Source: Anaerolineales bacterium | Lineage (GTDB): Bacteria > Chloroflexota > Anaerolineae > Anaerolineales > Villigracilaceae | Length of the DNA stretch: 64,000 nucleotides | Assembly: GCA_014379595.1 (NCBI GenBank) | Contig: JACMLM010000020.1 | Coordinates: forward strand, 1-64,000 | Direction of reading: 5' to 3' | In this document: piece after piece, positions 1-64,000 of the stretch | How positions within the stretch are numbered: the first letter of the stretch is position 1 | How the letters are laid out: each line of letters begins with the position of its first letter | Translations under genes and position numbers: made by a program | Notes under the pieces: generated by a model | What the model was told of the DNA's origin: nothing | Database searches by the model: none | The model's input: only the letters and a program-made list of their open reading frames with translations

Positions 1-335
1 AGTGGAATATTTAATTTACTTGTTACCAAAGTAGCTGCTATTGTAGAGTTCGTATCCCCACGAATAATTACAATATCTGGCTTTTCTTTAAGTAAAACAT
101 CTTCCATCCTAACCATAATTTCCGCAGTTTGTTGGGATTGCGATCCCGAGCCTACTTCCAGGTTATAGTCTGGAACTGGAATATCCAATTCATCAAAGAA
201 AGTTTGTGACATACGATAATCATAATGTTGACCTGTATGTACCAAAATTTCTTTATGGTCAATGCTAAGAGCCCGGCTGACAGGCATTGCTTGGATAAAT
301 TCAGGGCGAGCACCCACAACAGATAAAATTTTCAT
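1..335 (-). CDS. UDP-GlcNAc 2-epimerase family protein (WecB/WbpI type), N-terminal part
   Basis: Only the first 111 residues are visible; the gene runs off the left edge. It starts VGARPEFIQAMPVSRAL and continues with HTGQHYDYRMS and GDTNST, the N-terminal signature of non-hydrolysing UDP-sugar 2-epimerases (GT-B fold, cytoplasmic). Members convert UDP-GlcNAc to UDP-ManNAc, or UDP-GlcNAc3NAcA to the manno form. The locus also carries WbpB-, WbpD- and WbpE-like genes, so a WbpI role is plausible, but the fragment cannot separate the two. It is the last visible gene of the minus-strand block, 24 bases after the GT2 gene. The start is ATG with only a weak purine-rich SD. Confidence 0.9.
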   Translation of the reverse strand, partial: MKILSVVGARPEFIQAMPVSRALSIDHKEILVHTGQHYDYRMSQTFFDELDIPVPDYNLEVGSGSQSQQTAEIMVRMEDVLLKEKPDIVIIRGDTNSTIAATLVTSKLNIP

Positions 336-359
336 TATTAATTCTTTCTATTCAATATA

Positions 360-1142
360 TTAGATTGTCTGCTTAGGCTTGTGTCCAAACATCGATAGCA
401 ATCGATAAAGGAGTATTCGACCCTGAAACCTTAAATGCGAGAAAATTGTTTGCGCTATTTTAGCTTTTGAGACACCATACATCCGGCTATGAAGTACAGC
501 CGGAAATTCAGCCACACGGTAACCTTTAAGAATAGCCTTAACCAAAACCTCAGTTCCAGCTAGAAAGCCATTTGAGCTAAAGCTAATGTTCTTAATAACA
601 TCTGAACGATATGCTCGAAACAAACATGTATACGTATATACATGACGATCAACTAAAATTCTATATAGGAACGATGAACCTTTACTAAGCCATAATCTAT
701 TAGCCGGGACACCGACTACCCCCCCGTCTGGATGATAAGGTGAGGCCGTTACAATATCCACATCAGGCGTAAGAAAAGACAAGAATGATGGGATTTCTGA
801 GAATTTGTAGGTGCCATCGCTATCCACGGTTACAACAATATCTCCATCGGCTTTTCCAAAACCCGTTCGAATAGCCGCACCCAAACCTAAATTAGTCTCA
901 TGTTTGAGAAACTTAAATATCACCCCAGATGTATTGTTTCCGGAGAAAATATTTTTTAATTTTGAAAAAGTTTCATCCTGACTGCCATCATCCACAAAAA
1001 TCACTTCAGCGGAATGGATTTCCTTCGAAGAATCATGCCACCCATTAATAACCATATCTTCAACGACGGGTAATAACTCATCATAGAGTTTTTGTATATT
1101 ATCAGCCTCGTTATAACAGGGAACAATAATGGAAAGCTTCAT
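360..1142 (-). CDS. Glycosyltransferase family 2
   Basis: A 260-residue cytoplasmic GT-A enzyme that would add a sugar from a nucleotide donor to a lipid or glycan acceptor. The opening IIVPCYNEADNI, the nucleotide-binding VIFVDDGSQDET and the metal-binding VTVDSDGT are typical of the dolichyl-phosphate-mannose-synthase-like branch of GT2. No membrane segment is evident, unlike many polyprenyl-phosphate sugar synthases. The ATG is preceded by GAGGA at a good distance. The gene starts two bases after the aminotransferase stop, so the two are co-transcribed. Donor and acceptor cannot be read from the sequence. Confidence 0.88.
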   Translation of the reverse strand: MKLSIIVPCYNEADNIQKLYDELLPVVEDMVINGWHDSSKEIHSAEVIFVDDGSQDETFSKLKNIFSGNNTSGVIFKFLKHETNLGLGAAIRTGFGKADGDIVVTVDSDGTYKFSEIPSFLSFLTPDVDIVTASPYHPDGGVVGVPANRLWLSKGSSFLYRILVDRHVYTYTCLFRAYRSDVIKNISFSSNGFLAGTEVLVKAILKGYRVAEFPAVLHSRMYGVSKAKIAQTIFSHLRFQGRILLYRLLSMFGHKPKQTI

Positions 1143-1144
1143 AT

Positions 1145-2215
1145 TTATATCCTCGCAATTGTATCGATAATATAATCAAGCTCATCCTTGGTAAGTGCAG
1201 GGTGAACAGGCAGAGAAAGAACTTCCTTACTTGCGGTTTCTGCAACTGGCAGAATATCAGAATAACCTAAATCTTTATAAAGTGGCTGTTGATGAATTGG
1301 AGTTGGATAATGAACACCAACTCCGATTCCCTTTTCCTTCAATTTTTGAGCGACATTATCACGGTCAGCTATACGAATTGTATACTGATGAAATATATGA
1401 TCAGAATTTTCTCGAATCTTAGGTGTGACTATGCCTTTTACTTCTGATAAACCATTGGTTAAGTATTCAGCGTTTGATCGTCTGGTTGAGTTCCACTCAT
1501 TTAGTTTCTTTAATTGAACTAAGCCGATTGCAGCAGAAAGATCTGTCAAGCGCATGTTGTAACCAAGAATCACATGTTCATAGGTTCGGGGGCTGCCGTG
1601 TGCTCTCAGCAAACGCGCCCTTTCGGCGATTTGTGAGTCATTCGTAACGATCATTCCACCTTCAATAGTGGTTATATTCTTAGTAGCATATAAAGAATAA
1701 CAAGCTGTGCCAAATGAACCTATGGGGCGTCCATGGAAAGTAGTCCCATGAGCCTGACAGGCATCTTCAATTATGACAAGGTTATGCTTTTCGGCGATTT
1801 TAACAATGGCATCCATATCACAAGATTGACCATATAGATGGATGGGCATGATAGCTTTCGTATTTTTTGTAATACGCTCTTCTATCTTTTGGGGGTCAAT
1901 CGTAAAGAAGTCCGGCTCAATATCAACAAACACCGGGCGTGCGCCAACATATAGTGCACAATTAGCGGATGCAACAAAACTAAAAGGTGAAGTAATTACC
2001 TCATCTGATTGGCCTATTTCGTGTGCAAGCATGGCAATATGAAGTGCAGCTGTTCCAGATGAAACTGCGATTGCATGCTCAACACTGCATAACTCAGCAA
2101 AGCGCTCTTCAAATTCACGGACTTTAGGCCCTTGCACAAGCTGACCTGACGCGATTACTTCAAGGATTGCATCCTGCTCTTCCTTTCCGATTATGGGTTT
2201 AGCTATAGGGATCAT
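1145..2215 (-). CDS. DegT/DnrJ/EryC1/StrS family sugar aminotransferase
   Basis: A 356-residue PLP enzyme that would transaminate a nucleotide keto-sugar. Visible landmarks are SSGTAALHIAML (cofactor phosphate region), EDACQAHG (Asp for the PLP ring nitrogen) and SLYATKNITTIEGG, whose Lys should form the Schiff base. Family length is about 360-400. The ATG overlaps the stop of the upstream acyltransferase by four bases (ATGA), and AGGAG lies eight bases before it. The pairing of aminotransferase with hexapeptide acyltransferase suggests synthesis of an N-acylated amino sugar. A second such pair lies near 23 kb; the two aminotransferases are clearly diverged paralogues. Confidence 0.93.
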   Translation of the reverse strand: MIPIAKPIIGKEEQDAILEVIASGQLVQGPKVREFEERFAELCSVEHAIAVSSGTAALHIAMLAHEIGQSDEVITSPFSFVASANCALYVGARPVFVDIEPDFFTIDPQKIEERITKNTKAIMPIHLYGQSCDMDAIVKIAEKHNLVIIEDACQAHGTTFHGRPIGSFGTACYSLYATKNITTIEGGMIVTNDSQIAERARLLRAHGSPRTYEHVILGYNMRLTDLSAAIGLVQLKKLNEWNSTRRSNAEYLTNGLSEVKGIVTPKIRENSDHIFHQYTIRIADRDNVAQKLKEKGIGVGVHYPTPIHQQPLYKDLGYSDILPVAETASKEVLSLPVHPALTKDELDYIIDTIARI

Positions 2216-2799
2216 TTTTTATTCTCCTGAGCTTCAAATGTCCAATCGCAGGTTGAGCAATACCAGGCACTATCTTTCCTTTGCATCTTTCTACCGCAAT
2301 GACAAACATACCCAATAAGACGTGCCGGATTTCCTACAACAAGGCCATGATCAGGCACATCCCGTGTGACAACTGATCCAGCTCCGACCAAAGCAAATCG
2401 CCCTACGGTCACATCTGGCAATATTAGCGACCCAGCTCCTATGGAAGCTCCATACTTAACCAAAATCGGCCCAACTATCCAATCATCGTTCCCTTTCAGC
2501 TGTCCATCCGAAGTAATAGCACGAGGCATACGATCATTGGTCAGGCAAACTTGGGGGCCAATAAATACACCATCTTCTAATGAGGCACCATGATAAATTA
2601 AAGCACTATTTTGGACTTTGACATTGTTGCCAATTTTCACATCAAAATCAATATATACATCCTTCCCAATGATGCAATTTTGACCTATAACGACCCCTTC
2701 TCGTATCTGCACCAAATGCCAAACACGCGTCCCAGAACCTATTTGCGCTTTAGGAGATACTTCGGCAGTAGGATGAATATTAACGTTGTTACTAGCCAT
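2212..2799 (-). CDS. Hexapeptide-repeat N-acyltransferase with C-terminal zinc-ribbon-like tail
   Basis: A 195-residue left-handed beta-helix acyltransferase, close in pattern to WbpD/WlbB: repeated [LIV]GxxxxI units and GPQVCLTNDRMPRAIT. It would N-acetylate the amino sugar made by the adjacent aminotransferase. The last 30 residues hold CHCGRK and CSTCDW, four Cys arranged like a small zinc ribbon; the otherwise similar enzyme at 23.6-24.1 kb lacks them. I place the start at the second in-frame ATG because AAGGA sits at proper spacing before it; an ATG six codons upstream has none. It is the first gene after a strong promoter about 150 bases upstream. Confidence 0.88.
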   Translation of the reverse strand: MASNNVNIHPTAEVSPKAQIGSGTRVWHLVQIREGVVIGQNCIIGKDVYIDFDVKIGNNVKVQNSALIYHGASLEDGVFIGPQVCLTNDRMPRAITSDGQLKGNDDWIVGPILVKYGASIGAGSLILPDVTVGRFALVGAGSVVTRDVPDHGLVVGNPARLIGYVCHCGRKMQRKDSAWYCSTCDWTFEAQENKK

Positions 2800-2951
2800 A
2801 TAGTCTTTTCCTTTCATTACAACTCAAAAATGCAATTTTACACGGCATTTTATGTTTAGAAATCAGACAATGTTCCAATTTTTAAATCCATTTATAATTC
2901 AGATTAAAAAAACTAATAAAAAAATATAACAAATTTGAAAGGATTTAGACT

Positions 2952-2979
2952 ATTTTAATGTAATTTGTCAAAAAGTCAA
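2952..2979 (-). promoter_or_regulatory. Sigma70-type promoter of the acyltransferase/aminotransferase block
   Basis: On the minus strand: -35 TTGACT, 16-base spacer, -10 TAAAAT, with transcription expected to begin near position 2945. The spacer ends in AATTACAT directly before the -10. A second promoter at 28.65 kb has the same CTATTGACTTT start, the same spacer length and the same AATTACAT. An AT-rich leader of about 145 bases follows before the acyltransferase start; no stable structure is obvious in it. Confidence 0.72.
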
Positions 2980-3065
2980 TAGTTATTAAATATAAACATC
3001 TAGGAATGCATAATTTTCTCTGGCAGGAAGGTTGGAAGTAGACAACTGCTCTAGGATTCTTTATG

Positions 3066-4646
3066 TTATCTTGACAAATCAAATAAATAGACCGATATTT
3101 CCACAAAATGACGCTCGTTTATTAACTGGATAGTTGTCAAATTAGGGTTTAGGATAAATGATTTAAACCTACTAACAACTTCGGGGGGACCCCGCATAAC
3201 TACCCAGAAACGGTCATGGGTCATTGTACAATCGGCCAGAATGCGTGCAATCTCCTGTTCTTTGTCTATAATTGAACTAATACCGCAACTTGGCAAAGCT
3301 CCTTGATAATACCAATCGAAACTTTTAGTCTGATAGCCATTAGCATCAGGGGCAATTACAATAACATCGTTAGGGTAGCCATTTTCCTGCACATAAGCTC
3401 CCACTTCTCGCCATTGTTCATTAATGTCTGAGACATAATAGTCTTGCAATCCCGGTATAATCACAATCATTAATGCCCCAAGAGATAAAGAAATCGGGAT
3501 AACGCGACTTACCCGTAAGATCGCAATTGCAATCAGTAAATAAAAAGCAGGAGCTGCACAAATCATATATCTGTCTGCAAAGATCGGAGAAAATAATCTA
3601 GAATAAATAAAAGGTAGCATTACGGGAAATATAAGCCAGATAGCTACCAATATCAACTCACTACTTATTGGAGGTAAAAATTGGGTATTTCGAACCCAGT
3701 TACGCAATTCTGCAAACGAACGATTTCGTATTCTTCTAATATTAAAAGAGAATATGCCAATAATAAAAAAAACTGTTGCCGCAAAAAAACTAGCACTAAT
3801 GAACAACCAACTATGCTGATAGTTCTGTGGAAACAGATAACCATAAACAGTTCGCAGTAAATCTCTAAAGGAAGGGACTGTAATCCATGCCAGCCCCTTA
3901 CTAAGACCTACAACACTTCCTTCTTCCCTAAGCATAGGAATAAACCCGACCACTATTGTAAATATAAGCAGCGTCTGAGATGTAACCCACTGAATCAAAG
4001 CATCTTTATTGTTTTTCCAATAGATAAAGTAATGAATATATTCAACAGCAAATACAAATATCGCGTAAGTATGAGTATAGAATAATAGTATATTGATTAA
4101 AGAGCTGATTATCCAGAGCCAAAGCTGTTTTGTTTTTATTGCAAGAATGTAGAAATACAACGAGACCAAAGTTAACAAGACAAAGAGGCTATAAAACCTC
4201 GCATCTTGCGAATGCTGTATTTGGAAGGTAGAAATTGCCATCAAAAAAGAACTTAATAAACCTACTTGTGTTCCAAATAAAGCATTTCCTACCAGATACA
4301 TCATTCCAATTGATAAAACTCCAAACAACGCTGAAAGCGATCGGATGGAAACTTCTGTTACTCCATAAGGCAATACCCAAAAATGGGCCAAAAGATAATA
4401 AATCGCATTTCGAGTCAAATCACCTTGTATTATCAACTGATGAATAAGAGTTTGTGAGTCTTGTGACACCTGATGAACAGTATATATCTCGTCAAACCAA
4501 AAACTCTCAATCCCCAAGTTATATAAACGGAGAAATGTTCCTAAAAGGATGATTAGGAACAAATACATAACCTTCGGTTGAACATGGAAAGATAGTGAGA
4601 TTGATTGCGAAATTCTTTTTTTTATATTCATATTTCGATGTGCCAC
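3066..4646 (-). CDS. GT39-like integral membrane glycosyltransferase (copy 1)
   Basis: About 526 residues with roughly ten or more hydrophobic segments. It shows the ArnT/PMT-type (GT-C) layout: a first external loop with FWFDEIYTV, where the acidic pair is the expected catalytic site, and a second motif around HSQDARFYS. Such enzymes move a sugar from a polyprenyl-phosphate carrier to a glycan, lipid or protein on the outer face of the membrane. The soluble C-terminal part carries DINEQWREVGAYVQENG. It is a tandem paralogue of the next upstream gene, 17 bases away. The start is uncertain: GTG as given, or ATG at 4631; neither has a convincing SD. Confidence 0.82.
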   Translation of the reverse strand: MAHRNMNIKKRISQSISLSFHVQPKVMYLFLIILLGTFLRLYNLGIESFWFDEIYTVHQVSQDSQTLIHQLIIQGDLTRNAIYYLLAHFWVLPYGVTEVSIRSLSALFGVLSIGMMYLVGNALFGTQVGLLSSFLMAISTFQIQHSQDARFYSLFVLLTLVSLYFYILAIKTKQLWLWIISSLINILLFYTHTYAIFVFAVEYIHYFIYWKNNKDALIQWVTSQTLLIFTIVVGFIPMLREEGSVVGLSKGLAWITVPSFRDLLRTVYGYLFPQNYQHSWLFISASFFAATVFFIIGIFSFNIRRIRNRSFAELRNWVRNTQFLPPISSELILVAIWLIFPVMLPFIYSRLFSPIFADRYMICAAPAFYLLIAIAILRVSRVIPISLSLGALMIVIIPGLQDYYVSDINEQWREVGAYVQENGYPNDVIVIAPDANGYQTKSFDWYYQGALPSCGISSIIDKEQEIARILADCTMTHDRFWVVMRGPPEVVSRFKSFILNPNLTTIQLINERHFVEISVYLFDLSR

Positions 4647-4663
4647 TCATTGGAAGATGTTAA

Positions 4664-6232
4664 TTATTCTGGTATTTCAAATAAATAAGCCGATATCTCA
4701 AAGAAATGATGTTCTTCTATCAAGTTCATTCCAATTTGTTCGGTATCCAGGAAAAAGGTTCTATAATATGATTCATTTGGATCGTCGCGCATGACTACCC
4801 ACACGCGATCATATCCAGAAACAGCCTTAATCAGGGCTTCCGATAGTGTCGCAGAATCTATGAAATCACTTCCAAAGCCATAGCTGTTTAGTGAACCTTC
4901 GTAATACCAATCGAATGTTTTTTGCTCAATTCCTATACCTTGATTTGGGGCAACGACAATCACATCATTTGGCCCAGAGTTTTCGTCCACATGTAGAGCA
5001 ACTTCCTTCCACTGCTCATGAATGTCCGTTGCATAATAATATCCTAAACCTGGAAGGATTATAACCATCAAAACACTTAATGAAATAATTGTTGGCACCA
5101 ACTTTCGAACACTGAATATACCCAGAGACATTAACAAATACAAAGCTGGGGCTGCGCTAATCATATAGTGATCTTGATACATTGGCCCGACTACAAAAGA
5201 TAAAATGAATGGAAATATGATAGGGCACAAAAGCCAGAAACTTAACAAGATGCATTTACTTTTCAATTTTGATAATTTCTGTAAATTGAACTGACTTCTT
5301 GCTTCATCTAATAAGGTACCCATACCTGATCGAGCTGAGTAGATCCAAGTACCGGCGACAAGTAATATTCCAGCTATAGCATAATTGGCAAACATAATTT
5401 CCCAATTACGATCGCGGCGCGCAGACATAATAAACCGGTAGATAGACCGAAATGGATCTAGTGGTGACGGAGCAGGGAGACCTCCAATATTTAAATCAAT
5501 GGCTCCTCCTACGCCGCCTCCCGCACCAAAAATCAGGGGATAAAAGTATGGTAATAGGGCAAGTACAATCAGTCCTTGACACATAAGCCAGATTGCTATT
5601 AAATTTTTGTATTTTTTCACATGTAGAATAAAGAATATGCCCTGCGCAGCCAATATAAACATTCCATACGTATGACTGTAAACCATAATTATGCTGGCTA
5701 AAGTATATAGAGTAAATTGAAGTATCGTTTTTCGCCTGAGAGCCAGGATAAAAAAGAGAAATGAAAGTAAAGTTGTAAACTCAAAAAAACTATAGAATCG
5801 TGCCACCTGAGAATAATATATCTGGAACTCAGAAATTGACATCAGAAAAGCGCTTATCAGCCCCACCTCTTTACTAAACAAGTTTAACCCTATTAAATAG
5901 ATAAGAACTATCGAACCAATACCAATCATAGCTGAGAATAACCGCGTGCTTATTTCAGTTGCACTAAATAATTGCATCCAAAGGTGAAAAGGAAGATAAT
6001 AAGCCGGCGGTTGATCTAATCTCCCAGATGTAAATAATTGCTTAATAGTTTGTTGCCCCTCAATTACAGTAGACATTTCATCAATCCAGTAACTTTCGGC
6101 ACCTAAATCATATAGCCTTAAAGTTGTACCTAGAAGTAATACTAAACCTAGCAATACAGTCGAGTTAAAATTCCTCTGTATCCAAGAGCCACCACTTATA
6201 TCTTTATTGAGAAGCAAAGATTCTTTTAACAT
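4664..6232 (-). CDS. GT39-like integral membrane glycosyltransferase (copy 2)
   Basis: A 522-residue polytopic GT-C transferase, paralogous to the downstream gene over its whole length: YWIDEMSTV against FWFDEIYTV, YSQVARFYS against HSQDARFYS, and DIHEQWKEV against DINEQWREV. It would transfer a lipid-linked sugar outside the membrane. The start is the ATG preceded by AGAGG at five bases; an upstream in-frame TTG has no SD. The first external loop contains the acidic D-E pair expected for catalysis. Tandem duplication with divergence suggests two acceptors or two donors, but nothing in the sequence identifies them. Confidence 0.85.
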   Translation of the reverse strand: MLKESLLLNKDISGGSWIQRNFNSTVLLGLVLLLGTTLRLYDLGAESYWIDEMSTVIEGQQTIKQLFTSGRLDQPPAYYLPFHLWMQLFSATEISTRLFSAMIGIGSIVLIYLIGLNLFSKEVGLISAFLMSISEFQIYYSQVARFYSFFEFTTLLSFLFFILALRRKTILQFTLYTLASIIMVYSHTYGMFILAAQGIFFILHVKKYKNLIAIWLMCQGLIVLALLPYFYPLIFGAGGGVGGAIDLNIGGLPAPSPLDPFRSIYRFIMSARRDRNWEIMFANYAIAGILLVAGTWIYSARSGMGTLLDEARSQFNLQKLSKLKSKCILLSFWLLCPIIFPFILSFVVGPMYQDHYMISAAPALYLLMSLGIFSVRKLVPTIISLSVLMVIILPGLGYYYATDIHEQWKEVALHVDENSGPNDVIVVAPNQGIGIEQKTFDWYYEGSLNSYGFGSDFIDSATLSEALIKAVSGYDRVWVVMRDDPNESYYRTFFLDTEQIGMNLIEEHHFFEISAYLFEIPE

Positions 6233-6670
6233 TAAACCTCTTCGAATAAAAAAAATCAACAGTCTCTGACTAAATGATAGATCAACTCACAATCAAACAG
6301 ATGCCCAAAAATCACCTACCACATCAAGGCAAAGAATATCTCCCTTCATCAACTTGTATTAATAATTATAATCGTATTTACCAGCGAGAATCCAGATTCA
6401 ATATCATTCTTGAGTTTACCTTGTCATTAACATAGCAGACAATTCCGCTAGTGTATAATTCGGGATATTCTTCCTGTTTCTTTAATGTATAAAACTATCG
6501 ACTAAAAATGAAAAGCTAAGATCTCAAATTCTACTTAAATATCATCCGTTTTTTTTAAACAAAAATTTTAATTTTGATGGATTAGTGTATCCATACATTT
6601 ACTAATATCTAACACACTGTTTCTTTGAAACGCCAACTAGCTTGATGTGAAAATATATTAAGGAAAACAA
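6233..6670. other. Divergent intergenic region, 438 bases, no gene seen
   Basis: AT-rich spacer between the divergent GT39-like gene and the beta-helix lipoprotein gene. All frames are interrupted. It should contain the promoters of both genes. A TATAAT occurs near 6452 on the plus strand without a convincing -35, so I do not call a promoter. No repeat or strong hairpin was seen. Confidence 0.5.
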
Positions 6671-8041
6671 ATGATTATTTCAGCTAAACAAATTATTCCT
6701 GCCTGTTTACTTGCACTTACATCATGCCAAATGCAAACCCAACAGATAGAAATATTGCCAACACCGCAGACCTATTACGCATCGCCGAGTGAAAACAATA
6801 ACAATGCAAGCACGCAGACTTATTATGTTTCACCAATGGGAAATGATACCAATAGTGGGACACTGGTAAACCCATGGAGGACGATTAAAAACGCAACAGC
6901 AAATGCCATAGCTAATAGCCTAATCATTGTTCGTGAGGGAATATATTCTGATGGTAACGAATTTGCAAATCATGGAGTTACAATAAAAAATTACCCTGGA
7001 GAACAGGTAGTTATTCGATTGATTACAGGTGATGGCTACCGCGCTTTTGACTGCTATACAGACCGGGCAAGAACCGATATTCACATTATTGGATCTGATG
7101 TAACACCGAAAATATTATCTAACGGGGTGGTCAGTCAAAAAGGGATAGTTATTCAGGGAGAGGTTGGCACAAAGTGGGCAGGCTTCGTTCCACACGGTGG
7201 ATGTGATCGTTGGGAAATAGCGGGGATAGATTTTGTTGATGTAGGGCATGGTATTTTTCAACTTAAAGAAACTTATTCGAAAACCGGGAATCTGAGTGCT
7301 GACAATTGGTATGTACATGATAACCGAGTTTATGGATATTACCGAGAGACTGGCATGCAATTCAATGGGAATGAGAATATTGTTGAGAACAACGAGATCG
7401 TAAAAGCTACCCCTCGACTGGAAACACCCTATGGTTGTTATTTAATTAATCTATTAGGCCACGGTAATATTGTTCGCAACAATATTCTAACAGGAACAGG
7501 GGGAACAGAGTGTAATGGCATCCTATTTGAATGGAGTCAGTCTGATGCTAATTTGATTGAAGACAATATAATCACAGGCGTTCCAACAGGTATCAGGTTT
7601 CAAGGAGGGGACAATAATATAATCAAAAATAATACTATAATTGGTGTAAACCCTGCTGCTTCTGGTTATAATGGAATGGATAGAGCGGGAATAGAAATAT
7701 TTTCGTATTATGACGCAGAAAACAATTGGCCTTGCGACGATTATCTCGATTCGCCAAGTTTCGACGGAGCCACAATACCCCCAAATGACTCCAGTCACAT
7801 TGATTTTCCCTACTATTATCCACATGGAGAATGTGAGTCGTTTGGAAATCAGATTATTGGAAATACTATTTCTGGATTTACCAATGGTGTAATGATCGTC
7901 AATGGTCCACCCACCATCGGAACTACTGTCATAATTGACAACATTATAACAGGCTGGGCAAGGGCCAAAGTATGTAACTATTCACAAACAGGTTGTAGCC
8001 CCTTGCCGTCAAACGTGTATTGGGATGATGGGACCAACTGA
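6671..8041 (+). CDS. Right-handed parallel beta-helix lipoprotein
   Basis: A 456-residue exported protein. The N-terminus is a short signal with lipobox LTSC, so the mature protein would be lipid-anchored at Cys19. TYYVSPMGNDTNSGT and PWRTIKNA form the DUF1565-like cap seen on pectate-lyase-fold proteins. The rest is a run of N-rich coils such as NIVENNEI, GNIVRNNIL and NNIIKNNTI, typical of PbH1 repeats. The fold binds or cleaves polysaccharide; no lyase catalytic set is identifiable, so binding, epimerase or lyase activity are all open. It is the only plus-strand gene within the polysaccharide locus and starts at ATG after AAGGA. Confidence 0.85.
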   Translation: MIISAKQIIPACLLALTSCQMQTQQIEILPTPQTYYASPSENNNNASTQTYYVSPMGNDTNSGTLVNPWRTIKNATANAIANSLIIVREGIYSDGNEFANHGVTIKNYPGEQVVIRLITGDGYRAFDCYTDRARTDIHIIGSDVTPKILSNGVVSQKGIVIQGEVGTKWAGFVPHGGCDRWEIAGIDFVDVGHGIFQLKETYSKTGNLSADNWYVHDNRVYGYYRETGMQFNGNENIVENNEIVKATPRLETPYGCYLINLLGHGNIVRNNILTGTGGTECNGILFEWSQSDANLIEDNIITGVPTGIRFQGGDNNIIKNNTIIGVNPAASGYNGMDRAGIEIFSYYDAENNWPCDDYLDSPSFDGATIPPNDSSHIDFPYYYPHGECESFGNQIIGNTISGFTNGVMIVNGPPTIGTTVIIDNIITGWARAKVCNYSQTGCSPLPSNVYWDDGTN

Positions 8042-8109
8042 GTAAAATCAAATTCTACTAAATAAAATTAACTCTTTTGCATAATAGACAAATTACAAAT
8101 TTCTTGACC

Positions 8110-9309
8110 TTAAAGCACCGGCATGTCTATAACCAATTCCCCATCTATTAGTGATATAGTTGTCATGCTGCTATTATTTTCTTTCCTTATTGATTCATTA
8201 AGAATTAAACGGCTTTGCCACCATTTTGCTACATCGCGCGGTAGTGCATGCCAATATCCGTTACGTTTCTTCATTGCAAGTAGAAATTCATGGTATACAT
8301 CCCAAGTTGCTTTTTTAGCCAGATAATCCGGATGTGAATTGAGTAATGCCATGCCATGATATTTTTCAAGAAATTCAACTTTTTCAAGCCATAGCCTTGA
8401 AGTTTTCTCACCTAATACGGATGTTAAAGTATAGTCCTGAATAAGCGTGTAGGGTAATTCAACAAAATGACCCAAAAAGAAGGGCCACAAACTCATTGTC
8501 CCACCAGGAATAGGCTCATAGGGGTCGGTGTCAAAAAAGGAAAGATCATACTCAATATCTAAAATCTGCATCCACTCTGGATGACGATGTGTTAAAGGGG
8601 CCCGAAAACCGACTGCATCAAAAGTTTTCATATATCTATTAATCAATTTTGCACGACGCTCAAATTCATCCCATGAACCAAATAATTTGCCATCATGCTT
8701 TAATCCATGAATGCCAACTTCAAAACCTCTTTCTTTCAACTCACCTACCAAAGATTGGTCAATTGGATATCTTTCGGGAACAAAATTAAAGGATGAACGA
8801 AACCCCAAACTTTCTTCCAAATCTGCGACCTTGCGGACAAAATTTTGGCCATACTTTGTTTCTATATCATGCGTAAGGACAAATGCAAATCGATTCGCGG
8901 CAGGCCAAAAAGGAGTAAATGCTATAGAAGTTTGACTAGTCAGAATCAGGACTTGTCTACCTACCTCCCACAAAAACAGTGCATATCTTTCTTCAATTGG
9001 CCAATTCAAAGAAAAACTACCTTTCGCCAAGGGTTGGTATAACTTGCGCATGACTTGAATCAAGGGTCGAGGGATAATAGGCTTTAAATTATAGTACTGG
9101 CGTTTTAGTAGACCAAGACTCCAGTGGTCTTCTCCAAATTGTCCTTCACCTAATACAAGTTGTAATATATCGTCAATATTTTCTGTCTCGCAAGTAATAC
9201 CCAAAGCTGGTATTGCCTGTTTAATTGCTCTTTTCCAAATTGGTTCGGGTATTTCATCTACAAAACCCCAAAAATTTAGTGGGTTATTATGGGAAAATAA
9301 ATCTCTCAT
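8110..9309 (-). CDS. Polysaccharide deacetylase-like protein
   Basis: A 399-residue protein whose centre matches the NodB/CE4 fold: VLTHDIETKYG replaces the usual TFDDG motif, GIHGLKHDG gives the HxxxH metal pair, and GFRAPLTHRHPEWM resembles the RxPY motif. It may remove acetyl groups from amino sugars, but the altered first motif makes this less certain than for the second deacetylase near 16 kb. The first 120 residues are an extra domain of unknown role. No signal peptide is visible. ATG follows GGAGG; the start overlaps the PHP gene stop by four bases (ATGA), so the two are translationally coupled. Confidence 0.8.
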   Translation of the reverse strand: MRDLFSHNNPLNFWGFVDEIPEPIWKRAIKQAIPALGITCETENIDDILQLVLGEGQFGEDHWSLGLLKRQYYNLKPIIPRPLIQVMRKLYQPLAKGSFSLNWPIEERYALFLWEVGRQVLILTSQTSIAFTPFWPAANRFAFVLTHDIETKYGQNFVRKVADLEESLGFRSSFNFVPERYPIDQSLVGELKERGFEVGIHGLKHDGKLFGSWDEFERRAKLINRYMKTFDAVGFRAPLTHRHPEWMQILDIEYDLSFFDTDPYEPIPGGTMSLWPFFLGHFVELPYTLIQDYTLTSVLGEKTSRLWLEKVEFLEKYHGMALLNSHPDYLAKKATWDVYHEFLLAMKKRNGYWHALPRDVAKWWQSRLILNESIRKENNSSMTTISLIDGELVIDMPVL

Positions 9310-9959
9310 ATAAACCTCCGCAAACGTTTTATAAATTTAGAAATGTAGACAGCTGAAGCTGATCGACCTGGCTTTGCCGTAACTGGTTTGCATCGTTTAT
9401 TAATTAATGAATCAAAAACAGAAATTGTATTGAAGCTTTCGATTTCGATACTATTATAAACCCGGCCAATTTCCCAAGGAAGGTGAGCATCTGAATTCCC
9501 CACAATACCTAAATTGTAGGGGATGCTAATATCATGGATAGCCTTTTGGGAGTAATCGGCACCAGTCCTCCCATTAAATATTTCAACAGCATCAATTTTT
9601 CTAAGTAATTCTACAGGGATCTCTTTATGATGATGGTAAGGATGTGGCAACACTACCCATCCTCCTTGCGAATGTATTTCGTCAACAACATCTTCACTTC
9701 TTCGGCTTTTAATCTCTCGACTGAGAAATAAACCTAATATATCGCCGATCTCGGTATATATTTCTGTCCCTACAATCACTAAAATATCTTTATCATTGTT
9801 TGATGCAAACGCCTCAGCTCCTCCCGCAATTGTATTATGGTCTGTTATAGCAATTCCTGAAAGTCCACGTTTTTTAGCTAGTCTTACGATATATTGAGGT
9901 GACATCAAACCATCAAAAGAGTAGCGAGAATGCAAATGTAAGTCAAAATTGCCAAGCAT
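9306..9959 (-). CDS. PHP-domain metal-dependent hydrolase
   Basis: A 217-residue cytoplasmic PHP protein: FDLHLHSRYSFDG holds the first metal-binding HxH (His8, His10), ITDHNT the Asp40-His41 pair, a conserved TE in VGTEIYTE, and GNSDAH the final metal ligands. Known PHP proteins hydrolyse phosphoesters (histidinol phosphate, nucleotides, phosphotyrosine). It lies between an ATP-grasp gene and a deacetylase and is coupled to the latter by a four-base overlap, suggesting one modification step in polymer synthesis. In other polysaccharide loci, PHP-type phosphatases dephosphorylate the Wzc-type kinase; no such kinase is visible here. Confidence 0.85.
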   Translation of the reverse strand: MLGNFDLHLHSRYSFDGLMSPQYIVRLAKKRGLSGIAITDHNTIAGGAEAFASNNDKDILVIVGTEIYTEIGDILGLFLSREIKSRRSEDVVDEIHSQGGWVVLPHPYHHHKEIPVELLRKIDAVEIFNGRTGADYSQKAIHDISIPYNLGIVGNSDAHLPWEIGRVYNSIEIESFNTISVFDSLINKRCKPVTAKPGRSASAVYISKFIKRLRRFI

Positions 9960-9992
9960 TATTTACTCCACTAGCCAGAATTTGAAATCTCA

Positions 9993-11177
9993 TTAAGAAA
10001 GGTTATGTATACGACGACGCCCATTAAGGACATCCTTAATACCACGAAAAATCAAGACAAAAGTAGGAAGGGGATCGGAAAAAAGGAAATCATTGGCAAC
10101 CCCTCTTAACACAGGACCAAGCCATAGCCACGGCTTACCTACAGCCCAAGAATGGGCCATATCCATACTAAGCCATTGATACAAGATATTCTTTTCCGGA
10201 GTACTATTTACTACATCGATATCACCTTCTAGTGCCATCTTAACCAGGATGTAAGGAAAATCAACTCCAGCTGCAATCGAAATTCCTAATGACCCCCAAA
10301 ATTTAGGGTTGATCTCAAGTAATTTATATTCTCCGTCTCTTTCATCCTTCTTAAATTCCACCATGGCTACTCCATGCCATTTCAGGGCATTCAAAATAGC
10401 TGTTCCTTGCTTTACAAGGTCCTCATCATAATAATTCTTCGCCAAAGAACTTGGGCCGCCCGATGGAGGAACTTCATGTATGCGTTCGTGCATAAAGCAA
10501 GCACGAAGTTCTCCTTGATTCATTAGGGCATAAAAACCATGTATCTTGCCGGGTATATATTCTTGAATAATTGGCCAAGCATTTTCCTTTATCTGATCTG
10601 GTACCTCATTACAAATTCGAGCATATATTGACTGCAACTGTTCTAGGTTATTGGCAAAACCATAATGTCCCTGACCTCCTCTGGCTTTAACAACGACCGG
10701 AAATTTAATATTTGAAAAGCTGTGGAGCAAATTATCCTGGCTCAAGGGGAAATAAGATGTAGGGACTGAGACACCTATGCTTTGAGCAAGTAAAATAGTT
10801 TTGGCTTTGTCTTCAGCAATATCAAAACATTCAAAGGAAGGCACAGGTACTTTAGCGAGCTTTTTAATTCGTTCTTTGCCGTAAGAAAGAACTCGGTTGC
10901 CATCTAAGCCAGCTGATATAATTACATCAAAAGCCCTCTTCTGTATCAATTCTTCTAAATAATCAACTTCCTGCTCAAGATTCCCTCGGTCAATAAAGTG
11001 TACAATAGACGAATCTAGAAAGCGACTATAACGTGCTGGGACATGATAATTTTTGGACAAAATAGTTACATTCATACTACGACCTAGAGAGCGGACTATA
11101 TCGACTGCATGCCGCAAATCTCCATCTAATACCAAAACAGATGTTTTCCTTACCTTCTGGGGCGAAAATATTTTCAT
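9993..11177 (-). CDS. ATP-grasp domain ligase
   Basis: A 394-residue protein with the order expected for carboxylate-amine ligases. There is an N-terminal Rossmann-like part (VLVLDGDLRHAVDIVRSLG), then the ATP-grasp core with FPVVVKARGGQGHYG (nucleotide-binding Lys and Gly-rich loop), IIQEYIPG and LLEINPKFWGS, whose Glu and Asn bind Mg. Such enzymes join an amino or carboxyl group to an acyl-phosphate made from ATP. Here it could amidate a uronic acid or attach an amino acid to an amino sugar; this is inferred from its setting in a locus with uronic acid genes. SD GGAGA before ATG. Confidence 0.85.
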   Translation of the reverse strand: MKIFSPQKVRKTSVLVLDGDLRHAVDIVRSLGRSMNVTILSKNYHVPARYSRFLDSSIVHFIDRGNLEQEVDYLEELIQKRAFDVIISAGLDGNRVLSYGKERIKKLAKVPVPSFECFDIAEDKAKTILLAQSIGVSVPTSYFPLSQDNLLHSFSNIKFPVVVKARGGQGHYGFANNLEQLQSIYARICNEVPDQIKENAWPIIQEYIPGKIHGFYALMNQGELRACFMHERIHEVPPSGGPSSLAKNYYDEDLVKQGTAILNALKWHGVAMVEFKKDERDGEYKLLEINPKFWGSLGISIAAGVDFPYILVKMALEGDIDVVNSTPEKNILYQWLSMDMAHSWAVGKPWLWLGPVLRGVANDFLFSDPLPTFVLIFRGIKDVLNGRRRIHNLS

Positions 11178-11289
11178 AAATTTTCTCCAACGTATTATTT
11201 AAAAATTCGGTGTTGCTGCTTATGAAAAGTGAAATAAGCTAGGTCACATGTCAAGTAGCTTTCTTGATGCAATTTTTTATATCAATCCA

Positions 11290-12513
11290 TTAGCCATTTC
11301 GTTTAACATAAATTTGTTTATCTTCAAATTCCTTCAACGTATCAAAATAGAAATTTTCAAGTTTTCTTATTAAAATTTTCCAGTCATAAACTGTTGTAGC
11401 AACTTTCCTAGCCTTAGAGCCTAATCTTACTGAAACTTCTTGGTTCTCCAACAAGTAAATAATTTTTTTGGAAAAATCATCGGGATGGAAATCGGCTAGA
11501 ATCCCAACATCATTATTCTCAAAGAGAGTTTTTATATCACCAACTGGGTTGGCAACTGTTGGGCGGCCTAAGCTTAAATAATCTCCCATTTTGTTTGGCC
11601 ATCTCCCAAGATTATAAACTTCATTTGGAAAAGGCAAAATAAAAAGATCTGCACAACCTAAATACCAGGGTAATTCTTCAAAAGGTACATATCCCGTTAA
11701 ATAAAGATTGTCAACAACGCCAAACTTTAATGCCTGATCTAAAATATTCTTTCCCGGACTACCTGTCACTAATAATTTAACAGAAGGATATTTCTTGACA
11801 ACATTCGCAAGAGCTCCAAAGACTAATTCCGTATCAATAAAAGAGTCAGAACAAAAACCAATAACGGGAATAACAGGAGATATGCCGATTTTTTGCCTGC
11901 ATTCTTCTAGAGTACGATATTGAAACAACTCCGGAAATGTTCCTCCTGGTATATAGCAAATTTTTTCTTTAGAAACACCAAGGTCAATCGCACGGTTTGC
12001 CAAAGCAGTAGAAATTACAGTAAGCCCATCAGCACGTCGTCGAAAAGCCTCTTCATAATAAGTTTCTAACGGGCCAAATAAAAATTGATACCATTTGGGC
12101 CTTAGTATCTTGATAAGACCACCACGACCAAACCAATCAATCCAATCTGTTACTAACGGTATCTTATGATGCTTAAGATAATTTAGAGCTGGATAAATTG
12201 TAGCGGGCCGCGTTTCAAAGCAATGGATAATATCGTAAGGGTTTTTGTCTCGAGCGAGATACATTATTCGGTTGACGAGATCCCACAAGTCCCAACCCGA
12301 ACGCAACCGCCCCCAAAGCAAATCTGGCGTCTCAATTATGTGTACTCCATCCCACTCTGACTCGACGATACCAACTTTACGATGATCAGCAATAAGCATT
12401 AGTGAAACCTGATGGCCTCTTTGAACTAAATGCTTGGCCATGGCATGGGTTCTAGGTTGAGATTTATATAGTCGATGATGGGAAATCATCAGTATTCTTA
12501 AATTTCTACCCAA
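11290..12513 (-). CDS. Glycosyltransferase family 4
   Basis: A 407-residue GT-B enzyme. The N-terminal acceptor domain begins LRILMISHHRLYKS. The C-terminal donor domain has GSPGKNIL, LYLTGYVPFEELPWYLGCADLFILPF and GDYLSLGRPTVANPVGD, with the conserved acidic residue replaced in part compared with the usual E(x)7E. Initiation at TTG is supported by AAGGAG seven bases upstream; the nearest ATG lies ten codons inside and has no SD. It is the second of four GT4 genes in the locus. The sugar transferred is not predictable. Confidence 0.87.
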   Translation of the reverse strand: MGRNLRILMISHHRLYKSQPRTHAMAKHLVQRGHQVSLMLIADHRKVGIVESEWDGVHIIETPDLLWGRLRSGWDLWDLVNRIMYLARDKNPYDIIHCFETRPATIYPALNYLKHHKIPLVTDWIDWFGRGGLIKILRPKWYQFLFGPLETYYEEAFRRRADGLTVISTALANRAIDLGVSKEKICYIPGGTFPELFQYRTLEECRQKIGISPVIPVIGFCSDSFIDTELVFGALANVVKKYPSVKLLVTGSPGKNILDQALKFGVVDNLYLTGYVPFEELPWYLGCADLFILPFPNEVYNLGRWPNKMGDYLSLGRPTVANPVGDIKTLFENNDVGILADFHPDDFSKKIIYLLENQEVSVRLGSKARKVATTVYDWKILIRKLENFYFDTLKEFEDKQIYVKRNG

Positions 12514-12607
12514 AAGATTACTCCTTATAAAGACTCCACAGAATTGATGCTAGCCAAATATTAGCTTTAGACATTCGAGTTAATGGTATTAGAAAGCCCT
12601 TATATCC

Positions 12608-13753
12608 TTATTTCATTATAGAAAGAGAATTTTCAATCAAACTGCTATAAGCAGCCTCGAGCTCGTTAAATATGATTTCCTGTGAATAATATTTTTTGGC
12701 ATCTTCTCGGTTATTATTCCCCATTAAGAGCCTCAATTGTTCATTCTGAACTAAATGGACTATTGCATTTGCCAGCGCCTCGTAATCTCCTGGAGTTATC
12801 AGGATTCCATTTGTCCCATCTCTTACTACTTCAGGGATGCCCCCCACTGGTGTGGTTATAATTGGAAGCCCATACGCCATTGCCTCAATCAAGACGTACG
12901 GCAAGCCTTCTTCATAAGATGGTAGTAACAATAAATCAGATGCCTGATAAATATCCCATTTTTCCAGCTCGCTAACCCAACCGCGAAATGACACCCATGA
13001 TGCAAAATTAGGATCAAGTGCATCATGTAGTGCCTGTTCAGTATTTTGGCCACCAGTAAAAGTAAATCTAACTTCTTTAAATTTATTAATTACTATCGGT
13101 AATGCTTTGAGAATATCGTAAATACCCTTGCGAAATGGTTCTACACCACCAATAAAAAGGATTTCCACGCGCTCTCGACCTTTACGGTTTTGGGAAACAA
13201 CCTTATCAAGGGACAAACGCGCATTACTTCTAAAGACTAGAATATTTTTAGGCACCAAAAAATTACTCATTAAATCCCTATCACGATCTGACAAACAAAT
13301 TACTTTATCAGCTTTTTGTAAAATCTTATGGATAAGGAGTTTAGTATTTTCACCGCTTTTTAGATAAAAAACATCAAACGGACCAAGCATATGAAATATT
13401 GTTTTACAACCTAAAATTTTACTTATTAATAAATACGCTGCCGACTCCCAGAAAACCCAATAAGTTACGGAAGCTATGTGTACAATCTGTGGAGATTCAC
13501 GAAATAAAACATAAGGGAGTTTGAGCACATGCCAAATTGTAATTAGAATACTTGTAAAAGTACGTACTAATCCAGAATTGAATAGTTCTTCATATCCATT
13601 AGCTATCGGAGTTGAACGCATCTTAGGTGGTCGAGCAGTATTAAAGTGTACAAATTGATAATTCATTCCTGAATTAAGGAGATCTTCTTGAAAGCGTGAA
13701 ACTCCTCCATACGTCTTTAGTATAGGGCCAATAAGCAATATCTTTTCTTTCAT
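12608..13753 (-). CDS. Glycosyltransferase family 4
   Basis: A 381-residue GT4 enzyme. KILLIGPILKTYGGVSRF is the glycine-rich N-terminal loop; ILFIGGVEPFRKGIYDIL and SDLLLLPSYEEGLPYVLIEAMAYG form the donor-binding domain with the E(x)7E motif (EEGLPYVLIE). VGGIPEVVRDG completes the family pattern. No membrane segment is convincing. SD AAAGG before ATG. The gene is separated by 94 bases from the downstream GT4, where no ORF or hairpin was seen. Confidence 0.9.
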   Translation of the reverse strand: MKEKILLIGPILKTYGGVSRFQEDLLNSGMNYQFVHFNTARPPKMRSTPIANGYEELFNSGLVRTFTSILITIWHVLKLPYVLFRESPQIVHIASVTYWVFWESAAYLLISKILGCKTIFHMLGPFDVFYLKSGENTKLLIHKILQKADKVICLSDRDRDLMSNFLVPKNILVFRSNARLSLDKVVSQNRKGRERVEILFIGGVEPFRKGIYDILKALPIVINKFKEVRFTFTGGQNTEQALHDALDPNFASWVSFRGWVSELEKWDIYQASDLLLLPSYEEGLPYVLIEAMAYGLPIITTPVGGIPEVVRDGTNGILITPGDYEALANAIVHLVQNEQLRLLMGNNNREDAKKYYSQEIIFNELEAAYSSLIENSLSIMK

Positions 13754-13789
13754 ATAAACCTTTCAAAATTATCATTATGGATTAAAAAT

Positions 13790-14758
13790 TTACACACCAG
13801 TAGAGGATAAATTATGCTGATACCACTGATAAGTATTAAAAATACCCTCAGACAGTTCTACTTGAGGAGAATATCCGAGGCTAGTAAGTTGGCTGATGTC
13901 TGCAATCCATTCTTGTGGATCACCAGGCCGATTAATTCCAGAAAATACAATTCGCGGTGTAACTCCCATTATATCTGAAACCAGGTGCGCTAAATGGGAG
14001 ATTGAATGTCCTTGAGATGATGCAAGATTATATGCTTCACCTATGAGCTTGCCATTCAATGTCACTAGAAGAATAGCTCTAACTACATCATCTACATAGC
14101 AGAAATCCCGAATCTGTGTACCATCTCCATCTAAGTTTAACTCTATAGGGTTTTGACTTAATTTTTTCATTAAGTCGTAGATTACCTGTTTAGTTTGGCG
14201 GGGGCCATAAACGGAAAAAGGTCGAAGTGTTACAGTTTGGAGTCCATAGAGAACACTATAAATACTTATATATCTTTCAGCTGCTAGTTTACTGACTCCA
14301 TACGGAGAAATTGGTGCAAGGGGTGCAAATTCATCAATGGGAGCATATCCCGGATTACCATATACAGCTGCTGAGGATAAGTAAACAATTTTTGTACTTG
14401 GACTTTTTAAACGGATTGTCTCTAATAAATTGAGGGTAGAAAGTAAATTATTCTCCATATCACTTATCGGATTACCAATTGATGATGGTACATGAGCATT
14501 ATTAGCTAAGTGATAGATAATATCGTATTTATTTGTGGCAACGAGTTCCTTTACATCTGGGGATAGTATGTCTAATTTAATATAATTAATCATCGACATA
14601 CAATTTTCTAAGTTGACTAACATCCCGAGGGGCAAACGACTAATAACAGTTACTTTTGCTTTACGTTCAAGTAAGGCTTCAACCAAATGGGAGCCAATAA
14701 AACCAGCGCCTCCAGTAACTAAAATATTCAATCCAGCAATTTTCGTTTCGTTATTCAT
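13790..14758 (-). CDS. NAD-dependent nucleotide-sugar epimerase/dehydratase
   Basis: A 322-residue extended short-chain dehydrogenase. The NAD loop is VTGGAGFIGSHLVEAL; the catalytic set is Ser in YLSSAAVYG and the YxxxK in SPYGVSKLAAERY; LRPFSVYGPRQ and DGTQIRDFCYVDDVV are the substrate-domain motifs of UDP-glucose 4-epimerase/GDP-sugar epimerase relatives. It would supply an activated sugar for the polymer. I start at the ATG 22 codons inside the longest frame, because it follows AAAGGA at about ten bases and directly precedes the conserved fold. The exact reaction (4-epimerase, 4,6-dehydratase or UDP-GlcA 4-epimerase) is not resolved. Confidence 0.88.
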   Translation of the reverse strand: MNNETKIAGLNILVTGGAGFIGSHLVEALLERKAKVTVISRLPLGMLVNLENCMSMINYIKLDILSPDVKELVATNKYDIIYHLANNAHVPSSIGNPISDMENNLLSTLNLLETIRLKSPSTKIVYLSSAAVYGNPGYAPIDEFAPLAPISPYGVSKLAAERYISIYSVLYGLQTVTLRPFSVYGPRQTKQVIYDLMKKLSQNPIELNLDGDGTQIRDFCYVDDVVRAILLVTLNGKLIGEAYNLASSQGHSISHLAHLVSDIMGVTPRIVFSGINRPGDPQEWIADISQLTSLGYSPQVELSEGIFNTYQWYQHNLSSTGV

Positions 14759-14901
14759 AATGAATAAATCCTTTAATTTTAAATAGTAGGTATTATATAT
14801 GACCATATAATCTTGAAAAATCACCCCTGAAGGTTTATTTGATTATTTTTATCAAACCCAATAATTTTCAGGAGTTTTTCTGCCCAAAATAACGTAATAG
14901 T

Positions 14902-15894
14902 TTATTGGATTATTTCATATTTATCAGGAAAAGTTTCAGGATTCATTGGCTTTATAAAGAAACCTCGTACTGTGCCATCAACTACAAGTATCCTTTGAAT
15001 TAAACCATAAATGGTTCTATATAAGCTTTTCTTTACTAACAACTCTAAAATTATCAATAAGATTAATAAGGAAGACCAGACGATAAATAGAAACCAGCTG
15101 CCAGTCACAATTGAACTAATTATGCAGATAATACCTACTAGAAGTCCGATTAACGGTAAACAACCGTATCCACGCTCTTTAACATATGGCCAAAACAATG
15201 CAGTTCCTAAATGCTGACGCATATTTTGTCCCATACCTAACCATAGGTTTCGTTTCCATCGTTTAAACAAAGTAGATATAGCGTCACTTGGGTCAGAAAA
15301 ATGAAATGCAATCGGATGCCCAACCCTGATAATACGATAACCTGCATGTCGAACACGAACTGACAGCTCTGGCTCGCCATCTGAATAAAGATGTGGATTG
15401 AACGGGCCTACTTCTTTTAAGACCGAACGCTTATACATCGCAGCGCCGCCTACTTCTGTTATTTCAACATCAGCTTGTGAATAATTTCGTAACTCCAGAT
15501 GCTTTTTATCATCGTGAGGCGTGGTAGTCGGCAGATCTATCCATTGACCATTTACTATCGCAGCATCAGGATTGTTTTTAAGAACGATCATTGCCTGCTC
15601 CAGCCATCCTTTACACAATTCCATGTCTCCGTCCAAAAAAAGAATCAAATCACCTAATGAATTCTTATAACCGATATATCTTCCAGCATGAGATGTAAGG
15701 CGTTGATCAGACAGTAATTGAATGATTCGAATTGGATAATTTCTAGCAATAGATATTGTGTCATCCGTAGATGCAGAGTCAACCAATATAACTTCTTTAG
15801 AAACAACTGCATCGGCTCCAATGAACACAGATTCAATTAATCGTTTGATATTCCAGCCCTGATTTTTGCTAATTAATATAACAGATAAGTCCAT
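14902..15894 (-). CDS. Glycosyltransferase family 2 with C-terminal membrane segments
   Basis: A 330-residue GT2. VILISKNQGWNIKRLIESV opens the fold; EVILVDSASTDDT and LILFLDGDMELCKGW give the nucleotide- and metal-binding Asp motifs; GGAAMYKRSVLKEVG and the acidic SDGEPELSVRVR form the acceptor side with the ED-like base. Two hydrophobic stretches near residues 245-290 suggest membrane anchoring at the inner face. SD AGGAAA before ATG. It sits between the deacetylase and the epimerase in the minus-strand run. Confidence 0.88.
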   Translation of the reverse strand: MDLSVILISKNQGWNIKRLIESVFIGADAVVSKEVILVDSASTDDTISIARNYPIRIIQLLSDQRLTSHAGRYIGYKNSLGDLILFLDGDMELCKGWLEQAMIVLKNNPDAAIVNGQWIDLPTTTPHDDKKHLELRNYSQADVEITEVGGAAMYKRSVLKEVGPFNPHLYSDGEPELSVRVRHAGYRIIRVGHPIAFHFSDPSDAISTLFKRWKRNLWLGMGQNMRQHLGTALFWPYVKERGYGCLPLIGLLVGIICIISSIVTGSWFLFIVWSSLLILLIILELLVKKSLYRTIYGLIQRILVVDGTVRGFFIKPMNPETFPDKYEIIQ

Positions 15895-15936
15895 ATATTT
15901 TCCTCGATATCATAAATTAATTAAAGCCTACTAATT

Positions 15937-16713
15937 TTATTTTTTATATATTAATCTTCTTCTTGAAAAAGCCCGTAATTTGACGCCCAGTGAAGATTCT
16001 TCGCGAAATCTATAAAACGGAAGATAAAGTCCATTAACTTTCGAGAAGAATTTTAACAAAGAATCTTTCCTTGCACATTCAACACGCCACAAATTATAAA
16101 ACCCCCATTTACCACGATCAACTCCGCAGGCAGATGAGAATCCGCTTTCAGCAACTATTTTTTGGATCTGCGGATTACTATCACCATATGGATACGAAAA
16201 CACATCAATTGTTTGTCCTAAATTATCCTCCATTAACTCTTTAGACCCTCTTATTTCCGCTCTAGCCTGCTGTTCATCTAACAAAGTAAGCCTTGGATGA
16301 TTAAGCGTATGACTTCCAATTGTAAAGCCATTTTTAATGAGTATTTGAGTTTCTTCCCAAGTTAATATTTTTGTAAAGGATGCAGGTGTAGATTTTCGCC
16401 AATCGCTTGAATTGCTCACTTTACCAGCAACCAAAAAAATTGTTGCTGAAAAACCATATTTTTTCATGATTGGTAAAGCATTAATTATAATATCTTGATA
16501 TCCATCATCAAATGTAAGTACAAAAGCTTTATTCTGATTTTTCAGGCCATTTCTCCACTGAAATACCGCCTCGTTTAAAGTTAAACACTTATAGTTTGCC
16601 TTATATAGAAATGCCATCTGTTGGTCAAATTTCTTCGGCGAAATTGCTAATCCCAGTGGATCAGAAGCCTCCGGAATGTTTGAAACTTGATGATACATCA
16701 ACAACGATATCAT
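15937..16713 (-). CDS. Polysaccharide deacetylase (NodB/CE4 family)
   Basis: A 258-residue CE4 deacetylase with all expected motifs in order: TFDDGYQD (catalytic base and metal Asp), SHTLNHPRL (the HxxxH metal pair), FSYPYGDSN (RxPY equivalent). Members deacetylate GlcNAc in peptidoglycan, PNAG or O-antigen intermediates. There is no signal peptide, so it may act on lipid-linked intermediates at the cytoplasmic face or leave by another route. The ATG follows AAAGGAG at 12 bases. It is flanked by a GT4 and a GT2 gene. Confidence 0.92.
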   Translation of the reverse strand: MISLLMYHQVSNIPEASDPLGLAISPKKFDQQMAFLYKANYKCLTLNEAVFQWRNGLKNQNKAFVLTFDDGYQDIIINALPIMKKYGFSATIFLVAGKVSNSSDWRKSTPASFTKILTWEETQILIKNGFTIGSHTLNHPRLTLLDEQQARAEIRGSKELMEDNLGQTIDVFSYPYGDSNPQIQKIVAESGFSSACGVDRGKWGFYNLWRVECARKDSLLKFFSKVNGLYLPFYRFREESSLGVKLRAFSRRRLIYKK

Positions 16714-16785
16714 TTCTAATAAAAACTCCTTTCTATCCTATTTTTGGTCGGCGTTCAACTAACAACTTCCCATTCGATTAGGTTT

Positions 16786-17856
16786 TTATTTCCTATTATT
16801 GATAGATTTATAATATACATCGAGCGTCATTTTAGCGATTTTATCCCAACCAAAATTCTCAACCTTGATCCGATTATGCCGACCCATTGCACCTAAATCA
16901 CTGGCTAAAATATTATTTAGCGCGTTGGACAATCCGCCTGTATCACTAGGATCATAAAGAAGTCCGCCTTGAGCGTCCAAAGTTTCTGGTATACAGCCGA
17001 TGCGCGGAACGACAATAGCTTTCCCAAAAGACATGGCAAGCAAAACACTTGATGATGTGAGGATATCCGTATAAGGGAATACTGTTATATCAGCTGCGTT
17101 CATATAAACTTGTATTTCGTTTTGCGGAACATATTCCAAGCGCGTTCCAATTCGGCTGTCGGCCTGGCAACGATTCAGAAGTTCTTTCCTAGTTATATCA
17201 TTTGAAGGATTGCCTACAATAAGCAGCTTTGCCTGAGGATTATCCACCTTCCGAAATGCATCTATTAATTCAAGGAGCCCTTTATATGGGCGAATAATGC
17301 CTAAAAAGAGAAATAAAACAGCATCCTCCCTATAACCCAAGCTGATCCTAGCTTCTTCTTGCGTTACTCGATTCTCATAGCAATCCAAATAATGCCCTAT
17401 AGGGATCACATTAATACTACTTATAAGACGATCCGACAAACGAAAGGTTTGTATCACAGCCTTTTGAGCAGACAAACAATGTACGATCACTTGATCGTAT
17501 AGATGAATAAGAAGCCTAACAACAAAGTTCTCATAATTTGATTTTAACTTTTCGTGATTCGACAGGTTATGTACGGTCCAAATTACTTTAATTCTGAGAA
17601 TCTTAATTACTAGGATCTCAATCAAAAATCGAAGAGTTTTTACTATGGTCTTTGGCCAACTGCCAGCAATAATAAATCCGTCTGTCCAGTGTAGATGTAA
17701 AATATCAGGTCTTCCATACGCCCATACGGATCTCAAAAGTGGCAAGACCCTGAAATTGCATAGGATCACATCTACACCCATTTTTTGCAATGCTGCAGCC
17801 AGCAATTGTTGATATGGATTGTTTCGACTATAGTCGGGTAGCATAAGAATTTTCAT
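16786..17856 (-). CDS. Glycosyltransferase family 4
   Basis: A 356-residue GT4. MKILMLPDYSRNNPYQQ begins the acceptor domain; DILHLHWTDGF and VIWTVHNLSNHE follow; FLFLGIIRPYKGLLELIDAF and VFPYTDILTSSSVLLAMSFG give the donor domain, with the second Glu of the E(x)7E motif not evident. I start at the internal ATG rather than at a GTG 18 codons upstream, since the fold begins there and the GTG has no SD. The SD for the ATG is weak (AAAAGG at four bases). It follows the upstream GT4 by about 115 bases. Confidence 0.85.
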   Translation of the reverse strand: MKILMLPDYSRNNPYQQLLAAALQKMGVDVILCNFRVLPLLRSVWAYGRPDILHLHWTDGFIIAGSWPKTIVKTLRFLIEILVIKILRIKVIWTVHNLSNHEKLKSNYENFVVRLLIHLYDQVIVHCLSAQKAVIQTFRLSDRLISSINVIPIGHYLDCYENRVTQEEARISLGYREDAVLFLFLGIIRPYKGLLELIDAFRKVDNPQAKLLIVGNPSNDITRKELLNRCQADSRIGTRLEYVPQNEIQVYMNAADITVFPYTDILTSSSVLLAMSFGKAIVVPRIGCIPETLDAQGGLLYDPSDTGGLSNALNNILASDLGAMGRHNRIKVENFGWDKIAKMTLDVYYKSINNRK

Positions 17857-17972
17857 AGAGCCTTTTGATTTCGATAATATCACTAATATTTTTGGGAAGT
17901 TGCTGCCCACTGATCATTAGATCAGAGAATTTATATAAATTTGGCATAATAACAGAAGGACAAGATAATCAT

Positions 17973-19238
17973 TTATATTCTCTCTTGAGTTTTATTGATA
18001 TTACTGGCAACCAACACCCTTTGAAAGTATTCCAAGTTTTGATCAACAATATGTTCTAATGTGTATCGTTCGTGTATGGTGTTAATTCCTGCAATACGAA
18101 TCTTCTGAGTAAGCTCATCACTTTGAAGCAACTTCATAATAGCCGCTGAAAATGCAGCTGGGTCATCGACCGAAACAAGTAAACCATTCTCGCCATCATT
18201 AATAATTTCTAGTGGCCCACCACGTCGGGATGCGATAACCGGTAGACCCCGAGCCATAGCTTCTAATACAGTTCCACCTAGAGGCTCGACCCAGCGAGAC
18301 GGAAACAAAAGCGCGTCATAATCTGAATATAAATCCAGGACCGCAGAATGATCTAACCATCCCACAAATCTTACGTTCTTTTCGAGTTTCAATTTAAAAA
18401 CCAAATTTTTAAGACTTGAGATATATTCCTTTGATCCTTGACCTACAATATCCAATTTAATATCACATAATCCATACTCTGTACTTAGGTTATCCAGTGC
18501 ATTAATTGCCACATCTGGCGCTTTATTTGGGTGGAGGCGACCAACAAAAAGCAATTTCATATGGCCATTGCGATCTCGAGGCATTTTGCCCAATGCCTTA
18601 GTTGAAAGAATCAAGTTAGCTTGGACCCCCCTTGAGATCACATGGAAATTTTTTTCAGGAAATCCATTTTCAATATAGGTGTTTTTAAGCACTATGCTAT
18701 TGGGAAGTAAATTACTTAATTCTAATTGAGAGAAATCTCCCAAACCAGTAATCATAGCTCTAAATTTTTTCTTTATATAGTTAGTATCATCAGATAATTC
18801 AGCTTTTAAACTCAATAACCAATAATCTCCGATACTAAATACCGTTGGAATGCTAAAATCCTGTGCAGCTAAGATAGGAGTAGGGCTTATATTTCCCATA
18901 TTCCAGATAAAAACCAAGTCAGGCTGTATGGTAGCTATTAATTTAGCAGTAATCTGGTAATTCTTACGGCTTTTAAATGCCCACTGAAATTGATAATATC
19001 GCCTACGCAGGCGAAAAGGATCTTTAATCGTAAGTTTATCTAGATTAGTCGTGGTATTAAAAAACAATAATCGATAAATATTTCCTTGAATTTGAGAGCT
19101 TTCGCCTCCCTGCCTGCTTGTAAGTATAAAGATATCATGTCCTCGTCGGCTCAATTCATCTGCAGTTTCTTTACACCTGAGTTCATATCCGCCATTAACA
19201 TGGGGCGGATATAAATCTGTAACAATCAAAATTCTCAT
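17973..19238 (-). CDS. Glycosyltransferase family 4
   Basis: A 421-residue GT4. RILIVTDLYPPHVNGGYE is the N-terminal loop; LLFVGRLHPNKAPDVAINAL and ALLFPSRWVEPLGGTVLEAMARG form the donor site with E(x)7E. The ATG overlaps the flippase stop by four bases (ATGA), which selects it over another ATG five codons upstream and shows translational coupling. The role is addition of one sugar to the repeat unit on the cytoplasmic side, just before export by the coupled flippase. Confidence 0.9.
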   Translation of the reverse strand: MRILIVTDLYPPHVNGGYELRCKETADELSRRGHDIFILTSRQGGESSQIQGNIYRLLFFNTTTNLDKLTIKDPFRLRRRYYQFQWAFKSRKNYQITAKLIATIQPDLVFIWNMGNISPTPILAAQDFSIPTVFSIGDYWLLSLKAELSDDTNYIKKKFRAMITGLGDFSQLELSNLLPNSIVLKNTYIENGFPEKNFHVISRGVQANLILSTKALGKMPRDRNGHMKLLFVGRLHPNKAPDVAINALDNLSTEYGLCDIKLDIVGQGSKEYISSLKNLVFKLKLEKNVRFVGWLDHSAVLDLYSDYDALLFPSRWVEPLGGTVLEAMARGLPVIASRRGGPLEIINDGENGLLVSVDDPAAFSAAIMKLLQSDELTQKIRIAGINTIHERYTLEHIVDQNLEYFQRVLVASNINKTQERI

Positions 19239-20722
19239 GATCGAGATAACCACAATCCAAATTTATGAAGTGGGGGCCAGGATGATATTCCTGAGCCGTC
19301 CACTAAAAAAGCGATGTCTCTCTTAGTAACTATTGAAAGAAAAACACAAGCGCATATAAAAGTAATAAGAAAAGCAATCTTCATAATTAAAAATTCCGGT
19401 TTTATTACGAAAACAAGTGCGCTCCATATACAAAAAAGGATTAATGGCTTCAAATAAGGTGCATCCTGCAGATTAATTCTTTTACGTAAGAAATATCGAT
19501 TTAAAGGGAACCCAATAGCGGTACCAAAAGTATTTGCAATGCTTGCACCAACAAGCCCAAAGGTGGGAATCAGAAGAATACTACCCAACCAACTTGCAAT
19601 TGCATTAAAAAAATTGATAATGGGAGGTTTTTGCGTATCCCCTACAGCTACCAGAGTAGTTCCCATAACATTACTAATTAATGCAATACTTAAATTTAAC
19701 ATAAGCAGTACAAATATTGGTGCACTGGATGAATATTTTTGCGTAAAGATAAATTGAAGGATTTCCTTGCCAAACAAGGTTGTAATTACTACACCAAGCA
19801 GAGTGACAAACGCAACAAAACGTATTGAATCGTTCATAAATGCAGCTGCTTGATGGGGCTCATCTAGAGAATAGCGCTTTGAGATCACCGGATAATAGAC
19901 AGATTTAAAAGGTTCATACAAATTCCGAAGATAATCCGGGATTTTTCTAGCAACTTCATAAGTAGCGATATCGACCGGGCCGAAGAATACCGCAACTGCA
20001 ATCGTATCGATCCGGCTATATATAAAACCCAAAATATCATTAATCTGTAGTGGATATCCGAACTTCATCAACTCCTTAAAGGCTCCCATCTGAAACGAGA
20101 TATATTTCCTAATTGGAATAGAAACAAACGCAAAAATACATGCTAGAAAAGATGAAAGGATCCTTGCAAGAATCAGCAAAGTGAAATCACCGTTTATTGA
20201 GATAATAATTATCACTAAAATAAGATATATAGAGCTCGCAAAAGAATCAGCAATTCCGATTTTTGAGAACGAGAAACTTCCTTGTAAAGTTGCCCTTAAT
20301 AAAGATCTAAGACTCTCAACTGCAAATAACATAGGAACATAAAGGATAAAACCAGGCAACAAAGATTGGCCAAATAATGTTTTTATTAAAGGGCTACCAT
20401 ACCAAGCTAGCAAGCTTGTTATAAGAATAGAGACTATCCTTATAATAACTGCTGTACTAAAAAAGTGTTGTCTGCTAAGTTCATCTTTGGCGCCTGCGAT
20501 GAATTTGGAAACGGACAGCTCCAAACCGAAAGTGCTAATCTGGCTTAAAAAAGATGCGAACACCATAACAAGGGTATAAATACCAAACTCTTCTGCCAAA
20601 AAATGGCGGGTTATTAAGATAGTGCCAGTTAAGCCCAACAACATAATAAAAATACTAACCACACCAAGCGAGATGGTGCTTGAAATAACACGTGGGCTTG
20701 AAGAGCCAGGTGTTGTGTTCAA
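19235..20722 (-). CDS. wzx: Wzx-type polysaccharide flippase
   Basis: About 495 residues and twelve or more hydrophobic segments, with the MATE/MOP oligosaccharide-flippase pattern: early ILITRHFLAEEFGIYTLVM, then GFIYSRIDTIAVAVFFGP in the middle, and FGTAIGFPLNRYFLRKRI near the end. It would flip the undecaprenyl-linked repeat unit across the membrane. The best start is TTG: it overlaps the polymerase stop as TTGA and has AGAGGA six bases upstream. A longer frame reaching 33 codons further would lie inside the polymerase gene and lacks an SD. Coupled downstream to a GT4 by ATGA. Confidence 0.88.
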   Translation of the reverse strand: MNTTPGSSSPRVISSTISLGVVSIFIMLLGLTGTILITRHFLAEEFGIYTLVMVFASFLSQISTFGLELSVSKFIAGAKDELSRQHFFSTAVIIRIVSILITSLLAWYGSPLIKTLFGQSLLPGFILYVPMLFAVESLRSLLRATLQGSFSFSKIGIADSFASSIYLILVIIIISINGDFTLLILARILSSFLACIFAFVSIPIRKYISFQMGAFKELMKFGYPLQINDILGFIYSRIDTIAVAVFFGPVDIATYEVARKIPDYLRNLYEPFKSVYYPVISKRYSLDEPHQAAAFMNDSIRFVAFVTLLGVVITTLFGKEILQFIFTQKYSSSAPIFVLLMLNLSIALISNVMGTTLVAVGDTQKPPIINFFNAIASWLGSILLIPTFGLVGASIANTFGTAIGFPLNRYFLRKRINLQDAPYLKPLILFCIWSALVFVIKPEFLIMKIAFLITFICACVFLSIVTKRDIAFLVDGSGISSWPPLHKFGLWLSRS

Positions 20723-22209
20723 CTCAATTCCTCTAATATTTGCGAATCTGTAAATTGATTGTTGTTCATTCTTAAAATAATTTCGCCTATACTTAGCATG
20801 ATGCCAATAACTGGGGCCCAATAAGAAGCTCTAATAATAGGGTTTACAATAGATGCAATCAGTACGCCAACAATCGCAGCTGCGAAAGAAAGTACGATCC
20901 CTTTTAGGAATGGGTCAGAGATCTGCTTCCAATTTTGAAGTGCACGCTTAAGGAAGAGCAGAAAAAACCACATGAAAAACAAATACCCTACTAACCCCGT
21001 TTTTACCATCACCCAGAAATGGCCGTTGTGTATATAGTAAGTAAGCCTTGTCGTAAATGACCCATAATCAATACGGGAATCCCAGGGTCGATAATTTGCT
21101 CCGAGCCCTAAGCCAAAGAGCGGATGCGAAACAATCTGAGAATAAACATACTCGTTCTCAACATAACGGTATACTAAGCTGTCTTCTTGTGCAGTATCGG
21201 GATTAAACAATGTGGAAAATCTTGTTGACATACCATTGATCAGTGTACCAACTTGTTTCCCGTTCAAGATTAGTATTGGCGCAAAAAAAACAGCGCCAAT
21301 CAGAACTGCCCAAAATATGGTCTGGACATACTTTATCTTATCGCGTATTGAAACTAGAAAACCCACAATGAATAAGGCCAAGATAGATGCAATCCAGAAA
21401 CTACGATTGAACGTTAATATAACAGAGAGACCAATAATACCTAATTGAATTAAGCTTACAATAAATCGTGGTGACGTTCGATTTTGAATCATTAGGACCG
21501 TCAAAGAAATAAAAGCAATCAGTACTAGAGCCTGGCCCGGGGGAAGGATTCTTGTAGTGCCATAAGAATTTACTCCTGCTGTATTTAATGTCTCTACCCG
21601 CCCTGGCAATATGGAAACCGAATCTCCCAGTATATACTGAGCAATCATTGCCATGGCCACAAGAGTTGCGAGCAGAAAAATGCCTGCCAACAATCGCCGC
21701 AATTGTTTTTCATTGCGAATAAGATTAGTGACTATAAAAAAAATTAGATAAAAATTGATCGTTCTTACCTCTCCCAGACTCTGATTAAACGTCACCGAGG
21801 AATTGAAGATACCAATTGCAGTAGCTAGTATTGCCGTGATATAAAAGGCAAGAAGTGGCCGATCAACAGGAGTATGTATTAAATAAGAGGATGATTTAAT
21901 CAGAACGTGAAGAAGAACTATTCCGAGCAAGGCGAATAAAAGAATATCAGAGATTATTAAGTTACCAACACCTATTGGAATCGATGGATAGGCATATATA
22001 TCAAAAATAGTTGACGTAAACAACAGGATACCCAGAATGGCGATCTCGGGCCACAACCATGCAACCACTAAATAGACGATTCCAGCAATTCCGATGAGCA
22101 AGAAGTAAGGCGGAAGCCATATACTAGTTATTCCTAGAAGTAAACCAAGCCCAAAGACTAAAATCATCTGGTTTGGAATTGACGGCTGTTTCAATAATTG
22201 GTTTTGCAT
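20719..22209 (-). CDS. wzy: O-antigen polymerase/ligase-like membrane protein (Wzy)
   Basis: A 496-residue protein with about twelve hydrophobic segments and the O-antigen ligase/polymerase signature: an external loop with HPLFGLGLGANYRPWDSR and a YIHNGHFWVMVKTGLVGYL segment, matching the conserved HNxxL(x)xxxGxxG pattern. In a Wzx/Wzy pathway it joins repeat units on the outer face. Next to wzx and with a separate initiating transferase, Wzy is more likely than WaaL. ATG with AAGGAG eight bases upstream. A gap of 277 bases separates it from the aminotransferase upstream; no promoter with both hexamers was found there. Confidence 0.87.
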   Translation of the reverse strand: MQNQLLKQPSIPNQMILVFGLGLLLGITSIWLPPYFLLIGIAGIVYLVVAWLWPEIAILGILLFTSTIFDIYAYPSIPIGVGNLIISDILLFALLGIVLLHVLIKSSSYLIHTPVDRPLLAFYITAILATAIGIFNSSVTFNQSLGEVRTINFYLIFFIVTNLIRNEKQLRRLLAGIFLLATLVAMAMIAQYILGDSVSILPGRVETLNTAGVNSYGTTRILPPGQALVLIAFISLTVLMIQNRTSPRFIVSLIQLGIIGLSVILTFNRSFWIASILALFIVGFLVSIRDKIKYVQTIFWAVLIGAVFFAPILILNGKQVGTLINGMSTRFSTLFNPDTAQEDSLVYRYVENEYVYSQIVSHPLFGLGLGANYRPWDSRIDYGSFTTRLTYYIHNGHFWVMVKTGLVGYLFFMWFFLLFLKRALQNWKQISDPFLKGIVLSFAAAIVGVLIASIVNPIIRASYWAPVIGIMLSIGEIILRMNNNQFTDSQILEELS

Positions 22210-22486
22210 AAAATCAACTCCTTGTCAAGACAAAGTCTATACTTATATATTTATTATCCCGATAAAGTATTAATAAATAAACAGCCTGGTTTCTATTAGG
22301 ATATTAGGGTATAAAATATACTGTAAGTGTACATTTCGCGTGTCTGTCTGAGATATCAGGCACTTTTAGAGTGTGAAGGATCTCTAATTTATGGTAAAGA
22401 AATTAATCCTTAAAGCATAAAATATACATCTTAGGACAACACAAATAAGTTTTTAATATGAACATTGCACTTAATAATTCATTGAC

Positions 22487-23596
22487 CTAATTGTTATTTT
22501 TGAAGAAAGTACTGATCGAATCGGCAACGTACTTGATCTCATCATCAGTTAACTCGGCATACATTGGTAATGACAATATCTGCGAGACCGCATACTCCGT
22601 GACAGGAAAATCACCTTTTTTATAGCCTAAAAATTCTGTAGCTTTCTGTAAATGTACTGGGATGGGGTAATGAATACCCGTAAAAATACCTCGATCTTTT
22701 AAAAAGGCTTGTAACTCATCTCGTTTTGGAACGCCGATAACATAAAGATGATAAACAGGGATACTACCAGCCCGTTCAGTTGGGAGGATAGATGGGGTAC
22801 TCATCAACAACTTGCGATATAAGCGAGCATGCTCACGACGTTTCTCATTCCATGTAGCAAGGTGTGGGAGTTTAGCACGCAATATTACAGCTTGGATTTC
22901 ATCCAAACGCCCGTTTACACCAACCAAATCATGGTGATAGCGGATTCCTGAGCCATGATCGCGAACTTTTCGCATCGTGGCTGCTAGTTCAGCATTATTT
23001 GTACTAATAAAGCCACCTTCACCATACGCTCCCAAATTTTTCGAGTAATAAAAGCTGAAGGCTGCAGCATCACCCAAAGTACCTGCCTTGCGTCCTTTAT
23101 ATTCTGCACCATGCGCTTGACATGCATCTTCAATTACACGCAAGTTATGACGAGATGCAATCTCCAACAAAGGATCCATGTCAACTGTTTGACCATATAG
23201 ATGTACTGGCAGAATAGCTTTCGTTTTTGAGGTGATTTTTGCTTCAATCTGTGACACGTCCATTAAATATGTAGCTGGATCAATATCCACAAAAACAGGC
23301 TTGGCACCCGTAAGAAGAATAGCCTCTGCAGAAGCTATAAAAGTATGCGATACGGTGATTACCTCATCCCCGGGGCCAATGTCCATAGCACGTAAGATGA
23401 TATTAAGAGCATCAGTACCATCGCTAATGCCAATCCCATAAGCCGCACCGCAAAATTCAGCAAATTCCACTTCAAGTTGTTGCACATTCTCACCCAAAAA
23501 CAAATGCATACCATCGAGCACTTTCTCAATTCCTGAAAGAATCTCTTTTTTCAATGGCTCATATTGTTTACGCAAATCTACAAATTGTATATTCAT
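22487..23596 (-). CDS. DegT/DnrJ family aminotransferase, WbpE-like
   Basis: A 369-residue PLP aminotransferase. GISDGTDALNIILRAM, EDACQAHGAEYKG and FSFYYSKNLGAYGEGG (Schiff-base Lys) are the family landmarks. With the two genes before it (WbpB-like dehydrogenase, WbpD-like acetyltransferase) it fits the pathway converting UDP-GlcNAcA to UDP-2,3-diacetamido-glucuronic acid; WbpE makes the 3-amino group. The ATG follows AGGAG at seven bases; a longer frame would run into the acetyltransferase gene. No WbpA (UDP-GlcNAc 6-dehydrogenase) gene is seen in the window. Confidence 0.92.
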   Translation of the reverse strand: MNIQFVDLRKQYEPLKKEILSGIEKVLDGMHLFLGENVQQLEVEFAEFCGAAYGIGISDGTDALNIILRAMDIGPGDEVITVSHTFIASAEAILLTGAKPVFVDIDPATYLMDVSQIEAKITSKTKAILPVHLYGQTVDMDPLLEIASRHNLRVIEDACQAHGAEYKGRKAGTLGDAAAFSFYYSKNLGAYGEGGFISTNNAELAATMRKVRDHGSGIRYHHDLVGVNGRLDEIQAVILRAKLPHLATWNEKRREHARLYRKLLMSTPSILPTERAGSIPVYHLYVIGVPKRDELQAFLKDRGIFTGIHYPIPVHLQKATEFLGYKKGDFPVTEYAVSQILSLPMYAELTDDEIKYVADSISTFFKNNN

Positions 23597-23606
23597 ATTA
23601 TTTCTC

Positions 23607-24095
23607 CTATGCTGATTCCAAGGTTCGGATAATGCGGGCTGGATTGCCAGCAACCACCTTCCCTGAAGGAACATCATGTGTGACTACACTGCCAGCACCA
23701 ACGATCACATTTTCTCCAATAGTTACACCACACAAAATAGTAGCATTACTCCCAATTGAGGCTCCACGCTTAATCAATGTAGGAGTAGAAATCCAATCTG
23801 CTTCAGTTTGAAGCTGACCAGTACTAGTCGTTGCACGAGGGTATTTATCGTTAATGAACATAACACCATGGCCAATAAAAACTTCGTCTTCTATTGTTAC
23901 CCCTTCACATATGAAAGTATGGCTGGAAACTTTTACCCGGTTTCCTATTCGGGAACCTTTTTGGATTTCAACAAAAGTGCCTATCTTGCTCTCATCACCA
24001 ATCTCACATCCATAAAGGTTAACAAAAGCAAATATTTTTACATCCTTGCCAAGCTTTACATCGGGTGCAATTCGAGCAAATTCGAGGTTCACCAT
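23607..24095 (-). CDS. UDP-amino-sugar N-acetyltransferase, WbpD-like
   Basis: A 162-residue left-handed beta-helix acetyltransferase with imperfect hexapeptides (IGDESKIGTFVEIQKGSRIG) and the loop GHGVMFINDKYPRATT, characteristic of WbpD/WlbB, which acetylate the 3-amino group of the uronic acid intermediate using acetyl-CoA. It overlaps the dehydrogenase gene by seven bases and precedes the aminotransferase by ten bases, giving the order WbpB-WbpD-WbpE. SD AGGTGA before ATG. Confidence 0.92.
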   Translation of the reverse strand: MVNLEFARIAPDVKLGKDVKIFAFVNLYGCEIGDESKIGTFVEIQKGSRIGNRVKVSSHTFICEGVTIEDEVFIGHGVMFINDKYPRATTSTGQLQTEADWISTPTLIKRGASIGSNATILCGVTIGENVIVGAGSVVTHDVPSGKVVAGNPARIIRTLESA

Positions 24096-25105
24096 TTAAT
24101 CACCTGTTGGGTACATCCATTGGCTATTGAATGCATAGCAGCCTCTAATATTTTAATCACATGTAATCCGCTGCGAGCGGAGCTATTCGGTTCTGTATGA
24201 TTTATGATGCTGTTTATAAAATCCTGGCATTCTTCACGTAAAGGTTCCACAAACTTAATATTTGGAATAGTAATATCACCATGGCGATAGCTATATTGAA
24301 ATTCTCCAAAACCATTAGTATAATCTGGTGCGTCAACACCTTGGTCATAAATCTTAATCTTCCCTTCAATTGCCATGTCATTAAAAACGGCCATTTTTTT
24401 ACTGCCTACAATTGTCACGCGACGTACTTTGCAGGGGTCCAGCCAGCTTACATGCACATAAGCTGTTAGGTTGTTTGGAAATATCAGATTAATGTAAGCC
24501 ACATCGTAGACGCCCGGAGTAACACAGGGCATGCCCTGAGCACTCACAGAAATTGGTTTTTGATTAAGCATATAAAGCAGAATAGAAATATCATGGGGGG
24601 CCAAATCCCAAAGCACATTGGAATCACGATTGAAAAGGCCAAGGTTTAGTCTCGCCGTATCAATATAATATACATCACCCAGTTCTTTATTCTCAATAAA
24701 TTTCTTCATTGCATGAATAGCAGAGTTATATCGAAAGGTATGTCCAACCATAAGGATTAAACCTTTTGAATCAGCTAATTCTATAAGTTCCTCTGCCTGT
24801 TGGCTCTCGAGCGTTAAAGGTTTTTCAGCAAGCACATTAAGACCATGCAAAAGGCAGTCTTTAGCAATCTGAAAGTGCGTCTTAGGCGGAGTGGAGACAA
24901 CAACAGCATCCAAACCCATAGCAAAAACTTCTTTGTAATCTCTAACTAATTTAATTTGAGGATACTTCGATTGTGCTCTTTGCAGTTGTTCCTCTTTTTG
25001 GTCAGCAATAACGATCAATTCGGATGTTGGAAGTTCATAAAAATTTCTAGCAAGATTAGGCCCCCAATATCCATATCCGATTATGCCTATTTTTATAGTT
25101 TCCAT
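24089..25105 (-). CDS. Gfo/Idh/MocA oxidoreductase, WbpB-like
   Basis: A 338-residue NAD-dependent dehydrogenase. IGIIGYGYWGPNLARNF is the dinucleotide loop; AVVVSTPPKTHF, VLAEKPLTL (the conserved EKP) and GHTFRYNSAI are family motifs. WbpB/WlbA oxidise the 3-hydroxyl of UDP-GlcNAcA, giving the keto substrate of the adjacent aminotransferase. The start chosen has AAGGAG nine bases upstream; a longer in-frame start 14 codons earlier would overlap the sugar transferase gene. First gene of the three-enzyme set, 19 bases after the sugar transferase. Confidence 0.92.
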   Translation of the reverse strand: METIKIGIIGYGYWGPNLARNFYELPTSELIVIADQKEEQLQRAQSKYPQIKLVRDYKEVFAMGLDAVVVSTPPKTHFQIAKDCLLHGLNVLAEKPLTLESQQAEELIELADSKGLILMVGHTFRYNSAIHAMKKFIENKELGDVYYIDTARLNLGLFNRDSNVLWDLAPHDISILLYMLNQKPISVSAQGMPCVTPGVYDVAYINLIFPNNLTAYVHVSWLDPCKVRRVTIVGSKKMAVFNDMAIEGKIKIYDQGVDAPDYTNGFGEFQYSYRHGDITIPNIKFVEPLREECQDFINSIINHTEPNSSARSGLHVIKILEAAMHSIANGCTQQVIKW

Positions 25106-25124
25106 GGCACTGTGCTCCTTAGGT

Positions 25125-25874
25125 TTAATGTGCGCCCTTTGCAGCAAAGACTACAAGAGGCGTTTTTAATATAATCTCGATGTCAAGCCACAGAGATTGT
25201 TTTTCAATATATTGGATATCCAGCCGCATTTGATTGTCAAAATCAATAGTAGAACGTGCAGTGACCTGTTGTAAACCAGTAATACCAGGCTGAGCTTCCA
25301 GTCGTTGCATATACCACGGCTCATATAATTCAACTTCATAAGGGATTGCAGGTCTAGGACCCACAAGACTCATATCACCTCTCAAAACATTCCAAAACTG
25401 TGGAAGTTCGTCAAGACTGAATTTACGCAAGAACTTTCCGGGACGTGTAATTCTTGGGTCTCGCACTAGTTTCCGAATGTTAGAGGTCTGACCTTGCAGA
25501 GCATCCATTTGTTTTTGATCGTTTTCAATTAATGCTTGAATATATGCCTGATGAATTGCAGGGTCCGCATTTATTCTCATAGTCCGAAACTTATAACATG
25601 GAAACGTTACCTTCTGCCAATAAGAGTATTTCCCGCGCACTTGCCTTTTTGCACCCACTCGCTCCTGCACAAAAAATACTGGGCCTGGAGAATATAAAAA
25701 AATTGTCAAAGCAATCAGCAACATCAAAGGTAAAAAAAACACCAGTAACACTAAAGCTATCGTAAAATCCATCACGCGCTTTACGGCATAATAAACGTTG
25801 CGATCCGCAGATATCAGGCGCAGTGCAGACGGATCATATTTACGGATTAAATCCAGTTGAGCTTCGTTTTGCAT
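25125..25874 (-). CDS. Initiating polyprenyl-phosphate sugar-1-phosphate transferase
   Basis: A 249-residue bacterial sugar transferase of the short type: one hydrophobic segment near residues 35-60, then [30 protein letters not shown] and [13 protein letters not shown], the full set of family motifs. It loads the first sugar phosphate onto undecaprenyl phosphate and so begins repeat-unit synthesis. A TTG two codons upstream is an alternative start; the AAGGA lies four bases from the TTG and ten from the ATG. It follows the BcsB-like gene by 85 bases. Confidence 0.94.
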
Positions 25875-25959
25875 ATGCAATAAATCCTTGTAATCCAGTA
25901 ACGAATGAAATCTTTCATTCTCAATCAGAGATAATATATACTTGCCAAAAGTTCAGTTG

Positions 25960-28356
25960 CTATTTGTCTTTTTGACTATTTTTCGCTTTCTCAAAAAATG
26001 CTGCAAGCCATTTTTTAATTGAGCTAAAATACCCATGTTTGCCAGGTTGATGACCTTCTCCTTGTACAACACCACGTGTTCTATTGCGCAACCAACTTCC
26101 AATGGTTACAACTGCCGAGATTAATATTATTAATATAATTGAAGCCACAAACACTGGAAGCACCCAAGTTGACTCTCGAACAACAGGTGAAGGAGAATTT
26201 TCGTCCACATTTGGTGGTATTACAGCAACTTCAGAAATTGGTGTAGGCGCAGAATTAATCGCTGGCGACAAACGTGTGTCAGTAGTGATTATTTGTTTGT
26301 CGTTGATCATAGCAAAATTGCCAGCTAACTGCGACCGCAGGTTGGAATCAATTAAAGCCGATGTTGCCCAACTTAATCCTTGTACTGTATTCCCAAGAAC
26401 TGCCAATATAACGTTATCAGGATTCCAAGGAGAAGGCAGTATCTCCACATAACCTATTGGGGCATCAGGCGGGATACGATAGGTAACCTGAAAATTCCCA
26501 TCAGCAAGAACATCGCTTCCATCCAAGAATGATATAGGTAGGTCTTTATTTATTTCACCGATAATAGGCAATTGGCTAGGTCGGCCAATTACCAACAAAT
26601 TGTATTTGGATCTTTCTGCTTCGGGCAGGTTATCACCATAATATACATTTAGCGCGGTAATAGGGCCTTTTGCAGTAGTACCTAAAAAGGCGGCTATTTT
26701 TACAGCAGCTCTCCAAGACTCTAAGTCATTATGCATCAACACAAACGCAGTATTGTCTAATAAAGGATAATAGGTAAAAGGCGCCGGATAAGAAGCCAGG
26801 CCCAAACTTGCTGATGGGTTAATTAATGCAAGATCAAGAGGCAGATGGAGTGTTGAATCTGGCCATATATTTAACCATACTCCGCGCATGTTTTGAGGTG
26901 AGCAAACATCTTGTGGCTCAAGATTAACTCTTACCTCCAACCGATTATTGCCAGGCACAACTGCAGAGACTGGAATATTTATGAGAACCTTGTTAGTTGA
27001 AATACTAGCCGAAGAGTCGCTCAGACGAACACTTCCTATTGGATTTCCATTGAGCACAATAACAATCCCCGAACTGGCATAATCAAGTAATGCTGAATGT
27101 CCAAAAACAAGTTCAAAACTCGAATCCGAAGCGGCGATCCACCCAGGAGGCACATTAAAATTATATGCCACGCTTCTAACTCCGCGGCTCTCGAACAACC
27201 GACCTTTATAGCCCATCGCAGTCAACGTTTGATCCGTTGGTTGAGGTACCAATACTGGAGTGGTTTTAACTTCATTAACAACTGCAAGATTCGGGGATTG
27301 ATTGGGTTGAAAAACACCAGTGCTTACGGCCTGAGCAGCCTTAATCGTTCCTTGGTCGGTGTTGCCGGATACAATCAATATTACATTTGAATTGTTCCAA
27401 GGGGAACTAACCATCTCAACAAAACCATCATCAACACTTCCATCCAAGACTTGGAATTGGCCCTCACTTATAGGCAAAGTGAGTTGAAATTGTTCCATAA
27501 CAGGTAAAGAAGCAGAATTACCAATAAATATTAAATGGCTTGCCGTTTTCAGTTCAGTAGTTAACTTACCAAGGGTTACCATATCAAATACCAAAGAACC
27601 ATCACCTAATTTACCCAGTCCAGACGCCACAGTTAACGCCGCTTGAAGTTCAGCTGCTGATGGCTGATCTGGGATGACCAAGAGGACCGAATCTGGAATA
27701 AATGAATTTTGAAAAATTGGGTATGGAAAACTTACCAAATTCGTGGCAGGTTGTGTGGAATTGTGAGGTAAAGTGAAATATGAAGATGTACGAACCACTA
27801 CATTCATCTGATCAAAATTATAACAAGACGTACCAGTATTGAGGATAAGGCCCACTTCCACCAAGCCATCAATATTAGCTGAAGAGAACGCATCAACCGG
27901 GATTGGGATGGTTTTCACTACTTCACCAACCTGATCAAGCGGCAAAATAGCTAGTGCAGTATCATTTATCATTACGGTAAGTGTCCCTGCTCCTATAAAC
28001 CCAGCAGGAATTTGATCTTGATTATTAGCTGTAGAATCGGATTGATCTTGGATACCGGCAGTTACAGCGACACCAAGAGATAAATTAAGGGATGCACCTT
28101 CGATTAATTTCCAAGTTGCGGGTAGCATAAATGAAAAATAAATCGCATCATCAGGTCCAACAAGATGGGTCTCTCCAAGCTCGAGCATCTCCCAGGTAAC
28201 AACACTTGGATCTGGCGTTTGACTAAAAGGTTTCTGCTCTGAAATTGCAGTTTTGAAAAACTGGATGCCTTGAGCCTTAATTGAATCAGTTAATCCAAAT
28301 AAAAGGCTCGTGCATAGTGCTAAAATTAAAAATAATTTAAGGAATCGCTGATTCAT
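25960..28356 (-). CDS. BcsB-like exported membrane-anchored protein
   Basis: A 798-residue protein with an N-terminal signal segment, a long external part and one hydrophobic helix near the C-terminus (LPVFVASIILIILISAVVTI) followed by a basic tail. The external part shows the cellulose-synthase-subunit-B pattern: FSFMLPATWKLIEGASLNL, YFTLPHN, repeated VSSPWNNSNVILIVSG and LPSPWNPDNVILAVLG, and internal near-repeats like the CBD/flavodoxin-like pairs of BcsB. BcsB guides glucan out of BcsA, but no BcsA-like synthase is in this window, so this copy probably serves the Wzx/Wzy polymer or pairs with a synthase elsewhere. The start has GGAG eight bases upstream. Confidence 0.8.
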   Translation of the reverse strand: MNQRFLKLFLILALCTSLLFGLTDSIKAQGIQFFKTAISEQKPFSQTPDPSVVTWEMLELGETHLVGPDDAIYFSFMLPATWKLIEGASLNLSLGVAVTAGIQDQSDSTANNQDQIPAGFIGAGTLTVMINDTALAILPLDQVGEVVKTIPIPVDAFSSANIDGLVEVGLILNTGTSCYNFDQMNVVVRTSSYFTLPHNSTQPATNLVSFPYPIFQNSFIPDSVLLVIPDQPSAAELQAALTVASGLGKLGDGSLVFDMVTLGKLTTELKTASHLIFIGNSASLPVMEQFQLTLPISEGQFQVLDGSVDDGFVEMVSSPWNNSNVILIVSGNTDQGTIKAAQAVSTGVFQPNQSPNLAVVNEVKTTPVLVPQPTDQTLTAMGYKGRLFESRGVRSVAYNFNVPPGWIAASDSSFELVFGHSALLDYASSGIVIVLNGNPIGSVRLSDSSASISTNKVLINIPVSAVVPGNNRLEVRVNLEPQDVCSPQNMRGVWLNIWPDSTLHLPLDLALINPSASLGLASYPAPFTYYPLLDNTAFVLMHNDLESWRAAVKIAAFLGTTAKGPITALNVYYGDNLPEAERSKYNLLVIGRPSQLPIIGEINKDLPISFLDGSDVLADGNFQVTYRIPPDAPIGYVEILPSPWNPDNVILAVLGNTVQGLSWATSALIDSNLRSQLAGNFAMINDKQIITTDTRLSPAINSAPTPISEVAVIPPNVDENSPSPVVRESTWVLPVFVASIILIILISAVVTIGSWLRNRTRGVVQGEGHQPGKHGYFSSIKKWLAAFFEKAKNSQKDK

Positions 28357-28750
28357 AATATATTCTCCACAAGACTTCAAGCAAAAGCAAATTAGAAAAA
28401 CGGTTCTTTGAACACTTTTAACAAGAAGCCAATGACAATAGCTTTACCGATATGATATTTTTAGCCAATGATATATCAAAAACCCGACAATAATAAAGAA
28501 TGTGCTAATAAATAAGATACCTTATTTAGTCTTTGAATTATTTTTCAATTTTTAAACAGAAATAGCATTTAGGTTTATAAATTCATTTAAATTTATATTT
28601 AAAAAAAACCCGAGTTAAGACACCTTACAGTTTTGTGAGGCAGTACAATTCTAATGTAATTCGCAGAAAAGTCAATAGGTTAATTTGATAATTTAGTGGC
28701 TATATTAGGCAAGTTAGCGTTCCCTATTTTTAATTTTAATCAAACCGGCA
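28357..28750. other. Intergenic leader region, 394 bases, no gene seen
   Basis: AT-rich spacer between the Wzz-GGDEF gene and the BcsB-like gene. It contains the promoter at 28.65 kb and, downstream of it, a leader of about 290 bases before the BcsB-like start. A run of eight T (minus strand, near 28600-28607) follows a short weak dyad and could act as an attenuator; I do not see a clear riboswitch consensus. Confidence 0.45.
28648..28675 (-). promoter_or_regulatory. Sigma70-type promoter of the BcsB-like/sugar transferase operon
   Basis: On the minus strand: -35 TTGACT, 16-base spacer ending AATTACAT, -10 TAGAAT. It is the sister of the promoter at 2.95 kb: both have CTATTGACTTT, the same spacer length and the same AATTACATTA before and into the -10. 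The shared spacer bases are more than sigma70 needs, so they may be bound by a common regulator or reflect duplication. Confidence 0.75.
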
Positions 28751-29887
28751 TTACGTACTATCTAGATTCTTTTGCGCCCAAAACGGGCTTTTCATTTCCC
28801 AGACATATACAGGAACTTCATTATCCCTTCGGGCCTGCTCTAACGCACTATTAGCCTTTTCAAATAATTCTTGAACAGTAATATGGTTACCATATTCAGC
28901 ACCGCCTATGTGAGCATCAAGATTCACAACTATATTAAATTGATCCAATTTAACTGGTTCTGAAAGTGCCTGGAAAATTCGTTCGAAAATTCGATTGGCT
29001 GCCACGCCTGGCGTATTTGGAAGCATAACGATAAAGCTATTACCATTCCAACGGCCAATAATGTCATTACCGCGTAATTCCTTCCGCAAAAACTCAGTTA
29101 CCCTTTGTAGAATCCTTTGCAGGGCCACAATCGGAAAAGTGTCTACAATATCTCGCAGGCCATTCAACTCGACAATACCTATGGAAAGCACTTCGTTAGG
29201 TTGTCTCGCTAACTCATCCTCTACCCATCGGGAAAAGTATTTTTTAGTGTATACACCAGTTTCGTTATCTAGATGAACACGCTGACGAAAAGTCTCCAAC
29301 GAAGCGCGAAGTTGCTCACGCACAAACACAAAACCCAAACCACCTATTACTCCAAGGATAATTGCCAAAGCAGCATTTCGCAATGGTTGAGGACTGGACG
29401 GAATGGTAGTTGGAACTGCTAGATCTAGAAAGTCTAAATTAATAACCTGATTTAAACGGCGAGTAAAATCAATTGTCTGATACCCTACAGCATTTGCTAT
29501 CTCAGCAGCTAGTTGAGGATCTGGTCCGGTTACAGTTAATTCCAAAATACTCGAACCGGGAAGCACAGCCGACTCATAAGAATAATCCTTTATATCTTCA
29601 GGTTGAAGTTGTAAAAAAGAAAGGGCATCATCATAAATTCTATTGCTATTCATTACCTCAGCATAAGTCTCCATAACCGACTGATTCGCAACAGTGGAGA
29701 GGCCCTGCAACACAGTATTCGGACTTGCTTCGATAGCGCCTGGACTAATGATAAATCGAGCTAATACTTCATATTGGGGAGTAACTAGAAAGGATGCCCC
29801 TAACGAGACTGTAAGAGCAACTAAAGCTGTTAAAGCCACCACCCACCATCCACGTCTTAACATTTGTAAGTAAAGATTTAATTCCAT
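28751..29887 (-). CDS. Wzz-type polysaccharide co-polymerase fused to a degenerate GGDEF domain with an intact I-site
   Basis: A 378-residue fusion. Residues 1-190 are a Wzz domain: membrane helix 13-35, periplasmic-type region with PQYEVLARFIISPG, a Pro-rich stretch PTTIPSSPQPLRN (159-171) and membrane helix 172-190. Residues about 206-365 follow the GGDEF fold (NETGVYTKKYFSRWVEDEL, ALEQARRDN). The catalytic GG(D/E)EF is NGNSF (281-285) and the DxDxFKxxND stretch is VELNGLRDIVD, so cyclase activity should be lost. However, RGND (272-275) lies exactly five residues before it, the canonical position of the RxxD inhibitory site that binds c-di-GMP. I infer a c-di-GMP-sensing chain-length regulator. 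It is the first gene of the locus. Confidence 0.9.
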   Translation of the reverse strand: MELNLYLQMLRRGWWVVALTALVALTVSLGASFLVTPQYEVLARFIISPGAIEASPNTVLQGLSTVANQSVMETYAEVMNSNRIYDDALSFLQLQPEDIKDYSYESAVLPGSSILELTVTGPDPQLAAEIANAVGYQTIDFTRRLNQVINLDFLDLAVPTTIPSSPQPLRNAALAIILGVIGGLGFVFVREQLRASLETFRQRVHLDNETGVYTKKYFSRWVEDELARQPNEVLSIGIVELNGLRDIVDTFPIVALQRILQRVTEFLRKELRGNDIIGRWNGNSFIVMLPNTPGVAANRIFERIFQALSEPVKLDQFNIVVNLDAHIGGAEYGNHITVQELFEKANSALEQARRDNEVPVYVWEMKSPFWAQKNLDST

Positions 29888-29919
29888 ATCTCGCCATCCA
29901 AGTTTTAATATCGGGTAAA

Positions 29920-29951
29920 ATTGGAAATATTATATCAATAATATTTCCAAT
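29920..29951. promoter_or_regulatory. Perfect 13-bp inverted repeat in a divergent control region
   Basis: Arms ATTGGAAATATTA and TAATATTTCCAAT with a six-base centre. It lies about 33 bases before the Wzz-GGDEF start. Two TATAAT-like sequences for the minus strand (near 29966-29983) lie just upstream, which places the repeat in the early transcribed region of that gene. It could be an operator or an RNA hairpin; the AT-rich arms and lack of a T-tract argue against a terminator. Confidence 0.6.
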
Positions 29952-30037
29952 AAAAAATACGTAAAATTATATACAAGATTATACACTACGCTTTGCATAA
30001 TTGTTAGTTGCAAAAATATTGTGATAAGGAGAACTTG

Positions 30038-31249
30038 ATGCTCGAATCCCCAGCTCTTTTTTCGCTAAAGCCCCCTACTATCACCGTTTATAGCACTGCA
30101 TGGTGCCCGGATTGTAAGCAGGCAAAGAAATTCTTTGGTGAGCATCGGGTGGAATATGTAAATGTAGATATAGAAGAAATCCCTGAAGGCGTAGCTTTTG
30201 TGGAAAATCTCAATAAAGGAATGCGGATTATACCCACCATTATCTTCCCTGACGGTGAAATTTTGGTTGAACCGTCAAATGCTCAATTGGCTGAAAAGCT
30301 TGGGCTTCAGACAAAAGCTGAACGAGAGTATTATGATGTGATCATCATTGGCGGCGGACCAGCAGGTTTAACTGCTGCTTTTTATCTTGCTCGTGAAGGA
30401 TTGGATGCCCTTGTGATCGAAAAAGCTGGCCTAGGTGGACAGGCAGGTATTACCCAAACTCTTGATAATTTTCCTGGTTTTGACGAAGGCATTTCTGGGG
30501 CTGAATTCGCAGATCGTTTAAGTAGACAGGCTCGCAAATTCGGGGTGGAAATTCTACAGGCACAAGAAGTGACCGAGGTTGAAGAAGACGGGCAGTATCA
30601 TGTAGTCCATACCAGTTCAGGGCATCATTATCACAGCAAAGCTGTTCTTCTCACGTCAGGTGCACGATATCGCCGCATGGATATTCCCGGTGAAGATGAA
30701 CTGATCGGTATAAATGTCCATTTTTGTGCAACTTGTGACGGTGCATTTTATAGAGGAAAAAAAGTGCTTGTAGTAGGCGGCGGAAATAGCGGTTTTGAAG
30801 AAGGGCTGTTCCTTACCAAATTCGCGACACAAGTTGATATTATTGTAAACTCCAAAGAACCAAAAGCAAGTAAAATCGTTCAAGATAAAGTGGCTGAAAA
30901 AGAAAATATGCATGTTCTACTTAATCACAGCATAAAAGAATTGCGCGGTAAAAATAAGCTTGACTCTGTGCTGGTTGAAGATAAAAATACAAAAGAGGAT
31001 AAAGAGCTCAACTATGATGGTGTCTTTGTCTTTATTGGGCTCACTCCCAACAATAATCTTTTGAAAGATAAAGCTAATCTCGACCAGTGGGGCTTTGTTA
31101 AGACGGAATATATGATGACCAGCATTCCAGGCATTTTCTCAGCAGGAGATGTACGATCGGGTGCGACCAAGCAGGCTGCTGCGGCGACAGGAGAAGGCGC
31201 ATCTGCGGCTTTGGCAATACGAGAATATCTAAAATTAATTGGCGCATAA
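30038..31249 (+). CDS. trxB: Glutaredoxin-like domain fused to thioredoxin reductase
   Basis: A 403-residue fusion. Residues 13-90 form a glutaredoxin/mycoredoxin-like domain with active site CPDC (23-26) and the cis-Pro loop RIIPTIIF. Residues 98-403 are a low-molecular-weight thioredoxin reductase: FAD loop GGGPAG (105-110), redox-active CATC (230-233), NADPH loop GGGNSG (247-252) and the C-terminal FSAGDVR. The reductase would pass electrons from NADPH through FAD to the fused or the next-encoded glutaredoxin. ATG with AAGGAG six bases upstream; an in-frame TTG ten codons earlier is rejected. It is divergent from the polysaccharide locus. Confidence 0.93.
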   Translation: MLESPALFSLKPPTITVYSTAWCPDCKQAKKFFGEHRVEYVNVDIEEIPEGVAFVENLNKGMRIIPTIIFPDGEILVEPSNAQLAEKLGLQTKAEREYYDVIIIGGGPAGLTAAFYLAREGLDALVIEKAGLGGQAGITQTLDNFPGFDEGISGAEFADRLSRQARKFGVEILQAQEVTEVEEDGQYHVVHTSSGHHYHSKAVLLTSGARYRRMDIPGEDELIGINVHFCATCDGAFYRGKKVLVVGGGNSGFEEGLFLTKFATQVDIIVNSKEPKASKIVQDKVAEKENMHVLLNHSIKELRGKNKLDSVLVEDKNTKEDKELNYDGVFVFIGLTPNNNLLKDKANLDQWGFVKTEYMMTSIPGIFSAGDVRSGATKQAAAATGEGASAALAIREYLKLIGA

Positions 31250-31279
31250 ATTTTCAATACTAATTTGGAGAATCATATT

Positions 31280-31543
31280 TTGAGCGATCTTTATACAAGA
31301 AAACCATCACAGATCGTGATGTACACAACTGAACACTGTGCAGATTGCTATCAAGTCAAGGCTTTCTTTGAAGCACATAAAGTTGATTATCTTCGAGTTG
31401 GCCTTGAAAATGATCAAACAGCTACAGAATTTGTTATGAATATAAACAATGGACGTCGAAGCGTGCCGACTATTATTTTTCCCGATGGCAATATTCTTGT
31501 TGAACCAACCTGGCAGGAACTTAAAGAAAAATTTCTAATTTAA
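31280..31543 (+). CDS. Small glutaredoxin/mycoredoxin-like protein
   Basis: An 87-residue thioredoxin-fold protein with CADC active site in YTTEHCADC and the cis-Pro loop RSVPTIIFPDGNILVEP, which nearly repeats the wording of the glutaredoxin-like domain fused to the upstream reductase. It probably arose by duplication of that domain. The start is TTG, chosen because GGAG lies nine bases before it; the only other in-frame start upstream would place the SD inside the gene. It is 30 bases from the reductase stop, so the pair should be co-transcribed, ending at the strong terminator just downstream. Confidence 0.87.
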   Translation: MSDLYTRKPSQIVMYTTEHCADCYQVKAFFEAHKVDYLRVGLENDQTATEFVMNINNGRRSVPTIIFPDGNILVEPTWQELKEKFLI

Positions 31544-31566
31544 GAATTCAATATTCTGAAGAACAA

Positions 31567-31608
31567 AAAACGAGAAGATGGATTAGGTGCAATCCATCTT
31601 CTCGTTTT
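31567..31608 (+). terminator. Rho-independent terminator after the redox operon
   Basis: A perfect 18-bp stem flanking a six-base loop (aggtgc), with AAAA at the 5' foot and TTTT at the 3' foot; the core arm is CGAGAAGATGGATT. It lies 23 bases after the small glutaredoxin stop. Confidence 0.9.
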
Positions 31609-31640
31609 GCATCATAAAGGGAGGGGAGTATAATAAATTT

Positions 31641-32300
31641 ATGAAGAAAATATTAACTTTCACTTTCCTCGCACTTATCATTACAGCATGTGATACCTGG
31701 GGCATACCACCGCAACCGTTCCCAGTTTGGACAGCAACTTCTTCAGGCACACCGGGGATTGTTACAGCTACTCCAATTATTCTTCTTCCAGTAACTCAAA
31801 CTATTATTCCCGGGGTAACGGTCATTACACCTTTTACTCCTACCATTCAAGAAACTCCTTCATCCACATCAACCTTTGCACCCATCCCCCCCACTGCCAC
31901 AGCAACATTTGTACCCATACAGTCTGTAGCTGTGGATATTCTTGGCTGTAATACCAGCATTGATATTACGCATGGCATGGGTGAAGTAACGAATGCTTAT
32001 ATTACAGTGAAGAATACCGGCACAGTGGACCTGCCAAACATGTGCGGGTTACTCCGCGCGATCGATGAAGACCGTGAACATCCTGATAAAAGAGTATGTG
32101 TTTCCAACCTGCCAGCGCAAAATCAGATGAATCTTAAGTTGACTGTTGACTCTGTTTATAAAAAAGATACGATGATTCAAGTGGATATAACTTCAAGTGA
32201 AGTGATCTTACTGCGTGTGGACAGGCCGTCTTGTACTGATATCGGTCTCTTTGGCGGCACGCCTTCTGATGTGGGTGTGATAAAACCAATCCAGCCGTAA
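31641..32300 (+). CDS. Lipoprotein with Thr/Pro-rich linker, unknown function
   Basis: A 219-residue predicted lipoprotein: signal MKKILTFTFLALIITAC with lipobox ITAC, then a Thr/Pro/Ser-rich spacer of about 80 residues (TPTIQETPSSTSTFAPIPPT) and a C-terminal domain near 105-219 with VAVDILGCNTSIDIT, beta-rich and with four Cys that may form disulfides. The C-terminal part looks like an immunoglobulin-like fold but I do not recognise the family. It is bounded by strong terminators on both sides and so is its own unit. GGAGGGGAG lies about 12 bases before the ATG. Confidence 0.82.
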   Translation: MKKILTFTFLALIITACDTWGIPPQPFPVWTATSSGTPGIVTATPIILLPVTQTIIPGVTVITPFTPTIQETPSSTSTFAPIPPTATATFVPIQSVAVDILGCNTSIDITHGMGEVTNAYITVKNTGTVDLPNMCGLLRAIDEDREHPDKRVCVSNLPAQNQMNLKLTVDSVYKKDTMIQVDITSSEVILLRVDRPSCTDIGLFGGTPSDVGVIKPIQP

Positions 32301-32387
32301 TTCGTCGTGCAAGCATTTTGTCAGTTAGTAGATGTTGCAGATTCAGAAACAGACTAATGGTCAGAAACGATGCGTGGTCGTTAAGAG

Positions 32388-32426
32388 AAATAAAACAGTA
32401 GATCAGTTTGATCTACTGTTTTATTT
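32388..32426. terminator. Bidirectional terminator between convergent genes
   Basis: A perfect 18-bp stem with a three-base loop (gtt); the arm core is AAAACAGTAGATCA. T-rich feet on both strands suit termination of the lipoprotein gene on the plus strand and of the HAMP-sensor operon on the minus strand. Confidence 0.9.
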
Positions 32427-32439
32427 TTTAAATTAGATT

Positions 32440-33549
32440 CTATTCGTCTTTATTGAAGCGGTTACGCATCCCGCGCACTTTGGTTTGCAAATCCTGGAAA
32501 AAGTCGCTTTCAACGATTTCCTGCACTTGTTGATTTAGCTTGGATTTATCGATCATGATCTCCAGTTGTTGGACGCGGGCGCGCAGCTTTTGTTCACGTT
32601 GTGCGACCTTATCAACCATGACCTTGAAGACACTAGTGAGTGTATCGATCTCATCGCGGAAATCACGCTTTATATCGTTTTCACTCCATTCGTGACTGTA
32701 ATTGCCTTCACCGATTTCTTTTGCAACACCTGCCAAGCCTACAATCGGACGTGTTAATAAACCTGAAAGCCAATAAACCAGGAAGAATATAACAATAAAC
32801 GTAGCAATAAAGGCAAATGCACCTTGACGCAGAAGCTCAGCACTCACTTCATCGACATAGCTTGCTGTAATATCAATCCCAATGGCTCCGATAGTTTTAC
32901 CATCGTCATCTACGATTGGTGCATAGGTGGTGATCCAGGTACCAAAACTATCTGTATAGGGAGTCCAAGAATCTGCCCGCTGAGATAGCCCTTCGTAAAT
33001 TCGGGTCGTTGTAGATGTGTAACGCTGACAAAAACGGAAACCGCCTCGCTCTTCACGAAAATATCCTGTGCTGCCAATTGCAATTACTTCACCTTCATCA
33101 GGCCCTTTAATATAAGTGTAAAGGCGGGTGGTCTCTTTTGTTGGTTCACCATAGACACTTTCTTTTAATTCAGTTTGTTGAATAGAGTGTAACCAATCTT
33201 CATGGGCAATATATAAAGGATTATCCTCGGGATAATATCCATTTTCTTCTTTCGGGGTATCGGCTGTGGGTTTCCCGGGCGGACACATAGGATTGTTTGT
33301 ACTCTCTTCTTCATAGAGATTCACAAATCCTTCTTTATCCATGCCAGCCAAAGCCCCATACATAGTCTGAACTAAATCGTCGGTAATCGTTTGAAATACA
33401 CGTTCTCGTGTATAAGAGTAAAACCAGATATAGCTCCCAACGAAAACAGGCGTGAAGATAAGAATAAAACCAATCCAGATCTTGACCCTCAAACTGAGAA
33501 AACGACCCGCTGGTCTTTTTTTAACATCTGTAATGAGTTGTTCAGCCAT
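32440..33549 (-). CDS. Cache-HAMP membrane sensor without an output domain
   Basis: A 369-residue protein. Membrane helix about 24-46, external region 47-245, membrane helix about 246-266, HAMP about 266-322, and a coiled-coil tail. The external end reads FGTWITTYAPIVDDDGKTIGAIGIDI, typical of Cache ligand-binding domains. After the coiled coil there is no kinase, GGDEF or methyl-accepting domain; it ends in a charged tail (VRGMRNRFNKDE). The gene lies three bases after the GNAT-like gene with AGGAG before its ATG, so it probably signals to or through its operon partners. A truncated chemoreceptor is an alternative reading. Confidence 0.83.
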   Translation of the reverse strand: MAEQLITDVKKRPAGRFLSLRVKIWIGFILIFTPVFVGSYIWFYSYTRERVFQTITDDLVQTMYGALAGMDKEGFVNLYEEESTNNPMCPPGKPTADTPKEENGYYPEDNPLYIAHEDWLHSIQQTELKESVYGEPTKETTRLYTYIKGPDEGEVIAIGSTGYFREERGGFRFCQRYTSTTTRIYEGLSQRADSWTPYTDSFGTWITTYAPIVDDDGKTIGAIGIDITASYVDEVSAELLRQGAFAFIATFIVIFFLVYWLSGLLTRPIVGLAGVAKEIGEGNYSHEWSENDIKRDFRDEIDTLTSVFKVMVDKVAQREQKLRARVQQLEIMIDKSKLNQQVQEIVESDFFQDLQTKVRGMRNRFNKDE

Positions 33550-33552
33550 TGT

Positions 33553-34275
33553 TTACTCCTGGGCACGTATAGTTTCAAGAACTTCAAGCACTGCCATGTG
33601 TTCCTCTGGTAAACCATAATGATCCACCAGAAATGCTGTTACAAAATTGGATATCATCGCATGAGTATATTTTTCTATTTTTGCTTCTGGGTTTGGCAAA
33701 AATCCCATGTGCATATATGAAAAACGGGTAATTGCCAAATCTTCAAGTCGGCTTCGGCCTTCCACTTCGGGAGGAAAAATCGGTTCGACATATTTTAATG
33801 GCAATTGCACCAAACCGTTACGCATGTAATGTTCCATTAACCTATCTGGCTCAACCTCATTGACCATGCCTAAAAGCGTCTGGTCATTTCTTTCTTTTGC
33901 ATCGCAAATTACTTGAGCCAGGCATTCATAAATAATATAGACCGATAATCGCTTATCTAAAACGTGCACCTCACGAAAGGCAGGGTCAACTGCTAATGAA
34001 TGAGCCAGACCACAATTATGGTCGCGGACATAACGAAACGTACGCAAACCAACGGGCTGACCATCCACTTCTACCAGCCAATAATGGACAACGTGACCGG
34101 GACGATGCTCGTTCCCAAATTTGGCCCTGCGCCTCATGCGCGGGACGTAATGCTGGTACTTCGGAAAAAGCTTTGCATATAGCACAAGCATGGATTCGAT
34201 CCGCTCGTCGTCGCCTGAGCCGATCAAATCGTAAACTGCTACATTGCCTTCCTGCCTAACTAAGTGCGCAGACAT
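33553..34275 (-). CDS. GNAT-like protein of unknown substrate
   Basis: A 240-residue protein. The middle resembles an N-acetyltransferase fold: HYWLVEVDGQPVGLRTFRYV (beta4-like), LAHSLAVDPAFREVHVLDKRL (the stretch that normally holds the CoA loop) and LLGMVNEVEPDRLMEHYMRNG (late GNAT strand and helix). The R/QxxGxG/A loop is not clear, so CoA binding is uncertain. It overlaps the transporter gene by one base and precedes the Cache-HAMP gene by three, forming a three-gene operon. No function is assigned beyond the fold. Confidence 0.65.
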   Translation of the reverse strand: MSAHLVRQEGNVAVYDLIGSGDDERIESMLVLYAKLFPKYQHYVPRMRRRAKFGNEHRPGHVVHYWLVEVDGQPVGLRTFRYVRDHNCGLAHSLAVDPAFREVHVLDKRLSVYIIYECLAQVICDAKERNDQTLLGMVNEVEPDRLMEHYMRNGLVQLPLKYVEPIFPPEVEGRSRLEDLAITRFSYMHMGFLPNPEAKIEKYTHAMISNFVTAFLVDHYGLPEEHMAVLEVLETIRAQE

Positions 34276-35621
34276 TATTTACCATCATCTCCAAAATCTA
34301 ATTTATCCAATACGCTGGCCGCGCGTGTGCGGCGTTTCAATTGCCAGCTCAACATGCTTTGTTCGTAAGTTGCACGAACGCGAAAAGCTACAAACACTGC
34401 AAAAATCGCGATCAATATTCCTACGCCCATATATACCAAACTGTATTGCTCACGAGGGATTTCAAATTTTAAACCAATTGCAATAATGGCAAATGTGATT
34501 AAGCTTCCAATAATCGTTCCAGCTGAAGGCAGATAACTATCAATGAACATGCTTACACGTCCGCGCTTCTCATTCGGGACCATTGCCTGAAACGCCTTAC
34601 GAGCGGATAGATCCACGGTATCGTAAGTGACACGGGCAACTCCCTGTGAAGCCGAGCTGCCGAGATAGCCCGGGAAAAAGAAACTGGCAATTGTCCCACC
34701 CAACATTACAAAAGGTTGGATCAAAAAGCTGCGTTTCAAACTAAGACGTTCAATGATCTTTGCAGAAATACCTTGAATAAAAATGGATGCGAATGCAATG
34801 ATCAAATTATATTGAGCATAAAATGCCTGGAAGCCATTACTGCCTAGATCGAACCTGGCATCAGAGAGTACGTCATAAAGTAAAACTGTCATCACGCTGC
34901 CGGCCGCGAGCATACTGACTGCCAAATAGGCAAAAGCAGGTACAGTCTTTATAAATTCCCAGCCTTCGGAAAGTGTCTCCTTCATAGTGTCTTGTGTATG
35001 CACGGGCGGAGCGAGTTTCACTTTTCGTAATCTCAACTCAGCGATCAGGAATGCGACGAAAAATATGGAGGCGTTGAGTAATAATAATTTGACAGGACCA
35101 AATTCCAGCTTGGCGTCGAACGCTGCAATTCCGAGGCCAACGATGGTGCCGACGAATGCAAAAGTTGCAATGACAGGCATCACGCGGCGACCCGTTGCAG
35201 GGTCATAAATGTCGTTGACCAGAATCCAGAAGACGACGGGAAAGAAGCGCCACTGTTGATCGTTGAGCAGATATATAAGTGTGTAACTGATCGAATGAGG
35301 AAATGATTTTAAGATAAATGTAAATGGAAGAATTGCATACAACAAGGCGAAGCCGATCAGAACACCCATTAATAATTTGATGCGGTCAAAGCGGTCAACG
35401 ATCAGGGATTGCAATCCAGTGGCGAGGATAAGCAAGACCATATCCACGGCCCAGACAAGCAAGATGTAATGCTCTTTGACTTCGCTGAGAAATCCGCTGA
35501 CTGAAACAACCTTGGTAATACCCATGGCCGCATAATTGGCAAACAAAATAAAGCCGAGGGTAAGCACCAAACCCGACTCGCCTGCTCGTAATGGGAACCA
35601 TCTGCTGAAACGTTCTTTCAC
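34275..35621 (-). CDS. MFS-fold transporter resembling ATP/ADP translocase (Npt) proteins
   Basis: A 448-residue protein with about twelve hydrophobic segments. The pattern LLNDQQWRFFPVVFWILVNDIYDPATGRRVMPVIATFAFVG is split by short loops and recalls bacterial nucleotide transporters of the TLC family (short excerpts: FFPVVFWILVNDIY, RRVMPVIATFAFVG). Free-living relatives of unknown substrate are common, so nucleotide exchange is not claimed. The start is GTG with no clear SD. It is the first gene of the transporter, GNAT-like, Cache-HAMP operon and is divergent from the NYN gene. Confidence 0.72.
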   Translation of the reverse strand: MKERFSRWFPLRAGESGLVLTLGFILFANYAAMGITKVVSVSGFLSEVKEHYILLVWAVDMVLLILATGLQSLIVDRFDRIKLLMGVLIGFALLYAILPFTFILKSFPHSISYTLIYLLNDQQWRFFPVVFWILVNDIYDPATGRRVMPVIATFAFVGTIVGLGIAAFDAKLEFGPVKLLLLNASIFFVAFLIAELRLRKVKLAPPVHTQDTMKETLSEGWEFIKTVPAFAYLAVSMLAAGSVMTVLLYDVLSDARFDLGSNGFQAFYAQYNLIIAFASIFIQGISAKIIERLSLKRSFLIQPFVMLGGTIASFFFPGYLGSSASQGVARVTYDTVDLSARKAFQAMVPNEKRGRVSMFIDSYLPSAGTIIGSLITFAIIAIGLKFEIPREQYSLVYMGVGILIAIFAVFVAFRVRATYEQSMLSWQLKRRTRAASVLDKLDFGDDGK

Positions 35622-35730
35622 TTGGAATGTATGTCCGCTTTCATATATATGCTGCTGGCGCGAGTATAACCGATGCCATTATTTTTTAAGATTTCAGTAT
35701 TGAAAGCCAATGAAAAGGTATAATGACTGT

Positions 35731-36492
35731 ATGACAGACGAACAGATAAAATCCCTCGCACGTAACAAGATCGCGATGCTGATCGATGGTGACAATGCAC
35801 AGGCGGGTTTGCTTTCTCAAATGCTTGTGGAAGCTGGCCGTTATGGACAGGTAACCGTCCGCCGAATCTATGGCGATTGGACAACATCCAGCATGAATTC
35901 ATGGAAAGACACACTTAATTTTCATGCCTTCCAACCCATTCAGCAGTTCCGTTATACGATCGGAAAGAATGCAACGGATAGCGCCATGATCATTGATGCA
36001 ATGGACATCCTGCACGGCAGCGTTGTAGATGGATTCTGTTTGGTTTCCAGTGACAGTGACTACACCCGTTTGGCTACCCGCATACGAGAGACTGGTATTT
36101 TTGTAATGGGAATCGGCGAAAAGAAAACACCCAAACCTTTCGTAAATGCCTGCGACGTGTTTGTGTACACAGAGAACCTTGTGACTGAAAAGAAGGCTGT
36201 GCAGCCAAGGCAAACACAGACACGAGGTGCGGGAAAGAAGAAAGACGAAAAAGATGAGCTTGACCCGATGCCTATTTTGACTCAGGCTTTTGAAATGGCC
36301 GTGCAGCAAGATGGATGGGCATCCCTTGCAAATATGGGCAACGCGCTCTATCAAGTGGACCCGGGGTTTGATCCCCGCACCTATGGACACAAACAACTCT
36401 CAAAGATGATCAGCAAATTGAAAGACCGCTTCGAAATGCGTACACAGGAAAATGGCGGCCCTGCGGTTTTTTATGTAAAGATGAAGGAGTAG
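35731..36492 (+). CDS. NYN-domain RNase-like protein with C-terminal OST-HTH/LOTUS domain
   Basis: A 253-residue protein. Residues 10-150 are a PIN-like NYN domain of the LabA type: IAMLIDGDNAQAG (first catalytic Asp), RRIYGDWTTSS, NATDSAMIIDAMDIL, CLVSSDSDYTRLATRIRE (SDxD) and VMGIGEKKTPKPFVNACD. A charged linker leads to a LOTUS/OST-HTH RNA-binding domain (about 178-253: LTQAFEMAVQQDGWASLANM, FYVKMKE). Members are predicted Mg-dependent RNases. An ATG seven codons upstream is possible; neither has a strong SD. The last 33 bases or so of the gene are repeated 1.36 kb downstream. Confidence 0.9.
   Translation: MTDEQIKSLARNKIAMLIDGDNAQAGLLSQMLVEAGRYGQVTVRRIYGDWTTSSMNSWKDTLNFHAFQPIQQFRYTIGKNATDSAMIIDAMDILHGSVVDGFCLVSSDSDYTRLATRIRETGIFVMGIGEKKTPKPFVNACDVFVYTENLVTEKKAVQPRQTQTRGAGKKKDEKDELDPMPILTQAFEMAVQQDGWASLANMGNALYQVDPGFDPRTYGHKQLSKMISKLKDRFEMRTQENGGPAVFYVKMKE
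36455..36487 (+). repeat. 33-bp direct repeat, copy 1 (3' end of the NYN gene)
   Basis: Matches positions 37818-37850 with two mismatches; it encodes GPAVFYVKMK at the end of the NYN protein. The second copy keeps the same reading frame ending GPAVFYVKMKG and a stop, but has no gene body before it. Confidence 0.9.
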
Positions 36493-36590
36493 AGATTTTA
36501 TTGTTGTTTTCTACTTATATTTTATTTTTTGACAGTATCCCTAGTTGGAAATTTTCCTGTAAAAGCTAAAGTATTACAAGGTTTATAAAA

Positions 36591-37001
36591 ATGGATGGAA
36601 TTATTGGTCAGTGGTCTACATCTTCTTGGTTTTATGATGATCCAGCAGATGAAATATTGGTGTTTCTTCCTGATGGGAAGGGAGTTTTTGAATATCACTG
36701 GTGGAAACTAAGCCATTACGAGACATTTACATATCAAGTTGATGCAGAAACTTTGTCTGTGATTGGTGATAAAAACTTTAGTTACGATGATGACCAGAAT
36801 GCTGTCAAAGAATCAACCTCTACATTTCGATTCAATGGAAAGTTTTTGATTCGTAAAGCAAATTCAGAAGAAATAAACTCAGGATGTAAAATAATATTGG
36901 AACTTGATGAACCACTACAAAAAGAGTATCCAGCGACAAACAAGTTTGGCCAAGGTAATACTCAAAACAATGTATCCGATTACAAACTATCTGCTAATTA
37001 G
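36591..37001 (+). CDS. Unknown 136-residue protein
   Basis: No family recognised. The sequence is beta-strand-rich with many aromatics: IIGQWSTSSWFYDD, VFLPDGKGVFEYHWWKL, TFTYQVDAETLSVIG, STFRFNGKFLIRK. The GQW start and alternating strands resemble small lipocalin-like or immunity-type barrels, which is only a shape comparison. No signal peptide. AAGG about nine bases before ATG. It lies within the segment bounded by the 33-bp direct repeats and may be a late arrival. Confidence 0.7.
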   Translation: MDGIIGQWSTSSWFYDDPADEILVFLPDGKGVFEYHWWKLSHYETFTYQVDAETLSVIGDKNFSYDDDQNAVKESTSTFRFNGKFLIRKANSEEINSGCKIILELDEPLQKEYPATNKFGQGNTQNNVSDYKLSAN

Positions 37002-37077
37002 TAGGCAGCGAGTCTGATAACCAAGCATCACTTGAAATTTGTTTTTAAGTTACGCGAAGAGCCTTATAGGAAATGCT

Positions 37078-37815
37078 ATGAATAAAAACAGTCGCTGGTT
37101 TCTGATAAGTTTGTTCTTCATATTTACGGCATGTACGTCAAAACCGCAAATTATCAATCATCCCCCACCACCAAACATCCCCGTCGCGTTCGATGAATTT
37201 ACCAACGCAGGATGTCCTGCTGGCACCAGCGATCAGCCCTGCGGTGCGGACACCGCGCTTGCAGACTTCGGTTGCAGCGATATTCTCATTCCATCCAATT
37301 TTATCGGCGGACTTAATCCACCTTACCCGATTGCTACTTGCCAAATTGATCTGCGTTCTGGAACGACAAACCCAGAAATTGAATCCGAAATAGATGCGGG
37401 AGAATACATATATCCTCTGGGCGGCTTATCAGGGAGTTACATCCGTTATGTGGTTTTTCAAGACGGCGAATATCGCCTGCTTAAAACCGAAGATGAGTTC
37501 CGAACTGTGTACGCCCCAATAGAATCTCCTGAAGAAGCTTTGAGTTATGTGCTGGCTGTTACAAGATATTCAGCCGCTTACGGTATGGAATACGACCCCA
37601 CTATGGAATATGAGGTTCGTACGCTTGAAGACACCTATGTAACTTCCGAATCCGATGGCTACATTCTTCATCTATACTTTGATCAGTTTTACGGGTGTGG
37701 ACCGCATTGGACATCCGCAGTGGACGTGCACATATCTTTTGAAGGAGTCATTAAGGAAGTTGGTCAAACGCAAGTTTTCAGAGACCCAACCCTGGATGAT
37801 TTGTGTGTGGATTAG
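37078..37815 (+). CDS. Lipoprotein of unknown function
   Basis: A 245-residue predicted lipoprotein: signal ending FIFTAC (lipobox), followed by a Pro-rich spacer (HPPPPNIPV) and a Cys-containing domain (NAGCPAGTSDQPCGAD, FGCSDILIP) with an EYIYPLGGLSGSYIRYVVFQ segment and YFDQFYGCGPHW. Six or so Cys in the mature part suggest disulfides. The ATG follows AGGA at six bases. No family assigned. The second copy of the NYN 3'-end repeat starts three bases after its stop. Confidence 0.75.
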   Translation: MNKNSRWFLISLFFIFTACTSKPQIINHPPPPNIPVAFDEFTNAGCPAGTSDQPCGADTALADFGCSDILIPSNFIGGLNPPYPIATCQIDLRSGTTNPEIESEIDAGEYIYPLGGLSGSYIRYVVFQDGEYRLLKTEDEFRTVYAPIESPEEALSYVLAVTRYSAAYGMEYDPTMEYEVRTLEDTYVTSESDGYILHLYFDQFYGCGPHWTSAVDVHISFEGVIKEVGQTQVFRDPTLDDLCVD

Positions 37816-37817
37816 AA

Positions 37818-37850
37818 GCGGGCCTGCGGTTTTTTATGTGAAGATGAAGG
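37818..37850 (+). repeat. 33-bp direct repeat, copy 2 (orphan NYN gene end)
   Basis: Same sequence as 36455-36487 with two mismatches, here directly behind an unrelated lipoprotein gene. It is a remnant of the NYN coding end. Together the copies bracket about 1.33 kb with two genes, as expected if a segment was inserted or an NYN-containing duplication was later eroded. Confidence 0.88.
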
Positions 37851-37991
37851 GATAATTTAATGTTATGCCGTATAACGCCTAATTTGGCAGATTAGACGGT
37901 GGCTGTCTATAAGCTATTAGTTGGAACTGACCGTATAAACCATAGTTAGCCCCTTCCTCTAAAATTTTGTTGTAAAGAGAATTCGCAATCC

Positions 37992-39026
37992 ATGAGTATT
38001 TACGACCAGAGAGATAAACCAGCATATGGGCTATTCAAAACTGAAACTCACTATTCCAAGAATCAAAACATATTGGAGTAGTGGAATTCAAATTTAGATG
38101 AACTTTTAGTTAATCGGATTTCCCTTTGGCAATGGGTATGGTATTGGGGAATTACAGACGAAATAGTTAAACTCACAGCACCCGAAATTATTGAGAAGTG
38201 GAAAAATACTGATCCTCTTTGTTCAAAATACGCATGGTATAACATTTTGATGTACTTCGCAGCGTCACGAGCCGAGCAATTAGGCTTTACAAAATCAATT
38301 CGACATCCTCAAAAGAAAACCTGTCCTTTATGCAATAACGATTTCATCGAAGACTCCTTGCCAATGCCATTAATTGAAAGATTAGGTATTGATAGATTGG
38401 ATTTTTGCGCTCCATGTCTTAGAAATACCGCCCTTCAAGGAACAGGTAATAACTCTTTATCCAAGAAGAAAATACTCATATATCTTCAAGATTTGGCGTT
38501 GCTGTTAGGACGCGTTCCTTCTCAAGATTTCGGTGAAGGCAAGACAGATTTAATAGGTATGAGCAATAGTGAAAGATTGGCATTCCTAAAGCTCTTGAAA
38601 AATAAACCTACTACTGTACGCGTAAAATTGGTATTCGGCTCTTGGCTTAACGCACTTATACAGGCGGGTATACTTGAAGATGGTACAAGAAAAAACAGCA
38701 GGGGCATTCAAAGTATTGCAAAAGATGGTCACATGTGCCTTTCTCTGGGCGAGAAAACCATTGATGAGTATCTCTATGCTCACGGAATTGATCACGAAAA
38801 AGAACCAAGATATCCAGAAGGCAACTATCGGGGAGACTTCAAAGTTGGTACAACCTTTATTGAATATTTTGGACTTACTGGAAATCCTGATTATGATGCC
38901 AAAACAAACGAAAAAATTCGTTTATGCAAGAAACACAACATTACACTTATAGCAATTTACCCACAAGACTTGGTTAGTCAGCAAAAACTGGAAAACTTAC
39001 TATCCGTCTTTGTCATAAAGATATAA
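37992..39026 (+). pseudogene. Homing-endonuclease-like nuclease gene interrupted by an in-frame TAG
   Basis: One frame stays open for 344 codons except for TAG at 38079-38081 (codon 30). Before it: MSIYDQRDKPAYGLF; after it protein-like sequence continues (LWQWVWYWGITDEIVKL). Domains after the stop: zinc-ribbon-like CPLC and CAPC; two repeats like the homing-endonuclease-associated repeat (LLGRVPSQDF, FGSWLNALIQAGIL); and a C-terminal PD-(D/E)XK-like core GDFKVGTTFIEYFGLTGN with Asp, Glu and a following Lys, as in Vsr-type nucleases. Translation could restart at TTG 38247, giving 259 residues with most of the nuclease. Nonsense mutation, sequencing error or readthrough are all possible. Confidence 0.78.
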
Positions 39027-39036
39027 GGAGAAGTCT

Positions 39037-39294
39037 ATGAGCGATCAATCAACCTTCAACGTTACAGTTAATGGGGAAACAGTAACTATTCCCCTCGTCA
39101 GAGCGCGCGAACTTTGCCCAGATGAAGTAAAAGCTATGGAAATAGCGTGGAAACACGCATCCGAATCTATGGAAAGCATGGATGCAAATAAAATCACCAC
39201 TGCAAACAAAGAAGTCGAACGAGAAATGAGAGCACTCGTCCATTCACTTGCTGTGAAGTTGCAGCAAGAGCAGCAAAAGCAAAGAAGGGGCTAA
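39037..39294 (+). CDS. Small unknown protein, 85 residues
   Basis: MSDQSTFNVTVNGETVTIP gives a short beta hairpin, followed by a charged helical part (VEREMRALVHSLAVKLQQEQQ). No family recognised. It starts ten bases after the nuclease gene with a good SD (AAGGAG, six bases), so it is probably co-transcribed with it and might be an accessory or immunity-like partner; that is inference from position only. Its stop codon lies inside a perfect hairpin. Confidence 0.75.
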   Translation: MSDQSTFNVTVNGETVTIPLVRARELCPDEVKAMEIAWKHASESMESMDANKITTANKEVEREMRALVHSLAVKLQQEQQKQRRG

Positions 39295-39315
39295 CAAAGC
39301 GTTAGCCCCTTCTTT
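39281..39315 (+). repeat. Perfect 15-bp hairpin spanning a stop codon (terminator-like or cassette boundary)
   Basis: Arms AAAGAAGGGGCTAAC and GTTAGCCCCTTCTTT with loop aaagc. There is no long T-run after it, only CTTTC. GTTAGCCCCTTC also occurs at 37945-37956, and a degenerate GGGGCAACAAAGCGTGC at 39906-39922, so related motifs stand before, between and after the small plus-strand genes. Confidence 0.7.
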
Positions 39316-39333
39316 CAAAAAGAGATAAATTCG

Positions 39334-39897
39334 ATGAGCATGAAAATGGGACTACAAAAACGTCAGTGGTTACTTCTTTTCCTACTTTTATCTTTGCCGC
39401 TTTTACTTAATGCTGTGGCAATATGGCTGGATATTGGGGCAGATGGAGTACTGCATTTACTGAGTGGTACCTATAATCCCAATTTATCGTATAGTTCTTT
39501 CAATCCCAATACACTGCTCTCATCTCTATTAGAAATTCTATCGGAGTTACTTCCGATTCTTGCCTTATTGGGCATACTAGCTTGGCTGGTAATTCTCGCG
39601 TCGAACAGCTCGTTTTTTCAAAAACAAAGGTTAACAGCCAAACTTCTTGAGACACTATTGGTCGTTTTATTTATAGCTAAAATCTTTGAAATAGCTAGTG
39701 GTACTTTCATGCCCTTAGCATGGTTACCTAAATTCCATGCCATAATTGGACTTCTTCCCATTTCTCCATTCATGGCGAATTGGAGTCGCTGGTTTATTTT
39801 TCCAGCAACGGCTATAGTTTTATTCATTGCTATAACTCTTTCCAGAAACAAGAATCTGGAAAGCAAGAAAATATCTGAGACCTTTAACGCCTTATGA
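39334..39897 (+). CDS. Small integral membrane protein, unknown function
   Basis: A 187-residue protein with four or five hydrophobic segments: LLLFLLLSLPLLLNAVAIWL near the start, LLPILALLGILAWLVILA, LLVVLFIAKIFEIA, and WFIFPATAIVLFIAITL at the end, followed by a basic tail. No catalytic or family motif is evident. It has a weak upstream SD (AAAGAG) and lies between two related hairpin-type motifs in the accessory island. It is probably not an antitoxin for the following MazF gene, given its membrane character. Confidence 0.7.
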   Translation: MSMKMGLQKRQWLLLFLLLSLPLLLNAVAIWLDIGADGVLHLLSGTYNPNLSYSSFNPNTLLSSLLEILSELLPILALLGILAWLVILASNSSFFQKQRLTAKLLETLLVVLFIAKIFEIASGTFMPLAWLPKFHAIIGLLPISPFMANWSRWFIFPATAIVLFIAITLSRNKNLESKKISETFNAL

Positions 39898-39957
39898 GCA
39901 AAAACGGGGCAACAAAGCGTGCAATACTGGACAGAAAAGCAAATTGGCGGAGGCCAA

Positions 39958-40323
39958 GTGATAGTTAATCAAGGTGATATATATTGGATTCTATTAGAAG
40001 AACAAAGTGAATTGGAATCAGGATATACCCACCCCCAAGTAATCATTCAGGATAATGTCCTTAACCACAGCCGCAATACTGTGGTTGTTTGTGCATTGAC
40101 ATCGAATCTTAAACGGGCAAAAGCACCTGGTAATGTTTTGCTTGAAGCAGGCGAAGCAAACTTACCCAAGCAAAGTGTGGTGGTGGTTTCACATGTATCT
40201 ACAGTAGATAAATCTCAGTTGGGTGAATATATTGGGTCGTTAAACGAACAGCGAATTAATCAGATATTAGCGGGCATGAACTTTGTGCAAATATTGACTC
40301 AACATCATACAGAAGAAAATTAA
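39958..40323 (+). CDS. mazF: MazF/PemK-family mRNA interferase toxin without visible antitoxin
   Basis: A 121-residue protein with the MazF beta-barrel signature: NQGDIYWILLEEQ, THPQVIIQDNVLNHSRNTVVVCALTSN and a Ser/Val-rich VVVVSHVSTVD strand. Members cut RNA at short sequences. GTG at the stated start is chosen because GGAGG lies just before it (four bases) and MazF proteins usually begin a few residues before GD; a GTG 13 codons upstream is possible. No MazE-like ORF is seen before or after it; the preceding gene is a membrane protein and the next is convergent. It may be an orphan or have a non-canonical partner. Confidence 0.86.
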   Translation: MIVNQGDIYWILLEEQSELESGYTHPQVIIQDNVLNHSRNTVVVCALTSNLKRAKAPGNVLLEAGEANLPKQSVVVVSHVSTVDKSQLGEYIGSLNEQRINQILAGMNFVQILTQHHTEEN

Positions 40324-40351
40324 TTTACACCACTAACGCTATTTATAGCAA

Positions 40352-41617
40352 CTAAGATTCTTCAACTACCAGCTTTTTAATCTCAACCAACTCATTATAT
40401 ACATCCACGATCTGTTTTGCGATCTTGTCCCAGGCGTAGTCCAATGCATATTGTGCAGCACGCAGGCCCATTGTTTCGCGCAGATTCGCATCCCCTAACA
40501 GCCACGACAACTTATCGCTCAACGCATCTGGTTCACTATCAGGGATCGTATAACCCGTCACGCCGTTTTGCACGAGATAGCCAAGTCCACCCACTTCTGA
40601 GGCGATGACTGGCGTGCCGCAAGCCATTGCCTCCAGAGCAACCATCCCAAAAGATTCATATAAAGAAGGCATTACCACCACCTCAGCGGCAGAATAATAA
40701 TATGGAAGAGTATCTTGTCCGCGCTTGCCGAGGAAGACCACCATGCCGCCCATAAATAGATCATCACATAATTTTTGCAGGCGCGCCATCTCATCGGTTA
40801 TATCTTCAGGCCTGGCGTTCACTTCTCCGCCAATGATCGCAAGGTGCACAGGACGATGCAGTCCCTGCAAATCCAAATGAGACATCGCCTGAATTAAAGT
40901 ATCCACACCCTTCAACGGTTCGATTCGTCCCACAAAAAGAACCATGCGATTCTCAGCCTTCAAACCGATATATTGCTTCGCCTCGTCCGCTGGGATCGGG
41001 TAAAAATGACACGTATCCACACCGGGTGGAATAACAACCATCTTTCGATTATCTGCCTTATAAAGAAATCTTAGTTGTGTTTGCTCAGCCATCGTGGCGA
41101 CAACGGTCCGATCAGCCCGACGGAGAACCTGCCTCTCGCCATCGAGTCTGTCTTTCCCTGCAAGTTCATCTTCTGAACGCGCCACCCGATTCTTCATCTC
41201 ACCTAATGTGTGGAACATATGCACGATCGGCGTTCCGCCCCAGGCATCACTTAATTCTTCTGCCGCCAAACCAGACATCCAATAATGGCTATGGATCACA
41301 TCATATTTAATTCCTTTTTCAGCCGCAAATTTCTTTATACCATCTACAAATTCAGGAATGAAAGTAGCCATTTCGCTTTTTGACTTGGGGGTTTCAGGCC
41401 CAGCGGGGACATGTACCACGCGATTTCCATACCCAAGATCATGCAGCACATGCGGAACATGGTCATCCTGCGAACGCGTGAATACATCCACATGGATGCC
41501 CATTCGTCCCAACTCACAGGTCAGATCACGGACGTAAACATTCATTCCGCCGGTATCCTTGCCGCCCAAAGTAGCCAGCGGACAAGTATGATAAGAAAGC
41601 ATGGCAATACGAAGCAT
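40352..41617 (-). CDS. MshA-like glycosyltransferase family 4
   Basis: A 421-residue GT4 of the MshA/sucrose-phosphate-synthase type: LRIAMLSYHTCPLATLGGKDTGGMNVYVRDL (excerpt: LGGKDTGGMNVYV) binds the acceptor phosphate, YDVIHSHYWMSG, MVLFVGRIEPLKGVDTLI, and MPSLYESFGMVALEAMACGTP with E(x)7E. MshA adds GlcNAc to inositol phosphate in actinobacteria; similar proteins in other phyla make sucrose phosphate or other glycosides, so the product is open. I start at the ATG after GGAG (12 bases away); an in-frame TTG six codons earlier is the alternative. It is alone on its strand, convergent with the toxin gene. Confidence 0.86.
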   Translation of the reverse strand: MLRIAMLSYHTCPLATLGGKDTGGMNVYVRDLTCELGRMGIHVDVFTRSQDDHVPHVLHDLGYGNRVVHVPAGPETPKSKSEMATFIPEFVDGIKKFAAEKGIKYDVIHSHYWMSGLAAEELSDAWGGTPIVHMFHTLGEMKNRVARSEDELAGKDRLDGERQVLRRADRTVVATMAEQTQLRFLYKADNRKMVVIPPGVDTCHFYPIPADEAKQYIGLKAENRMVLFVGRIEPLKGVDTLIQAMSHLDLQGLHRPVHLAIIGGEVNARPEDITDEMARLQKLCDDLFMGGMVVFLGKRGQDTLPYYYSAAEVVVMPSLYESFGMVALEAMACGTPVIASEVGGLGYLVQNGVTGYTIPDSEPDALSDKLSWLLGDANLRETMGLRAAQYALDYAWDKIAKQIVDVYNELVEIKKLVVEES

Positions 41618-41663
41618 AAATTTACTAATCTCCAAGACACAGACGATGTGTAAAGCTAAAAAC

Positions 41664-41692
41664 TTGCGAGTTTACTTTTAATCCTTTATAAT
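41664..41692 (+). promoter_or_regulatory. Promoter for tRNA-Thr
   Basis: TTGCGA, 17-base spacer, TATAAT on the plus strand, about 73 bases before the tRNA. A leader containing two small hairpins would be processed off. Confidence 0.7.
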
Positions 41693-41708
41693 CCCGCCCG
41701 CTATAAAT

Positions 41709-41758
41709 GTAGTAGCGACTTCAGTCGCTCTTTTTGACGACTAAAGTCGTCACTACTA
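41709..41758. repeat. Nested inverted repeat between promoter and tRNA
   Basis: Outer arms TAGTAG (41710-41715) and CTACTA (41753-41758) enclose two dyads: AGCGACT/AGTCGCT and GACGACT/AGTCGTC. The layout suggests a dispersed palindromic element rather than a specific operator, and it would be transcribed as part of the tRNA leader. Confidence 0.6.
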
Positions 41759-41764
41759 ACACAC

Positions 41765-41837
41765 GCCGCTGTAGCTCAGTTGGTAGAGCGACGCACTCGT
41801 AATGCGTAGGTCGTGGGTTCGTTTCCCACCAGCGGCT
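41765..41837 (+). tRNA. trnT: tRNA-Thr (anticodon CGU)
   Basis: Full cloverleaf: acceptor GCCGCTG pairs with CAGCGGC, D-arm GCTCAGTTGGTAGAGC, anticodon stem ACGCA/TGCGT around loop CTCGTAA (anticodon CGT), and T-arm with GGTTCGTTTCCC (GTTCG start of the T-loop reads TTCGTTT). Discriminator is T and CCA is not encoded. A promoter lies upstream and a strong terminator ten bases downstream, so it is a single-gene unit. Confidence 0.95.
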
Positions 41838-41846
41838 CAAAAAATT

Positions 41847-41893
41847 AAAAAAGACCTCCGAGACGCTTCGCGAAGATCTCGGAGGTCTTTTTT
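41847..41893. terminator. Bidirectional terminator between tRNA-Thr and the aminotransferase
   Basis: A perfect 17-bp stem (arm AAAAAAGACCTCCGAGA) with a 13-base loop and six A/T at the feet. It ends the tRNA transcript on the plus strand; on the minus strand it overlaps the stop of the class III aminotransferase gene. Confidence 0.92.
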
Positions 41894-43250
41894 AAGGAAA
41901 CAACGATTCAACTGCTTCTCTAAATACCTTCGTATGATGATCCACATCGGCCTGCGTTGTTTGCGGAGAAATCAAAGCCATATTATGGAAAGGAGTCATC
42001 AGGATACCGCGATTGAGGGCAAAGAGATGCATATAACGATCAAGCTCTGGGTCAACTGCGGCGTGAGCTTCGCCTCCATTTTTCGGCGGTTTGGGACGGA
42101 ACCAGTATTCGGAACGATTGCCCAAACTTTTAACGATCCACGGCAATTCAAATTCTTTGATCACTGATTCAACGCCTACTGTAAATTGCTCCTGTAATTT
42201 AATAGCCTGTGTATAAAACTCTTCAGTTAAAACATGTTGTAACGTGGCTTTCATTGCAGCAATAGATAAAGCATTGCCTGCTAATGTCCCGCCGATTCCT
42301 CCAACATCTGAGTCTTCTACTGAAATTTTTTCACTGAAAGCCTGCGCCACTTCTTCAGTGAAACCATAGACCGCAGCGGGAACTCCTCCAGCCAGAGGTT
42401 TGCCGAGAGTTAAAAAGTCAGGCTGAAGACCGTATGCAGCGGTGTATCCGCCGGGGCCGGTGCAGATGGTGTGAGTTTCATCAATGATGAGATACGTACC
42501 ATACTTGCGAGTTAATTCACGCAGTGCATCGTGATAGCCAGGATTAGGATGAATGATGCCAATGTTGGTCATCACAGGCTCCGCAAGGACGGCGGCGACA
42601 TCGCGCGAGGAGAGCACAGTTTCAAGCGCGGCGATGTCATTGAACTCAATCACTTTCGTAGTTTCGCGCGGATCAACTTGCGGCCCCATATTATTGGGGC
42701 GCGACATCGGCGTTCCTTCTTCGTCCATGGTGATGAAAGTCTCATCCACCGAACCGTGATAACAATAATTGAAAACAAGGATCTTCGGACGCTGTGTGAT
42801 GAGGCGTGCCATGCGCAGAACAAAACGATTCGCATCAGTGGCAGTAAGAGCGAATTGCCAAAAAGGCAATCCAAAACGTCGCTGTAATTCCTCACCCACC
42901 CAGATCACATCTTCAAAAGGCAGCATAAGCGTGATACCTTTTTGGATTTGCTCAGTGATCGCCTGAACAGTTGCATCGGGCGAATGACCGGTCATTGCGC
43001 CCGTGTCACCCAAGCAGAAATCAATATATGAGTTACCGTCCACGTCAGTGAAGTGAGCGCCTTTGGCTTCTTTGACGAAAACAGGAAATGACCCCGCCCA
43101 GCGGATCATCCACAACATCGGCACCCCCCCATGCAATGACTTGCGCGCGCGCTGATAGAGTTCGTAAGATTTGGGGTGATTTTTATGAAAGCGTTGTTCT
43201 TCCTGTTTAATAAGAGATTCAAGACGAGACCGATCTAAAGAGTTAGTCAT
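41892..43250 (-). CDS. Class III aminotransferase, glutamate-1-semialdehyde-aminomutase-like
   Basis: A 452-residue PLP enzyme. It shows YIDFCLGDTGAMTGHSP near the start, FNYCYHGSVDETF, LIIDETHT with Asp258 for the PLP nitrogen, and TLGKPLAGGVPAAVYG with Lys284 for the Schiff base. The pattern is nearer to HemL-like transaminases than to GabT, but haem genes are absent around it. Its neighbours are GabT and four aldehyde dehydrogenases, so an amine or amino-acid transamination in the same catabolic route is more likely than haem synthesis. Likely expressed from a promoter whose TTGACA overlaps the divergent ATPase promoter near 43305. Confidence 0.87.
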   Translation of the reverse strand: MTNSLDRSRLESLIKQEEQRFHKNHPKSYELYQRARKSLHGGVPMLWMIRWAGSFPVFVKEAKGAHFTDVDGNSYIDFCLGDTGAMTGHSPDATVQAITEQIQKGITLMLPFEDVIWVGEELQRRFGLPFWQFALTATDANRFVLRMARLITQRPKILVFNYCYHGSVDETFITMDEEGTPMSRPNNMGPQVDPRETTKVIEFNDIAALETVLSSRDVAAVLAEPVMTNIGIIHPNPGYHDALRELTRKYGTYLIIDETHTICTGPGGYTAAYGLQPDFLTLGKPLAGGVPAAVYGFTEEVAQAFSEKISVEDSDVGGIGGTLAGNALSIAAMKATLQHVLTEEFYTQAIKLQEQFTVGVESVIKEFELPWIVKSLGNRSEYWFRPKPPKNGGEAHAAVDPELDRYMHLFALNRGILMTPFHNMALISPQTTQADVDHHTKVFREAVESLFP

Positions 43251-43301
43251 GCATTCACCAGGGGAAATATTTTATATTTAATGTTTATCTAAAGCATAGT
43301 A

Positions 43302-43330
43302 TTGTCAAAATCTTGCAATCGCTGTATAGT
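43302..43330 (+). promoter_or_regulatory. Promoter of the AAA ATPase gene
   Basis: TTGTCA, 17-base spacer, TATAGT on the plus strand, about 75 bases before the ATPase start. On the minus strand a TTGACA overlaps the -35, so the divergent aminotransferase promoter may share this site and the two could interfere. Confidence 0.65.
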
Positions 43331-43404
43331 ATTAGCATGTAAGGGGATTAGACTACTATAAATCATCCCAAATTTCTTTATTAAAACTAACGGAGAAATA
43401 CACA

Positions 43405-44505
43405 ATGGATACTTTATCACTCGAAGCCCTACTTGGATCATATGAAAACAATGGCTTCAAATTATTCCCTTATTTTACAGTTTGCTTCGGCGGTTTTCCT
43501 TCGGCGTTAAAAATAATTTTACCAATACAGGGTTCAAAAGAAATTATAAACTCTGTGCTAAATCAGATAGAGCTTGGAAAATTCGGCTTCATACCCGTGT
43601 TTAAAAATTGGACCACCAACGACGCAAGGGATGCGGACATTTTAGATGATTACGCACATGAATATGTATTCAAAAGCGAATCAGGACAAATGCTTATTCA
43701 TTTTATTTCTCAACACAAATCAATTCAAGTCCACTTTTTATACAATATAGATAATTTGGAATCCGAGAAATGGATCCTTGAAACCAACCAAAGCCTTCGA
43801 GCAACATTCGGATCTCAACAAATGCCGAAGTTCAAGGTGCTCGTAGCAAGTGATGGTGCATTTTACACCGAGGACATAAACACCATCGATTTTCAATCTG
43901 TTGATATCAGTGATCTATATAATGAGGACTTTTCTGAAATCGATTCGATCATTTCCCAATCCATTGCAAGGGAAGATGCAGGGATCATTCTGCTCCACGG
44001 AGAACCGGGGACGGGAAAAACAACTTATATTAAAAATCTAATCTACAGATTCAAAGACAAGGATTTCATTTTTATTCAAAATGACTTTGTTCAAGACCTT
44101 TTGAATCCATCCTTTGTCACTTTTCTTTTACGGAACAAAAATTCGGTTTTAATTATTGAAGACGCTGAAAAAGTGGTTGTTTCGCGAGACAATCCATCGG
44201 ATGCATCCGTTGTTTCAACCATTCTTCAATTAACAGATGGCCTCTTCAGCGATTTTCTGAACATCAAGATCGTATGCACATTCAATACCAACATTGACCG
44301 AATTGACAAAGCCTTGCTTAGAAAAGGGAGAATGATCGCAAAATACAACTTTGCGCCATTATCGCCCGAAAAAACTGCTGCCCTTGCAAAAAAACTTGGA
44401 CATAAAAATGTTGATGGCAGCCTTACATTGGCGGACATCTTTGGAATCGACAAACCCGGATTTAACGACGCAACGGAAAAGAAAATTGGTTTTTTCCAGG
44501 TGTAG
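43405..44505 (+). CDS. Orphan AAA ATPase
   Basis: A 366-residue protein. The first 180 residues are an unrecognised domain without transmembrane segments. The C-terminal half is an AAA module: Walker A GEPGTGKTT (199-207), Walker B VLIIEDAE (248-255), sensor-1 CTFNTN, and LLRKGRM with the Arg-finger-like residues, as in Bcs1-type ATPases. The C-terminal small domain is short. Substrate unknown. It is flanked by opposite-strand aminotransferase genes and has its own promoter; GGAG lies nine bases before the ATG. Confidence 0.85.
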   Translation: MDTLSLEALLGSYENNGFKLFPYFTVCFGGFPSALKIILPIQGSKEIINSVLNQIELGKFGFIPVFKNWTTNDARDADILDDYAHEYVFKSESGQMLIHFISQHKSIQVHFLYNIDNLESEKWILETNQSLRATFGSQQMPKFKVLVASDGAFYTEDINTIDFQSVDISDLYNEDFSEIDSIISQSIAREDAGIILLHGEPGTGKTTYIKNLIYRFKDKDFIFIQNDFVQDLLNPSFVTFLLRNKNSVLIIEDAEKVVVSRDNPSDASVVSTILQLTDGLFSDFLNIKIVCTFNTNIDRIDKALLRKGRMIAKYNFAPLSPEKTAALAKKLGHKNVDGSLTLADIFGIDKPGFNDATEKKIGFFQV

Positions 44506-44524
44506 GAAATTTGTAAATACGAAA

Positions 44525-45805
44525 CTATTGAATCGTTGTCTTTAACACATCTTCAAATATTTTCAGGCCATCATTGATCTGCTCACTTGTCACATTCAAC
44601 GGCGGAATCCAGCGGATGGTATTGTCATATGTTCCGCAGGAAAGCAGAAGCAGATTATTTTCTTCTGCAGCATGAATAATTTCTTTTACCATTGGCTTGG
44701 CTTTCTCAGGTTTATTGTCCACAATAAATTCTGTGCCGATCATTAAGCCTTTGCCACGTACGTCGCCAATTTGTGGATATTCTTCCTGCAATTTACGCAA
44801 ACCGGTCATTAATTGAATGCCCCGTTCGTTAGTATTTTCCAACATCTTCTCATCACGCATGGCGCGGATCGTGGCAACACCAGCCGCACATGCAACAGCA
44901 TTTCCGCCATACGTGCCGCCATGTGACCCAACATCCCATCTCTTCATGATGCCAAGGCTGCTGAATACACCAGAGAGCGGAAGCCCGGACGCAATTCCCT
45001 TGGCGGCACTGATGATATCTGGCACGACATCGAAGTGTTCAAGTGCAAACCATTTGCCGGCACGCCCGAAACCTGATTGCACCTCATCGAAGATAAGCAG
45101 GATGCCGTGCTTATCACAGATCTCGCGCAAGCCTTTCATGAATGAAGTTGGCGGGACAACGTATCCGCCTTCGCCGAGAATTGATTCGACCAAAATGGCA
45201 GCTGTCTCTTTTGGAGCAGTCTGCGAGGCGAGCAAATATTCAAGTTGTTCAAGGGCATATTCACTGGCTTGTTCTTCAGTCATACTCAGACGGAATGCAT
45301 ACGGAAAAGGGGAGACGAAGACACCCGAAGGCAACGGACCAAATCCCGCGCGATAAATTGTCTTGGATGTAGTTAAAGCCATTGTGCCGGCAGTTCGTCC
45401 GTGGAAAGAGCCGCTGAACACGATCACATTTTGTCTACCCGTTGCGACACGAGCCAATTTAATTGCACCTTCCAAAGCTTCTGCACCAGAGTTTGAGAAA
45501 AAGAATCCATCAATGGATGGCGGTGTAATTTTACGAAGCTCTTCGATCAGTTGCAACATTGGCTTGTGAATGACGATATTCGCTTGTGCGTGCAGAAAAT
45601 TCCCTGCTTGTTCGCGCACTGCTTCTACAACTTTTGGATGGCAATGACCCGTGTTGGTTACACCAATACCGCAAGTGAAATCTAAAAGTTTTTTGCCGTC
45701 GGTTGTATAAATATAAGAACCTTCGGCACGTTCTGCGACGAAGTTAAAGATACGTCCCCAAACGGGAGACATGTGGGGAAAATTATCGGTGTAAAGAGTG
45801 TTCAT
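44525..45805 (-). CDS. gabT: 4-Aminobutyrate aminotransferase-like class III aminotransferase
   Basis: A 426-residue PLP enzyme of the GabT/PuuE type: FTCGIGVTNTGHCHPKVV, FSNSGAEALEGAIKLAR, FSGSFHGRTAGTMALT, LLIFDEVQSGFGRAGKWFA, and Lys269 in IISAAKGIASGLPL; GGTYGGNAVACAAG closes the site. GabT moves the amino group of GABA to 2-oxoglutarate, giving succinate semialdehyde. With PatD-like dehydrogenases beside it, a route from aminobutyraldehyde through GABA is coherent. Other omega-amino acids or ornithine are possible substrates. It shares orientation with the downstream end of the next aldehyde dehydrogenase gene. Confidence 0.9.
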   Translation of the reverse strand: MNTLYTDNFPHMSPVWGRIFNFVAERAEGSYIYTTDGKKLLDFTCGIGVTNTGHCHPKVVEAVREQAGNFLHAQANIVIHKPMLQLIEELRKITPPSIDGFFFSNSGAEALEGAIKLARVATGRQNVIVFSGSFHGRTAGTMALTTSKTIYRAGFGPLPSGVFVSPFPYAFRLSMTEEQASEYALEQLEYLLASQTAPKETAAILVESILGEGGYVVPPTSFMKGLREICDKHGILLIFDEVQSGFGRAGKWFALEHFDVVPDIISAAKGIASGLPLSGVFSSLGIMKRWDVGSHGGTYGGNAVACAAGVATIRAMRDEKMLENTNERGIQLMTGLRKLQEEYPQIGDVRGKGLMIGTEFIVDNKPEKAKPMVKEIIHAAEENNLLLLSCGTYDNTIRWIPPLNVTSEQINDGLKIFEDVLKTTIQ

Positions 45806-45837
45806 GTGTCAAGTGTTCCTTGTTTCATAAAAACACT

Positions 45838-45957
45838 GGTGGTCGAGTAGGGCGAGTGATTTTCTCGCCCGTATCGAGACCAATTTCAAAAAGTAATCTT
45901 GTAACTTGGTGGTCTCGATACACCACTCGCAAAACCGCTCGTGGCTACTCGACCACC
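45838..45957. repeat. Nested palindromic element, 120 bp
   Basis: Outer arms GGTGGTCGAGTAG (45838-45850) and CTACTCGACCACC (45945-45957). Inside, GTATCGAGACCA (45871-45882) pairs with TGGTCTCGATAC (45910-45921), and GGGCGAG pairs with CTCGCCC. The multi-armed layout resembles REP-type mobile intergenic elements. It fills the gap between gabT and a PatD-like gene. Confidence 0.82.
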
Positions 45958-45967
45958 GAATTATCTA

Positions 45968-47410
45968 TTATCCTTGCGCGATCATCACATGCTTGGTTAT
46001 TTGATAATCACCAATTGCTTCAGCAGACAAGTCCTTGCCAAAACCTGATTGCTTGAAGCCGCCATGAGGCGCTTCAGATGTCAAAGGGAGATGATCGTTA
46101 ATCCAAACAGTACCAAATTCCAGTTGAGAAGAGAGGCGCATTGCACGCCCCACGTCATTCGTAAAGACAGAGGCCGCCAATCCGTAAAGCACATCATTAC
46201 CCATTGATAATGCTTGAGCTTCGTCTGTAAATTCCTGCACAGTGATAACAGGCCCAAACACTTCCTGCTGCACAATTTCAGAATCCTGTTTTACATTCGT
46301 AATGACGGTCGGCTCAAAGTAATAGCCATTCTCAAAACCTTTCGGTACGCCGCCACCCGTGAGAATTTCTGCGCCTGCCAATTTTGCGCGGTCAACAAAA
46401 CCAGAGACTCGCTCGCGTTGAATACCAGAGATCAACGGTCCCATTTGAACGCCATCATCGAACGGCAAACCAACTTTGATATTCTTCATCGCTTCAACAA
46501 CTGCTTCCTGCATGATCTTGACTTTACTCTTTTCAACATATAGACGAGTCGCTGCGGTGCAATCCTGACCTGTATTGATGGTCGCTGCTACAGAGGCTTT
46601 TGCTGCAACTATTTCAGGGTCAGCATCATCAAAGACAATGAACGGAGCCTTGCCGCCAAGTTCAAGATGCACACGCTTCAATGTATCTGCAGCGGTCTTC
46701 ATGATCTTCTTGCCTGTGCCCGTGGAACCCGTAATACTGATCATGCGCACATCGGGATGTTCAACAAGTGCCTGACCTGAATCATTGCCGCCAGAAATAA
46801 TATTTACCACCCCATCTGGGATACCTGCTTCTTGCAGAATTTCAGCAAGCATCAATGTTGTGAGAGGTGTGCCAGGTGCAGGCTTCAAAACGATTGTGCA
46901 GCCAGCCGCCAAAGCAGGACCGATCTTCCAGGCTGCCATCATCAACGGATAATTCCATGGGGCAATTTGACCCACCACGCCAACAGGTTCGCGGCGATAA
47001 ATGGATGTATAACCTGGCATAAATTCACCCGCGTGTGAACCATGTGTGTCACGCGTTGCACCTGCAAAGAAACGCAGGTTATCCACTGCAAAGGGAATAT
47101 CTCCGCCGAGGCTGACATATTGATACGGCTTGCCAGTATTTTCAGATTCAACTTTTGCCAATGCCTCGGCATTTGCTTCAATTAAATCTGCAAGTTTCCA
47201 AATTATTTTAGAACGTTCAGCAGGAGCCTTCTTTGACCAACGTCCGTCATAAAATGCAGTCTTTGCTGCTTGTACTGCGCGGTCAACATCTTCACGGCTG
47301 GCATCTACAACCTCGGCGATATTTTTGCCAGTTGTAGGATCTTCAATTGACATCATCTTCCCACCTTTTGTGTCTTCCCACTTGCCATCAATCCAGAGCT
47401 TGTAATTCAT
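45968..47410 (-). CDS. Gamma-aminobutyraldehyde dehydrogenase-like ALDH (copy 1)
   Basis: A 480-residue NAD(P)-dependent aldehyde dehydrogenase. Asn153 in PWNYP, Lys176 in VLKPAPG, Glu250 in LELGGKAP and the catalytic Cys284 in NTGQDCTAATR. The GQDCTA motif is typical of PatD, which oxidises 4-aminobutanal to GABA; betaine-aldehyde dehydrogenases are close alternatives. Coupled in order with gabT downstream. It has a close paralogue at 50.7-52.2 kb. AAGGAG precedes the ATG. Confidence 0.88.
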   Translation of the reverse strand: MNYKLWIDGKWEDTKGGKMMSIEDPTTGKNIAEVVDASREDVDRAVQAAKTAFYDGRWSKKAPAERSKIIWKLADLIEANAEALAKVESENTGKPYQYVSLGGDIPFAVDNLRFFAGATRDTHGSHAGEFMPGYTSIYRREPVGVVGQIAPWNYPLMMAAWKIGPALAAGCTIVLKPAPGTPLTTLMLAEILQEAGIPDGVVNIISGGNDSGQALVEHPDVRMISITGSTGTGKKIMKTAADTLKRVHLELGGKAPFIVFDDADPEIVAAKASVAATINTGQDCTAATRLYVEKSKVKIMQEAVVEAMKNIKVGLPFDDGVQMGPLISGIQRERVSGFVDRAKLAGAEILTGGGVPKGFENGYYFEPTVITNVKQDSEIVQQEVFGPVITVQEFTDEAQALSMGNDVLYGLAASVFTNDVGRAMRLSSQLEFGTVWINDHLPLTSEAPHGGFKQSGFGKDLSAEAIGDYQITKHVMIAQG

Positions 47411-47493
47411 GCGTATTCTCCTTGTAAAATTTTATGGCCGATCCAAACAACTGAAAGTATAAAAAAGATACTATAATTATATTATGCTTACAC

Positions 47494-47547
47494 TCAGCAG
47501 TGCAACTGCTGAGGCAACTCTATGTTTTTCCAGCAGTTGCACTGCTG
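47494..47547. repeat. Paired palindromes in a divergent intergenic region
   Basis: CAGCAGTGCAACTGCTG (47494-47510) and its reverse complement CAGCAGTTGCACTGCTG (47531-47547), each nearly self-complementary, separated by 20 bases. It lies upstream of the plus-strand ALDH gene and about 85 bases before the divergent PatD-like gene, so it may be an operator pair or a dispersed repeat. Confidence 0.75.
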
Positions 47548-47600
47548 GAAATTGGCATGCTTTGCATAACTGCTCAAAACAAACTCAATAAGGAACTCCC

Positions 47601-49193
47601 ATGGAAACTGAAAAAGTATTATTTATTAATCCAGCTACAGGAAATCAATTCGGCGAAGTGCAAATGACAACGCCTGCGGAAGTAAAACAGGCAGTTGACG
47701 ATATGCGCCAGGCTTTTCCTTTATGGAGTTCTAAACCTGTAAAAGAGCGGATTCGTATTCTACGTAAATTTCAAACACTGCTGATCGACGAAAGAGACGA
47801 AATTACCAGTGTCATCAATCAAGATTGCGGAAAAAGCAGACAAGACGGCTTGATCGAGCTATTCGTCACAGTGGATATGCTTGCCCAATACTGTTCACGG
47901 GCTCCCAAATGGTTGAAGAAAAAACGTGTTTCGGCTGGATTATATCTTTTCAAACAATGTTTCGTTGAATATCGTCCTTATGGAGCCGTGGCAGTGATCG
48001 CGCCCTGGAATTATCCATTAACATTATCTCTGCCGCCGATGCTCGCCGCTTTATTGGCCGGCAACACAGTTATCTTAAAACCATCAGAAGTCACGGCTGC
48101 CACGGGTGTGCTGATCGAAAAGTTGATACAAAGAGTTCCTGAACTGGCTCCTTTCGTGCGTGTGGTTCACGGTGACGGTAAAGTTGGTGCGGCACTCACA
48201 CAAGCCAAACCTGATTACATCTTTATGACAGGCTCCACACCTACTGGCAAAAAGATCATGCAAGCTGCCTCTGAAAACTTGACTCCCATCGCATTGGAAT
48301 TGGGCGGCAAGGATGCGATGATCGTGCTCGAAGATGCAAATCTCGATGCCGCTGCCCGCTGGGGCACATGGGGTGCATTCTTTAATACGGGCCAAACCTG
48401 CATGTCAGTGGAACGTGTGTACGTGGTCGAATCTAAATATGATGAGTTCCTGCGCCTTGCCATTTCTTATTCAAAAGATTTTAAGGTAGGCTTCACCACC
48501 GAACTGGATAGTCCATATTCAATGGGTCCAGTTACTGACCCTCGTCAGATAAAAACTATCGAACGTCATTTGGATGACGCCCTCGCCAAAGGTGCTTACC
48601 TGGTCACTGATATTAAAAAAGATGGCATGTTCTTTGACCCGATCATACTCACTAACGTGGATCATTCCATGCTGCTGATGCAGGAAGAAACTTTTGGTCC
48701 GTTGATGCCGATCATGAAAGTAAAAGATGAAGCGGAAGCCATACGTCTTGCAAACGATAATGCTTATGGTCTGGGTGCTTCTATTTGGAGCCGAAGCAAC
48801 CAACACGCCAAGAAAGTAGCTGACCAGATCGAAGCATCTTCCATCATCGTCAATGACAGCATCGCGCAATTCGGCATACCCATGCTTCCATTCGGAGGCA
48901 TCAAAGACTCAGGCTTCGGACGCACACATGGTCAGGAAGGCTTGATGCAATTCACGCGGCCATTTAGTTATGCGGTTGGAGCATCACCCATCAAATGGGA
49001 CATCTCCACGATCCTGCGCGAGAACGGACATTACGATCTTGGGACTGCCATTATGGGCGTTGTTTATGGAACTACGCTTAAGCAAAAATGGCAGACGCTT
49101 TCACAGCTATTTCGCAAATCGAAAGCTACTCCCAAAGATACAGACATAAGTGTGACTCCGCTGAAAAAACCTATTAACCACGAAGGTCACTAA
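47601..49193 (+). CDS. Aldehyde dehydrogenase with C-terminal extension
   Basis: A 530-residue ALDH. Asn in PWNYPLTL, Lys160 in VILKPSEVT, Glu233 in LELGGKDAM and Cys267 in NTGQTCMSVERVYV are the catalytic set; FGGIKDSGFGRTHG closes the site. The last 65 residues extend beyond the usual ALDH end with IMGVVYGTTLKQKWQTL and a basic tail, which may attach it to the membrane as in class 3 ALDHs. Substrate could be succinate semialdehyde or a longer-chain aldehyde. It is the only plus-strand ALDH of the four. SD AAGGA before ATG. Confidence 0.87.
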   Translation: METEKVLFINPATGNQFGEVQMTTPAEVKQAVDDMRQAFPLWSSKPVKERIRILRKFQTLLIDERDEITSVINQDCGKSRQDGLIELFVTVDMLAQYCSRAPKWLKKKRVSAGLYLFKQCFVEYRPYGAVAVIAPWNYPLTLSLPPMLAALLAGNTVILKPSEVTAATGVLIEKLIQRVPELAPFVRVVHGDGKVGAALTQAKPDYIFMTGSTPTGKKIMQAASENLTPIALELGGKDAMIVLEDANLDAAARWGTWGAFFNTGQTCMSVERVYVVESKYDEFLRLAISYSKDFKVGFTTELDSPYSMGPVTDPRQIKTIERHLDDALAKGAYLVTDIKKDGMFFDPIILTNVDHSMLLMQEETFGPLMPIMKVKDEAEAIRLANDNAYGLGASIWSRSNQHAKKVADQIEASSIIVNDSIAQFGIPMLPFGGIKDSGFGRTHGQEGLMQFTRPFSYAVGASPIKWDISTILRENGHYDLGTAIMGVVYGTTLKQKWQTLSQLFRKSKATPKDTDISVTPLKKPINHEGH

Positions 49194-49227
49194 GGAGCAC
49201 AAAGGCAAGTCCTTTGCATAAAACTTC

Positions 49228-50649
49228 TCAAGACAAGCGAATAGCGACCATCTGAATATTGGTCATATCTTCCATGGCGAATTTAACACCTTCGCGGCCC
49301 AATCCGCTTTGACGATTGCCTCCATAAGGCATGTGATCAGCGCGGAAGTTAGGTGTGTCATTGATAATTACGCCGCCGAAATTCAAACGACGAACCGCCT
49401 TGAAGACACGATTAATATCGTTGGTGAATACACCAACCTGCAAACCATATTTCGAATCGTTGGCTTGCTTGAGTGCAGACTCAAAATCATCACTTGAAAT
49501 CACAGAAGCCACGGGGGCGAATACTTCTTCATTAATTACTTTCATTTCGTCAGTAACATCTGAAAGAATGGTTGGGTAATAAACCGTCCCATCGCGTCTT
49601 CCGCCTGTCAATATTTTTGCTCCGCCACTTTGCGCCTCTTTAACCCAGCCTTCGATTCGATCCACCTCTTTTATATCGATCATTGGGCCGACATCCACAC
49701 GCTCATCCAGCGGGTCACCCACCACCATGGCTTCTGTGGCTTTGATAAATTTCTCTGCAAACGGTTCGTAGACCTCTTTCTGGCTATAAATTCTTTGAAC
49801 AGAAATACAAACCTGCCCTGAATTATAGAACGCGCCCAGGGCACAACGTTTGGCAACAAAATCCAGATCTGCATCCGGGGCAACCACCACAGGCGAAGTG
49901 CTTCCCAATTCAAGAGTGACCTTCTTGATCCCTGCAACCGATAAAATGTGGCGGCCAACAGCAGGCGAGCCCGTGAAGGTGATCTTATCCACACGCTCAT
50001 CGATAACGAGCCATTCGCCGATCGTATTGCCTGGCCCGACAACCAGATTAATGGCGCCGGCAGGCAAACCAGCTTCTTGTAAAATTTGGCAAAGGATAAC
50101 CGCAGCCAGAGGTGTGGTGACTGCCGGTTTGAGAACAAGTGTATTGCCTGCGGCAAGAGCAGGAGCCACCTTGTGGGCAACGAGGTTGAGCGGAAAATTG
50201 AACGGGCTGATCGCTGCGACCACACCCACGGGACGGCGATTCCAATAGCCAAAATAACCCTCCCCTGCAGCGACAGCATCCAATGGAATCGTTTCGCCAT
50301 GCAACCGTTTCGCTTCTTCAGCTGCAACCGTAAACGTGCTAGCGGAGCGTTCCACTTCAGCGCGGGCAAATTTGAGCGCCTTGCCTGCTTCAGCCGCAAT
50401 GATCTTTGCAACTTCTTCAGAACGCTCACGCAAGAGTGCGGATGTTCTTAATAGAATCTCAGCGCGTTTATGCGCGGGCATATCAGCCATCACATCTTCT
50501 GCGCGTTCAGCAGCATCCAGCGCTTGGTCGAGGTCTTCGCGGCTGGCAGTGGGAACTACGCCGATCAACGAGCCATCATATTTATTTTTTACTTCAAGCA
50601 GTGCGCCACTGCCTGTCCACTTACCATCGATTAAAAGTTTGTACTCCAT
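49228..50649 (-). CDS. Aldehyde dehydrogenase, lactaldehyde/succinate-semialdehyde-like
   Basis: A 473-residue ALDH: SPFNFPLNLVAHK (Asn151), VLKPAVTTPL, Glu247 in TLELGSTSPV and Cys281 in NSGQVCISVQRIYS. The LELGST variant (Ser instead of Gly-Lys) and the QVCISVQR stretch are those of the lactaldehyde/glyceraldehyde-3-phosphate-like ALDH branch, which also includes phosphonoacetaldehyde and sulfolactaldehyde dehydrogenases. In this cluster it could finish amine breakdown as succinate-semialdehyde dehydrogenase, but the branch allows other substrates. It is convergent with the preceding plus-strand ALDH. GGAGG before ATG. Confidence 0.87.
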   Translation of the reverse strand: MEYKLLIDGKWTGSGALLEVKNKYDGSLIGVVPTASREDLDQALDAAERAEDVMADMPAHKRAEILLRTSALLRERSEEVAKIIAAEAGKALKFARAEVERSASTFTVAAEEAKRLHGETIPLDAVAAGEGYFGYWNRRPVGVVAAISPFNFPLNLVAHKVAPALAAGNTLVLKPAVTTPLAAVILCQILQEAGLPAGAINLVVGPGNTIGEWLVIDERVDKITFTGSPAVGRHILSVAGIKKVTLELGSTSPVVVAPDADLDFVAKRCALGAFYNSGQVCISVQRIYSQKEVYEPFAEKFIKATEAMVVGDPLDERVDVGPMIDIKEVDRIEGWVKEAQSGGAKILTGGRRDGTVYYPTILSDVTDEMKVINEEVFAPVASVISSDDFESALKQANDSKYGLQVGVFTNDINRVFKAVRRLNFGGVIINDTPNFRADHMPYGGNRQSGLGREGVKFAMEDMTNIQMVAIRLS

Positions 50650-50727
50650 GCAACCTCCAAAGAAAATTTATTAGACAACATGAGTATATTCAAACCTGTT
50701 TTCAAAAAGTTTGCAAAACTACTTATG

Positions 50728-52167
50728 TTAATGCGCGATCATGACGTGCTTGGTGATTTGATAATCACCTACAGCTTCAGCGGAAAGGTCTTTGCCAAAG
50801 CCTGATTGTTTAAATCCACCATGCGGGGTTTCAGATGTGATCGGTAAATGGTCGTTGACCCAAACCGTGCCAAACTCCAATTGACTGGTGAAGCGCATGG
50901 CGCGGCCCACATCTTTTGTAAAGACAGAAGCGGCAAGTCCGTATAGCACATCATTGCCGAGGTGCAAGGCTTCGGCTTCATCGCTAAATTCCTGCACAGT
51001 AATGACGGGACCAAAGACTTCATTTTGCACAATCTCCCAATCCTGCTGAACATTGCTAATAACCGTTGGTTCGTAGTAATAGCCTTTGTCCAAACCTTTT
51101 GGAATAGCGCCGCCTGTAAGAATCTTTGCGCCCTGTGACCTGGCACGCTCTACAAAACCTGAGACGCGTTCGCGTTGAATACCAGATATCAACGGACCCA
51201 TTACAACGTCATCATCAAATGGCAAACCTACTTTTACATTCTTCATCGCTTCGACTACAGCTTCGCGCATATCTTTCGCGCGGCCTTTCTCTACATAAAT
51301 ACGTGTGGCTGCGGTGCAATCCTGACCTGTATTTGCGGTGGCGGCGAAGGCAGCTTTTGCGGCGACAAGTTCAGGGTCTGAGTCATCAAATATAATGAAG
51401 GGAGCTTTACCACCAAGCTCAAGATGAACACGCTTGAGCGTATCTGCTGCGGTTTTCATAACTTTTTTACCAGTGCCAGATGAACCCGTTACACAGATCA
51501 TACGCACATCAGGGTGTTCCACCAACGCCTGACCTGTTTCATTGCCACCCGTTATTATATTAACCACTCCGTCGGGGATGCCAGCTTCTTTGATCAGCTC
51601 AGCAAGCATCAGCGTAGTAAGAGGCGTGCCCGGAGCTGGCTTCAAAACAATCGTACAGCCAGCAGCTAACGCGGGACCAATCTTCCAGCCCGCCATATTC
51701 AAAGGATAATTCCAAGGAGTAATCTGACCGATCACGCCGACTGGTTCACGCCGATAAATGGATGTGTAACCGGGCATGAACTCGCCCGCGTGCGAACCAT
51801 GTGTATCGCGCGCAGCAGTAGCAAAGAAACGCAGGTTATCTACAGTAAATGGGATATCGCTTGCAAGGCTGAGGAATTTATACGGCTTGCCTGTGTTCTC
51901 GCTCTCAACGCGCGCGAACTCTTTTGACCTTGCTTCAAGCAAGTCAGCTAATTTCCATATTGCTTTTGAACGTTCACCAGGTGATTTGCGTGACCAACGA
52001 CCATCATAAAAAGCGGACTTTGCGGCTTGCACGGCGCCGTCTACATCGGAGCGTGAGGCATCCTGCGCTTCGGCGATCTTCTCACCGGTGGCAGGGTTTT
52101 CAATAGACATCTTCCCGCCGCCTTGTGTATCCACCCATTGACCGTCAATCCAGAGTTTATACTGCAT
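50728..52167 (-). CDS. Gamma-aminobutyraldehyde dehydrogenase-like ALDH (copy 2)
   Basis: A 479-residue ALDH very similar to the copy at 45.97-47.41 kb; by eye roughly four of five residues match, including DTHGSHAGEFMPGYTSIYRR. The catalytic set is the same: Glu250 and Cys284 in NTGQDCTAATR. Two near-identical enzymes flanking two other ALDHs point to segment duplication or separate control of one activity. Its own promoter (TTGTGT/TATAAT) lies just upstream, and AAGGAG precedes the ATG. Confidence 0.88.
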   Translation of the reverse strand: MQYKLWIDGQWVDTQGGGKMSIENPATGEKIAEAQDASRSDVDGAVQAAKSAFYDGRWSRKSPGERSKAIWKLADLLEARSKEFARVESENTGKPYKFLSLASDIPFTVDNLRFFATAARDTHGSHAGEFMPGYTSIYRREPVGVIGQITPWNYPLNMAGWKIGPALAAGCTIVLKPAPGTPLTTLMLAELIKEAGIPDGVVNIITGGNETGQALVEHPDVRMICVTGSSGTGKKVMKTAADTLKRVHLELGGKAPFIIFDDSDPELVAAKAAFAATANTGQDCTAATRIYVEKGRAKDMREAVVEAMKNVKVGLPFDDDVVMGPLISGIQRERVSGFVERARSQGAKILTGGAIPKGLDKGYYYEPTVISNVQQDWEIVQNEVFGPVITVQEFSDEAEALHLGNDVLYGLAASVFTKDVGRAMRFTSQLEFGTVWVNDHLPITSETPHGGFKQSGFGKDLSAEAVGDYQITKHVMIAH

Positions 52168-52211
52168 ATGTATTCTCCTTTGCTGGATTCAAACAAGATA
52201 ATAACTTGTCA

Positions 52212-52240
52212 ATTATACAAGTGCGTAAGAGTTAACACAA
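52212..52240 (-). promoter_or_regulatory. Promoter of the PatD-like copy 2 gene
   Basis: On the minus strand: TTGTGT, 17-base spacer, TATAAT, about 45 bases before the gene start. The -10 is a full consensus match; the -35 matches at four positions. Confidence 0.68.
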
Positions 52241-52364
52241 CGCGTGATTTCCGAAAAGAACAATAAAGAAAGTAGAGAATAGAGAATAGTAGATGGGTAA
52301 AACAATAAGAGAGATGTTTTGTTCGCTGCCCGCCTATTCAGTTTATCGCAATGACGTTATTCTT

Positions 52365-53582
52365 TTAGGTCTTATCTTTTCGTAGCGCAAATTGGACTTG
52401 GTTGCGTCCGTTTTGTTTGGCTTGATAGAGCGCATGGTCTGCGAGAGACATCAGTTCTTCATTGGATGTTCCATCTTGGGGGTAGACAGAGCCGCCAATG
52501 GAAATGGTTACGCGGATAGTTCTACCCTTGTCGTTGATGGTTTGCAATGCAACCAGTGTCCGTAGGACCTCAGCTCGAGCGTGACCATCTATGGCTTTCA
52601 TACCCGGGAAAACAAGTGTGAACTCCTCACCACCATAACGGCAAACAATATCACCGGCGCGCACATTTGTACTCAGAGTTCTCGCAACTGTCTGAAGGAC
52701 GGTATCGCCGACTTGATGCCCATACGTATCGTTGATGTTTTTGAAGTGATCAATATCGAGCATGAGGATGGTGAGCGGAGTACCAGCACGCTTCGAGCGG
52801 GAGAGTTCGATCACGAGCATTTCATCCAGATGACGACGATTGAAGAGGCCTGTGAGAGGGTCGCGGATGGCCTCCTCACGCAGCTTTGCCTGTAATGCAT
52901 TAATGCGCTCAAACTGAAGTGTGAGCTGCTGATTGGCAAGATCCAGTTCGGAGGTACGCTCTTCGACACGCACTTCCAGGGCAGCACGTAATTCCAGCAG
53001 TTCCCGGTTGGCTTCGACCTGTGCGGCTTCGTTTTGTTGAGCAATCCGAATGGCGCGATTAAGACGGAGCACCATATAATTCAAACCAAAGGTTGTACCC
53101 AATAGGAAGAAAGCGGTGGTGGTAATCGTGGGGCGTTCTGTGAGCGGACCAAAGCGAGTGGAGATGATGCCGCTTGTTTCAGCCAAGCCGATCACGACCA
53201 CAGCCATGGCGCTCATGAGTCCAAATGTCAGCAATGCGCGCTGCCCGATCATAAGGCCCGCAATGATCAATATAAGGTAATAGCCGCCGAGTGCATCATC
53301 GTGGATGCCACCGCCAAAGAGCAGGCGGGTGATGAGAATGAAACCTGCCAGGGGAGTAATGACCCGTGCGGGCCAAAGCTGGTTCTTATAAGCGAAAGCT
53401 AGTGAAATGAGAAGAAGGGTAATAAAGACAAGGAACGCATATATACCCACTGCTGTAATCGTGAGGGGTGAACTGACCAGCACAACGACCAGAGCAATGA
53501 TAATAAAGGAGATATACAGCCTGCGCTGATCTTCGTGTTCGTTGCCAGATTTATCCAGAAAGCGAAAAATATGTTTAAACAT
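52365..53582 (-). CDS. Membrane diguanylate cyclase
   Basis: A 405-residue protein. About six membrane helices in residues 22-170, a coiled coil about 180-235 (EVRVEERTSELDLANQQL), then a GGDEF domain: DPLTGLFNRR, LDIDHFKNINDTYGH, and the catalytic GGEEF at 317-321. RAGD (308-311) lies five residues before it, so the product-inhibition site is present. It should make c-di-GMP from two GTP. Its signal is unknown; the helix bundle has no recognised ligand domain. Genes around it are not obviously linked, but the Wzz-GGDEF protein of this window is a plausible target. Confidence 0.92.
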   Translation of the reverse strand: MFKHIFRFLDKSGNEHEDQRRLYISFIIIALVVVLVSSPLTITAVGIYAFLVFITLLLISLAFAYKNQLWPARVITPLAGFILITRLLFGGGIHDDALGGYYLILIIAGLMIGQRALLTFGLMSAMAVVVIGLAETSGIISTRFGPLTERPTITTTAFFLLGTTFGLNYMVLRLNRAIRIAQQNEAAQVEANRELLELRAALEVRVEERTSELDLANQQLTLQFERINALQAKLREEAIRDPLTGLFNRRHLDEMLVIELSRSKRAGTPLTILMLDIDHFKNINDTYGHQVGDTVLQTVARTLSTNVRAGDIVCRYGGEEFTLVFPGMKAIDGHARAEVLRTLVALQTINDKGRTIRVTISIGGSVYPQDGTSNEELMSLADHALYQAKQNGRNQVQFALRKDKT

Positions 53583-53697
53583 GATAATTACCAGATTTGA
53601 TGAGGAAGCCCTCTATGCTTCCCTATTATTATACCCACCCTGGATATTATTTTATAAATGCCATAGCTTTGCAATGACAAAGCATTATCTCTTAAAT

Positions 53698-53734
53698 ATA
53701 AATGCCCTGCCCAATGATAAGACAGGTCATTTAT
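53698..53734 (-). terminator. Terminator of the YHS gene
   Basis: On the minus strand, a stem of two 12-base arms (ATAAATGACCTG and CAGGGCATTTAT) with one mismatch and a 13-base loop, followed by ATTTAAG. It lies 11 bases after the YHS stop. Confidence 0.6.
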
Positions 53735-53745
53735 TTTCACATGAA

Positions 53746-53922
53746 TTACTGAAGAGTGTTTTGCTTCTGCGTAAGGTAATTTTCGGGGTTTCTATCGAAT
53801 TCTTGCCTATCGGCATCGCAGCAGAAATAATAGGTTACACCCTGATAATCGGATTGGGCGGCTGCACTTTCAGGTGTGACCTGCATACCGCAGACGGGGT
53901 CCATATATGTTGGTTGTTCCAT
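53746..53922 (-). CDS. YHS-domain mini-protein (58 residues)
   Basis: The protein begins MEQPTYMDPVCGMQVTPES and continues with YYFCCDADRQEFDRNPENYL. DPVCGM, the paired Cys and the FDRNP end are the YHS domain, a small metal-binding module found in copper and heavy-metal transporters and oxygenase subunits. Here it is the whole protein, presumably a cytoplasmic metal carrier. ATG follows AAGGAG at seven bases. It is a paralogue of the two YHS genes at 61.5-61.9 kb. No other metal gene adjoins it. Confidence 0.88.
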   Translation of the reverse strand: MEQPTYMDPVCGMQVTPESAAAQSDYQGVTYYFCCDADRQEFDRNPENYLTQKQNTLQ

Positions 53923-53995
53923 GATATTACTCCTTTATTATTAGGAATAACGATTGAGAGTAATAAGTATTACGGCTTAATCTGGCAAATTCTTG

Positions 53996-54024
53996 TTGAC
54001 GGGTGTACCTGCAAATGATAAACT
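53996..54024 (+). promoter_or_regulatory. Promoter of the 18-codon transcription unit
   Basis: TTGACG, 17-base spacer, TAAACT on the plus strand, about 35 bases before the SD of the small ORF. With the terminator at 54146-54181 it defines a transcript of roughly 150 bases. Confidence 0.65.
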
Positions 54025-54058
54025 GGCGGTATCTTATTTTGAAAGGAGGTACGTGACC

Positions 54059-54115
54059 ATGTCAGCAAAGCTAAATTATGCCCCATTGAGCGCGCCTCCT
54101 GAAGGTGATATGTAA
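54059..54115 (+). CDS. 18-residue micro-ORF in a self-contained transcription unit
   Basis: The reading frame encodes MSAKLNYAPLSAPPEGDM. It is preceded by AAAGGAGGT, close to a perfect anti-SD match, nine bases from the ATG. A promoter lies just upstream and a T-rich terminator 30 bases downstream, so the unit is not a leader of the ABC exporter gene. I know no family with this sequence. It may be a small functional protein, a peptide precursor, or a decoy ORF on a regulatory RNA. The Pro-rich acidic end (PPEGDM) is not membrane-like. Confidence 0.55.
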   Translation: MSAKLNYAPLSAPPEGDM

Positions 54116-54145
54116 TCACGGATTGATCCGTTTTGATTGACGTAT

Positions 54146-54181
54146 AACCGCAGGTGCTGCATGCCGCCTGCGGTTTTTTTT
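54146..54181 (+). terminator. Rho-independent terminator after the micro-ORF
   Basis: Stem AACCGCAGG/CCTGCGGTT with a 12-base loop that can pair further, followed by eight T. One of the clearest terminators in the window. Confidence 0.9.
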
Positions 54182-54225
54182 ATTTAATGGGGAAGGCGGG
54201 AAATCATACAACTCAGCCTCGTCAC

Positions 54226-54323
54226 ATGTCGTTGCGAGGAGTGCTTTTGCTCTTTGCGACGAAGCGATCCCTTAAGATGATGAGATTGCTTCGGGTGAAA
54301 GTACATCACCCTCGCAACGACAT
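54226..54323. repeat. Palindromic intergenic element, copy A
   Basis: ATGTCGTTGCGAGG at the left end and its exact reverse complement at the right end enclose about 70 bases that include CTTTGCGACGAAGCGATC and GATTGCTTCGGG. Same family as 56098-56259 and 62182-62308. It lies directly upstream of the ABC exporter gene. Confidence 0.88.
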
Positions 54324-54344
54324 CACTAAGTAAAGGAAAATTAT

Positions 54345-56087
54345 ATGAATTCTAGATGGAAGAAGTTTTTATCTTATTACAAGCCATATATGGGATTATT
54401 GTCTGCTGATATAGCTTGTGCGTTTGTGGTTTCGGGGACTACGTTGTTACTACCGTTATGTACAAGATATATTACTAAAAATATATTGGAAGGAAACTCG
54501 CCCAACGCTCTGAATCAGATCTATACGATGGGGATGGTAATGCTGGTGCTGCTAATGATCCATGTGGGGTGCAATATGTTCGTGGATTATCAGGGACATA
54601 TGATGGGCGCGATGATGGAAAGCGATGTGCGCAGCGAATTGTTCGAGCATTATCAAAAGCTGTCGTTTAGCTTTTATGATGAGCAGAAAACTGGTCAGTT
54701 GATGACGCGGGTGACGAATGATTCGTTTGATCTCTCCGAGTTGTATCATCACGGGCCTGAGGATATCGCAATTTCGTCGTTGAACTTTATCGGGGCGTTC
54801 GTGATATTGATCAGTATCAACTTCCAGTTAGCGCTGATCGTGTTTGTCTTCTTCCCCATCATGGCCGTGTATACGTATTATTTCAATCATCGCATGAATA
54901 TCGCGTTGAGAAAGAGCAGGGATCGAATTGGCGATATCAATGAGCAGTTGGAAGACACGTTGGCGGGCATCCGCGTGGTGAAGTCTTTTACGAACGAGGA
55001 GATCGAGCGCAGGAAGTTTGAATACGAGAATAATCGTTTCGTTGAAAGCCGAAGGAATGGATATAAAAGCGAGATGTACTTCTCAGCGGGGTTGATCGGC
55101 TTCACCCAACTGATGACAATTGCCGTCATCATCTTTGGCGCAATCCGCATTGCTACAGGTGCAGGCTTGGATTTGGCCGATCTAGTGACATTCTTATTAT
55201 GTATCGGCATTCTGATCGAGCCGATTAACCGATTTAGCAATTTCGTGCGGCTGTATCAGGAGGGGATCACGGGCTTTGAACGGGTGATGGAAGTTTTGGA
55301 GGTGGAACCAGATATAAAAGATGCATCAGATGCAATCGAGCTGACTCAGGATGTGCAGGGCAATATAGAATTTATAAATGTAGGCTTCAAGTATAAGGAA
55401 GAGCATAATGATGTGCTGAAGAATATATCTTTGAATATAAAAGTGGGAGAGTATATTGCATTGGTAGGGTCTTCGGGCGTAGGGAAAACTACCTTGTGCT
55501 CACTCATCCCACGTTTTTATGAATTGAGTGAGGGGAAGATACTGCTTGATGGCAGGGATATAAGAAATGTCAGCTTGCGCTCCTTAAGAAGGAATATTGG
55601 CATCGTGCAGCAGGATGTATATTTGTTCGGCGGCACTGTCGCGGATAATATCCGTTATGGGAAGCTGGATGCAAGCAGGGAAGAAATCATAGAGGCTGCG
55701 AAGAAGGCGAATGCGCATGATTTTATTGCGGCGTTACCGAATGGATATGATACGGATATTGGTCAGCGCGGCGTGAAGCTCTCAGGCGGACAAAAGCAGA
55801 GGTTGAGCATTGCACGCGTTTTCCTAAAAGACCCGCCTGTGCTGATCTTTGATGAAGCCACTAGTTCTTTAGATAATGAAAGTGAGAAAGCAGTGCAAGA
55901 TTCATTAGAGAAGTTGACGAATAATCGCACCACGCTTGTGATCGCACATCGGTTGTCTACGGTGAGGAATGCACAACGGATCGTTGTGCTGACGGATAAT
56001 GGGATCGGTGAGGAGGGGACGCATGATGAATTGATTACGAGAGATGGGGTGTATGCGGGGTTGTATAAGGTGCAATTAAAAATATAA
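54345..56087 (+). CDS. MsbA-like ABC exporter (fused permease and ATPase)
   Basis: A 580-residue half transporter: type-IV ABC exporter membrane domain in residues 15-310, then the ATPase with Walker A GSSGVGKT (375-382), signature LSGGQ (479-483), Walker B VLIFDE (499-504) and the switch His535 in IAHRLST. It should work as a homodimer, exporting lipid, peptide or drug. SD AAAGGA before ATG. It stands between two palindromic elements of the same family and has no co-transcribed partner. Its local codon choice (many ATA, AGG) differs from nearby genes by eye. Confidence 0.92.
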   Translation: MNSRWKKFLSYYKPYMGLLSADIACAFVVSGTTLLLPLCTRYITKNILEGNSPNALNQIYTMGMVMLVLLMIHVGCNMFVDYQGHMMGAMMESDVRSELFEHYQKLSFSFYDEQKTGQLMTRVTNDSFDLSELYHHGPEDIAISSLNFIGAFVILISINFQLALIVFVFFPIMAVYTYYFNHRMNIALRKSRDRIGDINEQLEDTLAGIRVVKSFTNEEIERRKFEYENNRFVESRRNGYKSEMYFSAGLIGFTQLMTIAVIIFGAIRIATGAGLDLADLVTFLLCIGILIEPINRFSNFVRLYQEGITGFERVMEVLEVEPDIKDASDAIELTQDVQGNIEFINVGFKYKEEHNDVLKNISLNIKVGEYIALVGSSGVGKTTLCSLIPRFYELSEGKILLDGRDIRNVSLRSLRRNIGIVQQDVYLFGGTVADNIRYGKLDASREEIIEAAKKANAHDFIAALPNGYDTDIGQRGVKLSGGQKQRLSIARVFLKDPPVLIFDEATSSLDNESEKAVQDSLEKLTNNRTTLVIAHRLSTVRNAQRIVVLTDNGIGEEGTHDELITRDGVYAGLYKVQLKI

Positions 56088-56097
56088 TTGCTTGCTA

Positions 56098-56259
56098 TGT
56101 CGTTGCGAGGAGCGTCCTTGTTCTTTGCGACGATACTTGCGCCGCACTGCGTTCCCTGGCACCGCCCGCCAGGGCAGGTGTGTTGCAGTGCAGGTGAGCA
56201 ACCCCCCGATATAACGAGGAGATTGCTTCGTCGGAAGAACATCCTCCTCGCAACGACAT
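56098..56259. repeat. Palindromic intergenic element, copy B
   Basis: A perfect 16-base terminal inverted repeat, ATGTCGTTGCGAGGAG, around 130 bases of GC-rich sequence with inner dyads and GATTGCTTCGTCGG. It begins ten bases after the ABC exporter stop and ends six bases before the remnant response regulator, so it fills the whole gap. Confidence 0.9.
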
Positions 56260-56265
56260 ATAAAA

Positions 56266-56448
56266 TTAATGCGGCGGCTTTTTGTTCAAGACCAGCCAGT
56301 ATAGGCCAAGGTGTTTGACGGCTTCTACAAACTGATCGAAGTCTACTGGTTTGCGGATGTATGAGTTGGCGCCCAAACTATAGCCTCTGATCACATCCTG
56401 TTCTTCTTTAGATGAGGTGAGCATGACCACTGGGCAGAAATTCTTCAA
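56266..56448 (-). pseudogene. C-terminal remnant of a response-regulator receiver domain
   Basis: About 60 residues matching the second half of a CheY-like domain: [15 protein letters not shown] (with the conserved Thr), [20 protein letters not shown] (with the conserved Lys). The first half with the phospho-acceptor Asp is missing, and a stop lies three codons before the visible start with no SD. Upstream, an unrelated 35-codon frame (56452-56559, MTEYRCHELASLL) has its own SD GAGGAG, so a deletion seems to have joined two genes. Probably not functional. Confidence 0.75.
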
Positions 56449-56842
56449 GGGTCATGATTGCCGCCTTTGATAGCTATGCCGATCATCTCTTCTATTGACT
56501 TGCGCGGGCTTCCCCCAGGTTAAAAGTGATGCGAGTTCATGGCAGCGATACTCTGTCATAGTTTTGCTCCTCAAGTATAAGAAAAGAGGGATAGATTGAG
56601 TTGTTATTATTAAAATCCATAATTACTTGTTGCAGACACAATTACAATATTCTTGCCATAATAGTATAGTAGAGTATTGTGAGTTTTTATACAGCTTCTA
56701 AAGATTTCTTGGGGTAATAATTGTCCAGTCACTAGGAGAGTATTGGAACTTCGCAGGTCGTTGGTCAGTTATGAGGGTTGAATAACAAACATCCGAGACA
56801 GTGTTGTCTCGGATGTTTGCTTTAGATCTACTGTCAGTTATG
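56449..56842. other. Non-coding stretch with gene debris and a terminator
   Basis: Apart from the 35-codon frame noted with the receiver remnant and the hairpin at 56786-56819, I see no gene in these 394 bases. The middle part (56560-56780) is AT-rich and unremarkable. Confidence 0.5.
56786..56819 (-). terminator. Terminator of the large surface-protein gene
   Basis: A perfect 15-bp stem, CAAACATCCGAGACA and its complement, with a four-base loop, 23 bases after the stop codon of the 1431-residue gene on the minus strand. The following TTATT is only moderately T-rich. Confidence 0.8.
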
Positions 56843-59800
56843 CTATTGGGTTAGACAAGTTGCATCAAATTTGAAGGTGTTACTTCCATAGTTACGAGCG
56901 ATGATACGAACTTTTACAGCTCCAGTGGGTGCCTTTAATTGCAGTGTGTATTGGGTCACACGCGGTGCTGTGTTGTCATTATCCACATCGTAATTGATGT
57001 TGACTGACTGCGAGCCGATCACATTGTTGGAGCTGTTCAAGAACTCAAGGCTGACTGTTTCATTCTGGTTGGGGTCATGAGTGCCTGCCCAGAGTTTCAC
57101 TGTATAGGTATTACCTGCGATAGCAGTCACAGCTTGATAGAACTGCTCGTTTGGCCCAATAAATGTACCATTGGCACCATCTGCCTGATAGCCGCCCCCT
57201 TGAGTAATGCTGCCTTCATTGGGCTTCTCGACCCAATATTGAATATTCTGCCCATAGATGATGGGGAATTCAAAGCTTGGGTTTTGCAGTAGGTTACCTG
57301 TGCAGGCCAGGACTGGTGGTGTCGCAGTAGCGGTAGGGGTTTTGGTCTTGGTCGGTGTTTTGGTCGGTGTCTTCGAGGCCACTGCGGTCTTGGTTGGTGT
57401 TTTGCTGGGCGTGGCTGTAAAAGCCGAGGCTGTGCCTGTCAAACACGTACCATCGAACTTGAAGGTATTATGCCCATCGTTACGCGCAATGAGGCGAACT
57501 TTGACCGTTCCAGCAGGTGCTGTGCCTTGCAATGTATATTGTGTGACCCGCGGCGCACTGTAGTCGGTGTCTACATCGTAATTGATGCTGGCCGACTGTG
57601 AACCGATGACCGTGTTGGAGCTGTTGAGGAATTCGAGCATGACGGTTTCATTCTGACTTGGGTCATGGGTACCTGCCCAGAATGTGACAGTATAGGTATT
57701 CCCTGCTGCAGCGCTTGCATCCTGATACAGTTTTTCACTCGGACCAATGAAAGCATTATTCGATCCATCGGCTTGGTAGCCGCCACCCTGAGCGATGCTG
57801 CCTTCAGAGGGTTTCTCCACCCAATACTGAATGTTCTGGCCGGGTAATACTGGCAATTCGAAGCTTGGGTTTTGTAACAGATTGCCCGTACATGCCAGCA
57901 CTGTAGGTGTTGGCGATGGAGTGCGAGTGGGAGTCTTCGTCTTCGTAGGTATGGCAGTCTTGGTAGGTGTATTGGTATGTGTGTTAGTTGGTGGAGCAGG
58001 CGTGTTGGTAGGTGTATTGGTATGTGTATTGGTTGGTGGAGCAGGCGTGTTGGTAGGTGTATTGGTATGTGTATTGGTTGATGGAACAGGCGTGTTGGTA
58101 GGTGTATCTGTTGGCGTCGCCGTGGGTGTATCTGTTGGAGTATTGGTTGGTGTGTTGGTAGGAGTATCCGTTGGAGTATTGGTTGGTGTATTGGTGGGCG
58201 TATCCGTTGGTGTATCCGTTGGAGTATTGGTTGGTGTGTTGGTAGGCGTATCCGTTGGTGTATTTGTAGGCGTTTCAGTTGCCGTGTTTGTAGGAGTTGG
58301 AGAAGGCGTACCAGTACACACGGTCAGAATGTTTGGTTGGAAGCCAATGGATGGGGATGTATCTGTACCATTGCACAGCCACGGATCGAAATCTATATCG
58401 TTGCCAACATCTTCCCCATTACCACTTGGGTTCGTTGGATGTGTGGGACCAAGAGAACTGCCCCACCAGTTACGCTCGGCATCCACAATTCCAGGTAGTG
58501 ATGCATCTTTCAGCACACCTTCTAAATCGCTGTTCGTGATGCTATTCAATTGGATCTGGATGGTTGAGAGATCGAAAGGCAAAGATGCAGAGGGTATAAC
58601 GCGCACAGCGTAGCCAATCTGCGAGAAAATATTATTTTCCACAGTCACATTTTCGGCCTCAATGATGGCAACACCGGTAGCAACGCCGCTGATCTCATTG
58701 TTTCTGAATATAGTCGCACCATAAACGGTTGGATCAGGATAGCCCCATGTTCCCAAGCCGGCTGAACGGCTACCCGCAGCGCCCACTCCAGTAACCTTAT
58801 TTTCTTCAACCAAGCCGTCTTTGGCTTGTGTAAACGCGGTTCTAGCGAAACGCCCGGAAATATCATTGCCTCGGAACACAAAGCTGTTTACGCCGGGGTT
58901 GATATAGAAGGCGCGCGTACCTTCTGTGTTCAGCGGCTCAAACAAGTTGTCCGTCACGGTTAGGCTGTCAACATCACTAGTTTCACTATACGTTGTGAGC
59001 ACACCAAAGCCATCGTCACCGGTTGAGCTGGCATTATCTGCCTTCCCTACACGCAGGAGATTGTTGGTGATGACCACATTCTCGGCGGTTGTATTGAGCA
59101 AAATGTTGGAGCTGGCAATGGTAGAAGGCGTACCGTCGCGCCCAATAATGGTGAAGCCATTGATGGTCACTGTTGGCGCATCAATTGTGAGTGCACCCAA
59201 ATAAGTTGGAGTATCCTGCAAGGCAATGAAGGTTGAATTGCGACCCGACTCTGCCAAAAGTGTTAAGGAGGTGGAGATAAGCGGGCTTTCATCGTAAGTT
59301 CCGCTCTTCACGAACACTGTATCAGCAGCGACTGCTCTATCCACATCGGCCTGAATGGTGACACCGATGCGGCGTACATTATTAAAAGTATATGGATCGC
59401 TGGTCGTATATGAATAGGTACGCACATTCGGGAATGCACCGATCAGAGTTATGACTGCTTTATTAAATGTATTGTCCTGCCAATAGGATTCCCAATCGAA
59501 CTGGCTGTTATCGTACGTGCCGCGGGCGCGGATATGCGCGGAAGTATTATCTGGCGTGTTATGTGTGTTGGTGAAGTTGTTGCCGGTGATCTCTGCCCCG
59601 CCTACAGAATATTCGAACCATGCAACACCTGTATCCGACCCATTGAAACTGATCGACGGCCAGGAGTTGCTGTTTACAAATACATTGTCTGTTATAGTAC
59701 GCCCACTGACCGGGCCGGTGTAACCCGCACCGCTGGCGATATCGAGGCTGATACTATCCTGGAAGTTGTTGCCATCGAAGTGATAAGCCTGAACGTGGGA

Positions 59801-61138
59801 GGTATCGGTACCGGTATCGAAACGGAAATCACTGACATAGACCGATCCATACGGGTCGGCGATATCTGAATCTTTGAGGGTGAAGTTATCACCAATCACT
59901 TCAATGGTCTTATTCTGACCGGCAGAATTTGTGCCGATGCGAATACCTGCAATGGTAACATCATCGCCTTCTATAAAAATACCACTGGGGCCAAAATTGT
60001 TGGTGGCATTGGTGTTGACCGTTGCCAATACCGAGGCGTAATTGGTGATGGGGTTGTCACTGCCATCTACGCCTTGAACGGTGATGCCGCTCTTGGCATC
60101 ACTAATGAAGAGACCAAAAGTATACGTGCCGCCAATGCTGGTGACGGTGCGGTTGCTGGCGGTTTCACTATAGGTGCCTGGCAACACATGGACAGTGCCG
60201 TTGGGGGATACTGCATCTATTGCGGCTTGAATGGTTTTCTTGGGGTCTGCAATGCTGGCGCCGCCATTTGCATCGTTTCCATTGACCGCGTCAACGTAGC
60301 AGTCTGAAGTGCCAGCGCAATCAGGTGCGGTTACGACCTGGATATTTACGGTGCCGTTTGGTGACCAGCCTGTATCCTCTTTGAACCCAGCGGTATAGCC
60401 CGGATATATGGTGTCCCAGAAAAGATTATCAACGTTGTCGTCTGTGCCAACACTGACCGTCTGATTACTTGCAATGCCAACATTGAGGGAGTTGTAAGGT
60501 CCAGCCACACCGATTGGCGAGTCGCCATAAGTTTGTGTGTTATAGGCAACACCTACAATAATATCGTTCGGGAGCACGGCATTTACACTGCTTAAGTCAA
60601 ACGTAGCATTGAAGGCGAAACCGTTGTAGCACAAGCTGTCGCCAGCTCTCCACGCTGTGCCGCCGGGGCAAGTGGGGTCAGCCACCGGACGCCAGGGAAT
60701 TGTGACCGTCTGTGTGACACTGGCAATCAACGAACCTGCTGTATTTGGTGAGCCTGCTACAACGTTATAAACGTTGAGCGTGATCGGGTGCGTCCAATTT
60801 ACGCTATCCCCTGAGTAGCGGATGTCTGACGAGTAATCTGAGTAGAGGGCCCAATCGCTCATCGTAACGGTGACAGTACGAAGTATGCGGTCTGTACCTG
60901 CTAAGTGGATGTAATCACCGAACTCAGAAGCCGAAGTCGCCTGAAAGCCATCGCTTGCTATATTGGGAGGCAGCGGGTTTGGAATCGCATCGTATACGAC
61001 TGTCGTCGGTGGAATCGCTCCGGCTGCCTGCATTGGCAGTACCAAAGCAATGATCAGAGTAAAAAAAAGAATTGCACTGATATAAAAACCTAATTTATGT
61101 GATCTGACGAACCTTTGTAAAATAGTTGCTGTAACCAC
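56843..61138 (-). CDS. Large exported beta-helix protein with Thr/Pro linkers and duplicated C-terminal modules
   Basis: A 1431-residue protein. A signal segment (about 18-40) precedes a beta-rich domain (40-280). Residues about 280-930 are a right-handed beta-helix: [19 protein letters not shown] and [10 protein letters not shown] form the DUF1565-like cap, followed by many N-rich coils ([13 protein letters not shown]). Residues about 940-1078 are a TPTNTPT-type linker, presumably extended. Two near-identical 150-residue modules follow (about 1080-1235 and 1266-1431), each from NLLQNPSFE to FKFD, with the jelly-roll look of carbohydrate-binding modules. Likely a surface adhesin or polysaccharide-binding protein. 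GTG start with GGAGG six bases upstream. Single-gene unit. Confidence 0.88.
57960..58290. repeat. Coding tandem repeats for the Thr/Pro linker
   Basis: Three near-perfect 45-bp units occupy 57960-58094, each encoding a 15-residue block with [15 protein letters not shown]. Shorter repeats of the TNTPTDTP type (12-18 bp period) continue to about 58290. The region can expand or shrink by slippage without a frameshift. Confidence 0.85.
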
Positions 61139-61487
61139 GTGAGACCTCCCAATGCCCGTTTCTTAACTACATCCACCCAGCCGTGGAGGGCAGCCTTACA
61201 AAATTGAAAGGCTATTATCATAATAATGATTTTGAAGTAAATGTCAATAGACAATTGCCTACCGGGTTACAGTACATATAAAAGCTATAGAAGTTTCTTC
61301 TGTTAATCAGGTGCCAGTCGGTCTTGATTCCAAAACTCATTCGAGATCATGTCTCTCTGAGGGAGCGTGTTCTCCGCGACCGACACTTGCGCCGCCAGTG
61401 CATGTGTCGCTAGCGCTCAGGGAATCATGGTTGGTAAGTATGGCATAAACTAAAAGGCTCATCCAACTTTTGGATGAGCCTTTTAGT
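61139..61487. other. Upstream region of the surface-protein gene, no gene seen
   Basis: It contains the promoter at 61220-61247 and a GC-rich stretch (61350-61430) sharing CACTTGCGCCGC-type sequence with the interior of palindromic element B, perhaps an eroded copy. The terminator of the YHS pair overlaps its right end. No open frame is convincing. Confidence 0.5.
61220..61247 (-). promoter_or_regulatory. Strong promoter of the large surface-protein gene
   Basis: On the minus strand: TTGACA, 16-base spacer, TATTAT, about 82 bases before the GTG start. It shares CTATTGAC and the 16-base spacer with the two exopolysaccharide promoters, but not the AATTACAT spacer end. Confidence 0.72.
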
Positions 61488-61493
61488 TTATGC
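61443..61493 (-). terminator. Terminator of the YHS gene pair
   Basis: A perfect 23-bp stem with a five-base loop; the arm core is AAAAGGCTCATCCA. It overlaps the last codons and stop of the distal YHS gene. Confidence 0.9.
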
Positions 61494-61682
61494 TACAGAT
61501 GAATGGTGGTGCATTAGTTCTTTGCTAAATTTCATAATGTATCTGGGTGGGTTATGGTCGAAGACTTCTTTATCTCCCTTGGAACAGAAGTAGTACGTTT
61601 GACCATTGTATTTCGATTGAGCAAACACAGTTCTGTGTGTCATGATGACACCACAGACAAAGTCGATATAAGTTTTTATCAT
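61488..61682 (-). CDS. Diverged YHS-like mini-protein (64 residues)
   Basis: MIKTYIDFVCGVIMTHRT, then QSKYNGQTYYFCSKGDKEVF and DHNPPRYIM. The metal-binding DPVCGM has become DFVCGV, while YYFCSK is retained, so metal binding may be altered. It is the downstream member of a tandem pair with the next YHS gene and ends in a His-rich tail (MHHHSSVA). The start is the ATG with AAGGAG six bases upstream, inside a longer frame. Confidence 0.82.
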   Translation of the reverse strand: MIKTYIDFVCGVIMTHRTVFAQSKYNGQTYYFCSKGDKEVFDHNPPRYIMKFSKELMHHHSSVA

Positions 61683-61696
61683 GGAATTCTCCTTTT

Positions 61697-61747
61697 CATA
61701 ATAAATAATGCTCCATCCACAACTTGGATGGAGCATTATTTATTATG
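61697..61747 (-). terminator. Terminator between the two YHS genes
   Basis: A perfect 22-bp stem with a seven-base loop; the arm core is AATAATGCTCCATCC. It begins just after the proximal YHS stop, so the distal gene is reached only by readthrough or by a promoter not seen. Confidence 0.9.
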
Positions 61748-61753
61748 TATAAC

Positions 61754-61942
61754 TTAGTGCGGCATTGGTTCCTTGATAGTCTTGACGACGTATACATCAG
61801 GATTCCTGTCGAAGGCATCTTTATCTGCTTTGGAGCAGAAGTAATATGTTTTGCCATTGTAATTGGATTGGCCAGCCGCTGTTTCACTCGAAACTTCCAT
61901 ACCGCAGACGGGGTCTTTGTATGTTTGTTTTATGTGTGACAT
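61754..61942 (-). CDS. YHS-domain mini-protein (62 residues)
   Basis: MSHIKQTYKDPVCGMEVSS, then QSNYNGKTYYFCSKADKDAF and DRNPDVYVV. All YHS landmarks are intact: DPVCGM, the second Cys and FDRNP. Likely a small metal-binding protein. The ATG follows AGGAG at five bases; a longer frame upstream has no SD. A TATAAT at 62002-62007 (minus strand) is a probable -10, although no good -35 was found. Confidence 0.88.
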   Translation of the reverse strand: MSHIKQTYKDPVCGMEVSSETAAGQSNYNGKTYYFCSKADKDAFDRNPDVYVVKTIKEPMPH

Positions 61943-62334
61943 TTTATCTCCTGTAATACAGTGCAAAACCTTTTTAGTTAGTAGATCTTGCTTCATACTT
62001 TATTATACGGTTTCAAGAGAGCAATATTACGGCGAAAAGCTAAGTCTAAAGAGTCTCTAACCCACATCTGCTAGTGATTGACTAGATTGAGTGGAAAGGG
62101 CTGTATATATGGGAAAAGATAATTAGAATTCAATGAAGTGAATGATTTAATATACTTTTATATGAGAAGGGGAAACCTTATATGTCGTTGCGAGGAGGGT
62201 GATCGTCCCGACGTGGCAACCCCCGTATGATAAGGAGGTTGCTCACCTGCACTGGCGTGCGGCGCAAGTGTCGTCGCCAAAGAGCAAAGGCGCTCCTCGC
62301 AACGACATGGAAACGCAACGACATGTGCAATAAT
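61943..62334. other. Intergenic region with palindromic element C, no gene seen
   Basis: It holds the leader and probable -10 of the YHS gene, an AT-rich stretch and the palindromic element at 62182-62308. A short extra terminus (CGCAACGACATGTGC) follows at about 62314, suggesting a second partial insertion. Confidence 0.5.
62182..62308. repeat. Palindromic intergenic element, copy C
   Basis: The same perfect 16-base terminal inverted repeat as copy B, ATGTCGTTGCGAGGAG, around about 95 bases. Part of the interior (GCGGCGCAAGTGTCGTCG) is the reverse complement of copy B's GACGATACTTGCGCCGC with few changes, so interiors are related but inverted. Confidence 0.9.
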
Positions 62335-63999
62335 TCACTGTTTTGAAAATGATTCGTTTATCAGGTCTTGTGCGGTTTGGCCGTCCAGTGCTTTATTGAA
62401 GAGAAAGCCCTGACCATAGTCGCATTCCAGGCTAATGAGATTGTTCATTTGCTCTTCGGTCTCGATGCCTTCGGCAATGACCTTCATGCCGAGGCTGTTG
62501 GCCATGGCGATGATGGCACGGATGATGGGAACTCCGCTCTTGCTGATGCCAAGTGTGCTGATAAATGAACGATCTATTTTGAGATTGTTGACGGGCAAAC
62601 GCCTCAGATAGCCAAGAGACGAGTAGCCTGTGCCGAAGTCGTCGATCTCGACCCCCACGCCTAATGTTTGTAAATGTTCAATTTTAGTGACTGCTGATTC
62701 GATATCTTCAATGAGCGTGGTCTCTGTTAATTCCAATAGCAGGCTTCTAGCCGGCAGACCAGTTTGCTGCAAAACGGTGGTGATCTGCGTTGCCAGCTCG
62801 GGATGAGCGAACTGGCGGCTGGAAAGATTGACGCTGATGGTAAGAGGAAACTCCATGTTGAACTGGTTGTGCCACTGCTGCATTTGATGACAAGCCTCGT
62901 ACAGCACCCATTGACCGATGGGCACGATCAGCCCGGACTCTTCTGCAGATTTGATGAAGTCTGCCGGGTAGAGCAAGCCTCGTTCGGGGTGCTGCCAGCG
63001 TAACAAAGCTTCGAAGCCGGTGATCCGCTTTGGGTGTAGGGAAAGAATCGGCTGATAATGAAGCATGAATTCCCCATGCCGAAGCGCATTGCGCAGGCCG
63101 TTTTCCAGTTTCAAAACGTGCGCCGCCTCTTCCCGCATTAAGACATCGAATACTTTATAGCGGTTCTTGCCGCTCACTTTTGCGCTGTACATGGCGATAT
63201 CGGCATCACGCAGAATATCATCGAGGTGTTCATATCGAAGCAGGTCCATCACAATGCCAATGCTGGCGGTCATGACAATAGAATTTCCTTCCACTTCAAA
63301 CGGAGCAGACAGACTCTCCTGCAGGCGCTGGACGATAAGCAAGACTTCCTCATTGTTTTTAAAACCTTCGAGCAAGATGGCGAATTCATCACCGCCGAGG
63401 CGAGCTACTACATCTACCGAGCGCACCACGATGATCAAGCGCTGTGCCAGGCCTAAAAGTATTTGGTCTCCAATATTATGACCAAGGCTGTCATTGATGA
63501 CTTTGAAGCGGTCAAAATCGAGATAGACCACTGCGAACAGATCGTTGGGATGGCGTTTGTTCCATTCGATGGCATGCTCGAGCCGGTTGACAAACATTCT
63601 GCGATTAGGCAGGTTGGTGAGCGGGTCGTGCAGCGCTTCGTGAGTCAAACGTCCCTCGGCCTGTACTCGTTTATCCATTTCCTCCTGCAACTCTTCGGCC
63701 TGCTTATTGACTCGATCAAGCAGCGCCCTGATCCAGGCAGTGCCCATGCCCACCAACGTAAAGGCGAAGCTGCCTACCATGGCAGGCACAATATCATAGA
63801 CAGTGCCTCCTACCAGGCGCAAAAGAAAATTGTGCAAGGGAACGGTGAGAATTCCCAACAGCAAACTGCCGCGTATGCCAAGCAGCCACCCCGCCACAGC
63901 CATAGGGACAACGATGAATGCCGCCGTGGCCTCGCCACCCACTGGATACAGGATGGGGAAAATGATCGCATACAGGGTTATGCTTCCAAGAACGATCAT
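62335..63999 (-). CDS. GGDEF-EAL membrane protein, possibly cut by the window edge
   Basis: 554 residues are visible. Membrane helices lie in about 1-90 with a coiled coil to 115. The GGDEF domain has GGDEF at 202-206 and RSVD (193-196) as I-site. The EAL domain has FEALLRW (EAL 330-332), NLSSRQF (391-397), Glu423 in ELTET, DDFGTGYSSL (453-462), Lys474 and Glu510, so the phosphodiesterase set looks complete. Either activity, or both, may be used; EAL activity usually dominates when intact. The ATG at the extreme right edge may not be the true start. Confidence 0.9.
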   Translation of the reverse strand: MIVLGSITLYAIIFPILYPVGGEATAAFIVVPMAVAGWLLGIRGSLLLGILTVPLHNFLLRLVGGTVYDIVPAMVGSFAFTLVGMGTAWIRALLDRVNKQAEELQEEMDKRVQAEGRLTHEALHDPLTNLPNRRMFVNRLEHAIEWNKRHPNDLFAVVYLDFDRFKVINDSLGHNIGDQILLGLAQRLIIVVRSVDVVARLGGDEFAILLEGFKNNEEVLLIVQRLQESLSAPFEVEGNSIVMTASIGIVMDLLRYEHLDDILRDADIAMYSAKVSGKNRYKVFDVLMREEAAHVLKLENGLRNALRHGEFMLHYQPILSLHPKRITGFEALLRWQHPERGLLYPADFIKSAEESGLIVPIGQWVLYEACHQMQQWHNQFNMEFPLTISVNLSSRQFAHPELATQITTVLQQTGLPARSLLLELTETTLIEDIESAVTKIEHLQTLGVGVEIDDFGTGYSSLGYLRRLPVNNLKIDRSFISTLGISKSGVPIIRAIIAMANSLGMKVIAEGIETEEQMNNLISLECDYGQGFLFNKALDGQTAQDLINESFSKQ

Positions 64000-64000
64000 G

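Follow-up and report, generated by a model that had tools for sequence, protein, structure and literature searches.

A Wzz-type co-polymerase fused to a degenerate GGDEF domain, a candidate c-di-GMP receptor in Wzx/Wzy-type polysaccharide loci of Chloroflexota

Introduction

Can a co-polymerase of Wzy-dependent polysaccharide assembly be regulated directly by c-di-GMP, through a module occupying the place otherwise held by a tyrosine kinase? The question is raised by one gene in a 64,000-nt stretch of DNA (hereafter the window; positions 1-64,000 of contig JACMLM010000020.1, assembly GCA_014379595.1) from an Anaerolineales bacterium of the phylum Chloroflexota, family Villigracilaceae. The predicted product joins a Wzz-type domain to a GGDEF domain that appears to have lost its active site and kept the inhibitory site (I-site) at which c-di-GMP binds. 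The architecture of the protein, its genomic setting, the conservation of its GGDEF domain and its distribution are considered here in turn.

Architecture of the fusion protein

The open reading frame reported at 28751-29887 in a first-pass annotation, which omitted its strand, is real and lies on the minus strand: it has an ATG start, encodes 378 amino acids and carries Pfam-recognised domains, and the plus strand across the same interval is stop-rich. The annotation's description of a Wzz half with two membrane helices and a proline-rich segment, followed in the same frame by a GGDEF domain, agreed with both Pfam and a structural model. Pfam Wzz (PF02706) matched residues 6-89 (29621-29872, minus strand; E 1.4e-9, 38.5 bits against a curated cut-off of 25.5), a region that includes the first transmembrane helix (TM1), and Pfam GGDEF matched residues 205-355 (28823-29275, minus strand; E 1.2e-17), likewise above its curated cut-off; a GNVR match was weak and under cut-off.

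An AlphaFold2 model built from alignment A2, which holds 54 of the 61 distinct full-length family sequences described below, had a mean pLDDT of 85.4 and a pTM of 0.52, the latter too low to fix the domain arrangement. It placed TM1 in a hydrophobic helix at residues 14-34, followed by a mixed alpha/beta part, a single unbroken helix at residues 168-205 (29273-29386, minus strand) comprising TM2 and its continuation after the proline-rich segment, and finally the GGDEF fold. The features of a chain-length determinant were thus all found, namely TM1, a periplasmic domain and a TM2 with a proline-rich and glycine motif, with the transmembrane status of the helices called by eye. Around TM2, the prolines P163 and P166 were conserved in 57/61 and 60/61 of the distinct full-length sequences, and the glycines G179 and G183 in 60/61 and 58/61. 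Structural comparison with VIA-align, which covered approximately residues 166-367 and so only the part outside the Wzz half, superposed residues 202-366 on c-di-GMP-bound PleD (1w25) with a Z of 23.6 and an rmsd of 2.0 A over 164 residues.

The residue numbering given previously was also correct. The I-site RxxD reads R272-G-N-D275 (29063-29074, minus strand) and is separated by five residues (IIGRW) from NGNSF at residues 281-285 (29033-29047, minus strand), which stands in the place of the former GG[D/E]EF motif; the third I-site arginine, assigned by its spacing in PleD, is R303 (28979-28981, minus strand).

Comparison with named families left the protein outside each of them. NCBIfam TIGR01006 (PCP-2b CpsC) scored 58.1 bits over residues 6-193 against a cut-off of 296, indicating a related protein that is not a member. 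Pfam found no kinase catalytic domain, and the NCBIfam tyrosine-kinase profile PRK09841 matched weakly (23 bits) over residues 148-223 only, so that the protein is not a PCP-2a Wzc. Nor is it a PelD, as Pfam at E 1 matched neither PelD nor GAF, and it has two transmembrane helices rather than four. The closest PCP form is a kinase-less, CpsC/CapA-like PCP-2b.

The polysaccharide locus

The fusion gene heads a minus-strand run in which it is followed directly downstream by a BcsB-like gene (25960-28380), and then, by Pfam, a priming sugar transferase (Bac_transf; 25125-25880), a Gfo/Idh protein, a hexapeptide transferase, a DegT aminotransferase, a Wzy_C-type polymerase/ligase (20719-22209) and a Wzx-type flippase (Polysacc_synt; 19235-20821). 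The run continues to 8110 with open reading frames that by eye resemble glycosyltransferases and sugar enzymes, beyond which lies a plus-strand open reading frame (6671-8041). Between the fusion and BcsB-like genes is an AT-rich gap of 370 bp (28381-28750), so that co-transcription of the two is only putative. No c-di-GMP riboswitch was found near the gene with Rfam, which at gathering scores returned only a tRNA in the window and, at E 1 or better, nothing in 28300-30100. Promoter-like and terminator-like sites were no more frequent than in shuffled sequence (7 against 6.5 and 1 against 1.2, respectively).

Across 46 fusion loci, the window included, Wzy-like genes were present in at least 36, BcsB-like genes in at least 35, priming transferases in at least 30 and Wzx genes in at least 29; these counts are lower bounds owing to contig ends, and the loci, mostly best-scoring and many from one genus, are a non-random sample. 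One locus with a Wzz-only protein (L157) and three loci on the same contigs as others already counted (L064, L067 and L070) were left out. The next gene downstream of the fusion was always on the same strand and was Wzy in 23 loci, BcsB in 19 and another gene in 4, and glycosyltransferase genes also surrounded the fusion in many loci. By its predicted gene neighbourhood, the fusion gene is a component of Wzx/Wzy-type polysaccharide loci.

The occurrence of a BcsB-like gene in Wzx/Wzy-type loci, here and in 34 others, is an observation in its own right. No CelA/BcsA match above the curated cut-off was present in the 20 genomes searched, and weaker matches occurred in 9 of the 20, including one of 198 bits in the window's own genome on another contig (C63); the BcsB-like protein could possibly have its partner synthase elsewhere in the genome. 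The same genome also holds a second polysaccharide locus (L157, on contig C58), in which a Wzz protein lacking a GGDEF domain (9669-10307 of that locus) shares 31% identity with the fusion's Wzz half.

According to the available text of a recent review (PMC12220298), PCP-2 proteins are controlled by a tyrosine kinase domain that phosphorylates itself. In none of 39 genomes was a BY-kinase found in the neighbourhood of the fusion, within the limits of their contigs. The window's own genome, which is 95% complete, had no TIGR01007 match over cut-off and eight weaker ones, the best scoring 54 bits against 108. Of the other 38 fusion-bearing genomes, 25 had a BY-kinase match at E 1e-25 (22 of them above cut-off), 46 matches in total; 43 of these were on contigs other than that of the fusion, and the three that shared its contig, one in genome G021 and two in G544, both one-contig chromosomes, lay at least 0.6 Mb away. 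The BY-kinases of these genomes therefore seem to belong to other loci, although many contigs are short enough for a nearby kinase to be missed. Wzz-only proteins with no kinase in view also occur, so a missing kinase is not in itself an argument for c-di-GMP.

The locus data bear on an alternative in which the I-site face is a c-di-GMP-dependent dock for an active membrane diguanylate cyclase, as for YdaK with DgcK, and the Wzz part is mainly an anchor. Potential partners are plentiful, with many intact-motif GGDEF proteins in the genome; its 31 GGDEF matches and three PilZ matches over cut-off also give it other ways of making and sensing c-di-GMP. Two intact-motif GGDEF domains, possible sources of c-di-GMP, lie within the window itself, at 52398-52871 and at 63160-63636 (minus strand). 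However, only one of the 46 loci (L120) encodes a further GGDEF protein whose motif is intact, indicating that no cyclase travels with the gene, although one may be encoded elsewhere. The Wzz half is also about as conserved as the rest of the protein (mean site rate 0.94 against 1.02), which argues for a working co-polymerase and makes docking an unlikely explanation.

Loss of the active site and retention of the I-site

Residue counts and site rates were taken from Chloroflexota sequences whose match to the family model began at position 60 or earlier and ended at position 300 or later. The 73 open reading frames selected in this way were reduced to 61 distinct full-length sequences, the window's included, by removal of identical ones, and none of the 61 is contained in another. 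Partial hits, Wzz-only hits and hits whose locus had not been fetched (e.g. that of G407 and a second copy in G258) were left out. Positions equivalent to those of PleD were assigned by offset, in agreement with an alignment to DgcR.

A GG[D/E]EF motif was present in none of the 61 sequences, the five-residue motif instead taking 41 different forms. At the PleD-equivalent positions, the Asp of D327, the GG and the Asn of N335 were each found in 0/61 sequences, the Asp of D344 in 4/61, an acidic residue at E370 in 6/61 and the Glu of E371 in 1/61. The fusion therefore lacks what is expected of an active diguanylate cyclase, i.e. GG[D/E]EF, the metal-binding Asp and the guanine-binding residues. 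The I-site RxxD retained its Arg in 57/61 sequences, its Asp in 60/61 and both in 56/61. R303, which lies 28 residues past D275 and so matches the D362-R390 spacing of PleD (PMC7288161), was Arg in 48/61 sequences and another residue in 13/61. The predicted domain accordingly shows the sequence features of a degenerate-GGDEF receptor: an inactivated catalytic site, RxxD ahead of the motif and a further Arg beyond it.

Site rates gave the same picture. Among 156 GGDEF-domain positions, R272 (0.25) and D275 (0.26) ranked first and second, near-tied with the slowest of the core, as ten further positions at 0.26-0.27 were within 0.02 of R272. R303 ranked 23, and the equivalents of D327, N335, D344 and E370 ranked 88, 148, 52 and 139, respectively. 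All six Arg codons are used at R272, so the residue has been held by selection and not by slow change of the DNA. Exceptions were few: the Arg was lost in four sequences of one clade, which read PGRD (L086-L089), and the Asp in one, which reads RKET. An arginine was never found at the offset of PleD R313, occupied in the window's protein by L226, this offset being uncertain since it spans a loop of variable length.

The GGDEF domains of the same genome served as a control. RxxD was present in 20 of the 21 matching [any]G[D/E]EF and in 6 of a further 8 that were aligned (L007, L014, L021, L025, L029 and L030), the two without it being one with an altered motif (L028) and one partial match with an intact motif (L027). 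RxxD is therefore common among the GGDEF domains of this genome and says little in any single protein; the evidence for a receptor is that the I-site stays across the family while the catalytic residues are gone. Taken together, the sequences support a family-wide loss of catalysis with strong retention of the c-di-GMP I-site. Both had been claimed in the first-pass annotation for the window's protein, and the random loss of RxxD that it proposed looking for among homologues was not seen.

One position of the former active site behaves differently. The equivalent of E371 (residue 284; 29036-29038, minus strand) evolves slowly, ranking 21, and is now mostly Ser, Thr or Gln, so the face that once carried the active site may now serve some other conserved function.

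A second degenerate-GGDEF membrane protein

In many loci a further membrane protein, referred to here as TM-GGDEF, is encoded upstream of the priming transferase. It is about 290 amino acids long and combines hydrophobic helices with a degenerate GGDEF domain barely detected by Pfam; its model comprised a helical part and a GGDEF fold (mean pLDDT 79.3). It was present in 23 of the 46 fusion loci; examples include those in L119, L149, L065 and L066, and the window's own genome encodes one at the second polysaccharide locus (L157:16384-17319), beside the Wzz protein without a GGDEF domain. In an alignment of 23 sequences (A3), from which a neighbour that did not belong (L154_5) was left out, the Arg and Asp of RxxD and the Arg 28 residues on were each conserved in at least 90%. 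In the wider set of 52 sequences, 49 of them distinct after allowing for three repeats, the first Arg was present in 35, the Asp in 45 and the downstream Arg in 34. Of the 14 sequences in which the first Arg is missing, 13 fell in a divergent subgroup. To that subgroup belong four sequences in which TM-GGDEF and the priming sugar transferase share a single reading frame (L154, at 6365-8053 on the minus strand, L184, L185 and L186), all with Tyr at the position of the first I-site Arg; their fusion links TM-GGDEF to the priming transferase.

For the clade of fusions reading PGRD, a TM-GGDEF protein with RxxD was seen in three of the four loci (L147, L148 and L161), as if a putative receptor role had shifted to it there. 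The presence of mostly the same three residues in two sequence-divergent families from the same kind of locus strengthens the c-di-GMP reading of both.

These observations bear on a further alternative, in which RxxD is held for folding or protein contact and binds no nucleotide, the domain being a structural spacer in the position of the kinase domain. Such a role would accord with the frequency of RxxD in the genome's GGDEF domains, some altered ones included, with rates at R272 and D275 only marginally slower than those of some ten core positions, and with the lack of an Arg at the R313 offset. Against it, a surface Arg-Asp pair that evolves as slowly as the core, encoded at R272 by all six codons and accompanied by R303 at the PleD spacing, is the expectation for ligand binding, and the divergent TM-GGDEF protein of the same loci keeps these residues too. 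A pure spacer is accordingly considered improbable. Surviving enzyme activity, or binding of GTP or ATP at the old active site, is highly improbable; the fold is intact and the E371 position is slow-evolving, but the complete absence of GG, the first metal Asp and the guanine-binding Asn refutes this in practice.

Distribution of the fusion

Within alignment A2, both Pfam domains were detected in at least 52 of the 54 members (Wzz in 53 at E 0.001 and GGDEF in 53). The phyla sampled were the Chloroflexota and that of Massilia. A match spanning both halves was found in at least 27 of 61 related genomes, the fusion in at least 29 of 396 genomes of an even sample of the class, and in at least 19 of 400 genomes of a phylum sample, some of them shared with the class sample. 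All of these tallies are lower bounds, obtained at E 1e-30 with the best five candidates per genome scored. A search of named contigs, which covers close relatives only, returned ten loci. Nine were full fusions, all on contigs with Chloroflexota-lineage labels (Anaerolineae, Anaerolineales, Anaerolinea or Chloroflexi), three of the nine apparently from genomes already counted, and the tenth, from Massilia, matched the GGDEF part alone. In 349 genomes from the phylum to which Massilia belongs, no match at E 1e-28 was obtained among the best five candidates per genome, a result that is not evidence of absence.

The fusion gene is also present on the one-contig chromosome of G544 (L104 and L150) and on a plasmid. 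Among 175 plasmid records with a match, the only one covering at least 80% of the query was the 212-kb plasmid of Leptolinea sp. HRD-7 (AP024711.1), on which a polysaccharide locus (L188) includes the fusion as hrd7_33270, both this gene and its BcsB-like neighbour being annotated as 'hypothetical protein'. An assembly or annotation error as the only link between the halves, a possibility raised in the first-pass annotation for which nothing was found beyond the division of the window's assembly into 72 contigs, is refuted by the in-frame recurrence of both domains across aligned homologues and by the plasmid-borne copy.

Discussion

The explanation that best accommodates these observations, with a probability of roughly two in three, is that the fusion is a Wzx/Wzy co-polymerase whose dead GGDEF tail acts as a c-di-GMP receptor in place of kinase control. 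Counting against a receptor are the 13 sequences without Arg at R303, the four PGRD and one RKET sequences, the lack of an Arg at the R313 offset, and a model that leaves the domain arrangement unfixed.

Under the receptor reading, c-di-GMP as an intercalated dimer would very probably bind at R272, D275 and R303, to judge from the conservation of these positions. GGDEF domains can be cross-linked through I-site dimers and PCPs assemble into rings, so that binding would impose an order, or a new one, on the cytoplasmic tails; it would probably alter the packing of the GGDEF domains between neighbouring subunits, a change that the continuous TM2-linker helix would relay to the periplasmic ring and then to Wzy. 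By analogy, binding should activate. The consequence is put forward tentatively as a change in polymer length, replacing the Wzc/CpsD phosphorylation cycle, with a plain on/off switch of assembly being about as likely. A bolder and rather doubtful extension is that the fusion adds a third type to the regulated PCP-2 proteins. In Chloroflexota, reversible cross-linking of the dead GGDEF tails by c-di-GMP would then take over from the tyrosine-phosphorylation cycle that sets ring state and polymer length in Wzy-dependent assembly, and a second dead-GGDEF membrane receptor would act at the priming transferase, such that one messenger would gate both initiation and polymerisation.

If the receptor reading is true, the open question of how Wzy receives its stop signal from the cytoplasmic module becomes testable with a small reversible ligand. 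It would also offer a way to approach how Chloroflexota, frequent members of sludge and subsurface biofilms, control their matrix.

The first-pass annotation knew of no described system with this arrangement, in agreement with a search of the open-access full-text literature, which misses most subscription journals and in which no description of a Wzz-GGDEF protein was found. In one paper, the available text describes a Wzz protein that is a tyrosine kinase and a GGDEF protein encoded by a separate gene (PMC5532660). Direct control by c-di-GMP is known, from sources seen in excerpt, for cellulose, alginate and Pel, and the available text of a 2025 review of capsule chain length treats c-di-GMP for synthase systems only, with tyrosine phosphorylation regulating Wzy-dependent systems (PMC12220298).

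Among known receptors, PelD of Pseudomonas aeruginosa and Bacillus cereus resembles the fusion, as far as the excerpted accounts extend, in being a membrane protein with a degenerate GGDEF domain, RxxD and a downstream Arg. It is required for polysaccharide and is activated by binding at its I-site, formed by R367, D370 and R402 or, in B. cereus, R363, D366 and R395 (excerpts of PMC2170427, PMC8461298 and PMC7112168). Unlike the fusion, PelD has four transmembrane helices and a GAF domain, lacks a Wzz module and serves the Pel pathway rather than a Wzx/Wzy pathway. BcsE, in the sources available, is a further precedent for a degenerate-GGDEF receptor in polysaccharide synthesis, but it is soluble, acts in cellulose secretion and has no co-polymerase.

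The TM-GGDEF protein is closer than the Wzz-GGDEF fusion to PssE and YdaK, which share with the fusion, on the partial accounts at hand, a dead GGDEF domain with an I-site and a role as receptors in EPS synthesis. PssE has a membrane part, and both proteins belong to EPS operons of another type; we know of no Wzz domain in either. In the text available, the RxxD of Listeria PssE stands five residues before the dead motif and binding has a Kd of 0.79 uM (PMC4125290), and YdaK of Bacillus is a dead-GGDEF receptor for EPS synthesis with four transmembrane helices (PMC7064775, PMC9800504).

From the side of the co-polymerases, the PCP-2a protein Wzc and the PCP-2b pair CpsC/CpsD (CapA/CapB) share with the fusion, so far as the excerpts describe them, a Wzz domain, two transmembrane helices, a cytoplasmic C-terminal regulatory module and Wzy-dependent loci. 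Their module is an autophosphorylating tyrosine kinase, whereas that of the fusion is a degenerate GGDEF domain with no kinase found near it. Alg44, in the material available, parallels the proposed role as a co-polymerase directly regulated by c-di-GMP; it carries a PilZ domain, acts in the alginate pathway and is not known to be a Wzz protein. Each half of the fusion is thus known, and what is new, within the literature searched, is the architecture of the putative GGDEF receptor and, with it, the kind of module that would regulate a PCP.
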